Of a DNA stretch of 43,659 nt, positions 1 through 43,659 are shown piece after piece (the first letter of the stretch is position 1; every line of letters starts with the position of its first letter). The notes beneath the pieces are model-generated. The model was not told where the DNA came from. It made no database searches and was given only the letters and a program-made list of their open reading frames with translations. Location of the stretch: IMG/VR virus record IMGVR_UViG_3300028416_000028, positions 1 to 43,659 of that record. One strand, written 5' to 3'. Position numbers and translations under genes: made by a program. Source of the stretch: a virus.

Positions 1-3000
1 GGAACATTCATACCTGCATCCTTTGCTTCTTTGTAATAAACTCTATTAAGCTTATCATAGGTCAATGCTGCTTTACTTTCAAACTCAGTCCCATCATAGT
101 CACCATTTATATAACCGCTATACATATTAAATAAATTAGGTTCTCCACCTTGTTTATAATTATATAAAGCTCTCAAATCTTTATACTTTTCATCTGTAGT
201 AGTTTTAAGAAAATTTTCTTGTACCAATGGTCTTTTTTCTGGCTTACCATCATAAACAATCATTTGGATATATTCTTTTGTTTCTTTTGGTAAGTGCTGC
301 ATCCATTCGGTACTATTATAAATATCAGAACCTTTTGCTTTTTGTGCTTTTAACAAATTAAGAACATTTCCTCTACCCCAATTATATGAAGCTAGAGATT
401 TTAATAATCTGTTTTCCATAGTAGATCCTGGTTTGTTTATAAATGAAGAATTAAATAATTCATTCATTGACCATGCTTGTACATCATAATTTTGTTTAGG
501 ATCAAAAGGGTCTACTGTATCTACTTTATTTGCTTTCTTATAGTCATTTATTAAACTTTTACCTATTTGCCCAAGCCCCATATAACCTAGGCTATTCTTA
601 GCTTTAGGGTTCAAGTTTGATTCAACATAAGCTTGCTTATAAAGAAGTTGAGGTGTTATCTGAAAATCTTGCACACTTTCTTTGACTGTTTCACGTTTGA
701 TAACATCAGTAGGTTTGTCTATTTTTTTTGGTATAACAATAGATTGGTTTAACTTTAAATTATTATAACCTATATTAGGATTAGCTTTCTTTAATTCATC
801 CCATGTTACATTGTTTTTATTAGCAATACCATAAAAAGTATCTCCACTTGATACTTTATACTCACCGTTACCTTCTTGTGTAGTAGGTTGACCTCCTATT
901 TGATAATATTCTATATCACCTCCTTCTTTAAATACTTGCTCTATATTATATTCATCTGGAATAAACCCTCTATGCTTTTCAAGAAGTTTATAATAAAGCA
1001 TTGTAGAGTTACGCTCTATATCCCAATGAGAGGCATCAGGATTAGCTGCTTTATACTTGTCTTTAAGATCTTTAATAAAATCCGATTTAAAATTTTCTAT
1101 CTTATCAATTTTATATTTGTTATGTATTTTGATAGGCTTTTTCCCTAGTGTAGAAAAAACCTCTAGTTCTTTAATTTTATTTGGTAAAAACTTAGACCCA
1201 CCGTTATTTCTAAAAGGATGCAAATCCCATATATCAACTTCATTATATAAACCTTTATTATCTAAGTACCCAGAATTGTTTGCCATTACATTAAAAGCTC
1301 TATCATACGTTTGTGCAGCAGGGTAACCGTCTGCAGAGCCTATTTTATAATAGTCACGACTATCTTGCTCTTTCCAAAATTTATCAAACAATTCTTTTTC
1401 TGTAAGTCCTTTTGGTGCAGATTCTTTAAACTTGTTAAATGTTTTTTGAGCATCTTTAGCTAGTAAGTAATTTTCTCCTATTTTTGATTTTAAAGCGTCT
1501 TCCTTTATACCTTTGTCTAAAGACAAAGATCTAACATTATTTCCTCCAAAAGAAGGTTTTATATATCCTTCGGTTTTTATTTTAGGCTTTACACCCATTG
1601 TTTCTGAAAAAATTTGATCTAAATATTGATTTCTAATATTTCCATCAAGAGAATTAGTATTCCTATAAGTATTACTTTTTTTATTAAAAAATACATCTTT
1701 AAATTTTTTCCCAATATTATTATAATCATCAGTAGGGTTAATATTATTTACAATCCTATTAGATATAAATTTATCTAAAGGTTTTGTCAATTCCTTAATT
1801 GCTCCTTTTCCTAAAGATGTAATAAGTGCAGGGTCTATCATATCTAACGCAAAAGCTCCATAAGGATTAGTTACGTTTGCTGCCTCAGATAAAGTTATTT
1901 GATTTTCAGTTAATGGTCTAAAAAAATCAAACCCGTCATTTCTTCCTGTTATTGCGTTTAATCCCTCAGCTAAATAACTATTACCTATTTGTAAAGGATT
2001 AGGAGGAGCTTCTAGTCTAGGGCTATCTATTTTCTTATTATAATTAGTACCTAAAATACTTGCATCTTCCGGATAAGATTTATCTCCTGCTATACCTCTA
2101 CCGCTATTTAAAGCTTCTATTGTTTTTTTAATATCTCCGCCAAAATATTCATTAGCGTATTCTACTAATTGCTCCTGTCTTGCTATAGCTTGTTCTCTAG
2201 TATAAGTTTCCCTACCATCTTGAGCTTTTGGTAATGCACTACCACCGCATTTATGACATGTAGATACATCAGCTCCACCATCTGCAGCTTTCCATGACCA
2301 ACCGCAGCTATTACACTTCATGGTTTTGTCTAGTAATCCACCACCACGTTGATAGGCTGTTTTTCTTTTTCCATCTTCATCTTTAAAATATATATCTTCA
2401 GAAAAGCCATCTTTTTTTCCTTGCTCAGTTCTTACATATCCGTCTGGTAAAAGATTGTTATATGATAGATACTTTATTACTTCATCTTTTTCAGAATCGT
2501 CTATACTTAATGATCCTACAATTGACCCAACATAATTATTAAATGTGTCTTCTCCCATTTCTTGAAGCTTTGCCAAGAATGGTCTTTCATCTCCACCAAA
2601 TATAGTTCTTAACTCATGCCCTACACCCATTACATTAGAACCAATAAAACCAGCTGCTTTGTCTACACCTACAAAATCTAATAGACCGCCTAAGTAAGGT
2701 ATATCTTTAACCTTTTGTTGAATTGCTTCTGCAGCATATCTACCTCCTGAAGCATGTCTCATATTATCTATATTATTCATCTCTTCTGGATTCTCAGAAA
2801 AATCTCTAGCTTTGTTATTTATATCACCTAATGATTTATTAACTAATTTTTCAAGATCATATAAAAAACTATTATTAGATGCTGCAGCTTCAGCTTCATC
2901 TGGTATTTCTGTACCATCTTGAGCCATTGGTACTTCTAAGACACTATCTCCTGGAAACTGATAATTATTACCAGGCATCATCATCTGACTGTTACCTAAG

Positions 3001-3185
3001 TTATCAGTCCCCATAACAGGGAAATCCACATCCTCCATTGTTATTGAACCTGACTCAATGATATTAACCGGATTGTTTATATCTTTACTATACCGCTTGT
3101 ACCCTTCTACAGATATGTACTGAGTTATGTCTTTTAAAAACTCATTTGGTCCACCAGGTAATCCTATGCTTTTTTTATTCTTCAT
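1..3185 (-). CDS. Virion lytic transglycosylase with LysM and zinc ribbon (partial, C-terminus outside window)
   Basis: This reading frame stays open from an ATG at 3185 to the window edge (at least 1061 codons), so its C-terminus is missing. Visible parts in order: an N-terminal region; a zinc-ribbon-like module C291-x2-C294-x15-C310-x2-C313 (MKCNSCGWSW then CHKCGG); a long low-similarity middle; a LysM peptidoglycan-binding domain at about residues 771-817 (GEYKVSSGDTFYGIA); and an SLT transglycosylase domain from about 840, with predicted catalytic Glu855 in AYVESNLNP followed by GYMGLGQI and SYNWGRGN. Such enzymes cut glycan strands during DNA entry. The start overlaps the stop of the tail muzzle gene as TAATG, suggesting translational coupling and a virion location, probably an ejected internal (cargo) protein. 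Short motifs AQDG and GG recur (VPMAQDG, PKAQDGRE, YQRGGG, FKEGGD, YQIGGQ, YKQGGE). The domain calls are strong; the cargo role is inferred. Confidence 0.88.
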   Translation of the reverse strand, partial: MKNKKSIGLPGGPNEFLKDITQYISVEGYKRYSKDINNPVNIIESGSITMEDVDFPVMGTDNLGNSQMMMPGNNYQFPGDSVLEVPMAQDGTEIPDEAEAAASNNSFLYDLEKLVNKSLGDINNKARDFSENPEEMNNIDNMRHASGGRYAAEAIQQKVKDIPYLGGLLDFVGVDKAAGFIGSNVMGVGHELRTIFGGDERPFLAKLQEMGEDTFNNYVGSIVGSLSIDDSEKDEVIKYLSYNNLLPDGYVRTEQGKKDGFSEDIYFKDEDGKRKTAYQRGGGLLDKTMKCNSCGWSWKAADGGADVSTCHKCGGSALPKAQDGRETYTREQAIARQEQLVEYANEYFGGDIKKTIEALNSGRGIAGDKSYPEDASILGTNYNKKIDSPRLEAPPNPLQIGNSYLAEGLNAITGRNDGFDFFRPLTENQITLSEAANVTNPYGAFALDMIDPALITSLGKGAIKELTKPLDKFISNRIVNNINPTDDYNNIGKKFKDVFFNKKSNTYRNTNSLDGNIRNQYLDQIFSETMGVKPKIKTEGYIKPSFGGNNVRSLSLDKGIKEDALKSKIGENYLLAKDAQKTFNKFKESAPKGLTEKELFDKFWKEQDSRDYYKIGSADGYPAAQTYDRAFNVMANNSGYLDNKGLYNEVDIWDLHPFRNNGGSKFLPNKIKELEVFSTLGKKPIKIHNKYKIDKIENFKSDFIKDLKDKYKAANPDASHWDIERNSTMLYYKLLEKHRGFIPDEYNIEQVFKEGGDIEYYQIGGQPTTQEGNGEYKVSSGDTFYGIANKNNVTWDELKKANPNIGYNNLKLNQSIVIPKKIDKPTDVIKRETVKESVQDFQITPQLLYKQAYVESNLNPKAKNSLGYMGLGQIGKSLINDYKKANKVDTVDPFDPKQNYDVQAWSMNELFNSSFINKPGSTMENRLLKSLASYNWGRGNVLNLLKAQKAKGSDIYNSTEWMQHLPKETKEYIQMIVYDGKPEKRPLVQENFLKTTTDEKYKDLRALYNYKQGGEPNLFNMYSGYINGDYDGTEFESKAALTYDKLNRVYYKEAKDAGMNV

Positions 3186-6100
3186 TATCTCTGTGATAGT
3201 AAAAGTTTAGTATTATTCAATCTTAATAACATCTTTCTAGATCCTGATACATTTCTACGTAAAATTAAGTTATTAGAATAATGTCTAAACTTCTTACGTT
3301 GAGTAGCATTCTTTTGATAGTTAAGATTAATTTCATTTAAAGGTCTTATGTAACCATTAGATTGAGTATTAAATATAGGTTGCTCTGCATTAGTAAATTC
3401 ACCTCTATCGTTTGTTATATCCCAAAACTGATTAAATCTAAATTTATGTTCAACTTTAGAAACTAGTATATCAATATTATTAAAATTAATAATTGGATAA
3501 TTTAAGTTTTTCCAAGGTTCATTTGCAGGTTGCTTATTAAGTAATAATAAACCTGATACCTGATCATTGTTATATATGATAGATTCATCAAAGTTAAAAT
3601 CTAAATCTTCCCATTTATCTCCACCACACATATTATATTGAGGATCTCCTTTATATACATAAGTCTCAAGTTGATATTCAAAGCTTCTTATTGTATTTAC
3701 TGATTGTCCTGTATTTGAAATTAAATCTATTTCCCAAGGATAATCATTACCATAATAATTTGCAAATGAGTCACATCTTACATTATGCCTCCATATACCA
3801 CCGTATGTAAAGTTAGCGGGAGTACTAATGTAAACAGAATAGCTACACCTACGTGGATCCGGTTGTACAAAATCTGGGTTACCTATTTGAAATATTAAAG
3901 GTGCAGTGTCAGGACATGTACCTGACTCTACAACTGGAATATTAGGTACTGTGGAAGTAGGACATTCACAAGTAACTCTTCTGCATATTGGTGGATTAAT
4001 GTCATCACAAGTACCTGAAGATAACGTATATGTTGAATTAATTAAATCAGGATAAACTAAAGTATAGCCTGTTGGACAGCTGCATGAATACACGTCATTG
4101 CATACACTATTAGAAATTGCATTTGCAGCTAATCCAAATGTTGGAGGAAAAGATGCGTTAATTCCAAATTGATAAGGATCAACATTTACTGGCCCTGGAG
4201 ATCTAGATATGTAATCTAATATGTTAGCATTAGGTGGATCAACACTAGTTGCACCACAAAACATTGCATATACAACTTGATAACTTGGACCAGTACCATC
4301 ACCAACTGAAGTATATGGTATACCAACAGCTGGATCTGGCTCTGCTATAGTATCAGTAACAAGTATTATTATAGACTTGTAATAAGGACTACTTGTTCTG
4401 TCACCCAATGTAGAATTAGCACCATCAGAAATTACTGTATTACCAATCTGTAATCCTAATGCTATATCAGTACTAGTACTATTAAGCCAATTATCATCAT
4501 AAAAATCTTTAACTTCTAATTCTGTTACAGTATTACTCATTGTAACTGCACCTGGATCCATATTAAATGTTACACTTGTACTACCCCAAGATACAAATCC
4601 AATTTGTAACTGATCAGCAGCCATTAAATTTACTATATTAGAATCATTTAAAAAGCTAGTTAACCAAGTCTGCTGTGCTTCCCTAACAGAACCTGGACCA
4701 GATCCCGTAGAAAAAGAAGTATCCATTGCCACTACAATGTCAATTAAACATGCATCTGGTCCTCCTGCAACTGTAGCTGCAATATCATCTATTGTTACTT
4801 CTGATAAACTTGTTTCGTTAACGTTTAACTCACATAAACCATTTGTAGAATTATAAGTATAACCAGTAGGACAATAAGGAGCATCTAAATCAGTATAACT
4901 ATTAGTTGTAAAGAAATGATTAATGCTTGGTAAAGCTAAACCAGGATGCCAATCATGAAAAGAAATCCAAGCTTTTGATTTAGGATCATAACTTACAGTC
5001 CATGAGCAATCATCAAAATATAAAGGATCACCAATGTCAACAGGAGTATATACATCTAATAATTTAATAGATACAGGCTTACTTAAACTGTCTGTAAATA
5101 TTGCATCAGCAATATATTCAGATTTTAATATATAATCTTTCTTCATGAAGTATACAATATCATCTACTGAATCATATATAACATGACAGCCAACACCATT
5201 TACTGGATTATCTGACCAAACAGAATGCTCAGCATCTGGAAATTGTTTAACAAACTTTGATGGTAAGTATTTTGCAAACCACCATTTCATTCCATTATTG
5301 GATATCGGATTCAAACCTTGACCAGCATATTGAAATATTTTTCCTTGCTGTTGTGATATAAAAAACAAACCTAATGGGGTATTTATAACACCTCTTAGAC
5401 TTTCACATGAACCATATTCATTTGATATATCTGCATTAGCTATATTTTGAAATGGTTGACTAAATAAACCACCATCACCAATTGTTAGCTTAGTATCTAA
5501 TTGTGTTTTTAATGTATCAAGTCCTTGAAACATTTGAGGTGATAGATAAGGAAAGAATATTATAGCACCACTTTTATTAATTGGCTTGATAACACTAACC
5601 TCATTTTTAAAATCTCTGTAATTAAAATTTAAAAACACTCTCCAATAATCTCTTTTAGATTCCTCTTGAGCTTGTAAAGAGTATATTAGTCTCTTAGGGT
5701 AATTTACAAAACAAGACTCTGCCGTGTAAGGATCATAGTCTAAAGGTTGTATCTCACCAAATGAAGATAATTGTGTAGGAAACTTGCTTGTACTTAATGA
5801 CTCATCGTACTTATAAAAGTTATCATCCTTTTCTATCTTAGCATGGAAAAGTTCATCTATATCATTATTGTCATATATACTATATATTTTCTTTTTGGGT
5901 TCATCTTCCCAATCTCTCTGATCTAAATTTATATCAGATTCAACAAAAAAGTCTAATATACCATTAACATGAGAATACATATATGCGTATCTCATAGAAA
6001 ACTTAGGATTAGGATCACCATTAGTACCAAAGATTGCACCTAAACCTGAACCACAACTATTTTCTCCTCTATCTAAATAAAATAAATCGTTAGGAAACTT

Positions 6101-9100
6101 AGCATCTAATTCACTAGAAGTTGCAAAAGTTAAAGTTGAAATTTCACTAGCCAAAACACTCATATCAAATTTTTGAGAGTTTAACCAAAATCTAGGATAA
6201 GGTATATTAACATGTTGAGAGTAATCATAAGTAAACTCATCAGGTTGTCCTAATAAATATTGTGCAAATATTGGCATTATAACTTTTTCAGTATATCTAG
6301 ATACAAAAGTATCACCAGAAAATATTGGATCACTAGTATATAAATATTCATCAGGTTTCGTATCATCTAAAAGCTGAACACAACCTCTCATTTGAACTTG
6401 CTTTATACCAGATAGCTGACCATATTGATTATCAAAATTAAATTTAAGAGCGCCATAATAAGCTGATATAGTTCTTTTTTGTTTAGTTGATGGGTCAGTT
6501 AAAAGATCATCACCATAATCATCTGTTATACCATTTGTATTAACATCTCCACCAATTGTAAATCTTGATGTATCAATTATAGATGGATCAGCAATATCTT
6601 TATTTAAAGAAACAGCAACAGTAGATGGTCTAAATAAATTATTGATTTTATATTTTCCGCTATCAAATGACTGAAATGATTGACCTAAGTAATTTGAATC
6701 TGTATTTTTAATTCTAAATAATCCCGTGTTATTTTTATCAAATGAATTAAAAAATCCATAAGAATTATACTTAAATACAAAATCAGATTTATTAACTAAG
6801 TTATAAATTAATTCTAATATCTCATCTCCACCTATTGCAATATTAGTTTTAGCCATTAAATTACCAACAATTAGTCTTACAAACGATGGTAATGATGACT
6901 CTGATGAATCATTAGATTGTGTAATAGTTGTTGTACCTCCTAATACACCAGGTAAAGCACCCAGTGCTGTTTGAGCTGAAGCAGTAAGAATATCTTGTGC
7001 CTGTGTTGCTGTACCACCTACATAAAGATCAGCTAAACCAATAAAATTATCAAGTAATTCGTCTAATACAAGTTGAGTTGCTGTCTGTGCTAGAAGAGCA
7101 GTTCCTACAACAGTAACATTGGATGCAAAGTTTGCACCAAAAGGACCGGTCGAAAGACCGCTACCAAAAAAACTAGACCAATCATTTAATTGATAATTAC
7201 CTTTAGCACCTTCTATAGTTTTGCTTCTTGTTCCTAATACTTTATGCATAGCATAACCAACACCAATAATAGAAGATACTATTGCAGCTCCATTTCTTAG
7301 TAATTTAAATTGAGGATGATCTTCTGATGCTTTAAAGTAACCACTAGAATTACCACTTACTTCTCCATAAATCCTTGTTTCATAAGCATTCAGAAATGGT
7401 TTAGTAAACATTAAATCAGGAGATGAAAAACTAAATACACTTTTAGAATATCCTGTTAAAGGTTTAAAGTTTGTTATTGATTGTGAATAAGTATCACAAC
7501 CCTCAGTTCTATGAATTGAATTAGCATTACCATCATGAAAATATACATCAGCTCTTAAATCATTATACGGATAATTAGGATATAAACCTTGTACATTTCC
7601 ACCAATTAAATTCTCACCATTAGGAATAGTATACTCACGCATATTTCTAAATATACCCTTTCCTAATATTGACTTTGCACCTAATCTAGAACCTCTAAGT
7701 ATTTCATATCCTACAACGTTAGGTATATAAGTTCCATCGTTAAACTTAGGTCTACCAATGTTTTTAAATTGAACACCTAATATGTTTATATTATCACCGC
7801 CTGTATTTGATAAATGAAGAGTTGGCCCTGTCTCTTCAGAAGGCATTTTGTGATGTCTAATTGGTTTTCCGCATAGGTCACCCCATATATCAGGTTCATT
7901 TGGATATCTTTCTGTTGATTCCCAATAACCCATTTTACCAGATGATGTTAATAAACTATCATCAGGAAGTACAGTATTTTCAAACAAATTTTCTACTGAA
8001 GCTGTGTTATATACTTTAAATAACGGATCACCATTTGGGCTTAATACATTATCACCATATATTATTTCGTCTTCACTATATTCTTCTCCTAGAGGTGTAG
8101 TAAACTGTTCCGGTGCTCTACCTGGAATATGATAAGAAGAAGATCTTTCACCTGTATTGTATATCCACCTTATAAAGAATGCATATTGCTCATCACGTAA
8201 AAAGTTAAATTTATTACCTCCTTTATAGTAATAAGTTGAGCTTAAAGAATTAGTTACCCAGTTTACTTTTATTTTATTTGCTATTGGTTGATAATTAAAA
8301 TCAAATTGCTCAACAGGACCTTGACGTATTAGCCAGTCATTAACAACAAACATTGATTCAGACTTTTCATAAGCAGGACTACGTAATGGTATTTCTACTA
8401 GATTAACAGAAGTTAAAGACTCATCTATAAAATCAATGTTTATATTTTTTTGTTGAACGCTGTATATACCTATCTTCTTAGCTGAAGTTTGACCTTGGTT
8501 TCTTCTTAATATTACAAGTTCATAGTATTCATATTCCTTATCTAAATTACTAACTTCAATATCTAAAGATCCACTTGTACCAAGATGACTCCATATGGTT
8601 TGTATATTTGAAACACCTATGTAATCAGTAACTTTTTGTTCATTTTCTACATATGCTATAAAAGCTTGATAAGCTCCATTAGCAATTATACCTGAGTCAA
8701 CTGATTTAGATAGTACAATACATGGCGTATCTACCAATGGAGCAAGTCTAATCTTTTCACAGTTTAAACTTCTTGGTACTACATCTTCATATTCTACACA
8801 ATCAGAGCCGTTAATTTCAGGACCAGATACTTGAAATTGATTCCATGGTACATTATCAATATTTAAAGTACGAGATGGATTATTAGCATCATCCCAGTAT
8901 ACCTGCCATGTACAATCAAAGTTTTCTTTTGCTGCTCCGGTTATTAAAAACTTTCTATTAAAGTTTAAGCACTTGTCATTTACAATAGTTTCATACTTGC
9001 ATTGACTATCATCAAACCTTCCTATCTCAGAATTAATATCATCTGTAGAATATATTACCCATTCATCAGCATATCTATGTATAGCTCCAATTACAGTATA

Positions 9101-9316
9101 TGGAATAACACCACACTGCAAGTTAGATGGTTCATTACCTATCATACCTAGATCACCATCTTCTGAGTTATTTACTGCATTACGAGCATGCCACCAAGAT
9201 TGAGGCCCTTCAAATGAAGGTGCAACATCTTTATTCATACCTTTAGTAAAACCATTTGTGTTTACTGAAGATGATCCTTGTGGTTGTGTATTTTTAGAAG
9301 ATCTACTTTTAGCCAT
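3185..9316 (-). CDS. Tail muzzle/stabilisation protein (P22 gp10-like, crAss-like type) with inserted VWA domain
   Basis: This 2043-residue protein is the largest in the window. Its position just after two ring/adaptor-type genes, its N-terminus (NTNGFTKGMNKDVAPSFEG, then the WWHARNAVNN region) and its conserved C-terminus (FRFNQFWDITNDRGEF, then QRKKFRHY, LILRRNVSGSRK, MLLRLNNTK) match, as I recall them, the large stabilisation or muzzle proteins closing the distal tail of crAss-like podoviruses. Between the conserved segments WISFHDWHPG (about residue 1460) and GGIWRHNVRCDSF (about 1838) lies an apparent insertion. It contains CPTGYTYNSTNGLC, a VWA domain (MIDAS D1532-T-S-F-S, then STSTDIALGL and SIIILVTDT) and further Cys-rich CSCPTGYT segments. 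A hydrophobic Gly/Ala-rich stretch occurs near residues 700-820. It probably acts at the tail tip in host contact and channel closure. The start ATG is at 9316. Confidence 0.8.
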   Translation of the reverse strand: MAKSRSSKNTQPQGSSSVNTNGFTKGMNKDVAPSFEGPQSWWHARNAVNNSEDGDLGMIGNEPSNLQCGVIPYTVIGAIHRYADEWVIYSTDDINSEIGRFDDSQCKYETIVNDKCLNFNRKFLITGAAKENFDCTWQVYWDDANNPSRTLNIDNVPWNQFQVSGPEINGSDCVEYEDVVPRSLNCEKIRLAPLVDTPCIVLSKSVDSGIIANGAYQAFIAYVENEQKVTDYIGVSNIQTIWSHLGTSGSLDIEVSNLDKEYEYYELVILRRNQGQTSAKKIGIYSVQQKNINIDFIDESLTSVNLVEIPLRSPAYEKSESMFVVNDWLIRQGPVEQFDFNYQPIANKIKVNWVTNSLSSTYYYKGGNKFNFLRDEQYAFFIRWIYNTGERSSSYHIPGRAPEQFTTPLGEEYSEDEIIYGDNVLSPNGDPLFKVYNTASVENLFENTVLPDDSLLTSSGKMGYWESTERYPNEPDIWGDLCGKPIRHHKMPSEETGPTLHLSNTGGDNINILGVQFKNIGRPKFNDGTYIPNVVGYEILRGSRLGAKSILGKGIFRNMREYTIPNGENLIGGNVQGLYPNYPYNDLRADVYFHDGNANSIHRTEGCDTYSQSITNFKPLTGYSKSVFSFSSPDLMFTKPFLNAYETRIYGEVSGNSSGYFKASEDHPQFKLLRNGAAIVSSIIGVGYAMHKVLGTRSKTIEGAKGNYQLNDWSSFFGSGLSTGPFGANFASNVTVVGTALLAQTATQLVLDELLDNFIGLADLYVGGTATQAQDILTASAQTALGALPGVLGGTTTITQSNDSSESSLPSFVRLIVGNLMAKTNIAIGGDEILELIYNLVNKSDFVFKYNSYGFFNSFDKNNTGLFRIKNTDSNYLGQSFQSFDSGKYKINNLFRPSTVAVSLNKDIADPSIIDTSRFTIGGDVNTNGITDDYGDDLLTDPSTKQKRTISAYYGALKFNFDNQYGQLSGIKQVQMRGCVQLLDDTKPDEYLYTSDPIFSGDTFVSRYTEKVIMPIFAQYLLGQPDEFTYDYSQHVNIPYPRFWLNSQKFDMSVLASEISTLTFATSSELDAKFPNDLFYLDRGENSCGSGLGAIFGTNGDPNPKFSMRYAYMYSHVNGILDFFVESDINLDQRDWEDEPKKKIYSIYDNNDIDELFHAKIEKDDNFYKYDESLSTSKFPTQLSSFGEIQPLDYDPYTAESCFVNYPKRLIYSLQAQEESKRDYWRVFLNFNYRDFKNEVSVIKPINKSGAIIFFPYLSPQMFQGLDTLKTQLDTKLTIGDGGLFSQPFQNIANADISNEYGSCESLRGVINTPLGLFFISQQQGKIFQYAGQGLNPISNNGMKWWFAKYLPSKFVKQFPDAEHSVWSDNPVNGVGCHVIYDSVDDIVYFMKKDYILKSEYIADAIFTDSLSKPVSIKLLDVYTPVDIGDPLYFDDCSWTVSYDPKSKAWISFHDWHPGLALPSINHFFTTNSYTDLDAPYCPTGYTYNSTNGLCELNVNETSLSEVTIDDIAATVAGGPDACLIDIVVAMDTSFSTGSGPGSVREAQQTWLTSFLNDSNIVNLMAADQLQIGFVSWGSTSVTFNMDPGAVTMSNTVTELEVKDFYDDNWLNSTSTDIALGLQIGNTVISDGANSTLGDRTSSPYYKSIIILVTDTIAEPDPAVGIPYTSVGDGTGPSYQVVYAMFCGATSVDPPNANILDYISRSPGPVNVDPYQFGINASFPPTFGLAANAISNSVCNDVYSCSCPTGYTLVYPDLINSTYTLSSGTCDDINPPICRRVTCECPTSTVPNIPVVESGTCPDTAPLIFQIGNPDFVQPDPRRCSYSVYISTPANFTYGGIWRHNVRCDSFANYYGNDYPWEIDLISNTGQSVNTIRSFEYQLETYVYKGDPQYNMCGGDKWEDLDFNFDESIIYNNDQVSGLLLLNKQPANEPWKNLNYPIINFNNIDILVSKVEHKFRFNQFWDITNDRGEFTNAEQPIFNTQSNGYIRPLNEINLNYQKNATQRKKFRHYSNNLILRRNVSGSRKMLLRLNNTKLLLSQR

Positions 9317-9330
9317 GGTATATTATCTCT

Positions 9331-10278
9331 TTAACAAGTTGGGCATGATGCTGATGAACTTGATGATAAAGTTGGTGCTGTAGCTAATCTAGGATTTGCA
9401 GGAGCATAACTTAAAAACATATTATAGTAATTATGATACTGAGCTCTTCTATTCATATTCCAAACTTTTCGCATTTCTTGGAAGTTAGGTGTATTAACAA
9501 AACCTAAAGCATTGTTTCTTGCTCCTCTCAATCTAGATTCTACTAGCTGTAGTTGCTGAGATACATTTTCTCCATTCCAGATCATATTTTCTAGTATCCT
9601 TTGCTTTATTGCATATTCATAATATTCATTGCAATATGGTTGATCTAAAACTAATAAGTCACCTTGAGCATTTTCCATAGCACCCTGATAACTCAAATAA
9701 ACTTTGCCTGTTGTAAATGTAGTCACCAAAAAATTATCTTTAATCTCAGCTATATCTAATGCTTGAGCACCTAAGCTTGGACAATAACACACTTTATCAT
9801 TTACGTCTTTTATTCTTAATTCAGTCCAGCTTGTAAAAGTTCTAAATTGACTAGGACCAATCCTTTGAACTAATTGATATTCATTTTTATCATCACATGT
9901 TTTAACAACACATACGCTCTTACATGCTACTCCATCTTCACATGGTGCTGTATCTCCGGGTGCTGGAACATATGGTACATCATTAAATGTTTCTATATGT
10001 GTACCTGACGGCATAGAACTATTAATCTTATATTCACCGCATCTAAATGCATAATTTAAATATTGAAAATCCATAGGCATCTGACCTCTACCATGCTCTA
10101 TATCTATAACTACTTCCTTAGTTCTATGAATACGTAACCCTAAATCATAGTTTACTCTTTGTGCAACTTTAATCAGTTGAGCAGGTTCTATCATTCCTTC
10201 TAACGCATAAGTAGAAAAATCAATAGATACGTCTTCCATTAATTGGCTAAATGTTCTATATTTTTGTGATACTCCCAT
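9331..10278 (-). CDS. Tail ring/adaptor-like protein, crAss-like type (315 aa)
   Basis: It lies directly upstream of the giant muzzle gene (14-nt gap) and downstream of another ring-type gene. Its N-terminus (QLMEDVSIDFSTYALEGMI, then PAQLIKVAQRVNYDLGLRIH) is a helical hairpin, followed by a beta-rich middle and a helical C-terminus (YEYAIKQRILENMIWNGE, then VESRLRGARNNALGFVNTPN). This helix-beta-helix plan is what P22 gp4/T7 gp11-like head-tail ring proteins show, and position agrees. The middle has a Cys-rich insertion (residues about 112-170: APCEDGVACKSVCVVKTCDD and later CYCPSLG) that could form disulfides or bind metal. The C-terminus ends in a Ser-rich, Cys-containing tail (SSSSSASCPTC). 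The ring role is inferred from fold plan and context; no residue is diagnostic. Confidence 0.65.
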   Translation of the reverse strand: MGVSQKYRTFSQLMEDVSIDFSTYALEGMIEPAQLIKVAQRVNYDLGLRIHRTKEVVIDIEHGRGQMPMDFQYLNYAFRCGEYKINSSMPSGTHIETFNDVPYVPAPGDTAPCEDGVACKSVCVVKTCDDKNEYQLVQRIGPSQFRTFTSWTELRIKDVNDKVCYCPSLGAQALDIAEIKDNFLVTTFTTGKVYLSYQGAMENAQGDLLVLDQPYCNEYYEYAIKQRILENMIWNGENVSQQLQLVESRLRGARNNALGFVNTPNFQEMRKVWNMNRRAQYHNYYNMFLSYAPANPRLATAPTLSSSSSASCPTC

Positions 10279-10289
10279 TGTTATAATTT

Positions 10290-10964
10290 TTAAGTTCTTG
10301 CTAGGTTACGTTTATTGTCTGAATCTTCAGATGGTATCTGTAATGTGCCTGACATAGTAGCAATAACTTGATTTTCTATTTCTGCAAACAATGCTTCTGG
10401 TATATAAATTTCTTGATTATATCTAGGAGTGCAATCATTTTCTGTATCACAATCCCATTTAGTTATGTCTGAATCAAATACACCTTCAACTTTAATTGCG
10501 TCCCATGCAATATTTGGACAATAAATATATCCATCTAACCACCAGAAGTATAATGTTTTGTTATATCTAAAAGAAGTGCTTTTTGTTAATGAGGTATACG
10601 TACCTGGTTGAGTTCCCTGTAGTTCTTGTGATCCATCTATTGAACTAATAGTACGAATTAGTGGACCCCAGTAGCCTTCAAACATTGAAGGTAGTCTTAG
10701 TTTTGTACGTTTAATTGTACAACCGCTTTGTATACCAGCACAGTGAGCTTCAACTTTATCTACATCAATTAATTCAACATAAGGTAATGTTTTCCACACT
10801 GAGTTAAACTTTAATAACTTATTTGCATAGTCCTGCCTTCTCATTAGAAACTGAGCATACTTTTCTATCAAGCTATAAATATATCTATCAGTAACAAAAG
10901 CATCTTGAACTCCTGCTTTTACTTGGCCTCTAATTCTAGATACTGCGTCTGCTATTGTTGCCAT
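10290..10964 (-). CDS. Tail ring/adaptor-like protein, crAss-like type (224 aa)
   Basis: This begins MATIADAVSRIRGQVKAGVQ, a helical hairpin of the kind that opens head-tail connector proteins, followed by DAFVTDRYIYSLIEKYAQFLMRRQ, a long helix containing the R-x-I-Y-x-L pattern. The middle is beta-rich with Cys (CAGIQSGCTIKR; YIYCPNIAWD; WDCDTENDCT), and a C-terminal helix (IPEALFAEIENQVIATMSG) follows. Length and arrangement resemble the small tail tubular/ring proteins of crAss-like phages, and it precedes the 315-residue ring-like protein and the muzzle by 11-14 nt each, which suggests co-translation of tail components. The assignment is by architecture and context rather than by a unique motif. 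Confidence 0.65.
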   Translation of the reverse strand: MATIADAVSRIRGQVKAGVQDAFVTDRYIYSLIEKYAQFLMRRQDYANKLLKFNSVWKTLPYVELIDVDKVEAHCAGIQSGCTIKRTKLRLPSMFEGYWGPLIRTISSIDGSQELQGTQPGTYTSLTKSTSFRYNKTLYFWWLDGYIYCPNIAWDAIKVEGVFDSDITKWDCDTENDCTPRYNQEIYIPEALFAEIENQVIATMSGTLQIPSEDSDNKRNLART

Positions 10965-10969
10965 GTTTT

Positions 10970-11533
10970 TTATTTTTCAAATTCATTATAATTTTCTAAT
11001 GTTTTCTTAGTTTCTTCAGGATTCTCATCATATAAGTGAGCAACTTTATATTTATTTTTCATTACTAGATATTTAGTCCAGTTTATAGGGTAACTCTTAG
11101 CCACTGATCTTTTAAAGTCTCTACATGCTATAAATCCCCATAGCTCTCTATTTTTAAACCTATACTTAGTTGAGTAATTTGTATAGAATATTTTACCTAA
11201 ATTACCGTCTGTATCCCAATTTTTATTTTGTAAAACCTTACCATATTGATTTGATAACGAATAATTAGTATTAAATTTTGATGAAGGGCATGTTCCTATA
11301 AATAAATAACCTAAAGAATCAGGCAACTCAACACCATCTCTATTATCTATTACAGCTTTCCAAAGTCTAACATTATATGTTTTAATTATATTTTTTAATT
11401 TATTATTATCTATATCAGAATATAAAGGGTTCTTTTCCTTAAATTCTTTAATTGTTTTTGCATTTAACAATCCAAGCCTTTTAGCCCTATATCTTGGGCC
11501 TTTTAGATTTGGTTTCTTAAAATTATTTATCAT
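10970..11533 (-). CDS. Conserved phage protein of unknown function (187 aa)
   Basis: The function is not recognised. The protein is basic at the N-terminus (MINNFKKPNLKGPRYRAKRLG), with helices to about residue 60 and then a mixed alpha/beta region rich in aromatic residues (LFIGTCPSS; GKIFYTNYSTKYRFKNREL; WGFIACRDFKRSVAKSYP). It is the first gene after the terminator of the metallophosphoesterase gene and lies only 5 nt upstream of the first ring-type gene, so it probably belongs to the tail transcription unit ending in muzzle and transglycosylase genes. A role in tail assembly or as a minor tail component is plausible from context only. Confidence 0.6.
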   Translation of the reverse strand: MINNFKKPNLKGPRYRAKRLGLLNAKTIKEFKEKNPLYSDIDNNKLKNIIKTYNVRLWKAVIDNRDGVELPDSLGYLFIGTCPSSKFNTNYSLSNQYGKVLQNKNWDTDGNLGKIFYTNYSTKYRFKNRELWGFIACRDFKRSVAKSYPINWTKYLVMKNKYKVAHLYDENPEETKKTLENYNEFEK

Positions 11534-11553
11534 ACAGTTACATTTATAATTTA

Positions 11554-11589
11554 CAAAAAAAACCCCACTTAATGAAATAAAAGTGAGGT
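11554..11589 (-). terminator. Intrinsic terminator after metallophosphoesterase gene
   Basis: On the minus strand ACCTCACTT pairs with AAGTGGGGT (9 bp, one G-U) around a 10-nt loop, followed by a run of eight or more T. Arms are at 11562-11570 and 11581-11589. It starts right after the stop codon at 11592 and separates that gene from the tail unit. Confidence 0.85.
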
Positions 11590-11591
11590 CT

Positions 11592-12815
11592 TTACAAGGC
11601 TTGATAAGTTAATTCACATATATTACCCATAGTAGGGTGTTGAAGTTCTAATTTACCAGACCTTCTATTACATACATACTTGTTGCTATAATGATAATAA
11701 TCTGCTTTACCTAAACTAGGTAATGTTTTCTCTATAAAACCTGCTGTTTCATTAGAGGTCATATATTCTACCTTTCTATCAGTATGTATATGCCCTTTAA
11801 ACAATGTTCTATTCTTAGTAGAACCCCATTCTTTTGGATATTCTGAAGCGTATATTAAAGGATTATTCTTACTTCGTTTATCACCATGCTCAAATGCATT
11901 AAAGTTATCATGCCAAACATGAACTTTTCTCTCTTCATATTTGATATCCCAGATGATTTCATCACTTTGTATAGACTTAGATAATGCATGAGCTAAGTGA
12001 TATGATGATAATCTGTCATGATTTCCAGGAACATATACAATTACTAATTCTTTACATAAAGCTTTAATATAATTGATTGCCCAATGCATGGCATCAAAAG
12101 CTTGCGTATAAGCTTCTGTAGCGCTCATACAGTTATCTAAAGGAGTACCACCAGTAGTTGCTCCATTAAACGTATCCATGTTAATTAAATCACCCCCTAC
12201 AACAAAATACATTCTTTCTATATAATTAACTGGTATGGCCTTCTGCATTAAGTATATAATTGTATCCTCAAAGTCCTTATCAATAGTATCATTACCTTCT
12301 TTACCAAAATGAATATCTTGCAGTGATATAACACCACACACAGGATTATCTGATTTAATAGTATTTAAGTTTACTTTAGGTATTTTATATACTTTAGGAT
12401 TCCAATTCTCTAGTAGATCTTTAAATAGAGTTTGCTCTGGATTTTTAACTTGAGATATTAAAGCAGAAACCCGCCAGTGATTGCCCATTTGTTTATTCCA
12501 GTATTGAGACAATCTCCATATATCTGTATTAATCTTTAATAACTTTATTATTTCTTCTGCACTTTTAGGTTCATGATTAAATGTACCTGATATTTTACCT
12601 GTTCCTTTATCAAGATCAATTGACTCCGTAACATCTATATCTTTAGATATATTTGATAATAACTTGTTCTTTTTTTTATCTGCTTTTCTTTCTGTAAGTA
12701 TTTCTTTTTTAAGTTTTAAATATTCAGATTCTAAAATTCCTAATTTAGCTGCACAGTATAAAGAGTTCTTTTTCCATTTTAAAGTTTCTTTAACTTGTTT
12801 TTTTAAGTTATACAT
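11592..12815 (-). CDS. Calcineurin-like metallophosphoesterase (407 aa)
   Basis: All hallmark motifs of a calcineurin-like metallophosphoesterase are present in order: D167-x-H169 (SLQDIHFG), GGD at 207-209 (VVGGDLIN), GNHD at 264-267 (YVPGNHDRLS), H310 (AFEHGD) and GHIH at 341-344. These residues normally hold two metal ions and hydrolyse phosphodiesters or phosphomonoesters. The first 150 residues are a Lys-rich helical region plus a segment (EEIIKLLKINTDIWRLSQYW, then HWRVSALI) that looks like a small helical nucleic-acid or protein-binding domain; this N-terminal plus phosphoesterase arrangement occurs in other phages. The gene sits alone between two intrinsic terminators, an isolated unit within the structural region. 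The substrate is unknown; a nuclease role or processing of phosphorylated surface or nucleotide signals are both possible. Confidence 0.9.
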   Translation of the reverse strand: MYNLKKQVKETLKWKKNSLYCAAKLGILESEYLKLKKEILTERKADKKKNKLLSNISKDIDVTESIDLDKGTGKISGTFNHEPKSAEEIIKLLKINTDIWRLSQYWNKQMGNHWRVSALISQVKNPEQTLFKDLLENWNPKVYKIPKVNLNTIKSDNPVCGVISLQDIHFGKEGNDTIDKDFEDTIIYLMQKAIPVNYIERMYFVVGGDLINMDTFNGATTGGTPLDNCMSATEAYTQAFDAMHWAINYIKALCKELVIVYVPGNHDRLSSYHLAHALSKSIQSDEIIWDIKYEERKVHVWHDNFNAFEHGDKRSKNNPLIYASEYPKEWGSTKNRTLFKGHIHTDRKVEYMTSNETAGFIEKTLPSLGKADYYHYSNKYVCNRRSGKLELQHPTMGNICELTYQAL

Positions 12816-12846
12816 TATATATTAGTTAAGTTCCTTGTAAATATAA

Positions 12847-12878
12847 GAAAAAAAAGAGACTGAATAAATCCAGCCTCT
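12847..12878 (-). terminator. Intrinsic terminator after FnIII Cys-rich gene
   Basis: On the minus strand AGAGGCTGGA pairs with TTCAGTCTCT (10 bp including two G-U pairs) around the loop TTTA, followed by eight T. Arms are at 12855-12864 and 12869-12878. It lies about 50 nt downstream of the stop at 12928 and upstream of the metallophosphoesterase start. Confidence 0.85.
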
Positions 12879-12927
12879 TCCAACGTTTGTAGTAGAAAAC
12901 CAACAAACCACCACCTGTTGTATTTTT

Positions 12928-13488
12928 TTATGCTGCTGGTGTAGAAATTAAAATCTCTATTGGTTTACATGCAGCACTGTTGCCATTATCAACAACTTTT
13001 ATTTTATAAGCTGTACTAGCTACTAAATTTGTTATAGTATAGTTACTTACAGTAGTTACAATTGGAGTTGCATTTGCAAGAGTCCAACCTGATGGTGTAA
13101 CTTGAGTATCATAATATATATTTAATCCAGTACTATTACTCCATATACCACTCCAAATAACTGAAATAGTACTACTTGTAACTGTACCTGCATAAACATT
13201 ATAAGGATCATGCTGTAGATCATTTGATGTACAAGCACCTAATCCATTTGATAGAATCATAGAAAACTTTTGAATAATAGAATCTAATCTTTCACCAGAA
13301 GTTATAACTATTTGACTACCGCTATCACCAATTTGAAAGGAAGTACCACAATAGCTAACGCATGATGCACATTGCACATCATCGCATCTTTCACTTCCTA
13401 CACTACAATCAGTATAAGTACATGCATTAGTTATTGCTGTATCAGCGCAACTACACTTTTTACTACATTTTGTACAATTACATGCCAT
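12928..13488 (-). CDS. Cys-rich FnIII-domain virion protein (186 aa)
   Basis: The first 47 residues hold 11 cysteines (C3, 5, 8, 12, 14, 23, 28, 35, 40, 43, 47), for example MACNCTKCSKKCSCADT, suggesting a disulfide- or metal-stabilised tip. A short region follows (SGERLDSIIQKFSMILSNGL), similar in style to the oligomerising segment near the start of the upstream adhesin. Residues about 95-185 form a fibronectin type III-like beta domain (STISVIWSGI; YTITNLVASTAYKIKV). It is the last gene before a terminator and lies 19 nt after the VWA adhesin, so the two are probably co-expressed. A fibre tip or decoration protein is the likely role; receptor binding is inferred. Confidence 0.65.
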   Translation of the reverse strand: MACNCTKCSKKCSCADTAITNACTYTDCSVGSERCDDVQCASCVSYCGTSFQIGDSGSQIVITSGERLDSIIQKFSMILSNGLGACTSNDLQHDPYNVYAGTVTSSTISVIWSGIWSNSTGLNIYYDTQVTPSGWTLANATPIVTTVSNYTITNLVASTAYKIKVVDNGNSAACKPIEILISTPAA

Positions 13489-13507
13489 TTTTTATATTTT
13501 TATTTTA

Positions 13508-15718
13508 TTAACAAGTTCCTGTTATTACACTACTTATTGTTGTAGGTAAGTAAGAAGTAGTAGTAGCACCACCTGTTTGCTGAGCTAATTCTATCCAAGG
13601 TTGAATGTAAACACCATTTATAGTTGCACCTAAAGTTGATCCCGCTCCACATATAACATACTTAATTCCGTTAGTATTTGCATAAGCTATCATATTCTGA
13701 ATACCAGCCCATGTTGCAGCGTTAAAACTATCTGATATACCTCCTGGTAATTGATCTGTAATAATAACTACATATTTAGCTGCATTAGCTCTAAACGCAC
13801 CTGGAACAGAACCGCCTGCTACAGCTAATTGAGCCGCATAGTCTGTTGGTTCAGCTACTCCATTACCATCTCCAATGTTTATACATGTAGTATCTACTCC
13901 ACCATTTAATAAGTTTAATGCTGTTGTAAAACTTGATGAGTTATTATTTTGGAATATTTCCCAGAAGGTAGTATATATATAATTATTATTTGTTCCTAAT
14001 AAAGATAACCTTTGATTTAAAGGTAAATCAGTATAGTCTATACAACTTCCATAATCTGGTGTAACTACATTAGATTCATCTGCAGTAACTAATGCTAATC
14101 TATAATCATTAGAACCAGAAGAAGTTACTATACCTGCAACTAATCCAGGAATATCATTTTGAATTGTTGTAATCTCACCACTCATACTTTGAGTGTAATC
14201 AAGTACAAATACTACATCCATACCATTTGTACAAGGTAAAGCGTTACTTACTGTTTGAAAGGCAACAGTATTTGTACATACTTTTGTTACTCCACCAATT
14301 GCTACAGTAAGTCTGGCTATATAATTTGTATTAGGACTTAATCCTGTAAATGAATGAGATGGTGAAGCACCAGGTGAATTAATTACAAATGTATCTACAA
14401 CAGTAGATCCATCTAGTATATCTATTGTATATACAGCAGTTATACCCAATACGTTAGTAAAGTTTACTGTTACACCTGTTGTTGTTATTCCAGTTAATAG
14501 CATTGTAGGACATGTTATTAAACCATTTACAACACTGCTTTGTATTGATTCACATGTATCTATAGTATCAGTTACTGAAAAGTCTACTGTAATGCTAATG
14601 TTTTGGAAAGTATTTAAAGTTCCAGTACTAACTGTTAAACCAGAACCTGAGTTCTGTAAGTTAGCTACGCTAAATGTTGTAGTTACAGAACTTCCATCAG
14701 CATCTGTTAACGTTATAATTGAATGATTTGTAGTATCTAAATAACCTGATGGTATTACAGAATTTGTAAAGTCAAAAAGTATACCATCTATAATACCTGA
14801 TGAATTAATAACACCAGATGACAAATAATTAAATATAACAGAATCACATCCTGTAGGACAACAAGTTGATTGTATGCTTGATATTGATGTATATAAATCA
14901 TCTATAACAACCCAAGCATTCTGGACTGATTGTGCTAGTGTAGTAGGTGTATTATTCCATCCTGCTATTCCACTATATGTTACATTTGATGATGTTAATG
15001 TTGCATAAGAACCAGTAATAACTGATTGTGATATTGCATTATTAATTAAACTAGGTGTTCCTACAGCAGTTTGTAAAGCACAAAATGCAATTTCTAAAGC
15101 AGATACAACAACAGATACATTTGTTAGCTGACCAACATTACTAACGCAAGTTGGTATAATCTGCACTTCACTTGAAGTTCCTACAGCACATACTCCTCCT
15201 GGAAATACACAAGCTTCAATAGTATTTAGTCTAGTATTAATTGTAACTATTGAACCTTCAATAGCTATAATCCTTTCAAGATTACTACATACTTTTTGTG
15301 CAGTTAATATAGCATACTGTTCTAAATAAACTTGAGTAACAGGATTACCGTTTGAATCAGTATATTGTAAGCAAGTTGGTAATGTAAGAAGATCTGCTGC
15401 AGTAGGAACTGGAGTTCCTGTTGTAGTTGAATTATTACATATCTGAACTATCATTGCCTGAAGAACAGGAACTAGTTCAGTTGGTGTTACACCTCTAATG
15501 TTTAAACATGTTAAGTCCAGGCCTGTTAGGCTTGGATTTGCGGAAACACCATTTGTTATTAAACTACAAACTTCAGTTGCTAATTTAAATACTACCTCAG
15601 AGATTGTATCACCGTTACATAAATCTATACAAGAAATATCAGGGCCTTGCCATATTACACAATTAGAAGATATATTATCACATCCATTTGTGGTGGCACT
15701 TGAATTTGTTGGAATCAT
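13508..15718 (-). CDS. FnIII- and VWA-domain adhesin/tail fibre protein (736 aa)
   Basis: The N-terminus contains Cys-anchored helical modules (ISCIDLCNGDTISEVVFKLA; then CLNIRGVTPTEL; CLQYTDSNGN; CVSNVGQLTN) that look like repeated oligomerising segments of a fibre. Residues about 405-490 form an FnIII-like domain (GITTTGVTVNFTN; HSFTGLSPNTNYIARL). Residues about 500-715 form a VWA domain: MDVVFVLDYTQSM carries a MIDAS-like D507-x-T-x-S, followed by EPTDYAAQLAVAG and KYVVIITDQLPGG. The first MIDAS Ser is replaced by Thr, so metal binding may be weaker than in the muzzle's VWA domain. VWA domains bind protein or glycan ligands through a divalent metal. The gene is the first of a two-gene unit following a terminator at about 15.8 kb. 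Surface adhesion is the likely role. Confidence 0.75.
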   Translation of the reverse strand: MIPTNSSATTNGCDNISSNCVIWQGPDISCIDLCNGDTISEVVFKLATEVCSLITNGVSANPSLTGLDLTCLNIRGVTPTELVPVLQAMIVQICNNSTTTGTPVPTAADLLTLPTCLQYTDSNGNPVTQVYLEQYAILTAQKVCSNLERIIAIEGSIVTINTRLNTIEACVFPGGVCAVGTSSEVQIIPTCVSNVGQLTNVSVVVSALEIAFCALQTAVGTPSLINNAISQSVITGSYATLTSSNVTYSGIAGWNNTPTTLAQSVQNAWVVIDDLYTSISSIQSTCCPTGCDSVIFNYLSSGVINSSGIIDGILFDFTNSVIPSGYLDTTNHSIITLTDADGSSVTTTFSVANLQNSGSGLTVSTGTLNTFQNISITVDFSVTDTIDTCESIQSSVVNGLITCPTMLLTGITTTGVTVNFTNVLGITAVYTIDILDGSTVVDTFVINSPGASPSHSFTGLSPNTNYIARLTVAIGGVTKVCTNTVAFQTVSNALPCTNGMDVVFVLDYTQSMSGEITTIQNDIPGLVAGIVTSSGSNDYRLALVTADESNVVTPDYGSCIDYTDLPLNQRLSLLGTNNNYIYTTFWEIFQNNNSSSFTTALNLLNGGVDTTCINIGDGNGVAEPTDYAAQLAVAGGSVPGAFRANAAKYVVIITDQLPGGISDSFNAATWAGIQNMIAYANTNGIKYVICGAGSTLGATINGVYIQPWIELAQQTGGATTTSYLPTTISSVITGTC

Positions 15719-15777
15719 AAATGCTTTATTTTAATATAATGCATAGTTCTATTACAAACTATACACTTATAATATAC

Positions 15778-15815
15778 AAAAAAAATTAAAACCAAGCAAG
15801 TTAATACCTTGTTTT
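15778..15815 (-). terminator. Probable intrinsic terminator upstream of VWA adhesin gene
   Basis: On the minus strand AAAACAAG pairs with CTTGGTTTT (8 bp with one bulged G) around an 11-nt loop, followed by TTTTAATTTTTTTT. It lies 34 nt after the stop of the small gene at 15849. The 130-nt gap to 15718 holds no other gene and probably also carries the promoter for the VWA/FnIII pair. Confidence 0.45.
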
Positions 15816-15848
15816 AAAAAAAATTGCAAGCACTTATAATAATAACTA

Positions 15849-16109
15849 TTAAACCTTTTCTAAAGAAGCTTCTTCCTTTAATGGAGATATTACACCATCT
15901 TCTAAGCTAATATTTACAGAACCATACTTGTCTTCTAGTAATTTGCTAATAGCAGACCAATCTTTTTGTAACTCCGCATGTTTAGAAACAAGTTGATTTT
16001 TAACTAGTTCAGCATTACCAATATTCATAAGTAATGTGTTAATGTTATTTTGAAGTTCTTTAACTTCAGCTAATTCTTTAGCTGTAATTTTTTTAGCTTT
16101 TTTTGACAT
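15849..16109 (-). CDS. Small coiled-coil protein of fibre locus (86 aa)
   Basis: This is a mostly helical protein: a basic start (MSKKAKKITAKEL), then a heptad-like stretch from about residue 12 to 65 (ELQNNINTLLMNIGNAELVK and KDWSAISKLLEDKYGS), ending in an acidic tail (VNISLEDGVISPL). Small coiled-coil proteins of this style (IGN/LE-K-L pattern, then EDKYGSVNISLEDG) recur in fibre regions of marine phages. It is the last gene before a probable terminator, following the DUF285 protein. It may be a fibre assembly chaperone or coiled-coil connector; function is not established. Confidence 0.6.
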   Translation of the reverse strand: MSKKAKKITAKELAEVKELQNNINTLLMNIGNAELVKNQLVSKHAELQKDWSAISKLLEDKYGSVNISLEDGVISPLKEEASLEKV

Positions 16110-16157
16110 GTTATGTTGATTTTAATTAATAGTAATGTAAATATAATAAATTTTTAC

Positions 16158-17207
16158 TTAAACTCCACCATCGTCAGTAAAAGTCCAACTATTAGCCAAT
16201 AGCGCAGTTCTTGCTGCTCCGCTTGTTGCTGTAGTATATGTGGATGGAATATCTCCTATTGCCCTACCAGTTAATGAATAAGTAACTCTGTCTGAATTTA
16301 ACTTGTTTAAAAATCCATTGTAGTTAGCTGTAGATAATCCACTCTGATATAACATATTATTGTAGTTTGTAGCAGAACTAAAGTTCCATGAACTCATATC
16401 TGGATCAGCAAGACTTGCTCTATAAAACATTTGTTTAAAATTAGTAACATTGCTAGTATCCCACCCACTTGTGTCAGGATTTGCTGCAGTTCTTGATGTA
16501 CTGTTAGTATAGAACATATAAGACATATTTGTCACATTACTTGTGTCCCATCCACTTGTGTCAGGATTTGCGGCATAAGCATACGTAAACATCCAATGCA
16601 TTCTTGTCACATTACTTGTGTCCCATCCACTTGTGTCAGGATTTGCGTTGGTAGCATTATAAAACATGTTATTCATATACACTGCACTACTAGTATCCCA
16701 CCCACTTGTGTCAGGTGTTGCGTTAACAGCACTAAAAAACATCCTACTAAAATCAGTAACATTACTAGTATCTAATAAACTTACATCTACATTACCGGTT
16801 TGATTAGAAAAACACTGATACAAACTAGTGGTAGTACTTTCTAAGTTTCCCGCAACAGATAATAAAGTGGAGCAATAGTTTAACTTTGCAGATGTTGCTC
16901 CAGTTATTCCCCAATCTAAAATCCTTATCAACTTCGATACTGATCCTGCAGTAGTGCTGCTCCATTTTATACTACTTGCAGTTCCATAATATTTAATGAC
17001 ATAATCACCAGCACTTGCAAAAGTATGAGATGCATAATTTGCACTCCCAATTATATCAGAAGTACCATCATCAAATACTAGCTTACCGCTAGTGTCACTT
17101 GTGTTAATAGGTAAATATACAGTTGTGTTAGCTGCTGTAGTCCTAAACTCCATCTTTAAAGAAGTATCTACTGGTGGTGTAAGTATATGTGGGTTAACTA
17201 TATTCAT
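16158..17207 (-). CDS. BspA-like (DUF285) repeat surface protein, candidate receptor-binding protein
   Basis: Residues about 120-290 hold tandem DUF285/BspA-like repeats of about 25 residues, of the type NPDTSGWDTSNVTxMxxMF (DTSNVTDFSRMF; DTSSAVYMNNMF; DTSNVTRMHWMF; DTSNVTNMSYMF; DTSNVTNFKQMF). In bacteria these repeats occur in surface proteins that bind host or matrix ligands; here they suggest a phage adhesin or tip protein. The N-terminus (MNIVNPHILTPPVDTSLKME) is a beta-rich domain with an AGDYVIKYYG strand. The gene directly abuts the 190-residue gene upstream of it (17208) and precedes the small coiled-coil protein. Two repeat units share a 44-nt exact DNA repeat, so repeat number could change by recombination. 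Confidence 0.8.
   Translation of the reverse strand: MNIVNPHILTPPVDTSLKMEFRTTAANTTVYLPINTSDTSGKLVFDDGTSDIIGSANYASHTFASAGDYVIKYYGTASSIKWSSTTAGSVSKLIRILDWGITGATSAKLNYCSTLLSVAGNLESTTTSLYQCFSNQTGNVDVSLLDTSNVTDFSRMFFSAVNATPDTSGWDTSSAVYMNNMFYNATNANPDTSGWDTSNVTRMHWMFTYAYAANPDTSGWDTSNVTNMSYMFYTNSTSRTAANPDTSGWDTSNVTNFKQMFYRASLADPDMSSWNFSSATNYNNMLYQSGLSTANYNGFLNKLNSDRVTYSLTGRAIGDIPSTYTTATSGAARTALLANSWTFTDDGGV
16529..16647. repeat. 44-nt exact direct repeat, 75-nt period, within DUF285 gene
   Basis: Positions 16529-16572 and 16604-16647 are identical over 44 nt, 75 nt (25 codons) apart, so gain or loss of a unit keeps the frame. Less perfect copies of the same unit flank them (around 16450-16490 and 16690-16715). 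Confidence 0.9.
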
Positions 17208-17780
17208 TTAATAATTAATATTTATATAATCAGACACTTTATCCTTTATCCAATTAAATAAAACTAACGCAGTTTGATCTGTTGGTTCTTGCAACTGATC
17301 TAATTTAGTACCAACAATTCTCCATACTCCTCTATAAAGTGGTTCTATACTAGAATACATTAGCTCTGTTAAATTGTCAATGTCATCTTCTGAAATACTA
17401 TTACTTGCACGTTCGGTCTCTACCTTAACAAAAAACTCATCAAATAATTGTATACCATCTTCTTTATACATCTCTTGCATTACGGTATACGGGCTAGGTA
17501 AGCTATAACTCTCTATTTCTTCTGGAGTCATTTCTACTGCTACTGATTCTATAACATATTGATTTAAGTGCGCATACTCTTTGTGAGGTATATCTGTTAT
17601 CTGTTCTGGTAGTTGAACTAATTTATGTGTAGCAGAGTCGTAAGTAGGTTTTGGTTTATTTACAACTAATAACCATTCTAGGTCTGCGTCTAAACCTACA
17701 ACTGGATTTATGTATAAGTTAGGATACTGATCTTTTTTTATCAATTCCTGTGTTGACTTCCTTATTAATACTGCCTTCAT
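17208..17780 (-). CDS. Fibre-associated protein of unknown function (190 aa)
   Basis: No diagnostic motif was seen. The N-terminal half is mixed beta (MKAVLIRKSTQELIKKDQYP; LEWLLVVNKPKPTYD), the C-terminal half helical (MTPEEIESYSLPSPYTVM; IEPLYRGVWRIVGTKLDQL; ALVLFNWIKDKVSDY). Its place between the 1615-residue fibre (3-nt gap) and the DUF285 protein (start and stop directly adjacent) resembles fibre-attachment or fibre-assembly genes that sit downstream of long fibres in marine phages. Co-translation with both neighbours is likely. Confidence 0.6.
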   Translation of the reverse strand: MKAVLIRKSTQELIKKDQYPNLYINPVVGLDADLEWLLVVNKPKPTYDSATHKLVQLPEQITDIPHKEYAHLNQYVIESVAVEMTPEEIESYSLPSPYTVMQEMYKEDGIQLFDEFFVKVETERASNSISEDDIDNLTELMYSSIEPLYRGVWRIVGTKLDQLQEPTDQTALVLFNWIKDKVSDYININY

Positions 17781-17783
17781 AAT

Positions 17784-20700
17784 TTATGCCCTTGTACCTA
17801 TTAAATAAACTTTTAATCCTGTTCCTGCCACAGTTGATCCTACTTGGTCAATATTAACTATAATTTCTACATCGTCATTTAATGCTGTTGTAGTTATATT
17901 AGGTGGTGTAGCTGCTGTGGTACTTGTCTTTTCTCCAGCATCAATAGATAATAAGTTTGTAGTAAAAATAGATGATCCACCTTGCTCAATGTCTACAATT
18001 ATTGTACTCCCTGTTGGTGGGGTTGTTACACTTGCTCTAACATCAGTTATTGTCATTGCATACGGCATTCTAAATACTAATTTACCTTGACCTACTGTTA
18101 AGTCTGAAGTTTCATCACTTATAGCAAATGATATTGTAGATGCAGGGTCACCTTCTATTAACTGCCCAGTACTATCAAAGAATGCACTCTTAGTAGCAGC
18201 TGCACCTGTTCTATCCGTTACTGTTAGACTTCCATTAATTTTCAAAACCTCACTATCAAACTCTCCATATATTAGAGGATTATCTCTGTACATTCCAATA
18301 GCTAACCTGTAATCCGCTGCACCTTGTGATCCTACAGAGTATCCTTGCTCAAACCCTAGTAGTATAGTATTGTCAAGTGATACTGTTGCTGCGTATCCGT
18401 TCCGATAACCTACTAACATAGAATAATTAATAGTATCTGTAGTAGTGTATGCATTACTCTGTCCTGACACTAGAGAGTACTGTACTTGATTAGCATTCAA
18501 TGCATTATCTTTCCCAAATACAGAAGAGTATCTTATAAAGTTAGCCTCTTTAGCATTATCACCACCTGACAAAATACTATATTGTATATCGTCTCCATTC
18601 TCTGCGTTTTGTCTACCAAATAGTGCGGATTCTTTAATAGTAGACGCAACATTCGTAGCATTCCCATAACCTGACATTATAGTGTAAGTAATACTACTAG
18701 AATTATATCCGTTATCTCTACCAAATAAAGTAGTGTAATCTAAGTTGCCTGCATCGAATGCATTCCTGAATCCAAACAAACTACAATAGTCTACATCTGT
18801 AGCGTTATATGCGTTTTGATATCCCATAACACTATTATAAACTATAGCATTATCTACGTGATACAAATTTCCATAACCTATTATATTGTTTTGATTTAAT
18901 GCATTAGTATTATCGTAGCAGTTCCTCCACCCTATCAGAGTACATGAACCCACGCTTGATGCATTGTATCCATTTTCTCTACCTAAAAGAGTTGCGTTGT
19001 TAGCTACAAGTGCAGCAGTATATCCATTTTCTCTACCTATTATAACGTTGTCCGTTATAGCACCTATAGAGCTATATAGATTATTATACCCTGCCATAAA
19101 GTTGTAAGATGTTGCACCTGTATTAGAGTACATATTTCCATAGCCAAAGAAAGTATTATAGGAACTACTAGACACTGACTTTGCGTTATCCTGTCCTGAT
19201 ACAGTACTGCGATTTATTGATGTTGCTAGGGTTAAGTTTCCCTGACCTACGATGAAGTTTTCCACTCCTGTTGTTATAGATCCTGCATTGCTTACACCCA
19301 TAACTACGTTATTCAATCCACTGTCTACAGGATACTCTCCTGTATAAACTCCATTTACTGACAATGTACTAGATGGACTTGTAGTTCCTATACCTACATT
19401 CCCACTAGAGTCTATACGCATTCTTTCTAAGTTTCCATTACCATGGAAAGACATATAATTTGTCTGGTGTACATATCTAATTTGACCCTGAAAAGCATTA
19501 CTAGCACTTCCAAATGCAATTGCATTAGTTGCAGTAGTTCCTCCAATTTCTAGTCTAAGAAAAGCATTATCTGTAGCTGTTGTACCTGTAGACTTTACTC
19601 TGATAGAAGTACTGGTAGTATCTTGTACATCAAGACGCTGATCAGGAATTGTAATTCCTATTCCAACGTCACCATCGTCTGTTATTCTTAATCTCTCTAT
19701 TGCCCCACCTATTGCGTTATAAGCAGCTGTACCAAATGTCAAAGCACCACTAGGTAATGTACCACTATCGTTTTCGTTTACACTTTTTATAAATGATGTT
19801 ACATAAGGCGCATTTCCTCCTGGATCAGATGAGTAATATTCTATACTTCCAACAACATCGTCAACATCCCAATCAGCAGAATCAGTTGTGTTGTTAATTC
19901 TAAATGTTGGTGAATCTAGTGCCGCATCTCCACCTGAATTACCTGAGGCAATCTCTAAAAGAGTACTAGGACTCGTAGTTCCTATCCCTACGTATGCAGT
20001 GTCTCTAGTTAAAGTTATAATATCTCTAACAGTAGTTGTACTTGCTGACTGAAAATTTAGTGTATTATTAACTCCCTGAAGATTAATTCTAAATCCGTAA
20101 ATGCTACTACCCCAAGAAGTACCTGATTCAGCAAAATATAAATTTCCTGCGTCTGTTGGATTAGTGCCGTTTGCATTTGTAATAGTAATATCACCTTTTA
20201 CATTTAACTCAGTAGTTGGACTTGTAGTCCCTATACCTACACGATTATTAACATTATCAAATCTAACATTAACCCCATTAGTTACACTGCCAATTTGAAA
20301 ACTTCTACTAGCATCACCTTCTAAGTAATTTACACCTGATGTGTTATACCATTTACCTATAGCTGTTTCATTTGAGTTACCTAACTTGAAACCAAAGCCT
20401 GCCTTAGCATTAATAGCACCAACTACTTCAAGCTTATCATTTGGAGTAACTATTCCAATACCAACATTACCATATGCGGTAATACGCATCTTTTCAGTCT
20501 CTGCTGTCCCAGCCTTAGTATTAAATCCTACTCCGTACAAAGTTCCAGCACTTTCAGCAACAGTCCTTATAGAAGCTGCTACACCCACACCACCAGTACT
20601 AGCATCATTAGATTTAAATTCTATTTTAGCTAAGTCTTCTGTGTCTAATATACTAGTGTCTGTATTCTCTATTATTAAGTTTGTTGCAGTACTGTTAACT

Positions 20701-22631
20701 CCTTGTGATATATGTAATAATGAATCAGGAGAAGTAGTTCCTATCCCTACATTACCTGTGGTGTATACTGCATCGTTAGTGTCTGTACCATCTACAAACT
20801 TACCTCCGCCAGTAACATACGGGTCAATAAGACTAGCTAACTGTACTGCATCTACATACTTAACATTTTCAGCGTCAGAAACTAAAAACTTATCTGCTGA
20901 ATATGTTGTCGCTTCATTTACTGTAGAAACCCTTAGCCCACCATTAACATGAAGTGTGGCAGTAGGATTCGTAATTCCAATACCAACAAAACCATTATCA
21001 TCAATCTGCATTGCTAGGGTTGAAGTACCTGACGTCCCAGTATAAAAATCAATAGCCTTGTAATTATTTTTAATATTTAAAGCACCTGAATTTCCAGCCG
21101 TCAATCCAATTTCTGCATGTACATCATTGATTTGATCAGTGAATTCTATTTTTACAGCATTTGGATCGTTTGAATTTGTATCCTGCAATGTTAATACAGG
21201 GTTTCCACTTGCAATATGCAACTCGCTATTAGGACTTGTAGTTCCTATTCCTACGTTACCTGATGAATCAATACGCATTCTTTCAGTACCCCCATCTTCA
21301 AAAACTAAACTATCGTTTTTATATCCGATAGCCTTTTCTATATCTGTTCTAAAACCACCACCTGCTGCTGAACTTTGAGATCCACTGAATTTAATATATG
21401 CCTCTGTAGTTGAAAGAGATGTGTCAGTATCTTGAACGAAAATAATTGGATTTGCTTTTTCAACATGTAGTATATTTTCAGGACTTGCATTCCCTATACC
21501 TACGTTGCCATCCCCATCAATACGCATTCGTTCAGTATTACCCTCACCAAACGTAATCAGATCATCATTCATAGATCCAAACTGCATATACCCCATTAAG
21601 GTAGTATCTATCTTTCTCTGTATTCTTTGTGCTGCATGAGTCCAATCTGTTCCTGTGGTTAATCTCTCGGATGTAAATTGTAAAGTATCAGTGTTATTAT
21701 TTGTAGTTTTTAAACTAAGCAAAGCTACCTCATCTCCTGCAGTGCCTCCTAATATTCCACCATCTACATATAATTTAGCTATGGGATTTGTACTCCCTAT
21801 ACCCACGTCTCCATTAGAGTCTATCCGTACTTGTTCAGCTCCTGCTGTATATAAACGCATAGCATCAACACTATGTGTATATTTAATCTGTCCTCTAGTA
21901 CTTGATGAAGAATCCCCAAAGGCAACAATGCTAGATGCAGTAGTTCCCCCAACTCTTATTCTAACTAAGGCATCATCTGAAGATCCTGTACCTGAAGAAC
22001 GTACTCTAATAGAAGGATCAGTAACAGCTTGTACATCAAGAAGATAACCAGGGGTAGTAGTTCCTATTCCTACATACCCATCATTTTGAATTCTCATCTT
22101 CTCACTACCACCAACGCCAATTCTAATAGGGTTTCCTTCCCCTTCATATAAAAGAACATCACCAGACCTAGCGGATATATCAAAGTCAGCACCAGTAGTG
22201 TCAGTAAGGCGTAATCCAGCAGTATCTGTATTCTGAATCTGTAACCCTTTACCACCATAGGATAATAAAGGACTTGTTGTCCCTATACCTACGTTGCCTG
22301 ATGAATTAATACGCATATGTTCACTTTCACTAGCGGAGTCTGAATTAGTAAAGAATCCTAAAGCATTCGCATTTCCAAAAGCAGATTCATTTATTGATTT
22401 AATAGCTGCCCCTACAGCAGGATAATTACCTGAAGTGTCTGAGTTATAAAACTCAATAGAAGAAACAACGTCTCCTATTGTAGAAGTGGAAGATTCATTT
22501 GTTAGTCTCAGCACAGGAAAGGTGTCAGAAACTTCCAACCTAGAATTTGGACTTGTAGTTCCAATACCCACGTTACCTGTTACCGTAAGCTCTCCATCAA
22601 TAGACTGACTGTTTAAAAATCTAATTGCCAT
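17784..22631 (-). CDS. Long tail fibre with VGIGTTSP repeats (1615 aa)
   Basis: The N-terminus MAIRFLNSQSIDGELTVTG resembles that of the other long fibre (MAVRYLTGLNVSGN), suggesting a shared attachment segment. Residues about 20-1140 contain thirteen VGIG-type turns (NVGIGTTSP, DVGIGSTNP, FVGIGITNP and similar) spaced about 60-130 residues apart, each usually preceded by ERMRIDSSG-like strands; this is typical of trimeric beta-helical fibres. Residues about 1150-1440 form about eleven repeats of roughly 25 residues (LFGRENGYNAS, LIGWRNCYDN, VMGYQNAYNAT, LFGFRNAFDAG) that resemble YadA-head-like stacked turns. The last 110 residues (KLVFRMPYAMTITDVRAS; AGEKTSTTAATPP; VGSTVAGTGLKVYLIG) are a small beta domain found at many fibre ends. 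No S74 peptidase-type chaperone was recognised. It is a likely host-recognition fibre. Confidence 0.88.
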   Translation of the reverse strand: MAIRFLNSQSIDGELTVTGNVGIGTTSPNSRLEVSDTFPVLRLTNESSTSTIGDVVSSIEFYNSDTSGNYPAVGAAIKSINESAFGNANALGFFTNSDSASESEHMRINSSGNVGIGTTSPLLSYGGKGLQIQNTDTAGLRLTDTTGADFDISARSGDVLLYEGEGNPIRIGVGGSEKMRIQNDGYVGIGTTTPGYLLDVQAVTDPSIRVRSSGTGSSDDALVRIRVGGTTASSIVAFGDSSSSTRGQIKYTHSVDAMRLYTAGAEQVRIDSNGDVGIGSTNPIAKLYVDGGILGGTAGDEVALLSLKTTNNNTDTLQFTSERLTTGTDWTHAAQRIQRKIDTTLMGYMQFGSMNDDLITFGEGNTERMRIDGDGNVGIGNASPENILHVEKANPIIFVQDTDTSLSTTEAYIKFSGSQSSAAGGGFRTDIEKAIGYKNDSLVFEDGGTERMRIDSSGNVGIGTTSPNSELHIASGNPVLTLQDTNSNDPNAVKIEFTDQINDVHAEIGLTAGNSGALNIKNNYKAIDFYTGTSGTSTLAMQIDDNGFVGIGITNPTATLHVNGGLRVSTVNEATTYSADKFLVSDAENVKYVDAVQLASLIDPYVTGGGKFVDGTDTNDAVYTTGNVGIGTTSPDSLLHISQGVNSTATNLIIENTDTSILDTEDLAKIEFKSNDASTGGVGVAASIRTVAESAGTLYGVGFNTKAGTAETEKMRITAYGNVGIGIVTPNDKLEVVGAINAKAGFGFKLGNSNETAIGKWYNTSGVNYLEGDASRSFQIGSVTNGVNVRFDNVNNRVGIGTTSPTTELNVKGDITITNANGTNPTDAGNLYFAESGTSWGSSIYGFRINLQGVNNTLNFQSASTTTVRDIITLTRDTAYVGIGTTSPSTLLEIASGNSGGDAALDSPTFRINNTTDSADWDVDDVVGSIEYYSSDPGGNAPYVTSFIKSVNENDSGTLPSGALTFGTAAYNAIGGAIERLRITDDGDVGIGITIPDQRLDVQDTTSTSIRVKSTGTTATDNAFLRLEIGGTTATNAIAFGSASNAFQGQIRYVHQTNYMSFHGNGNLERMRIDSSGNVGIGTTSPSSTLSVNGVYTGEYPVDSGLNNVVMGVSNAGSITTGVENFIVGQGNLTLATSINRSTVSGQDNAKSVSSSSYNTFFGYGNMYSNTGATSYNFMAGYNNLYSSIGAITDNVIIGRENGYTAALVANNATLLGRENGYNASSVGSCTLIGWRNCYDNTNALNQNNIIGYGNLYHVDNAIVYNSVMGYQNAYNATDVDYCSLFGFRNAFDAGNLDYTTLFGRDNGYNSSSITYTIMSGYGNATNVASTIKESALFGRQNAENGDDIQYSILSGGDNAKEANFIRYSSVFGKDNALNANQVQYSLVSGQSNAYTTTDTINYSMLVGYRNGYAATVSLDNTILLGFEQGYSVGSQGAADYRLAIGMYRDNPLIYGEFDSEVLKINGSLTVTDRTGAAATKSAFFDSTGQLIEGDPASTISFAISDETSDLTVGQGKLVFRMPYAMTITDVRASVTTPPTGSTIIVDIEQGGSSIFTTNLLSIDAGEKTSTTAATPPNITTTALNDDVEIIVNIDQVGSTVAGTGLKVYLIGTRA

Positions 22632-22667
22632 AGGGTATTAAATTGTATTGTATTTTATAGGTTGGTA

Positions 22668-23093
22668 TTATATCTCCTCCTCTGGTTCAGCCTCTACTGG
22701 CTCTTCCTCTACTGGTTCTTCTTCTACAGGTGGCTCTGGTGGCTCTGGTTCTCCACCTACAGTAAGTGTCACTGATGCTGGAGTGATTAACAAATTAATC
22801 TGAGACTGTATATTAGCCTCAATAGAAGCAACCTCTTCCTCCCCCATTGCACCCTTAGTCCACTCAACAACAATTTCGTTTGTCAAGTCTTCAAAGGGAA
22901 TAAAGTCTGTAATGTCATCCGTGCTTAACACCTGAGTACCAATACTCCTAGCCTGATAGGGATTACCCTGCGGGTCTAGTTGGTCTGATACACCCGTTAC
23001 TATCCAGTGTACGTTGTACACCACATCTGGGTCTTCTCCAATTAGAGGGTATGCATCTACTGTCTTGCAGTTCCAGTTATAAGTTGTTGTCAT
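22668..23093 (-). CDS. Fibre-locus protein with acidic Pro/Glu tail (141 aa)
   Basis: Residues 1-112 look like a small globular domain (YNWNCKTVDAYPLIGEDPDV; VYNVHWIVTGVSDQL) of the style seen in short proteins of marine (cyano-type) phage tails. From about residue 113 it becomes a low-complexity Glu/Pro tail (GGEPEPPEPPVEEEPVEEEP). It lies between two long fibre genes and has no strong promoter or terminator of its own. Function unknown; the tail may be a flexible or charged linker. Confidence 0.6.
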   Translation of the reverse strand: MTTTYNWNCKTVDAYPLIGEDPDVVYNVHWIVTGVSDQLDPQGNPYQARSIGTQVLSTDDITDFIPFEDLTNEIVVEWTKGAMGEEEVASIEANIQSQINLLITPASVTLTVGGEPEPPEPPVEEEPVEEEPVEAEPEEEI

Positions 23094-23152
23094 TTCTTTT
23101 AATTTTAAAGATATAAAAAGATATTAAAAATCACCATCCTTTAATTATGTTA

Positions 23153-25351
23153 TTATCCTATTTTAGTTACTAATACCCTTAATGTGTTAGCAGCTTGACT
23201 TGTTGATGTAGATAATGTTAAATCAAACGGTGAATTTGGTTTTCTTAGTACATCAACATAAACTGTATCACCACTTGATATTTCATATACTTGCACCATT
23301 ACATCTCTTGTACCTAAACCATGAGCAACATCCCAAGTATTTGTTGTAGTTGATGGATATGTACCTGCAAAACTAAGGTTGCTATTCAACTGAACCCAAC
23401 CATTTGGAGTTACATCAAAGTTTGCACTATCAAAACCAGCAACACCCTTTTGTGTTGCTCCGTCTGATGTATTAGCACCTGCTATGTTGGCATCTGCTTG
23501 TACAACAGTGTAGTTACTCAATGCAGGAGAAGATCCCGCTGTTATGTCATTATTAGCAAATATGAAATCTCCTGGCTCAACTGCTTCCCCTAAGAAGCTA
23601 CCTGATACTGAAACTACGAAATAATCTCCTGTGTTAAGAGCTATGTTACTTGCTCCTTCTAATGCTGGAGAGTTTGTGTTGGCATTATATGATCCTTGAA
23701 ATATACCAACACCAGCAATAAGTAATTCTACTTGCCCTAGATTTGGAGCGCTTGAAGCAGCGGTAGCAAGTGGTACTGTTACCTGACCCGTGAATGACCC
23801 CGTACCTGTTACGCTTAAGTTACCACCAGTAAGTGTAAGGTTATCTCCAACTGTTAAATCACTTGTTATAGTTACATCATCAGGTAATCCAACAGTAATA
23901 CTACCGTTGTTTCCAACCGATTCTGTAATTTCAATTTCATTTGTAGTACCATTAAAAGTAACTGTACTATCAGTTCCTGCACTTGCGTCTAAAGTTATAA
24001 TGGCTGAGTTAGCACCACCTGCTGAAACAGGTAATGTGTATGTAGTATCGCTCCCTCCTATATAAGTTTTTAATTGACTAAGAGTACCTCTCTTCACCGC
24101 TGTACCTGCTGTGGAACTAACATCCTCAAATAAGAATTCATCAGCATCAACTAAAGTAATACTTGTTCCTGAGTTAGCGTCATTTATAATACCTGTGGAA
24201 GTATAATCAATTTCTATATTATTTGCCAAAGATAATATACCAGCTCCTCCAATAACATTTAATGTAGGGTTTATTGTAGAGGTACCCGACTGAGTCATAC
24301 CTGTTCCGGCTGTTACACTTGTAACTGTACCCACATTAGTTGTTGCACTAGTATTAATAGTAACTGTAGTGCCACTTACTGAAGTTGTAATATTTGTTCC
24401 ACCTGTATAAGTAAATGTACCAGCTCCTGTAATTGCTGTACCTGTACCACTATCTGCTGCATTAGTAATGCTTGTTACTGTACCTCCAGAGTTTTGATCA
24501 GTTGCCCATGATGGTATTCCTGATGCTACTTTTAATACTTGTCCTGTTGAACCAATAGGTAATTTAGCTAGTGTTGTACTATTAGAAGCATATAGTATAT
24601 CTCCTGTTGTATAAGTTGTTAAACCAGTACCACCAGAACCTGTTGCTAGTGTTCCACCTAAAGTTAATGTACCACTTGTTGTTATAGCTCCACCAGTTAA
24701 TGTCAATCCAGTACTTCCACCAGATCCGTCTACACTTGTTACAGTACCTGCACCTGCATTAATATAAGTTGCTACTTGAGATAAGTTTGCAAATTTAGCA
24801 CTATTATCTGTAGCATCATTAAATAAAATTTTATCAGTTGCTGTTAATGTTATAGCTGTTCCGTCAGATGCTGCTAGTATAATATTATCTGTTCCAGCAT
24901 AGTCAATATTAACAGTTGGCGTTACAGTTGATGTACCTGTGATAGTAATTCCTGTACCTCCAGCCACGTCTGTAACTGTTCCAGCTGCTGAATCAGTTCC
25001 TGTAACTGTAAGTGTATTACCACTTCTAGTTACTCCTACTGTACCTGCTCCTACAATTAATACATCATCATTAGTTGCATCTGATCCTGCAAGTCTTACA
25101 CCTGCTGTTCCATTTGTTGAACCAATACCTGATAAATCATATGTAGTATTTGAAGATGCACCTGTTGCTAAATCTACCCAATTTGTACCATCGTACAGCT
25201 TAAGTTTATTAGTACCAGAGTTATAATATATTTTACCCGCAATTCCTGCAGGATCAGCACCAAGAGGTTGAATAACTACATTCTGTAATTGATTGCTGTT
25301 TAAATTTATGTTTCCGGATACATTTAGACCAGTTAAATATCTTACTGCCAT
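23153..25351 (-). CDS. Tail fibre protein (732 aa), Gly/Thr-rich beta fibre
   Basis: The N-terminus MAVRYLTGLNVSGNINLNSN plus IAGKIYYNSGTNKLKLYDGT is a common fibre-attachment pattern (KIYYNSGTNKLKLYDG turn). The bulk (about 80-560) is Gly/Thr/Ser-rich beta repeat (TGTAGVRLAG; GTVTSVDGSG; GTGLTTYTTGDILY; GTVTSVTAGTG). The C-terminal part contains GVGIFQGSYNANTNSPALEG and FAGTYPSTTTNTWDVAHGLG, then VMVQVYEISSGDTVYVDV, a small beta domain found at the ends of phage fibres. It is transcribed first of the two long fibres. The two fibres may recognise different receptors. Confidence 0.82.
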   Translation of the reverse strand: MAVRYLTGLNVSGNINLNSNQLQNVVIQPLGADPAGIAGKIYYNSGTNKLKLYDGTNWVDLATGASSNTTYDLSGIGSTNGTAGVRLAGSDATNDDVLIVGAGTVGVTRSGNTLTVTGTDSAAGTVTDVAGGTGITITGTSTVTPTVNIDYAGTDNIILAASDGTAITLTATDKILFNDATDNSAKFANLSQVATYINAGAGTVTSVDGSGGSTGLTLTGGAITTSGTLTLGGTLATGSGGTGLTTYTTGDILYASNSTTLAKLPIGSTGQVLKVASGIPSWATDQNSGGTVTSITNAADSGTGTAITGAGTFTYTGGTNITTSVSGTTVTINTSATTNVGTVTSVTAGTGMTQSGTSTINPTLNVIGGAGILSLANNIEIDYTSTGIINDANSGTSITLVDADEFLFEDVSSTAGTAVKRGTLSQLKTYIGGSDTTYTLPVSAGGANSAIITLDASAGTDSTVTFNGTTNEIEITESVGNNGSITVGLPDDVTITSDLTVGDNLTLTGGNLSVTGTGSFTGQVTVPLATAASSAPNLGQVELLIAGVGIFQGSYNANTNSPALEGASNIALNTGDYFVVSVSGSFLGEAVEPGDFIFANNDITAGSSPALSNYTVVQADANIAGANTSDGATQKGVAGFDSANFDVTPNGWVQLNSNLSFAGTYPSTTTNTWDVAHGLGTRDVMVQVYEISSGDTVYVDVLRKPNSPFDLTLSTSTSQAANTLRVLVTKIG

Positions 25352-25373
25352 TACCTTTATATTTTATTTATTA

Positions 25374-25916
25374 TTAATTTAAAAACGCACACCCTGAGAA
25401 TGATGCATTAAATGTTACAACTAATTGCTGTGAACTTATGTAATCCACATTACCTACCACAACTGTATTTGCGCTGTCTACTACAGTAACAGAAGGATAT
25501 GATCCTAAATTATGCGTTATAGTCCATGTATCTGATGCTTGCTCAAAACATTGTGAGTAAGTTCCTGTATCAGCTATAATACCCTCTAAATCTAAGATTG
25601 TACAAACACTAGTAGGTGTCTCTGGACAACTTACGCTTGCTTTTAAGTTAACTTTTGCCAAAGGTTCAACAAATACACCAGCTGTATCTGTAGCAACAAC
25701 AACTTTAAAACTTGCTGCGTTTTGCCAATCACATATACTCTTTCGTAATACAGCTTGTTCCATATCTGTATAACAGCAAGATCCTATCCCAAATCTAACA
25801 GATTGAAAGTTTGTATATACTTGCTGAGCAAAAGTTTGCTCTACCTTAATTCTTTTAAGTAGAGCTAATTCTTTTACTTGTTCTTCATTAGAATATGATC
25901 TTATTGCTTTAGCCAT
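25374..25916 (-). CDS. Fibre protein with HNLGxYPSVTV C-terminal domain (180 aa)
   Basis: The N-terminal third is helical (MAKAIRSYSNEEQVKELALL, then KVEQTFAQQVY) and could attach or trimerise the protein. The C-terminal 50 residues (WTITHNLGSYPSVTVVDSAN and VDYISSQQLVVTFNASFSG) form a beta domain often found at the tip of virion fibres. Cysteines are frequent (SCCYTDMEQ; SVSCPETPTSVC). Its position at the border of head and fibre genes means it may be a head fibre rather than a tail fibre. Its start overlaps the end of a small zinc-ribbon-like gene (25909-26076) by 8 nt. Confidence 0.65.
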   Translation of the reverse strand: MAKAIRSYSNEEQVKELALLKRIKVEQTFAQQVYTNFQSVRFGIGSCCYTDMEQAVLRKSICDWQNAASFKVVVATDTAGVFVEPLAKVNLKASVSCPETPTSVCTILDLEGIIADTGTYSQCFEQASDTWTITHNLGSYPSVTVVDSANTVVVGNVDYISSQQLVVTFNASFSGCAFLN

Positions 25917-26076
25917 GTTGTCTATTTACTAAATCTTTTATTTTTTGTTTTGCTAAATTTTGATTTAGATTATTATTCTTGGTTTTACATGCTTTACAAA
26001 TTACTACTCCATTACCTAATGAAACTTTTTGACAACCACATGTAAATTTTTTATTGCAATATGCACAGTTTGACAT
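25909..26076 (-). CDS. Small Cys-rich zinc-finger-like protein (55 aa)
   Basis: Reading on the minus strand from ATG at 26076 gives MSNCAYCNKKFTCGCQKVSL followed by GNGVVICKACKTKNN and a Lys/Asn-rich tail, stop at 25909. Cysteines C4-x2-C7, C13-x-C15 and C27-x2-C30 form a compact zinc-binding pattern; the CGCQK...C..C arrangement is familiar from small proteins of Bacteroidetes phages. It fills the 170-nt gap between the 191-residue protein and the 180-residue fibre, with 8-nt overlap to the latter. Conservation of the motif and tight packing support a real gene; its role is unknown. Confidence 0.75.
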   Translation of the reverse strand: MSNCAYCNKKFTCGCQKVSLGNGVVICKACKTKNNNLNQNLAKQKIKDLVNRQHG

Positions 26077-26086
26077 AATATTTGGT

Positions 26087-26662
26087 TTATACTAAATATG
26101 TTGAACTTGATCCACAGTTACCTGATGGACATGATATTTTATTTAATCTTGTTTTTGCATAGTTATATAATTGCATACCATGGGCTGATGATTGACAATA
26201 TTCTACATTTGCAATAGCAGCGTCAATAATAGTCTTTATATAACTCATCTCAGCAAGTAATGCTTGCTTCTCTGAATTAGGCTGGCAGGCTTGAACTTCT
26301 AAATCGCACAGTACTTCATAATAAGTTGTTAAAAGTCTTGTAACTCTTAAATGATTATACTCTACATATACTTTAGAATTTGGTGAAACGCTATACTTTA
26401 TAATATATATTCCATCAGGAATCTTATCTTGAACTGTACCGCAATTTTCTTTTTGTAATGATAGTGTACATGCTGTTAAACACATGTCAAAACTTTTATC
26501 TACATCTATAAGAACAGGTACACTAAACCCAGGAAGAGTAATCAATAACTCCTCACAGTCAACGGCAAGCTCACTGCTATATTGACTTGTATCTTTAATA
26601 CATAATAAATCACAGTTTGAAACTGTAGGTATTTCTAAACTTAATATATGTTTACTGGCCAT
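26087..26662 (-). CDS. Conserved structural-region protein, Cys-containing (191 aa)
   Basis: N-terminal beta region (MASKHILSLEIPTVSNCDLL; LITLPGFSVPVLIDV; IPDGIYIIKYSVSPNSKVYV) followed by a helical half (LLAEMSYIKTIIDAAIANVE) and a Cys-containing end (ISCPSGNCGSSSTYLV). Proteins of this length and beta-then-helix plan sit between capsid and fibre genes in crAss-like phages; I suspect a head or head-fibre-attachment protein. It starts a new unit downstream of the terminator at 26716-26749. The exact role is not clear from sequence. Confidence 0.6.
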   Translation of the reverse strand: MASKHILSLEIPTVSNCDLLCIKDTSQYSSELAVDCEELLITLPGFSVPVLIDVDKSFDMCLTACTLSLQKENCGTVQDKIPDGIYIIKYSVSPNSKVYVEYNHLRVTRLLTTYYEVLCDLEVQACQPNSEKQALLAEMSYIKTIIDAAIANVEYCQSSAHGMQLYNYAKTRLNKISCPSGNCGSSSTYLV

Positions 26663-26715
26663 ATTCTATATTGCTTTTGCTATATAGATAATATACAAAA
26701 ATTAAATAGAATATA

Positions 26716-26749
26716 AAATAAAAAGAGCAGAAGATTTACCTTCTGCTCT
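26716..26749 (-). terminator. Strong intrinsic terminator after 496-aa structural gene
   Basis: On the minus strand AGAGCAGAAG and CTTCTGCTCT form a perfect 10-bp stem with a 6-nt loop, followed by TTTTATTTTAT. Arms are at 26724-26733 and 26740-26749. It separates the 496-residue structural gene from the 191-residue gene and the fibres. Confidence 0.9.
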
Positions 26750-26775
26750 AATATAAAAACTATATAATGTAAATA

Positions 26776-28266
26776 CTACCAATAAGCATTTACTTCAACT
26801 GGAACAGCATTACCTGTTGAAGTTGCCCATGCAGATAAAGCATTCATTAACTTCTCAACTTGAGTTTGAGCAGCAGCATCAGAACATTTTACATAAATCT
26901 TATATATGTACTGATCATTATCAAAAACTCCAGATGGATTATTAAATCTAGGTACAGAGTGTTGAATATAATAAGCTTTATAAGTAGCTGTTCTATCTAC
27001 AGCAGATAATAACTCATCAGACATTTCAATTTCTCTAAACCTTGCACTATCAGCATTTCCTTGGTTATAAGGAGATTGACGGTATCTTTCAGACATAATT
27101 AACTCTCTAATTACTTCTTCACCTTGAGTTTGTTGCATTGAACCTGGAGTTCTTGTAGCAACACCACAATCATTACATGGATTACCAGTTTCATCTAATT
27201 GAGAAACAATAATCTCAACAGGCTCTGCATTATAATGATCTCTTGTATCAAAAGAACAGTTGCCAAATACTGTGTCAACATAAGCTCCTACAAATTCAAC
27301 TGTAGCAGTTACTTTAACAGCTCCATTAGGATCAGTAGAAGGAACATAGTTTCCAGATGCAGCTTTACCTTGTGCTTGAGCAATAGTGTATACACCTTGC
27401 GTCACTACACCAGCAGCAGTAGTTGAATTAGTAATTACACCACCAGCAGTTACAGCAGTAACAGTCAAAGTAGCATCAGTTGTAGAACCTGATTGAACAA
27501 CAGTTAAAACATCACCAACAGCATAACCTTTACCAGCAGAAGCAAAACTAAATGTTAAAATTACTCCAGTTCCACTTACAGTTAAAATGTTAATTGCAGC
27601 TCCAGTTCCTCCAGCAGGAGCAACAGTAGTAGTAGCACTAGCAGCTCCAGTAGTAACAGAATAACCTACACCACCAGATAGAGTTGCAGTCTCAACACCC
27701 ATTAAGTTACCTTCAGCAACAAATGGTTTAATTAAAGGATCTGCAAGAGCCATTTCAGACATAGCACCTACAACTACTGTAGGATCAATAAAGTCTTGTC
27801 CATCAATACAACATACATTAGCTGAGTCAGCAATTACATATGCATTGTGATTTAAGAATCTTAATGCAGGAGATCCCTTTACATCAATTCTCATAAATTG
27901 TGTTTTACCACATGGTGCACAATCAGAAGCTAATGAAAGACTAGCTGTTGCTTGAGATGCAGTAAGGCAATTTGCTTGCCATAATCTTGTAATGTATCTT
28001 GGGTTAATACCTTTAGATTTTACAGATTCTTTGTACCCTCCGTTACCTGGGTTATTCCCAATAGTATCTTTAGTGTAAAATGATCCTTGAACTACATAAG
28101 CAAGTGATCCTGCAGCAGGTGCTCCAGGTAATGCTACTGATGCCCAAGTTTGATCACTTACTAGAGCCACTTGGCCGGCAGTAAGTGCACTTGTTGCAGT
28201 ACCAGCTGTATCCAGCGTGCTATCTGCAATAAACGTTTTGTTAAACGCATGATTAAAATAAGCCAT
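26776..28266 (-). CDS. Structural protein (496 aa) with inserted Gly-rich beta domain
   Basis: The protein starts MAYFNHAFNKTFIADSTLDT and is rich in Ala, Thr and Gly. A Gly-rich beta insertion at about residues 198-275 (GGVGYSVTTGAAS; ASAGKGYAVGDVLTVV; TLTVTAVTAGGV) resembles GxGYxxGD modules inserted in many virion proteins. The flanking segments (LIKPFVAEGNLMGVETA, then VEFVGAYVDTVFGNCSFDTR and RYRQSPYNQGNADSARFREI) look like a conserved core, and the C-terminus has a beta/alpha domain (YKAYYIQHSVPRFNN; KLMNALSAWA). Its gene is preceded by a 126-nt leader and followed by a strong terminator, as expected of an abundant protein. It may be an auxiliary capsid or other major virion protein; I cannot say which. 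Confidence 0.65.
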   Translation of the reverse strand: MAYFNHAFNKTFIADSTLDTAGTATSALTAGQVALVSDQTWASVALPGAPAAGSLAYVVQGSFYTKDTIGNNPGNGGYKESVKSKGINPRYITRLWQANCLTASQATASLSLASDCAPCGKTQFMRIDVKGSPALRFLNHNAYVIADSANVCCIDGQDFIDPTVVVGAMSEMALADPLIKPFVAEGNLMGVETATLSGGVGYSVTTGAASATTTVAPAGGTGAAINILTVSGTGVILTFSFASAGKGYAVGDVLTVVQSGSTTDATLTVTAVTAGGVITNSTTAAGVVTQGVYTIAQAQGKAASGNYVPSTDPNGAVKVTATVEFVGAYVDTVFGNCSFDTRDHYNAEPVEIIVSQLDETGNPCNDCGVATRTPGSMQQTQGEEVIRELIMSERYRQSPYNQGNADSARFREIEMSDELLSAVDRTATYKAYYIQHSVPRFNNPSGVFDNDQYIYKIYVKCSDAAAQTQVEKLMNALSAWATSTGNAVPVEVNAYW

Positions 28267-28392
28267 ATTTATTAATATTTATGTGAAGACCATTACCTTC
28301 ACCGGTTATATATAAAGATTTTAACAGTTTACTCTGCTTGTAACATCCTTGTTACTATAATAATATACACATTTTTTATTTAAAAGTATAAG
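28267..28392 (-). promoter_or_regulatory. 126-nt AT-rich leader of the 496-aa structural gene
   Basis: No ORF. Two small hairpins occur: GTAAC/GTTAC (28340-28344 with 28351-28355) and GTGAAG/CTTCAC (28283-28288 with 28297-28302), the latter 17 nt before the start codon. No T-run follows either, so they are not terminators. The region probably carries a promoter and 5' leader; no consensus promoter could be assigned. Confidence 0.35.
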
Positions 28393-29097
28393 TTAATTAT
28401 TTCTTTCTGCTGCTTGAGTACCTCTTTGCTGTTGGTATATATTTTCTATATCTCCAGCAATTAAAGCAGCTGTATCATCTAACATAACTTCTACTAAATC
28501 ATCTTTAAATTCACAATTTACATTTACTAAACTAATATTACCTGTATAAGGATCAACACATCCCTCAACTTGTATTAAAGTAGGTTTCTGATAGTAAGTT
28601 AAAGTAGGGTTAACAATATTAAAATTACTAGTTCTATATATCCTTATAGTATTGTTTAACATTGTGCAAAATGTTTCCCCCCAATCAAAATTTGGATTTT
28701 TCAAAGGGTCTCTTAATAATAATGAAACATTAGCTTCTTCAGCTAAATAAACTGTCATAGATCTAGCAGAACAACAATCATCTTTTCCTTTAGCAGTTAC
28801 CTTTTTAAATTCTAAATATGTATCTACTGGAAAATTGTCAGATTCAAAGTAGTCATCAGACTCAACACCCGTTAGGCTTAACTCTCTAAGTAATGGTTGT
28901 AAATCATCTATTCTTTTTTTAGAAAGCTCATCACCCTCTTTATACATGTTTCCACCATGTAAGTTTCTCCTACACCACTCAATTTGAGCTTTATTAAAAG
29001 CTTCAACAAACTGCCAACACTCAATATTATCATAGTCATTGCTATCAAGCTTATTAAGCCTTTGCTTTAATTTAATTAAGAGTGTATTATTTTCCAT
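28393..29097 (-). CDS. Putative head-tail connector/ring protein (234 aa)
   Basis: N-terminal helices (LLIKLKQRLNKLDSNDYDNI; WQFVEAFNKAQIEWCRRNLH) are followed by a beta region (NFPVDTYLEFKKVTAKGKDD; NNTIRIYRTSNFNIVNPTLT) and a C-terminal helix after CEFKDDLVEVMLDDTAALIA. That last pattern (Cys-x-Phe-x-Asp-Asp-Leu-x-Glu, then D-x-A-A-x-I-A-G-D) is reminiscent of small connector/adaptor proteins of podoviruses. It is 12 nt downstream of the 339-residue protein. A ring or collar role is likely but inferred; with the genes at 9331 and 10290 it would be the third ring-type protein. Confidence 0.55.
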   Translation of the reverse strand: MENNTLLIKLKQRLNKLDSNDYDNIECWQFVEAFNKAQIEWCRRNLHGGNMYKEGDELSKKRIDDLQPLLRELSLTGVESDDYFESDNFPVDTYLEFKKVTAKGKDDCCSARSMTVYLAEEANVSLLLRDPLKNPNFDWGETFCTMLNNTIRIYRTSNFNIVNPTLTYYQKPTLIQVEGCVDPYTGNISLVNVNCEFKDDLVEVMLDDTAALIAGDIENIYQQQRGTQAAERNN

Positions 29098-29109
29098 TAT
29101 TTATAATAT

Positions 29110-30129
29110 TTATGAATTCCAGTATGGTTCAACTTTATCCATTAATGAAAGAAGTTGATCTTCATTATCAGGCTTCATTAAAAATTCAAAAACTTCTGAT
29201 GGTCTTTTACCCATTCTAACACCACTGTCAATAGGTTCAATCCATCCACCAGCTTTTGTTGTTATAAATCTATAGTATAGTCCGTCTTTAATTAAAGATC
29301 TAATTTTTAACTCTTGCATTTCTAAACTAGAAACATCTAAAAACTGTCTTGCAGCTCTTTTTTTATTTGACTCAGCCCCATTACCATTTATGTATGCATC
29401 CATATTTTCATACATTATATCATTAGGAGTATTTTTAGTATACTGTACACTGTCAACATCAGCTACTTTAGCTACATACATTAATTTTGTAGGGTTGCCA
29501 TCATATAGATTTTGTAGTGCTGATAAAGCTTTATTTTTTAACTTAGTAAGCTCAGTTCTTGTTGTAAGTGTTTCTTCAACAGTATCTAAATAAAATTTAG
29601 GATTATTTTGTGACTTCTTAGCATCCTTCAATGAACTAGCAACAATAGAAAATCCTCCTGCTCTTATAGCATATAGCTTAATCTTATCATAAGGATCTAC
29701 TTCAGAATCTAAAAAAACTGGATCGTTTCCACATCTTAATGAAATCTTATCCCAAAATTTAGAATTATCAGGTTTCATTACAGTTAGTTTATTCCAAAAA
29801 TCTTTATCAGAAGGATCAACAACATTAGCAGCTAACTCTGCCTCAAGTTCTGAAACAACCCTTCTAATTTCTTCAATCTTTTTTTTCTTTTCTTTAGGTG
29901 GTAACATTTTTACTTTAGGATCAAATTCATTTAATCCAGTAATATACCTTTTTACCCCATTCATTTCTAAACAAGCTAAAGACTCTTGATGAAATACTCC
30001 ATCATGTAATGATAAACCATAATGCTCAAGACCCATATTTTCCTTATCAGGATTAAAGTAGGGTCTTATAGCAATAGTGCTATTCTTCTTTGTGTGTTGA
30101 TACTTTTCTACAATTGTGTAATCTTCCAT
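29110..30129 (-). CDS. Conserved crAss-like structural-region protein (339 aa)
   Basis: No recognised domain. Mixed N-terminus (MEDYTIVEKYQHTKKNSTIA; EHYGLSLHDGVFHQESLACL), a Lys/Glu helix (KKKKIEEIRRVVSELEAELA), then helical segments with conserved-looking Phe-Trp elements (KDFWNKLTVMKPDNSKFWDK) and a C-terminal wing-like region (LKIRSLIKDGLYYRFITTKA; GGWIEPIDSGVRMGKRPSEV). Such proteins lie just downstream of the major capsid protein in crAss-like genomes. The end of the protein resembles a DNA- or protein-binding wing. It starts its own unit with a 117-nt leader. Function unknown. Confidence 0.6.
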   Translation of the reverse strand: MEDYTIVEKYQHTKKNSTIAIRPYFNPDKENMGLEHYGLSLHDGVFHQESLACLEMNGVKRYITGLNEFDPKVKMLPPKEKKKKIEEIRRVVSELEAELAANVVDPSDKDFWNKLTVMKPDNSKFWDKISLRCGNDPVFLDSEVDPYDKIKLYAIRAGGFSIVASSLKDAKKSQNNPKFYLDTVEETLTTRTELTKLKNKALSALQNLYDGNPTKLMYVAKVADVDSVQYTKNTPNDIMYENMDAYINGNGAESNKKRAARQFLDVSSLEMQELKIRSLIKDGLYYRFITTKAGGWIEPIDSGVRMGKRPSEVFEFLMKPDNEDQLLSLMDKVEPYWNS

Positions 30130-30246
30130 CCTTTGGTTTTTAAAAATTAATAATTATTACTATAGTCAAATTATACATCTTAATGTATACTCTATTATTA
30201 CTAATATTTCTAAAGCAAGATGTTAAGTCTTGCTAAAGTCTTTTGA
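30130..30246 (-). promoter_or_regulatory. Intergenic leader with hairpin before the 339-aa gene
   Basis: A 7-bp perfect inverted repeat AGCAAGA/TCTTGCT (30214-30220 with 30228-30234, 7-nt loop) lies 13 nt after the stop of the 82-residue gene. It is not followed by a T-run, so termination is uncertain. Closer to the next start, the minus strand reads TATAATTTGACTATAG around 30165-30180, which could contain a promoter -10 element; this is weak evidence. Confidence 0.35.
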
Positions 30247-30495
30247 CTATGTTGTCAATACAACATTAATTGCTCCATTACCAGTTTGAATATAAAGATC
30301 TCCCTTTACTAATCCATCAGCTTTTGCAGCAGCTTCATCAGTATATGTAGTAGAATCAGCAAGATCTCTAATCCAACTGATAACTTCATTTACATGTAAT
30401 AATCTAGCATTGCCTGTTTGAGCTCTTGTTACTCCTTCATATGCAGCGCTTTCAAACTTCTGACTTAATTTATTTACTTGCTTGGGCTTTCCCAT
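30247..30495 (-). CDS. Small head-region protein (82 aa)
   Basis: Helical N-terminal half (MGKPKQVNKLSQKFESAAYE; LLHVNEVISWIRDLADSTTY) and a short beta C-terminus (GLVKGDLYIQTGNGAINVVL). The ISWIRDLAD and TYTDEAAAKADGLVKGDLYI pattern resembles a short fibre-attachment turn. It is the first gene after the major capsid protein terminator. It may be a decoration or capsid-associated protein; no direct proof. Confidence 0.55.
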   Translation of the reverse strand: MGKPKQVNKLSQKFESAAYEGVTRAQTGNARLLHVNEVISWIRDLADSTTYTDEAAAKADGLVKGDLYIQTGNGAINVVLTT

Positions 30496-30514
30496 GATTA
30501 TTTGTTTTAAAGAT

Positions 30515-30550
30515 TAAAAAAAAAGGGAGGAAGATTAACCCCTCCCCTTT
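30515..30550 (-). terminator. Strong intrinsic terminator after major capsid gene
   Basis: On the minus strand AAAGGGGAGG pairs with CCTCCCTTTT (10 bp, one G-U) around a 10-nt loop, and the run continues as T9. Arms are at 30521-30530 and 30541-30550. It begins 12 nt after the capsid gene stop at 30562, allowing a separate, abundant capsid mRNA. Confidence 0.9.
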
Positions 30551-30561
30551 AATCATTTGTT

Positions 30562-32181
30562 CTAGAATGATCCTCCTGTTACAGGGTTTCTCATTACAAT
30601 TTTAAGAACTTTAGTTGGATCCTTAACCCAAATTGCAGGCATCGTCTGAGTCATATAAACTCTATATCCATTAAACTGACCAGTAGAAGCAAACCCTTGA
30701 GTTCTTCCCATGTAATCCATCGTACCATTTTGATAGAACCACTTAAGTTGATTATCCCAAGAAAGTTTCAACAAGTGTATGTTGTCATTTCCTTCATCAG
30801 TTACATCGAATATAATAAAGCTAAATGAACTTAGAGGTCTACCATCAATTAATGGATTCTCAATATCATTTGTATTTAAGTTATCAAATGCTGGATTCAA
30901 TACAAACTTAACATTAGCTAAGAAAGGAATAGTAAAGCTTGTATAAGCAAAACCATAATCTAAATCCATACCAGAACCTTTAACAGCTCCAATATCAGAT
31001 GCATTTTGAACTAAACCTGAACCATACACTTCATCAGCAATTGCTTTGTTGATTAATTGCATACCTCCAATACCTGTTTGTACAACAAGTGATCTTTGTG
31101 GATCTGGCCCTTTAAACTCAACTTTACCTTGGTAGAAGTTGTAAAGTTCAGACTTAAACATGTCAAGAGTAAATGATGACTTGTTATATACTCTTTTGAA
31201 AGAGTTATCTAACTGTGACCATAAACCTACAGATAATCTAATATCATCTGGTCCATCTTGTTTAATTCTACCACCCTTACCCCACATCAAGTAAGTTTCA
31301 ATATCTGTAGCAATTTTAGATAAGTGAGCAGCTTCCATATTTGTAATGAAAGTTCTTGTAAGAGTTCCATTCTCAAATGCTTCTCTAGCACCCGCCTTAC
31401 CCATACTTGCAACTAATCCTTCAATACTAGGTACAGATGGATTGTTTGGATCTGTATTAAAGTTTCTCCAGATCTCAGTTACAGGTACAGTACCATCAGC
31501 ATTTAAACCGCCTTTGATCATTAAATCTGCTCTTGAAGAAATTGAATAGTGTACGTGTGCTTCTGCTCCTCCTACAAAATTGTAAAATTCACGGAAACCA
31601 GAACCTGTTTCAATATCAGAGAATCTTTCTCCGTACTCACCTCTTGCAGAACCTTTTCTGAAGAACTTAGTACCTTTAGCTAAATACTTATTATCTAAGA
31701 TAGCCGTATTGTTGTTGTTAACTAATTGAACAGTGTAAATAAAACCGTCACCAGCTGGTAAAATATCATCAGCGGTAATGTAAAGTTCAAGTCCATTATA
31801 CTTATCATAAGTAATAATGTCACCGTGTCCAAAAGTTCTTTTGTTAATCTTGATCTTAAATGTTGTACCATCTATACCTTTATTAGCATTAGCTGGTTCG
31901 ATGTCAGCTACAACATAAGGAAGATCTTGTGCAATAGGAGTTTGCCACTTATACTCACCTCTAGCGTTATCCACCATGATAGTATTCTTTCCACCAAAAG
32001 AAGCCATTTGATATAAAGGCATTTCTACCTTCTGAGTCATTGCCCATAAATCAACTGGTCCCATATCCATAGGCTCAGGGTTACCGAGCATTTGAGTAAG
32101 GTGATAAGAATCAACATGTGAACTAGCTTTATAGCTTGTATCACGTAGGAAAATCCCATTATTTAAAACTGGAGTTGCCAT
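30562..32181 (-). CDS. Major capsid protein, crAss-like type (539 aa)
   Basis: This is the best candidate for the HK97-fold major capsid protein. Its position after terminase, portal and scaffold-like genes fits, its length (539) fits crAss-like capsid proteins, and it is followed directly by a strong terminator. Features include an N-terminal arm (MATPVLNNGIFLRDTSYKAS), a possible extended loop (FGGKNTIMVDNARGEYKWQT), KFFRKGSARGEYGERFSDIE, which I recall from crAss-like capsid proteins, and VHYSISSRADLMIKGG. Helical spine-like segments follow around residues 270-300 (EAFENGTLTRTFITNMEAAH), with a beta C-terminus (FNGYRVYMTQTMPAIWVKDP). The capsid assignment is confident by context; fold is inferred. 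Confidence 0.82.
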   Translation of the reverse strand: MATPVLNNGIFLRDTSYKASSHVDSYHLTQMLGNPEPMDMGPVDLWAMTQKVEMPLYQMASFGGKNTIMVDNARGEYKWQTPIAQDLPYVVADIEPANANKGIDGTTFKIKINKRTFGHGDIITYDKYNGLELYITADDILPAGDGFIYTVQLVNNNNTAILDNKYLAKGTKFFRKGSARGEYGERFSDIETGSGFREFYNFVGGAEAHVHYSISSRADLMIKGGLNADGTVPVTEIWRNFNTDPNNPSVPSIEGLVASMGKAGAREAFENGTLTRTFITNMEAAHLSKIATDIETYLMWGKGGRIKQDGPDDIRLSVGLWSQLDNSFKRVYNKSSFTLDMFKSELYNFYQGKVEFKGPDPQRSLVVQTGIGGMQLINKAIADEVYGSGLVQNASDIGAVKGSGMDLDYGFAYTSFTIPFLANVKFVLNPAFDNLNTNDIENPLIDGRPLSSFSFIIFDVTDEGNDNIHLLKLSWDNQLKWFYQNGTMDYMGRTQGFASTGQFNGYRVYMTQTMPAIWVKDPTKVLKIVMRNPVTGGSF

Positions 32182-32242
32182 AATTTTTGATTGTTTTTGT
32201 TATTAATAATTAATTTAAAATTTATATATTTAATCTGTTTAA

Positions 32243-33547
32243 TTAAATCCGCTTGAATATATTACTTGGTCTTTTGATTTTTCTTTTTGAACTTCTGCTA
32301 TTATTTTTCTCTGCCTCATTAACACCTAATGATGCACCACCTATATTTGACTGTTCACTTTTTAATTTTCTAACAGTTTTTTCAACACTCTTTTGTGCGC
32401 CTTTATCCATTATTTTAGATTTATATCCTTCAGGATCTTGCAGTAACCATAATGCTTCTGATATCAATGAATAGTTTGGCTCAACAAACTGATATTTTTC
32501 TAATAAGTGACCTAGTAAATTAGTATTACGGCCACTTACTGAAGGATAATTAGGTTGAACTAAACCATTGTATAACATGGCTTGTGTCTTTCTATCAACT
32601 TTAATATCCCCTAGCTTACCTTCTTTTAATGTTTCATACACATTCTTCATATACTCTTGAGATGCATTTTCTTGTTGTTTCTTTTTAAGCTCTTGTTCTT
32701 CAAGTTTTTGTACAACAACCTTCTCTTGCATCTTATCTAATTTTGGTTTAAACTTATTAGCTTGAGTTTCAAGCTTACCTAAATCTTTCCAAATTTCTAT
32801 TTCTTCTTGAATATCCTCAGCAGTACCATAACCAGTAGCACTTAAATATTCTTTTATAACTCTTTCTTGACCATTTACTGTTTTAATATCAATAGTCTTT
32901 GTCTCTTCTACTTGACCTAATGTAGTAAATAAACCTTTTAAGTCTTTTCCACCATCAGCTACATAACGAGCCGCTATCTGAAGTTCTTGAGGTAAACTTT
33001 CAAAAAACTGTTTTGGAGTTTCACGTCTTACCTGATTAGCTTTTTCTTCTAAGTTAGCTTCAATTAGTTCTTCCCAGTCTTTTGCACTATAGTCATCTAA
33101 TGATTTTTCATCATCAAATGGTACAATCTTATCATCTTTAATAAGCTTAGAAAACACATCAGATATTCCTGATATACTCTTTCTACCTCTTTTTTCTTTA
33201 ACCTCTTCTTCCTGTTCTTCACTAACATCACCAAATACTTCATCTATAGATGTTCCTTCAACTTTTTTCTCTGCTTTATCGTCAACTAACTCTTCATTAC
33301 TTTCTTCCTCTTTTTCTTCTTTTTCCTCTAGTTTACTTAAAACATCAGTTGCGTCATCATTATCAGGATCAGCAAATGACATATCTGCTTTTTCATTTAA
33401 CCCTGAAAAAATATTTTTATGTTGAGACTTATTATCTTGAATCATATCAGCACCGCTTGGAGCAGCGTTAAATATTTCATCTAAATTAATATCTACATTC
33501 TGTTCTACTTTACTTTTCACAGGTTGTGTTTCTGTTGTTGTACTCAT
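32243..33547 (-). CDS. Scaffolding-like protein (434 aa)
   Basis: An acidic, disordered N-terminal third (LSKLEEKEEKEEESNEELVD; DVSEEQEEEVKEKRGRKS), a long helical/coiled-coil middle (LDKMQEKVVVQKLEEQELKK) and a basic C-terminus (SSRSSKRKIKRPSNIFKRI) between portal and major capsid protein are the classic layout of a capsid scaffolding protein, whose basic end binds capsid subunits. No protease motif was recognised. The assignment rests on composition and gene position. Confidence 0.72.
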   Translation of the reverse strand: MSTTTETQPVKSKVEQNVDINLDEIFNAAPSGADMIQDNKSQHKNIFSGLNEKADMSFADPDNDDATDVLSKLEEKEEKEEESNEELVDDKAEKKVEGTSIDEVFGDVSEEQEEEVKEKRGRKSISGISDVFSKLIKDDKIVPFDDEKSLDDYSAKDWEELIEANLEEKANQVRRETPKQFFESLPQELQIAARYVADGGKDLKGLFTTLGQVEETKTIDIKTVNGQERVIKEYLSATGYGTAEDIQEEIEIWKDLGKLETQANKFKPKLDKMQEKVVVQKLEEQELKKKQQENASQEYMKNVYETLKEGKLGDIKVDRKTQAMLYNGLVQPNYPSVSGRNTNLLGHLLEKYQFVEPNYSLISEALWLLQDPEGYKSKIMDKGAQKSVEKTVRKLKSEQSNIGGASLGVNEAEKNNSRSSKRKIKRPSNIFKRI

Positions 33548-33676
33548 AATTATATTGGTTTTAATATATTAATACTTCTTATACATATAATATAAGAAAT
33601 GTTGTTTAGATAATCAACAAGTTAAACTTAAAATATTTTAATAAAAATAAACTTTTAAGCAATATATAGCTAACAC
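33548..33676 (-). promoter_or_regulatory. 129-nt intergenic region between portal and scaffold-like genes
   Basis: Very AT-rich, without an ORF and without a clear intrinsic terminator; a near-palindrome TTAAAATATTTTAA sits near 33630-33643. It probably holds a promoter for scaffold and capsid genes, but no consensus element can be assigned. Confidence 0.3.
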
Positions 33677-36427
33677 TTACTTTTTATCCTTATTATTTTT
33701 AATATCATACTTGTTTTTATTTTCTCTTGCAATTTGAAGCTTGGTATCAGCTATCTGTTTAGAGGCTGCAATCTTTTCCCTTTCAACAGCAAGTTTGTTA
33801 TTTTCTTGAGAAAATTTAGTTGCACTTTCCTGGCGTTTAAAATTCATTTGCTCTCTATACTGAGTAGATTCTCTTATGTTCTTCATAGCATCTTGATAAT
33901 CAGATTCTTGATTCTGATTAATATCAGATTGAGATCCAAATCCAGCAGCTCTTATTTCAGCTAACAGTACATCATTTCTCCTATCTTTTTCATTTTCAGA
34001 CATTTCAACTTGTAATTTTTGCTGCTCTTCTTGCGCTTTAGATTGAAGTTGCTGTTCTTGCATCTGACGTTGCTGTTGCATTTCTTGTTGTCTTTGATTT
34101 TGTATTCTAGTTTCAGAGTCTTTAAGTATGTCAGATACTTCTGCAATTGAAGTAGCTTTAACTATATTACCTAGCTCGTATATACTTGCGCCAGTAGTAT
34201 TATTAGTTAATGCCATTTGCTTTAGATTTTCTAATATTGCTCTATGATTAGTTTTAGTAGTAGCAAATACATTAAAATCTCTAAGTAATAAATCTGTACC
34301 GTTAATAGTAAAATTAACTTTTTCAGCTTCTGTAGATATATACTGCAATCTAATACTTGGATTAGTACTATAGTAATACTGAGCTAAATCAGTTCTCATC
34401 TGATGCACACGTGGCATCAAATGATCAGAATGCTGTACAAAATACATCTCTGTCTGTGCATATGATTGCTGCATTGCTTGTACTACACCCGTAGCCGTTT
34501 GTGCTGATACAGCCCCTCCAAGACGTTGTGGGTTTATACCTATTGCATCAAAACACTGTTGTTTAAAATAATTAGCAAGTTGAATCCTAGACATTAATCT
34601 ATTAGTCTGCTCCATATTAAGAGTCTGGTAATGATTAAAGTTAGTTGCATTTTCAGTATTGGTTATAGATGTATCAAGCGGTAGCATTTGAAAATCTTTC
34701 ATTGCTACAAATGCTTTAGCATAGTTATTTTTACCCCAATCTTCACCCATTGAGTGACGTGGTAATGCATTCTGATCAAACATTATTACAGTACCTAGTT
34801 CATCTATTAAGATATCTGCAATTTGATTATTGACCATGTTATATCCAACCTGATAAGCCTTCATTAAATCAACTAAAGATGTAGATCTAGTATTTCTATC
34901 TGAAAAAACTCTACCCTCTACAGGTAATTTACAACCATATAAAGAATTATCACCTTTAAACTGAAAGGGAAGTCTTCCAGGTTTAGTCCTGTTAATACCT
35001 AAATAAATAGGATTAATATTATCACCCATTGTAGACCTCCACATTGCAGGTAAATTTGGACCAATCTTTACACCTCCCCATACTTCATTAATCCATATCC
35101 AATCTATGTGCTCACCTTGTAATAAGTTTTCTTTACTTTTTTGTTTAAATATAGATGTATCATATATAGCCTTTTTAGTCTTCTTAAATGTTTCATCTAT
35201 AATTTCCTGTGTTACCTCGCCATCTTCTTCAATTTTAGTTAAGTGACCAACCTTCCTTTGAGTCTTCCAGTATATAGTAGCTATTCTCATTAGATCTCCT
35301 TCACCCCACATAGATACATCTTCATTCTCATCTAATATTTGACTAAGAATATCACCACCTCCTGCTGGATCGTTCCAGTAGTTACTAGTAAACTGTCTAT
35401 ATGCTAAACCTGGGCTATTAGTATTCCACTCATGAGATCTAGTTGCGTCATAGTAAGCACCATCATTTTGGTAACCATTTACTTGATATTGAGCTGATTT
35501 AGCTGGATAAATTTTTTGTAATGACTCTAGTTGACTAGTATCCATTAAGTATCCATACTTATCTACAACGTCTGATACAGTCATTAAATCAACTTTACCT
35601 ACATAGCTTGAGTCAGCTATATACCTTTGATCAGGAGACTTCTGGTAGAAAGTTAATAAAGGATTCCAAAGCTCTACATCATAATCATCTTCTAGCATTC
35701 TAAAATGCCAAAATTCTCTATCTGCTATAAGCATATCTCTAAACCCTCTTTCTTCAAGCTCTTGCATTTTAAATCTTTCTTCATCTACTGCAAGTTGATG
35801 AGATGCCCATTCTTCTACCATGCTTCTATAAGACTTACTAAAAAAATCTTCTATCTCAGGTAATGACTTTAATCCTTCTGGTGATAATTTTTGCTGAGCT
35901 TCTTCAGATCCAGGATCCATACCCATGTCAATCATCTTGCGTATTAGATTTGCTTCTGCATCAGCCAGTAATGATTCTTCAATCTCAACTTTTTTAGCAT
36001 CAAGCATTTCATTATAAGATGCATCATCTATTGCTCTAAACTGTACTCTAGAGTATCTTTTAGCAAACTCACCTGTTAATACATTAATTACATTTGGAAC
36101 AATAGGATAAAACTTTAACTCTAATGCAGAATCATTCTCTGTAGTTAAAACATCCATTAAGTCTTTATAGTCATTATCTGGCTCAACTATATAATCTGTT
36201 TTGTCAATGATTCCTTTTGCTAATTTGTAATTTTTTAGCAAACGTCTTGAATTAAGCTTTAAGAATTCTATACCTTGTAATTCTAACCAATCTAGATTCC
36301 AAGCAGCCCAATCATCAGTTTTCTCTTTATAAGGTAAAAACTGAACTGGTTGTGTTAAACTAGAAAAGGTAGGTCCACCATCAGATTTAGCCCCACCCTT
36401 TAATTGCATTGCATTTAATACTCTCAT
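33677..36427 (-). CDS. Portal protein (916 aa), crAss-like type
   Basis: It directly follows the large terminase (11-nt gap) and has portal-like features: an N-terminal helical core, a central region with WGEGDLMRIATIYWKTQRKV, IDWIWINEVWGGVKIGPN and RSTSLVDLMKAYQVGYNMVN, and a segment (LGGAVSAQTATGVVQAMQQS) resembling the Gly/Ala-rich wing-crown area where portal proteins carry the tunnel helix. Residues about 770-910 are Gln/Glu-rich coiled coil (RQMQEQQLQSKAQEEQQKLQ; KLAVEREKIAASKQIADTKL), a portal barrel-like extension. The length suits crAss-like portals. Portals form the dodecameric DNA gate at one capsid vertex. Confidence 0.85.
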   Translation of the reverse strand: MRVLNAMQLKGGAKSDGGPTFSSLTQPVQFLPYKEKTDDWAAWNLDWLELQGIEFLKLNSRRLLKNYKLAKGIIDKTDYIVEPDNDYKDLMDVLTTENDSALELKFYPIVPNVINVLTGEFAKRYSRVQFRAIDDASYNEMLDAKKVEIEESLLADAEANLIRKMIDMGMDPGSEEAQQKLSPEGLKSLPEIEDFFSKSYRSMVEEWASHQLAVDEERFKMQELEERGFRDMLIADREFWHFRMLEDDYDVELWNPLLTFYQKSPDQRYIADSSYVGKVDLMTVSDVVDKYGYLMDTSQLESLQKIYPAKSAQYQVNGYQNDGAYYDATRSHEWNTNSPGLAYRQFTSNYWNDPAGGGDILSQILDENEDVSMWGEGDLMRIATIYWKTQRKVGHLTKIEEDGEVTQEIIDETFKKTKKAIYDTSIFKQKSKENLLQGEHIDWIWINEVWGGVKIGPNLPAMWRSTMGDNINPIYLGINRTKPGRLPFQFKGDNSLYGCKLPVEGRVFSDRNTRSTSLVDLMKAYQVGYNMVNNQIADILIDELGTVIMFDQNALPRHSMGEDWGKNNYAKAFVAMKDFQMLPLDTSITNTENATNFNHYQTLNMEQTNRLMSRIQLANYFKQQCFDAIGINPQRLGGAVSAQTATGVVQAMQQSYAQTEMYFVQHSDHLMPRVHQMRTDLAQYYYSTNPSIRLQYISTEAEKVNFTINGTDLLLRDFNVFATTKTNHRAILENLKQMALTNNTTGASIYELGNIVKATSIAEVSDILKDSETRIQNQRQQEMQQQRQMQEQQLQSKAQEEQQKLQVEMSENEKDRRNDVLLAEIRAAGFGSQSDINQNQESDYQDAMKNIRESTQYREQMNFKRQESATKFSQENNKLAVEREKIAASKQIADTKLQIARENKNKYDIKNNKDKK

Positions 36428-36438
36428 ACCAATTTAGT

Positions 36439-38628
36439 CTATTTTATATTTTTAAATCCAGATCTTCTTTTTTTAGAACTACCAAAAGCCTTATTACGAC
36501 CTATATTTCTAAAAGGACCACTATACTTTAATTTACTGAATTTTTCTGAATTAACCAAAGAATTGTCTTCTGATTCACGTCTCTTAGTATAACCTCTATT
36601 TGATTGTTGAATTCTAACAAATGCAACTAATGCGCCAAATGCTACTAATCTATCCACGTTTAAACCTGGATAATAAGCTAGCATTTCTTTTAATAGCATA
36701 GGGTCTGGTATTCTTTCTATACCTAATGTGTTAGTCATAACGTTTCCATTCTCATCAAGATCTTCATCTATTACCTCTCTTAAAAACTCTATAGCATATG
36801 ATATAAGATGACTTTTAAATAAAGTACCTGTATTCTTCCATCCATACTCTTGGTATACTGTTTTATTTGAACCTAGATCTTTTAAAAAAAGTATCTGCTG
36901 TTTAGGAACAAGATATCGTTGCTTTCTTTTTGCAATCATGTGTTGTATAAATAAGGATATGTTATTCTCAACAATTGTCCATGCATTATACCATTCAATG
37001 ATCATCTCTAATCTTTCATGTGTTTTATTTATATCATCAAAACGTCCACACCATGCAGCAACAATCTTATCCTTTTCTATAAATTGCTCTACCTCACCAG
37101 AAACTGTAGTTCTAGTTACTTCCACTGCATTTTTATATATAAAAATACTACACAAAGAATCTGAAGTAGTTGTCTTACCTTCTGACACTGGATCAATAGA
37201 GCCATAATACATTCCAAAGGAAGGTTTCTTTACTGGTCTTTCCCAAACCACTATAGAGCCAGTTTTGTCTATTTCTTTTTTATTAACTGGAAATGTAGAT
37301 ATAGGTATTTTTCTTGTTCGTTTAGCTTTTATACCTGTGTTATCTCTGTCTAATTCAATTAGCTCATAAGGATATTCTTTTTCTTCAATCCTTTTAAGTT
37401 GCTTACTTAATATACCTTGCGGAAATATAGACTCTTTTCTATATGCAAATGCCTCTGAAATATTTAAAGGTTTTTGTGATATCCTAAGTTGGAATTGCTC
37501 ACCACTTAATTCATTTTTCCATTTAGACCTTTCTATTTTTATTGCTTCTATTGCTTCTTCTACAAGTGAATTACCAAACTTATCAATATAAGGAGGCATA
37601 GACCATTGCTCAGGGATAAACAATCCAGCCATACCAATAGTACCATCAGCATCCATTAAATTAGTTTCCACTGAATATATGTCATTTGCATTAGGATTTA
37701 ATATCATTTCTTTTAAAGGTCCGCATTGCTCAAGGTCACCAACTGATCCTGCTGCAATAAATTGACCGGTAGTCATCATACCTGAAGACATTGCAGGACG
37801 TAAATACTCATACGTCTGCATCATGTTTTTTGCAATTCCTGCTTCTTCATGAAAGAAATATGTACATGGACCACCTACCCCTGTAGTAGCATTCTTTTCA
37901 AACGATGCTCCTTGTATTTTTGATTTGAGACCTCTTGACGTCTTTCTATTATTTATCTTAACTTCAATTTGCTGTTGCCACAATAACACTTTTTCTGGAT
38001 TACTAGGCCTATACCAAGCAGTATGTTCATTTAAAAAAGTTTTATACTCTTCTAAAAATTTCCATGAACCTTTGTCATTAATATAATCTTTTAATGATGC
38101 ACCAATTTTACAAATTGAACCTTCTTCAAACCAGTATTGATTTATAATCTTACCCATGTGAAAGTAAGATGAAGCTATCTGTCTTTTCTTAAGTATAGCT
38201 ACATGCTTATTATTTAACTCTGCAATAACTTCATACAATGCCATATGATATTGTGCATCCCTTACTTTAGCAAAACCATAATGCTTTTCTTCTTTATCAA
38301 AAATAGGTAAAAAATTAAGCCACATATAATAGTCTCTAGTAAGATACCACACCTTGCCATTATCTTTATATAAGACTCCTGTTCTACATTTATTCTTTTG
38401 GTCTTCCCAATAAGCTGTAAAATCTTTAGATCTAAATGGTTTATTACAATAAAATCCTTGATCATTAAATATTCTAGCTTGTTTATTAAACTCTAAAGCT
38501 ATTTTATTAAACTCATATTCACCAGGCTCTTTAAATATACCAGATAGATATTCTTTAAATAATACATCATCTTCAAATGTAGTTGTCTCCCAAACTCCAT
38601 TGTTATATGTAGGTATAACTCTACTCAT
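36439..38628 (-). CDS. Terminase large subunit (729 aa)
   Basis: The ATPase has a Walker A-like segment at 147-160 (KKRQIASSYFHMGK; non-classical, as in many terminases) and Walker B at 255-263 (CTYFFHEEAG). The nuclease domain begins about residue 475 with YYGSIDPVSEG, where D479 is a predicted metal ligand; a later element FLKDLGSNK may supply another. The C-terminus is basic (KAFGSSKKRRSGFKNIK). It packages DNA into the prohead through the portal encoded just downstream. Its start overlaps the stop of the co-chaperonin gene by 8 nt. The small subunit is not clearly identifiable; the genes at 38978 or 41318 are candidates. Confidence 0.92.
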   Translation of the reverse strand: MSRVIPTYNNGVWETTTFEDDVLFKEYLSGIFKEPGEYEFNKIALEFNKQARIFNDQGFYCNKPFRSKDFTAYWEDQKNKCRTGVLYKDNGKVWYLTRDYYMWLNFLPIFDKEEKHYGFAKVRDAQYHMALYEVIAELNNKHVAILKKRQIASSYFHMGKIINQYWFEEGSICKIGASLKDYINDKGSWKFLEEYKTFLNEHTAWYRPSNPEKVLLWQQQIEVKINNRKTSRGLKSKIQGASFEKNATTGVGGPCTYFFHEEAGIAKNMMQTYEYLRPAMSSGMMTTGQFIAAGSVGDLEQCGPLKEMILNPNANDIYSVETNLMDADGTIGMAGLFIPEQWSMPPYIDKFGNSLVEEAIEAIKIERSKWKNELSGEQFQLRISQKPLNISEAFAYRKESIFPQGILSKQLKRIEEKEYPYELIELDRDNTGIKAKRTRKIPISTFPVNKKEIDKTGSIVVWERPVKKPSFGMYYGSIDPVSEGKTTTSDSLCSIFIYKNAVEVTRTTVSGEVEQFIEKDKIVAAWCGRFDDINKTHERLEMIIEWYNAWTIVENNISLFIQHMIAKRKQRYLVPKQQILFLKDLGSNKTVYQEYGWKNTGTLFKSHLISYAIEFLREVIDEDLDENGNVMTNTLGIERIPDPMLLKEMLAYYPGLNVDRLVAFGALVAFVRIQQSNRGYTKRRESEDNSLVNSEKFSKLKYSGPFRNIGRNKAFGSSKKRRSGFKNIK

Positions 38629-38896
38629 CTATAAGGATTGCAAATACATCACCTTCTTGTATAAGCAAATGATCTGACCCATCATGTTCCATAGTAGTAG
38701 GTAGACAGTGTTCAGTATATTGAACCATGTCACCTATTTGTATTTCATCAACACCATTTCCTTTTCCAATAACAGTACCCTTAAACTCTTTCTTTCTAGC
38801 CATATCAGGTATAAATATTCCACCTTTACTATACTCGTTTTGTTTTTTTGGTTTCAACAATAACTTCTTTCCTACTGGTATTACTTTCTGTCCCAT
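38621..38896 (-). CDS. GroES/Hsp10-like co-chaperonin (91 aa)
   Basis: The full-length Hsp10 fold pattern is visible: MGQKVIPVGKKLLLKPKKQN (strand 1), a mobile loop (EYSKGGIFIPDMARKK) that docks onto GroEL, FKGTVIGKGNGVDEIQIGDM (VIGxGxG then GD), VQYTEHC and a final LIQEGDVFAILIDE. Size (91) matches GroES (about 97). A phage co-chaperonin could replace host GroES and give room for large capsid proteins, as T4 gp31 does. The gene overlaps the large terminase by 8 nt and sits in the packaging operon, so it is likely expressed with capsid genes. Confidence 0.93.
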   Translation of the reverse strand: MGQKVIPVGKKLLLKPKKQNEYSKGGIFIPDMARKKEFKGTVIGKGNGVDEIQIGDMVQYTEHCLPTTMEHDGSDHLLIQEGDVFAILIDE

Positions 38897-38978
38897 GTTT
38901 AGTTTTTTTTACTGGTTTATAATTAAATTCTGGCTCATCCCAATAACAGAAATGCCAATTTGTTTTTTGTTTATTCAT
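38829..38978 (-). CDS. Small overlapping gene (49 aa), basic C-terminus
   Basis: ATG at 38978 overlaps the stop of the upstream 172-residue gene as TAATG, and the frame (MNKQKTNWHFCYWDEPEFNY, KPVKKTKHGTESN, then EVIVETKKTKRV) ends with TAG at 38829, overlapping the co-chaperonin start by 68 nt. The aromatic-rich first half and coupling to the upstream stop make it more than chance; the long overlap with the following gene argues the other way. No family recognised. Confidence 0.45.
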   Translation of the reverse strand: MNKQKTNWHFCYWDEPEFNYKPVKKTKHGTESNTSRKEVIVETKKTKRV

Positions 38979-39496
38979 TATATTTGATCATATGCTAATC
39001 CAGCACCTCCACGTACTGAACTTTCCTGTTCCTGTCTCATATCAGTAAATGCACCTTTATATGACTGCCTTATATTTTCAAATTTAGCAGCAGCATTGAC
39101 CATAGCATTTATATTACCATCCCTGCCATGTTCAATTGCAGTTACTTCCATATACTTTGCTAATCTATCTAGCATAGACTTTATACCTACATATGCTCTG
39201 TAAGTTGGAGTTTCATAAAGTTTTTTGCATTTCTCTAAAGCATTTATAATTATCCCGTCTTCAGGTGATTCTTCTAATTCAATCTCTTCTATAATTATGT
39301 CCTCTTTCTCATGTTCTGGTAAGTTAAAGAAAGGATTTAAATCAGGGTTAGGACATGACATATAAAATAAATACTGATACACAGCCATATGTGTATCTGG
39401 ATACTCTATCATAATGCCTTTTAAAAATGGCAAAGCATAACAATGCTCCGTCAATACAACTTTACTATTTTGAATATCAAATAATCTTATTACCAT
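38978..39496 (-). CDS. Conserved pre-terminase protein (172 aa), small terminase candidate
   Basis: Helix-rich protein beginning MVIRLFDIQNSKVVLTEHCY with an acidic middle (EKEDIIIEEIELEESPEDGI) and helical C-terminal part (TYRAYVGIKSMLDRLAKYME; HGRDGNINAMVNAAAKFENI), ending SVRGGAGLAYDQI. I recall similar proteins in Bacteroidetes phages immediately before the large terminase, with this same SYKGAF...RGG...LAYDQ ending. Position and helical composition suggest a packaging-associated protein, possibly the small terminase subunit, but no winged-helix or DNA-binding motif is evident. Likely co-translated with the next small gene (TAATG overlap). Confidence 0.6.
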   Translation of the reverse strand: MVIRLFDIQNSKVVLTEHCYALPFLKGIMIEYPDTHMAVYQYLFYMSCPNPDLNPFFNLPEHEKEDIIIEEIELEESPEDGIIINALEKCKKLYETPTYRAYVGIKSMLDRLAKYMEVTAIEHGRDGNINAMVNAAAKFENIRQSYKGAFTDMRQEQESSVRGGAGLAYDQI

Positions 39497-39507
39497 AATT
39501 TTATATT

Positions 39508-39762
39508 TTATAATGCGTCTATAGCAGCTTTTATTGTAGTATAACTATCATTAACGTAAATTGGTACAGTAGACCCCGTTATATATATTTGACGTACATC
39601 TATTAAACTACCATTTTGCTGATAAACCGGGCCAACAGCACTCAACATGAGAGGATTTATTGCAATAAAAGATTCTGATCCTTGTACAGTATATAATGTA
39701 GGAGGATTTGTTAATGGTGCTGTTTGTGCTAAATAAACTTGTGTTAATTGTATTGATGCCAT
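39508..39762 (-). CDS. Small protein of unknown function (84 aa)
   Basis: Beta-rich small protein (MASIQLTQVYLAQTAPLTNP; DVRQIYITGSTVPIYVNDSY), rich in Thr, Ile and Gln. The start overlaps the stop of the nuclease gene as TAATG, indicating coupling. The 11-nt gap to the 172-residue gene keeps it in the packaging operon. It may be a small virion protein or assembly factor; nothing decides. Confidence 0.5.
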   Translation of the reverse strand: MASIQLTQVYLAQTAPLTNPPTLYTVQGSESFIAINPLMLSAVGPVYQQNGSLIDVRQIYITGSTVPIYVNDSYTTIKAAIDAL

Positions 39763-40574
39763 TATTTTTTATTTTTTAACCACATTATAATTGAATTTAC
39801 TTCATCTTTTAAATATGGAAGTTCATATATTTTTACTTCTTCTAATACAGGCTCTCCATTAACATGTTCATTAATAGGATATCCATTTGAGTCTTCTCCT
39901 ACTTTTTTAAACTTTACATGCTGTATTGTAAGCTTTCCTATTTTAAGTTTAGGGTTATGCTTTTTAATAATATAAGCATAAATACTGAGTTGTAAGTTAT
40001 AATGATTAAGATTACAGTCATCTAAATGATTAACTGGTATATACATTTTATTTGTAATCCCTTCCCAGTTAGTAAAGCCTTTTTCCTTTATTTCTTTATT
40101 TGTTTTGTAATCATTAATGTTTATTTGTCCATTAACAATTTCAACAACATCTGCCTGACCACATAGACCAGCTGATTTTAAATAAACTAAATGCTCAGGA
40201 TATACACCATCTTCAAGTTTTTGTTTTGGTGCCAGTTTAACTCCATTATCATCAACAATAGGTTTTATAATAGGTACTTCTATACCATTTCTACCAATTG
40301 TTTTAAGATCTAGCATATCTGCTTCTCGTTGGTTATGATAAAAATTACCTAATTTTATTGCTCTATCTGTTTCACCATCCCATGCCGCAATAATTTCTTT
40401 AGGTGTCATACCATACCACTTAGACCTTTTATTTTTAGATGATCTTTTAGCTTGAGCATCTCTATCAAATTTAGGTTTAAACTTGGCAATAAAGGATGTT
40501 ACACTTAACCATTTTATTTTTTCATCATTAGTACTTTCATACACATGACCTTCTTCTATAAATCTTAATGCCAT
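39762..40574 (-). CDS. PD-(D/E)XK nuclease, RecB/Cas4-like (270 aa)
   Basis: With the start at 40574 (MALRFIEEGHVYESTNDEKI), the catalytic elements are: GNFYHNQRE (H80, the helix His typical of RecB-like nucleases), GLCGQADVVEI (D142) and ININDYKTNKE (D155-x-K157). This is the G-x2-D...D-x-K signature of the PD-(D/E)XK superfamily. An earlier ATG at 40598 would add MVYYNSII but overlap a small ORF ending at 40577, so the internal start is preferred. Phage enzymes of this family serve in recombination, end processing or packaging; here it lies with HU-like and terminase genes. Confidence 0.85.
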   Translation of the reverse strand: MALRFIEEGHVYESTNDEKIKWLSVTSFIAKFKPKFDRDAQAKRSSKNKRSKWYGMTPKEIIAAWDGETDRAIKLGNFYHNQREADMLDLKTIGRNGIEVPIIKPIVDDNGVKLAPKQKLEDGVYPEHLVYLKSAGLCGQADVVEIVNGQININDYKTNKEIKEKGFTNWEGITNKMYIPVNHLDDCNLNHYNLQLSIYAYIIKKHNPKLKIGKLTIQHVKFKKVGEDSNGYPINEHVNGEPVLEEVKIYELPYLKDEVNSIIMWLKNKK

Positions 40575-40576
40575 AA

Positions 40577-40669
40577 TTATGCTATTGTAGTATACCAATA
40601 ACCATCTACTGAACCTATTATAACAGGTGTAGACTCATTATTGTATATATAGTTAATTAATATTTTCAT
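40577..40669 (-). CDS. Micro-ORF (30 aa) before nuclease gene
   Basis: ATG at 40669 gives MKILINYIYNNESTPVIIGS followed by VDGYWYTTIA and stop TAA at 40577, two bases before the nuclease ATG at 40574. It overlaps the end of the zinc-ribbon-like gene by 17 nt. The tight fit suggests a translated peptide or coupling leader, but a 30-codon frame can arise by chance. Confidence 0.35.
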   Translation of the reverse strand: MKILINYIYNNESTPVIIGSVDGYWYTTIA

Positions 40670-40991
40670 TATTTTCTATTTGTTTGTTTATTAATTCTTC
40701 TTCATCTTCTGAGGCGTAAGCATCCCAGTAACCTTTAGGGCATTCTGAAGATAGTGATCTAACTTTAAAAGCTAAACTACAACCACAATCAGAACAACAA
40801 GGCTGTGTTCCAGGAGCTAAACAGTCATCACCTCTTGAATCAAATAAAGAACACTTAATGCATACTTGAAATCTATCAGTAGCTACAGCCTCAACATGTT
40901 CTTTTTTAAACACTTTATTCTTTATGCCTTCAGCAATTTTATCTGCATTTTTAAACGCATCTAGATATTTACTCCATTTATTTTTTATCAT
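40653..40991 (-). CDS. Zinc-ribbon-like Cys-rich protein (112 aa)
   Basis: After a basic helix (MIKNKWSKYLDAFKNADKIA) comes a Cys-rich module: VCIKCSLFDSRGDDC, then QPCCSDCGCSLAFKVRS and ECPKGYW. The ordered cysteines (CxxC, C, CC-x2-C-x-C, then C-P) suggest two zinc sites; phage proteins ending ...CGC-L-x-x-K-x-R...CPxGxW are widespread but of unknown function. The frame opens at 41027, but the start at 40991 leaves only a 14-nt overlap with the HU-like gene, so I prefer it. The C-terminal tail is acidic (EDEEELINKQIENNENIN). Confidence 0.65.
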   Translation of the reverse strand: MIKNKWSKYLDAFKNADKIAEGIKNKVFKKEHVEAVATDRFQVCIKCSLFDSRGDDCLAPGTQPCCSDCGCSLAFKVRSLSSECPKGYWDAYASEDEEELINKQIENNENIN

Positions 40992-41337
40992 CTTTAAAGT
41001 CTTTTTTATCTTGGATGTCTTTTTCAATTTGAATCATTGCCGCTTCCATTTGATTAATATTATCTTTAATATCTTGACTTTGTGCAAACCCATTATAAGT
41101 TTGCTTTTGTATGTTACCTAACAAGCTTTTATTTTTTAATATAGCTTTATTTAGTTTATTCTTTCTAATAAAAAATGTGCCTAGCCCTTCTATATTAATT
41201 CTAGGATATGCTAAAGAAGATACACTCTTCCTAACTTTTGAATAGTAAAATGATATAAAATCATCAACTACAGAAGGATGTACACCAACCTCATTGGCAA
41301 TACCACTTTTAAAGTCTTTATGCTTCTTTGGGTTCAC
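40978..41337 (-). CDS. HU/IHF-like DNA-bending protein (119 aa)
   Basis: The N-terminal half has the HU/IHF pattern: helices (KSGIANEVGVHPSVVDDFIS, FYYSKVRKSVSS), then a short beta strand (INIEGLGTFFIRKNKLN), where G-L-G-T-F matches the conserved HU G-x-G-x-F turn. The remaining 45 residues (NIQKQTYNGFAQSQDIKDNI onward) form an extra helical, basic tail (DKKDFKDDKK). Crassvirales phages carry IHF/HU-family genes upstream of the packaging genes, and this position agrees. It probably compacts DNA or aids packaging/replication. Its start overlaps the 123-residue gene by 20 nt. Confidence 0.75.
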   Translation of the reverse strand: MNPKKHKDFKSGIANEVGVHPSVVDDFISFYYSKVRKSVSSLAYPRINIEGLGTFFIRKNKLNKAILKNKSLLGNIQKQTYNGFAQSQDIKDNINQMEAAMIQIEKDIQDKKDFKDDKK

Positions 41338-41689
41338 GGCCTAATATTTTATAATCTAGTAAAACTAAACCTGATGACTGTATATTTGCATTTGGGTTTA
41401 ATGAAATAGTTTTTTTATTATTGCCATTCTTAATAACTAAACCTTTCTTTTCTGCTTTGGTTATTGCATTTCTGGCTGATTGAGCGCTTTTAAAAATACC
41501 CTTACTAACTGCCTCAATGCAAAACTTAGTTAACTCTACACCTACATTTTTAGATAGTTCAGTTAAGAATTTTAAATCTGAATTGCTAATTGATATATTA
41601 TTAAAAAAGCAATGTGTAACTATCTGATATTTAATTAAGGTATTAATATCAACCTGATGTTTTAAATCTACTTTATTTACTATAGCCAT
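41318..41689 (-). CDS. Winged-helix-like conserved phage protein (123 aa)
   Basis: Helix-rich N-terminal half (INTLIKYQIVTHCFFNNISI; DLKFLTELSKNVGVELTKFC) followed by a helix-turn-helix-like segment (KSAQSARNAITKAEKKGLVI) with a probable wing (NGNNKKTISLNPN). The S-A-Q-S-A-R-N-A-I-x-K-A-E-K-x-G-L pattern is typical of winged-helix proteins with a recognition helix before a strand (I-S-L-N-P). It lies between the amidase and HU-like genes and overlaps the latter. It may be a regulator or a packaging-linked DNA-binding protein (small-terminase function is possible). Confidence 0.6.
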   Translation of the reverse strand: MAIVNKVDLKHQVDINTLIKYQIVTHCFFNNISISNSDLKFLTELSKNVGVELTKFCIEAVSKGIFKSAQSARNAITKAEKKGLVIKNGNNKKTISLNPNANIQSSGLVLLDYKILGREPKEA

Positions 41690-41691
41690 AT

Positions 41692-42621
41692 TTATAAACT
41701 TAATATCATGTCAACAAGATCTGGGTTAGGATAACAATCTACTTTATCCTTTCTAACGTTGCCATGTGTTAATAATCCTTTTATATTTCCATAAAAAGCG
41801 CTTTGCTGAAAACCAAAAGCTTTTAATGGCCCATACTTTAAAATAAACTCTTTAAGCCCTAGTCTAATATCTATTTCATCTCTTTCCCCTACATATCTAA
41901 TCCATTTTTCAGTCTCTTCAATTTGCTTATCAGAATACTTGTGCCAATGCAGCTTACCTTTAAACGGTTGCTTTAAAGTGCATATTTGAGACTCTATACA
42001 TTTAGATCCAACATAAGTTCTAAAACTATTACCGTTTACATCTAAATATCCCATATTGCATATTTCTAAACCAACAGAGTGACGATTCATAAAACCTGAA
42101 CCAGTTCTACCTAAATGCCATCCTTGACATCCATCTGGAAAAGCTTGAACCATAACACCATCAAACTCATTATTTCCATTTCTGTGATTTTGACCACCTA
42201 ATACAAACTCTGTTGCTATACGACCACGTGAATCCCTAGCCCAATAGTCTATACAAGCATATGGATTAGCATTACCCGCTGTATGATGTAATACAACATA
42301 ATCATTTTTAATTGGACCTTTGATATACTCGTCTTTTGGTAAATAGTGTCTATGTACTGTTTGATCATAGTTAGTACTAAAGTACTCCTCTGATATATCA
42401 GTATCTTGATCTATTGCTTCAGTATTATCATAGTTTGCATTAAACATCAATATCCAAACATCAGAAGTAACAATACCAGTTACTTCTATATTTTTAGATA
42501 GCTGAAATCTTTCTACAGCTCTTTCAGTAAGTGGTCCAAATACTCCATCGGCTTTAATACCCATTACAGTTTGAATAACCCTTACCTCAGAACCTGTACT
42601 TCCTAAACTAAGCTGTTTCAT
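41692..42621 (-). CDS. N-acetylmuramoyl-L-alanine amidase with peptidoglycan-binding domain (endolysin)
   Basis: With the start at 42621 (MKQLSLGSTGSEVRVIQTVM) the protein has 309 residues. Residues about 2-58 form a peptidoglycan-binding-1 domain (ADGVFGPLTERAVERFQ); the catalytic domain is Amidase_2 (PGRP-like): YVVLHHTAGN (H112/H113), FVLGGQNHRNG, GWHLGRTG (H169), VGLEICNMG and LLTHGNVRKDKVDCYPNP (H286, C296). These place the zinc ligands (His, His, Cys) and flanking residues as in T7-lysozyme-like amidases, which cut the MurNAc-L-Ala bond. The frame extends to 42762, but that part is an unlikely Lys-rich segment overlapping the upstream gene. It is likely the lysis enzyme; no holin was found nearby. 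Confidence 0.92.
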   Translation of the reverse strand: MKQLSLGSTGSEVRVIQTVMGIKADGVFGPLTERAVERFQLSKNIEVTGIVTSDVWILMFNANYDNTEAIDQDTDISEEYFSTNYDQTVHRHYLPKDEYIKGPIKNDYVVLHHTAGNANPYACIDYWARDSRGRIATEFVLGGQNHRNGNNEFDGVMVQAFPDGCQGWHLGRTGSGFMNRHSVGLEICNMGYLDVNGNSFRTYVGSKCIESQICTLKQPFKGKLHWHKYSDKQIEETEKWIRYVGERDEIDIRLGLKEFILKYGPLKAFGFQQSAFYGNIKGLLTHGNVRKDKVDCYPNPDLVDMILSL

Positions 42622-42919
42622 TTGACATTGCTTTAGCCATTGCTTCTTGAAATGCTTTTCCTTCTTGTGAATTAGGATCAGGAGCACCTTCACCTTTTTG
42701 AGAAGCATATTGTTGAGCCATAAACATTTGCGCTTGCATTCTTTCAGCTCTAGCCTTTTCAATAGCAGCTAGCAATGTTTCATAATCTGCTTGCACTTCT
42801 AAGTGTGGAATGTTGTCTTTATAAAAAGCTGTTATCTCTTCTCTTCTTTGAGAAAGCTCTTCCTTTGACATTTGAGGATCTTTGTCTTGAAGATCTGTGT
42901 TAATTTTAGAATCAGACAT
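42608..42919 (-). CDS. Helical Glu/Ala-rich small protein (103 aa)
   Basis: Predicted coiled coil and helical throughout (KEELSQRREEITAFYKDNIP; YETLLAAIEKARAERMQAQM) with a Met/Gln/Ala-rich stretch (MFMAQQYASQKGEGAPD) and Ala-rich end. It ends in TAG, 14 nt inside the amidase gene, so the two may be coupled. No transmembrane segment is evident, so it is not an obvious holin. Function unknown; a virion or assembly-chaperone protein is possible. Confidence 0.55.
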   Translation of the reverse strand: MSDSKINTDLQDKDPQMSKEELSQRREEITAFYKDNIPHLEVQADYETLLAAIEKARAERMQAQMFMAQQYASQKGEGAPDPNSQEGKAFQEAMAKAMSNETA

Positions 42920-42990
42920 TATCTTTATTTTTATGTGATGAATAAAAACAAAAATAACAAAAATAGTTTAAATAAAAAAAGTTTACATGT

Positions 42991-43239
42991 TTATTTTAAA
43001 ACTAAGTTACGTTCTATTATATTAATTAGATCTTTTGCTTCGGAATATTGCCATATTCTAATTGTAAAAGAAGAATCTTCTATATACCAGTTTCCAGTAG
43101 CTTCGGCTTCAGCATTATTTCCAGTAAGGAATGATAATCCATTAATGCTTTTTTCAAAATAATAAAAGTCTAGTTCTAACTCCTCTTCTGTAACCAATAC
43201 CTTTTGAAATCCTAATTGTATTAAATTATCTTCTGTCAT
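42991..43239 (-). CDS. Hypothetical protein (82 aa), immunity-like fold possible
   Basis: Short alpha/beta protein beginning MTEDNLIQLGFQKVLVTEEE, with YYFEKSINGLSFLTGNN, WYIEDSSFTIRIWQYSEAKD and a final helix (LINIIERNLVLK). The LGFxxV...YYF...L...W.I motif order is seen in many small phage proteins of unknown role. It lies 1 nt after the basic protein gene, and a 71-nt AT-rich gap follows before the helical protein gene. Confidence 0.55.
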   Translation of the reverse strand: MTEDNLIQLGFQKVLVTEEELELDFYYFEKSINGLSFLTGNNAEAEATGNWYIEDSSFTIRIWQYSEAKDLINIIERNLVLK

Positions 43240-43240
43240 C

Positions 43241-43531
43241 TTACCATTTTACTTTATCTGCCCAATATGCAGCACTCATTTTACCTTTAGCAATATTCTT
43301 TCCGTGCCTTGCCTTAAAACTCTTACGTTTAGCTTTCATTCTAGCTGACTCACCTGATTTTGGTTTACCTGCTGTACTAGCCCCTTGTTCTCCAAAACGA
43401 ATAGTTTTTATTTTATCTCCTTGTTTAGCTACAACTACATGAGACTTCTTGGGATGTCCTGGTGTACGTTTAGGTTTATTATATCCTGCTACTCCAGCTC
43501 TTGTTAGCCTTGAATCTTTTTTTGCTGCCAT
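43241..43531 (-). CDS. Basic Lys/Arg-rich conserved phage protein (96 aa)
   Basis: Very basic, low in hydrophobic residues, with conserved-looking ends: TRAGVAGYNKPKRTPGHPKK at the front and ESARMKAKRKSFKARHGKNI plus MSAAYWADKVKW at the end. The S-A-R-M-K-x-K-R-K-S-F-x-A-R-H...A-Y-W-A-x-K-V-K-W signature is common in small proteins of marine and Bacteroidetes phages. A nucleic-acid-binding or DNA-condensing role is likely from composition. Its start overlaps the stop of the preceding basic gene as TAATG. Confidence 0.65.
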   Translation of the reverse strand: MAAKKDSRLTRAGVAGYNKPKRTPGHPKKSHVVVAKQGDKIKTIRFGEQGASTAGKPKSGESARMKAKRKSFKARHGKNIAKGKMSAAYWADKVKW

Positions 43532-43659
43532 TATCTTTTCTTTCCTTTATGTAAACCATGTTTAGCATGCTGTTTACCTGCTTTAGTTGCTTTTCTTTTC
43601 TTTGCATTAGCTGCAGCTAGCTTTTTCTTTCCAGATTTAGTACTCTTAAGCTTAGATAT
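43531..43659 (-). CDS. Lys-rich basic protein (partial; N-terminus outside window)
   Basis: The minus-strand frame enters at the window edge and reads ISKLKSTKSGKKKLAAANAK followed by KRKATKAGKQHAKHGLHKGK and a terminal KR, then TAA at 43531-43533. Half of the 42 visible residues are Lys, Arg or His. It precedes another basic protein with a TAATG overlap. A DNA-binding or packaging role is suggested by composition only; the N-terminus is missing. Confidence 0.5.
   Translation of the reverse strand: MSKLKSTKSGKKKLAAANAKKRKATKAGKQHAKHGLHKGKKR

Follow-up and report, generated by a model that had tools for sequence, protein, structure and literature searches.

Several described phage systems resemble the locus studied here in part. 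In the T-even gp37/gp38-type arrangement, as set out for S16 gp38 in the available part of the source (PMC9608196), the host-binding part is a separate protein that is encoded after the fibre and located at the fibre end, where it attaches via N-terminal helices and presents a glycine-rich binding domain. A chaperone-sized gene adjoins the fibre in the gp24/gp25 pair of Pam3 (PMC9608196) and in the gp26/gp27 pair of the Alteromonas phage V22 (PMC7289586), and Pam3 gp24 has a TNF-like (jelly-roll type) domain as well (PMC9608196). The trimeric long tail fibre of Agrobacterium phage 7-7-1 (PDB 9rkv) ends in a C-terminal domain that its authors term a triple jelly roll (PMC12796354). PARCEL/DUF285 proteins carry tandem 25-residue repeats that are variable in number, with a sporadic and horizontal distribution (PMC2996958), and the BACON repeats in the tail proteins of crAss-like phages are tandem domains within a region common to otherwise dissimilar lineages (PMC6949934).

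The stretch of viral DNA analysed here (the window) is 43,659 nt long. Its tail fibre is followed by two further genes which, together with the end of the fibre, form the cassette described below:

17784-22631, minus strand: tail fibre of 1615 aa, mosaic with its relatives by sequence comparison
17787-18128, minus strand: C114, the C-terminal jelly-roll domain of the fibre and proposed socket (182 relatives; pLDDT 94.8; Z 8.4)
17208-17780, minus strand: p190, a putative assembly chaperone of 190 aa (76% identical in a distant phage)
16158-17207, minus strand: DUF285 protein of 349 aa, probable fibre-tip adhesin (PF03382, E 4.6e-39; TIGR02167, 47.4 bits)
17187-17207, minus strand: N-terminal leader MNIVNPH of the DUF285 protein, proposed docking peptide (a pattern common to tip-position genes)
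16158-18128, minus strand: exchanged cassette of C114, p190 and DUF285 (absent from the relative G006, present in the distant phage)
15849-16109, minus strand: conserved gene of 86 aa (98.8% identical in G006, in which homology resumes from 16150)

The DUF285 gene contains a pair of exact 44-nt repeats, and we consider it fairly probable that this pair is a homogenised patch in a leader-docked tip adhesin, the adhesin being the distal part of an exchangeable C114/p190/DUF285 cassette.

The major capsid protein of the window phage is 23-29% identical to those of Cellulophaga phi4:1, csAssE-Sib and Leptolyngbya phage Lbo-JY46, among others, and its portal and large terminase match PHROG families. 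The phage is a candidate member of the crAss-like/phi4:1-like group. The terminase (36439-38628, minus strand) has at least 594 confirmed relatives in viral contigs and the phage group is therefore abundant. Two other large proteins were noted in the window. The 736-aa protein at 13508-15718 (minus strand) gives weak fn3 and VWA-like matches that are below the Pfam cut-offs, and by eye the 2043-aa protein at 3185-9316 shows a similar VWA-like stretch close to its end.

The DUF285 protein was found to match PF03382 with 133.3 bits (cut-off 25, E 4.6e-39) and TIGR02167 with 47.4 bits (cut-off 30), and these two matches, together with the tandem 25-residue repeats, make it a member of the DUF285/PARCEL group at the protein level. 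Its structure model, with a middling mean pLDDT of 65.8, is beta-rich in its N-terminal and partly helical in its C-terminal part, with the repeat array in between. Block means within the array range from 71 to 91 with a strand about every 25 residues, while residues 1-16, which include the leader, are without structure at low confidence (pLDDT 29 at residues 1-10). Neither the PDB sequence search at E 0.01 nor Foldseek of the model against the PDB at E <=0.001 returned a match. The VIA list for the model is headed by LRR chains (Z 10.2, rmsd 4.2, 217 aligned), a Z level that according to the tool's own note is common for repeats. As this repeat protein sits in a tail-fibre cassette, a role in receptor or host binding is predicted and appears likely, and the protein is probably positioned at the tip of the tail fibre.

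The presence of the cassette does not follow the relatedness of the phage cores. In G006 the core proteins are mostly 97-100% identical to those of the window, with the exceptions located at or beside the fibre, plus an ORF cut off at the contig end. The G006 fibre is patchily like that of the window and ends in a Peptidase_S74 domain (PF13884, 33.7 bits, cut-off 22); neither p190 nor a DUF285 gene was found in G006, and the nucleotide homology restarts at window position 16150, just past the DUF285 stop. The distant phage, on the other hand, is barely related to the window in its core (TerL 27% identical over 154 aa; MCP 20% over 412 aa) and yet it keeps the order C114, p190 and DUF285 with identities of 73, 76 and 68%, respectively, and has fibre stretches with 88-95% nucleotide identity to the window. 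A cassette that is 68-76% identical despite such cores indicates that the segment 16158-18128 has moved between phages of this kind.

Other core relatives (G010, G012, G020 and G023) have other genes at the cassette site, and the parts of these four, of G006 and of G028 that were read did not contain C114. PF03382 was found in four of the 34 records searched: in one record of the window phage, in both records of the distant phage and in G028, in which the DUF285 protein is located elsewhere and is without the leader. The 34 records were those of the distant phage plus 32 of the 80 TerL loci, for the most part on longer contigs. When viral contigs were searched with p190 or the DUF285 protein, four contigs were obtained in total. 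The relatives thus differ by the swap of the whole tip and by block changes of repeat number, with the cassette exchange being by far the larger change. Further variation was noted. The fibre itself (17784-22631, minus strand) is a mosaic in which stretches shared with G006 and with the distant phage at 88-95% nucleotide identity occur at shuffled positions. G023 has another fibre end at the same place, a 1167-aa protein with collagen triple-helix repeats (L130:9790-13293), and G006 has a 151-aa ORF between two conserved genes that matches none of the window proteins (L128:5761-6216).

A total of 182 relatives of C114 were confirmed in viral contigs, and 80 of these loci were kept for analysis. 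In the kept loci the ORF stops within 0-18 nt of the end of C114. Neither Pfam nor NCBIfam gave a match for this domain, and its two weak PHROG matches both have no assigned function in PHROG. The model is all-beta with a mean pLDDT of 94.8; the structure alignment (A5) comprises 41 sequences. The best solved match is to residues 482-582 of the phage 7-7-1 long fibre, with 97 residues aligned at an rmsd of 2.3 and a Z of 8.4, which by the tool's own note is only just above the background for unmatched folds, and this match hits the same place in a fibre. Foldseek of C114 against the PDB gave no match at E <=0.001 and the PDB sequence search gave only two, at E ~0.6. The viral structure library yielded 32 matches at E <=0.001, several of them annotated as collagen-repeat or tail fibre proteins. 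Judged from these models, the C114 fold resembles a C-terminal trimer domain of a fibre.

The gene after C114 usually opens with a short leader of the form M..[IVL]NP[YHF]xF. The strict form, [ILV]NP[YHFW], was found at 58 of 76 C114 loci, in the initial 45 aa of one of the two ORFs that follow, and in 3 of 432 other ORFs, including that of L142, which itself occupies the tip position. A relaxed form was found at 67 of the 76 loci and in 1 of 118 ORFs in third or fourth place, the pattern having been recognised on this same set of loci. The remaining 4 of the 80 loci were omitted as they have no called downstream ORF of 50 aa, and three of them show the start of a leader in the bases that remain. 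At nine of the 76 loci neither of the two called ORFs that follow showed even the relaxed leader; L142 and L163 have it in another reading. Of five named phages with C114 that were compared, three have the strict leader, one has a variant and one (Carli) neither, and the six bacterial or archaeal contigs with C114 show the strict leader in four cases, a variant in one and none in one. Synechococcus phage S-CRM01 is a cultured phage that has the pair (g23/g24). In a Runella defluvii contig (L340), C114 is followed by a protein with a signal-peptide-like start and then by ILGNPFVF, a possible variant of the leader.

A scan that used only the leader (MIINPYxF, which differs from the MNIVNPH of the window) and did not use C114 gave at least 120 places. 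Among the matches listed, C114 lies no more than 2 kb upstream of 109 of the 120 places and downstream of none, and with the five places that overlap the first set removed it is upstream in 104 of 115; the C114 profile applied here drew on 47 of the 80 loci, and many of the places are closely related, their C114 stretches falling into 37, 14 and 6 clusters at 90, 80 and 70% identity, respectively (n=107 of 109, stretches of at least 80 aa). The gap between C114 and the leader is 20 nt or less in 103 of these 109, again among the matches listed. Eleven of the 120 places are without C114; three of them (L238, L290 and L304) are within 300 nt of an end of the stretch, and four (L219, L292, L277 and L305) appear by eye to be unrelated proteins. 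The pairing was not found in the open-access literature with search terms that do not name the motif, which is weak evidence that it is undescribed. From this linkage in gene order and sequence we infer that the fibre end may form a socket which takes plug-in tip proteins and that the leader would make the contact with C114.

The proteins behind the leader are diverse. With the leader removed, 170 bodies fell into 17 clusters by blastp with single linkage, two of them with 119 and 23 members and the other fifteen with four or fewer, and given this method the clusters may still be distant relatives of each other. Pfam matches were obtained for Laminin_G_3 in L141, L148 and L156 and for Gly_rich_2 in L139, and six of the ten bodies scanned were without a match. 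In the five named phages the gene after C114 is annotated as hypothetical, with one noted as 'Fibrobacter succinogenes major domain', or, in one of the five (L345), as D-alanyl-D-alanine carboxypeptidase. By eye, the bodies of L224 and L289 resemble SGNH-type esterases, and together with L345 they look enzymatic. The closest parallel to the window is L156, in which C114 is followed by a p190-like protein and then by the leader with Laminin_G_3.

Proteins like p190 occur at 25 of the 80 C114 loci. No Pfam, PHROG or NCBIfam match was found for p190 and no known chaperone was matched. Its only two PDB matches (E ~0.07), both macrolide phosphotransferases, were taken as chance. We regard p190 as a putative chaperone that probably helps folding.

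The repeats of interest are located in the array of the DUF285 protein:

16326-16787, minus strand: six-unit DUF285 array (unit 1 at 16713-16787, unit 6 at about 16326-16400; from unit starts and codons)
16604-16647, minus strand: 44-nt exact repeat in the unit 2/3 region, identical to 16529-16572
16529-16572, minus strand: 44-nt exact repeat in the unit 3/4 region, identical to 16604-16647

The original prediction had described two identical 44-nt blocks at a spacing of 75 nt, or 25 codons, in the repeat region of a DUF285 protein, a candidate receptor-binding protein. The repeats and their place in a DUF285 array were confirmed, as the copies agree base for base over exactly 44 nt, stop sharply at both ends, are in frame and lie within the array of the 349-aa PF03382 protein of the tail-fibre cassette. 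They form the longest exact direct repeat of the whole window and, among the matches listed, every exact repeat of 20 nt or more is inside the DUF285 gene. The first five of the six units have 25, 25, 25, 29 and 25 aa and the sixth is diverged; the frame residues are strongly conserved between units, which vary at the positions in between. Each 44-nt copy spans the final three codons of one unit and the initial eleven of the next and covers ANPDTSGWDTSNVT. Exact inverted words of at least 10 nt are absent from the coding DNA of the array (shuffle mean 2.7), which disfavours dyad symmetry as the origin of the repeat as far as exact words are concerned; the dyad test in the PARCEL paper allowed imperfect symmetry (MEME).

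No variant in copy number at the 44-nt pair was observed in any of the three assembled records of the same phage (the window, L002 and L003), a comparison in which rare variants can be hidden by the assemblies. L002 and L003 do not differ from the window at any of the 1050 nt of the DUF285 gene, with 2-4 differences over 12-13 kb. The homologue in the distant phage (L006 and L007, both with 15 units and 1 nt different in the gene) has 584 aa and 15 units as compared with six in the window. In the MAFFT alignment the nine extra units fall between window units 1 and 2, away from the 44-nt pair, and the last five units align, including the odd unit of 29 aa in the window and 28 aa in the distant phage. 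This alignment pairs window units 3 and 4 with distant-phage units 12 and 13, which already differ, so that the distinction between units 3 and 4 appears to predate the split of the two genes. Ungapped nucleotide identity supports this for unit 4 (best with 13) and is less clear for unit 3 (a tie between 11 and 12), with unit 5 being best with 11; the in-register pairing is therefore clear for some units only. Duplication of a whole unit as the source of the 44-nt identity is disfavoured by the pairing of units 3 and 4 with 12 and 13. The number of repeats thus changes block-wise between lineages and not visibly via the 44-nt pair, and we found no evidence of fast switching.

How the identity arose was weighed against several other explanations. 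That the gene encodes an ordinary repeat protein whose 44-nt identity is leftover DUF285 homology under protein constraint would agree with the conserved frame residues and with the array of the distant phage, where the longest exact repeat is 26 nt, a length reached by 86 of 300 shuffles (28.7%) and hence ordinary for its codons. The window pair behaves differently. When synonymous codons were shuffled within the array, the longest exact repeat had a mean of 14 nt and a maximum of 35, and none of the 1000 shuffles reached 44 nt, which protein constraint does not account for. The 14 residues of ANPDTSGWDTSNVT are also present a third time, at aa 242, with other synonymous codons that the pair does not use, and the probability that all codons are identical given the same 14 aa is ~10^-4.3 with the codon use of this window. 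We consider this explanation quite unlikely, and the excess over the shuffle expectation is best read as recent local copying. An active site of slippage or recombination that gains and loses 25-codon units and so varies binding within a population, as had been proposed originally, is suggested by a pair that is exact, in frame, 75 nt spaced and identical beyond codon constraint, and by unit numbers that differ between lineages. The geometry would indeed permit gain or loss of 25 codons without a frameshift and lineages do differ in unit number (six against fifteen), but variation at the 44-nt site itself was not borne out. The gene is identical in all three same-phage records, the nine-unit difference falls elsewhere in the array, and the distant-phage array has no unusual exact repeat, which together make this proposal improbable. 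It is hardly credible that a diversity-generating retroelement varies the array, although units that hold their frame and differ in between might be expected of a diversified binding face, since RVT_1 was found in none of six records searched (possibly fragments), the differences are block-wise and the same-phage records are identical. The pair is most likely a homogenised patch in the putative binding solenoid, the trace of local copying by gene conversion or unequal exchange.

The docking role of the leader was weighed in the same way. The stop of the fibre and the start of the tip gene nearly overlap in many loci, as they might if the leader marked something else, for example translation coupling to the preceding gene or a folding or export signal shared by tip genes. 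Among the matches listed, however, the 109 leaders have 51 DNA spellings, so that it is the peptide which is conserved, and the leader is kept even where C114 and the tip gene are separated by p190 (the window, the distant phage, L156 and L336). Such a non-docking role is unlikely in our assessment.

Under the preferred reading of a docked and exchangeable tip, the C114 jelly roll would close the fibre, p190 would probably aid folding, and a separate tip protein would dock via its short N-terminal leader with the INP motif and display a binding body, here the DUF285 repeats. Host recognition would then shift mainly by replacement of the cassette or of the body that the leader carries; block expansion and contraction of the array would change it more slowly, with the 44-nt pair as a trace of local copying, gene conversion or unequal exchange. 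Whether this socket and plug is widespread, such that C114 holds any protein that opens with INP[YHF] as its leader and tip proteins can be identified in metagenomes from the leader alone, has in our estimate about an even chance. If so, unrelated lectins, LRR-like DUF285 solenoids and enzymes would be exchangeable between unrelated phages via one gene, and a short motif with a recognisable fibre domain would mark the host-binding protein, whatever its fold, in many uncultured phages. Both the prediction of receptor-binding genes and tip swapping would become directly testable. A natural case already exists in two phages that are near-identical elsewhere, one with a chaperone-ended fibre and the other with the DUF285 tip cassette, and in a phage barely related in its core, which has this cassette too, there are 15 units as against 6.

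The locus differs from each of the described systems. The BACON repeats are another domain, and the available excerpt of their description (PMC6949934) contains no leader or socket. Unlike the PARCEL proteins as described in the excerpt of PMC2996958, the window protein is in a phage fibre cassette and has an INP leader, and its coding DNA lacks exact inverted words of at least 10 nt. As compared with Tfa-like pairs, to the extent that the available parts of their sources describe them, p190 has no detectable known family or PDB chain and the tip body here is a separate gene. The long fibre of phage 7-7-1 gives the best fold match to C114 (PMC12796354, in the part available), whereas its identity to C114 is 10% and its next gene is without a leader. 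The T-even gp37/gp38 type shares with the window, the distant phage and the C114 loci a tip protein encoded as a separate gene after the fibre, as seen from gene order. The glycine-rich binding domain was not found in the window, where the tip is DUF285 without a glycine-rich Pfam match, although the L139 tip matches Gly_rich_2. Unlike S16 gp38, as far as the available part of its description goes, the system proposed here combines a short INP leader and a jelly-roll fibre end with many unrelated bodies, of which DUF285 is the one in the window.
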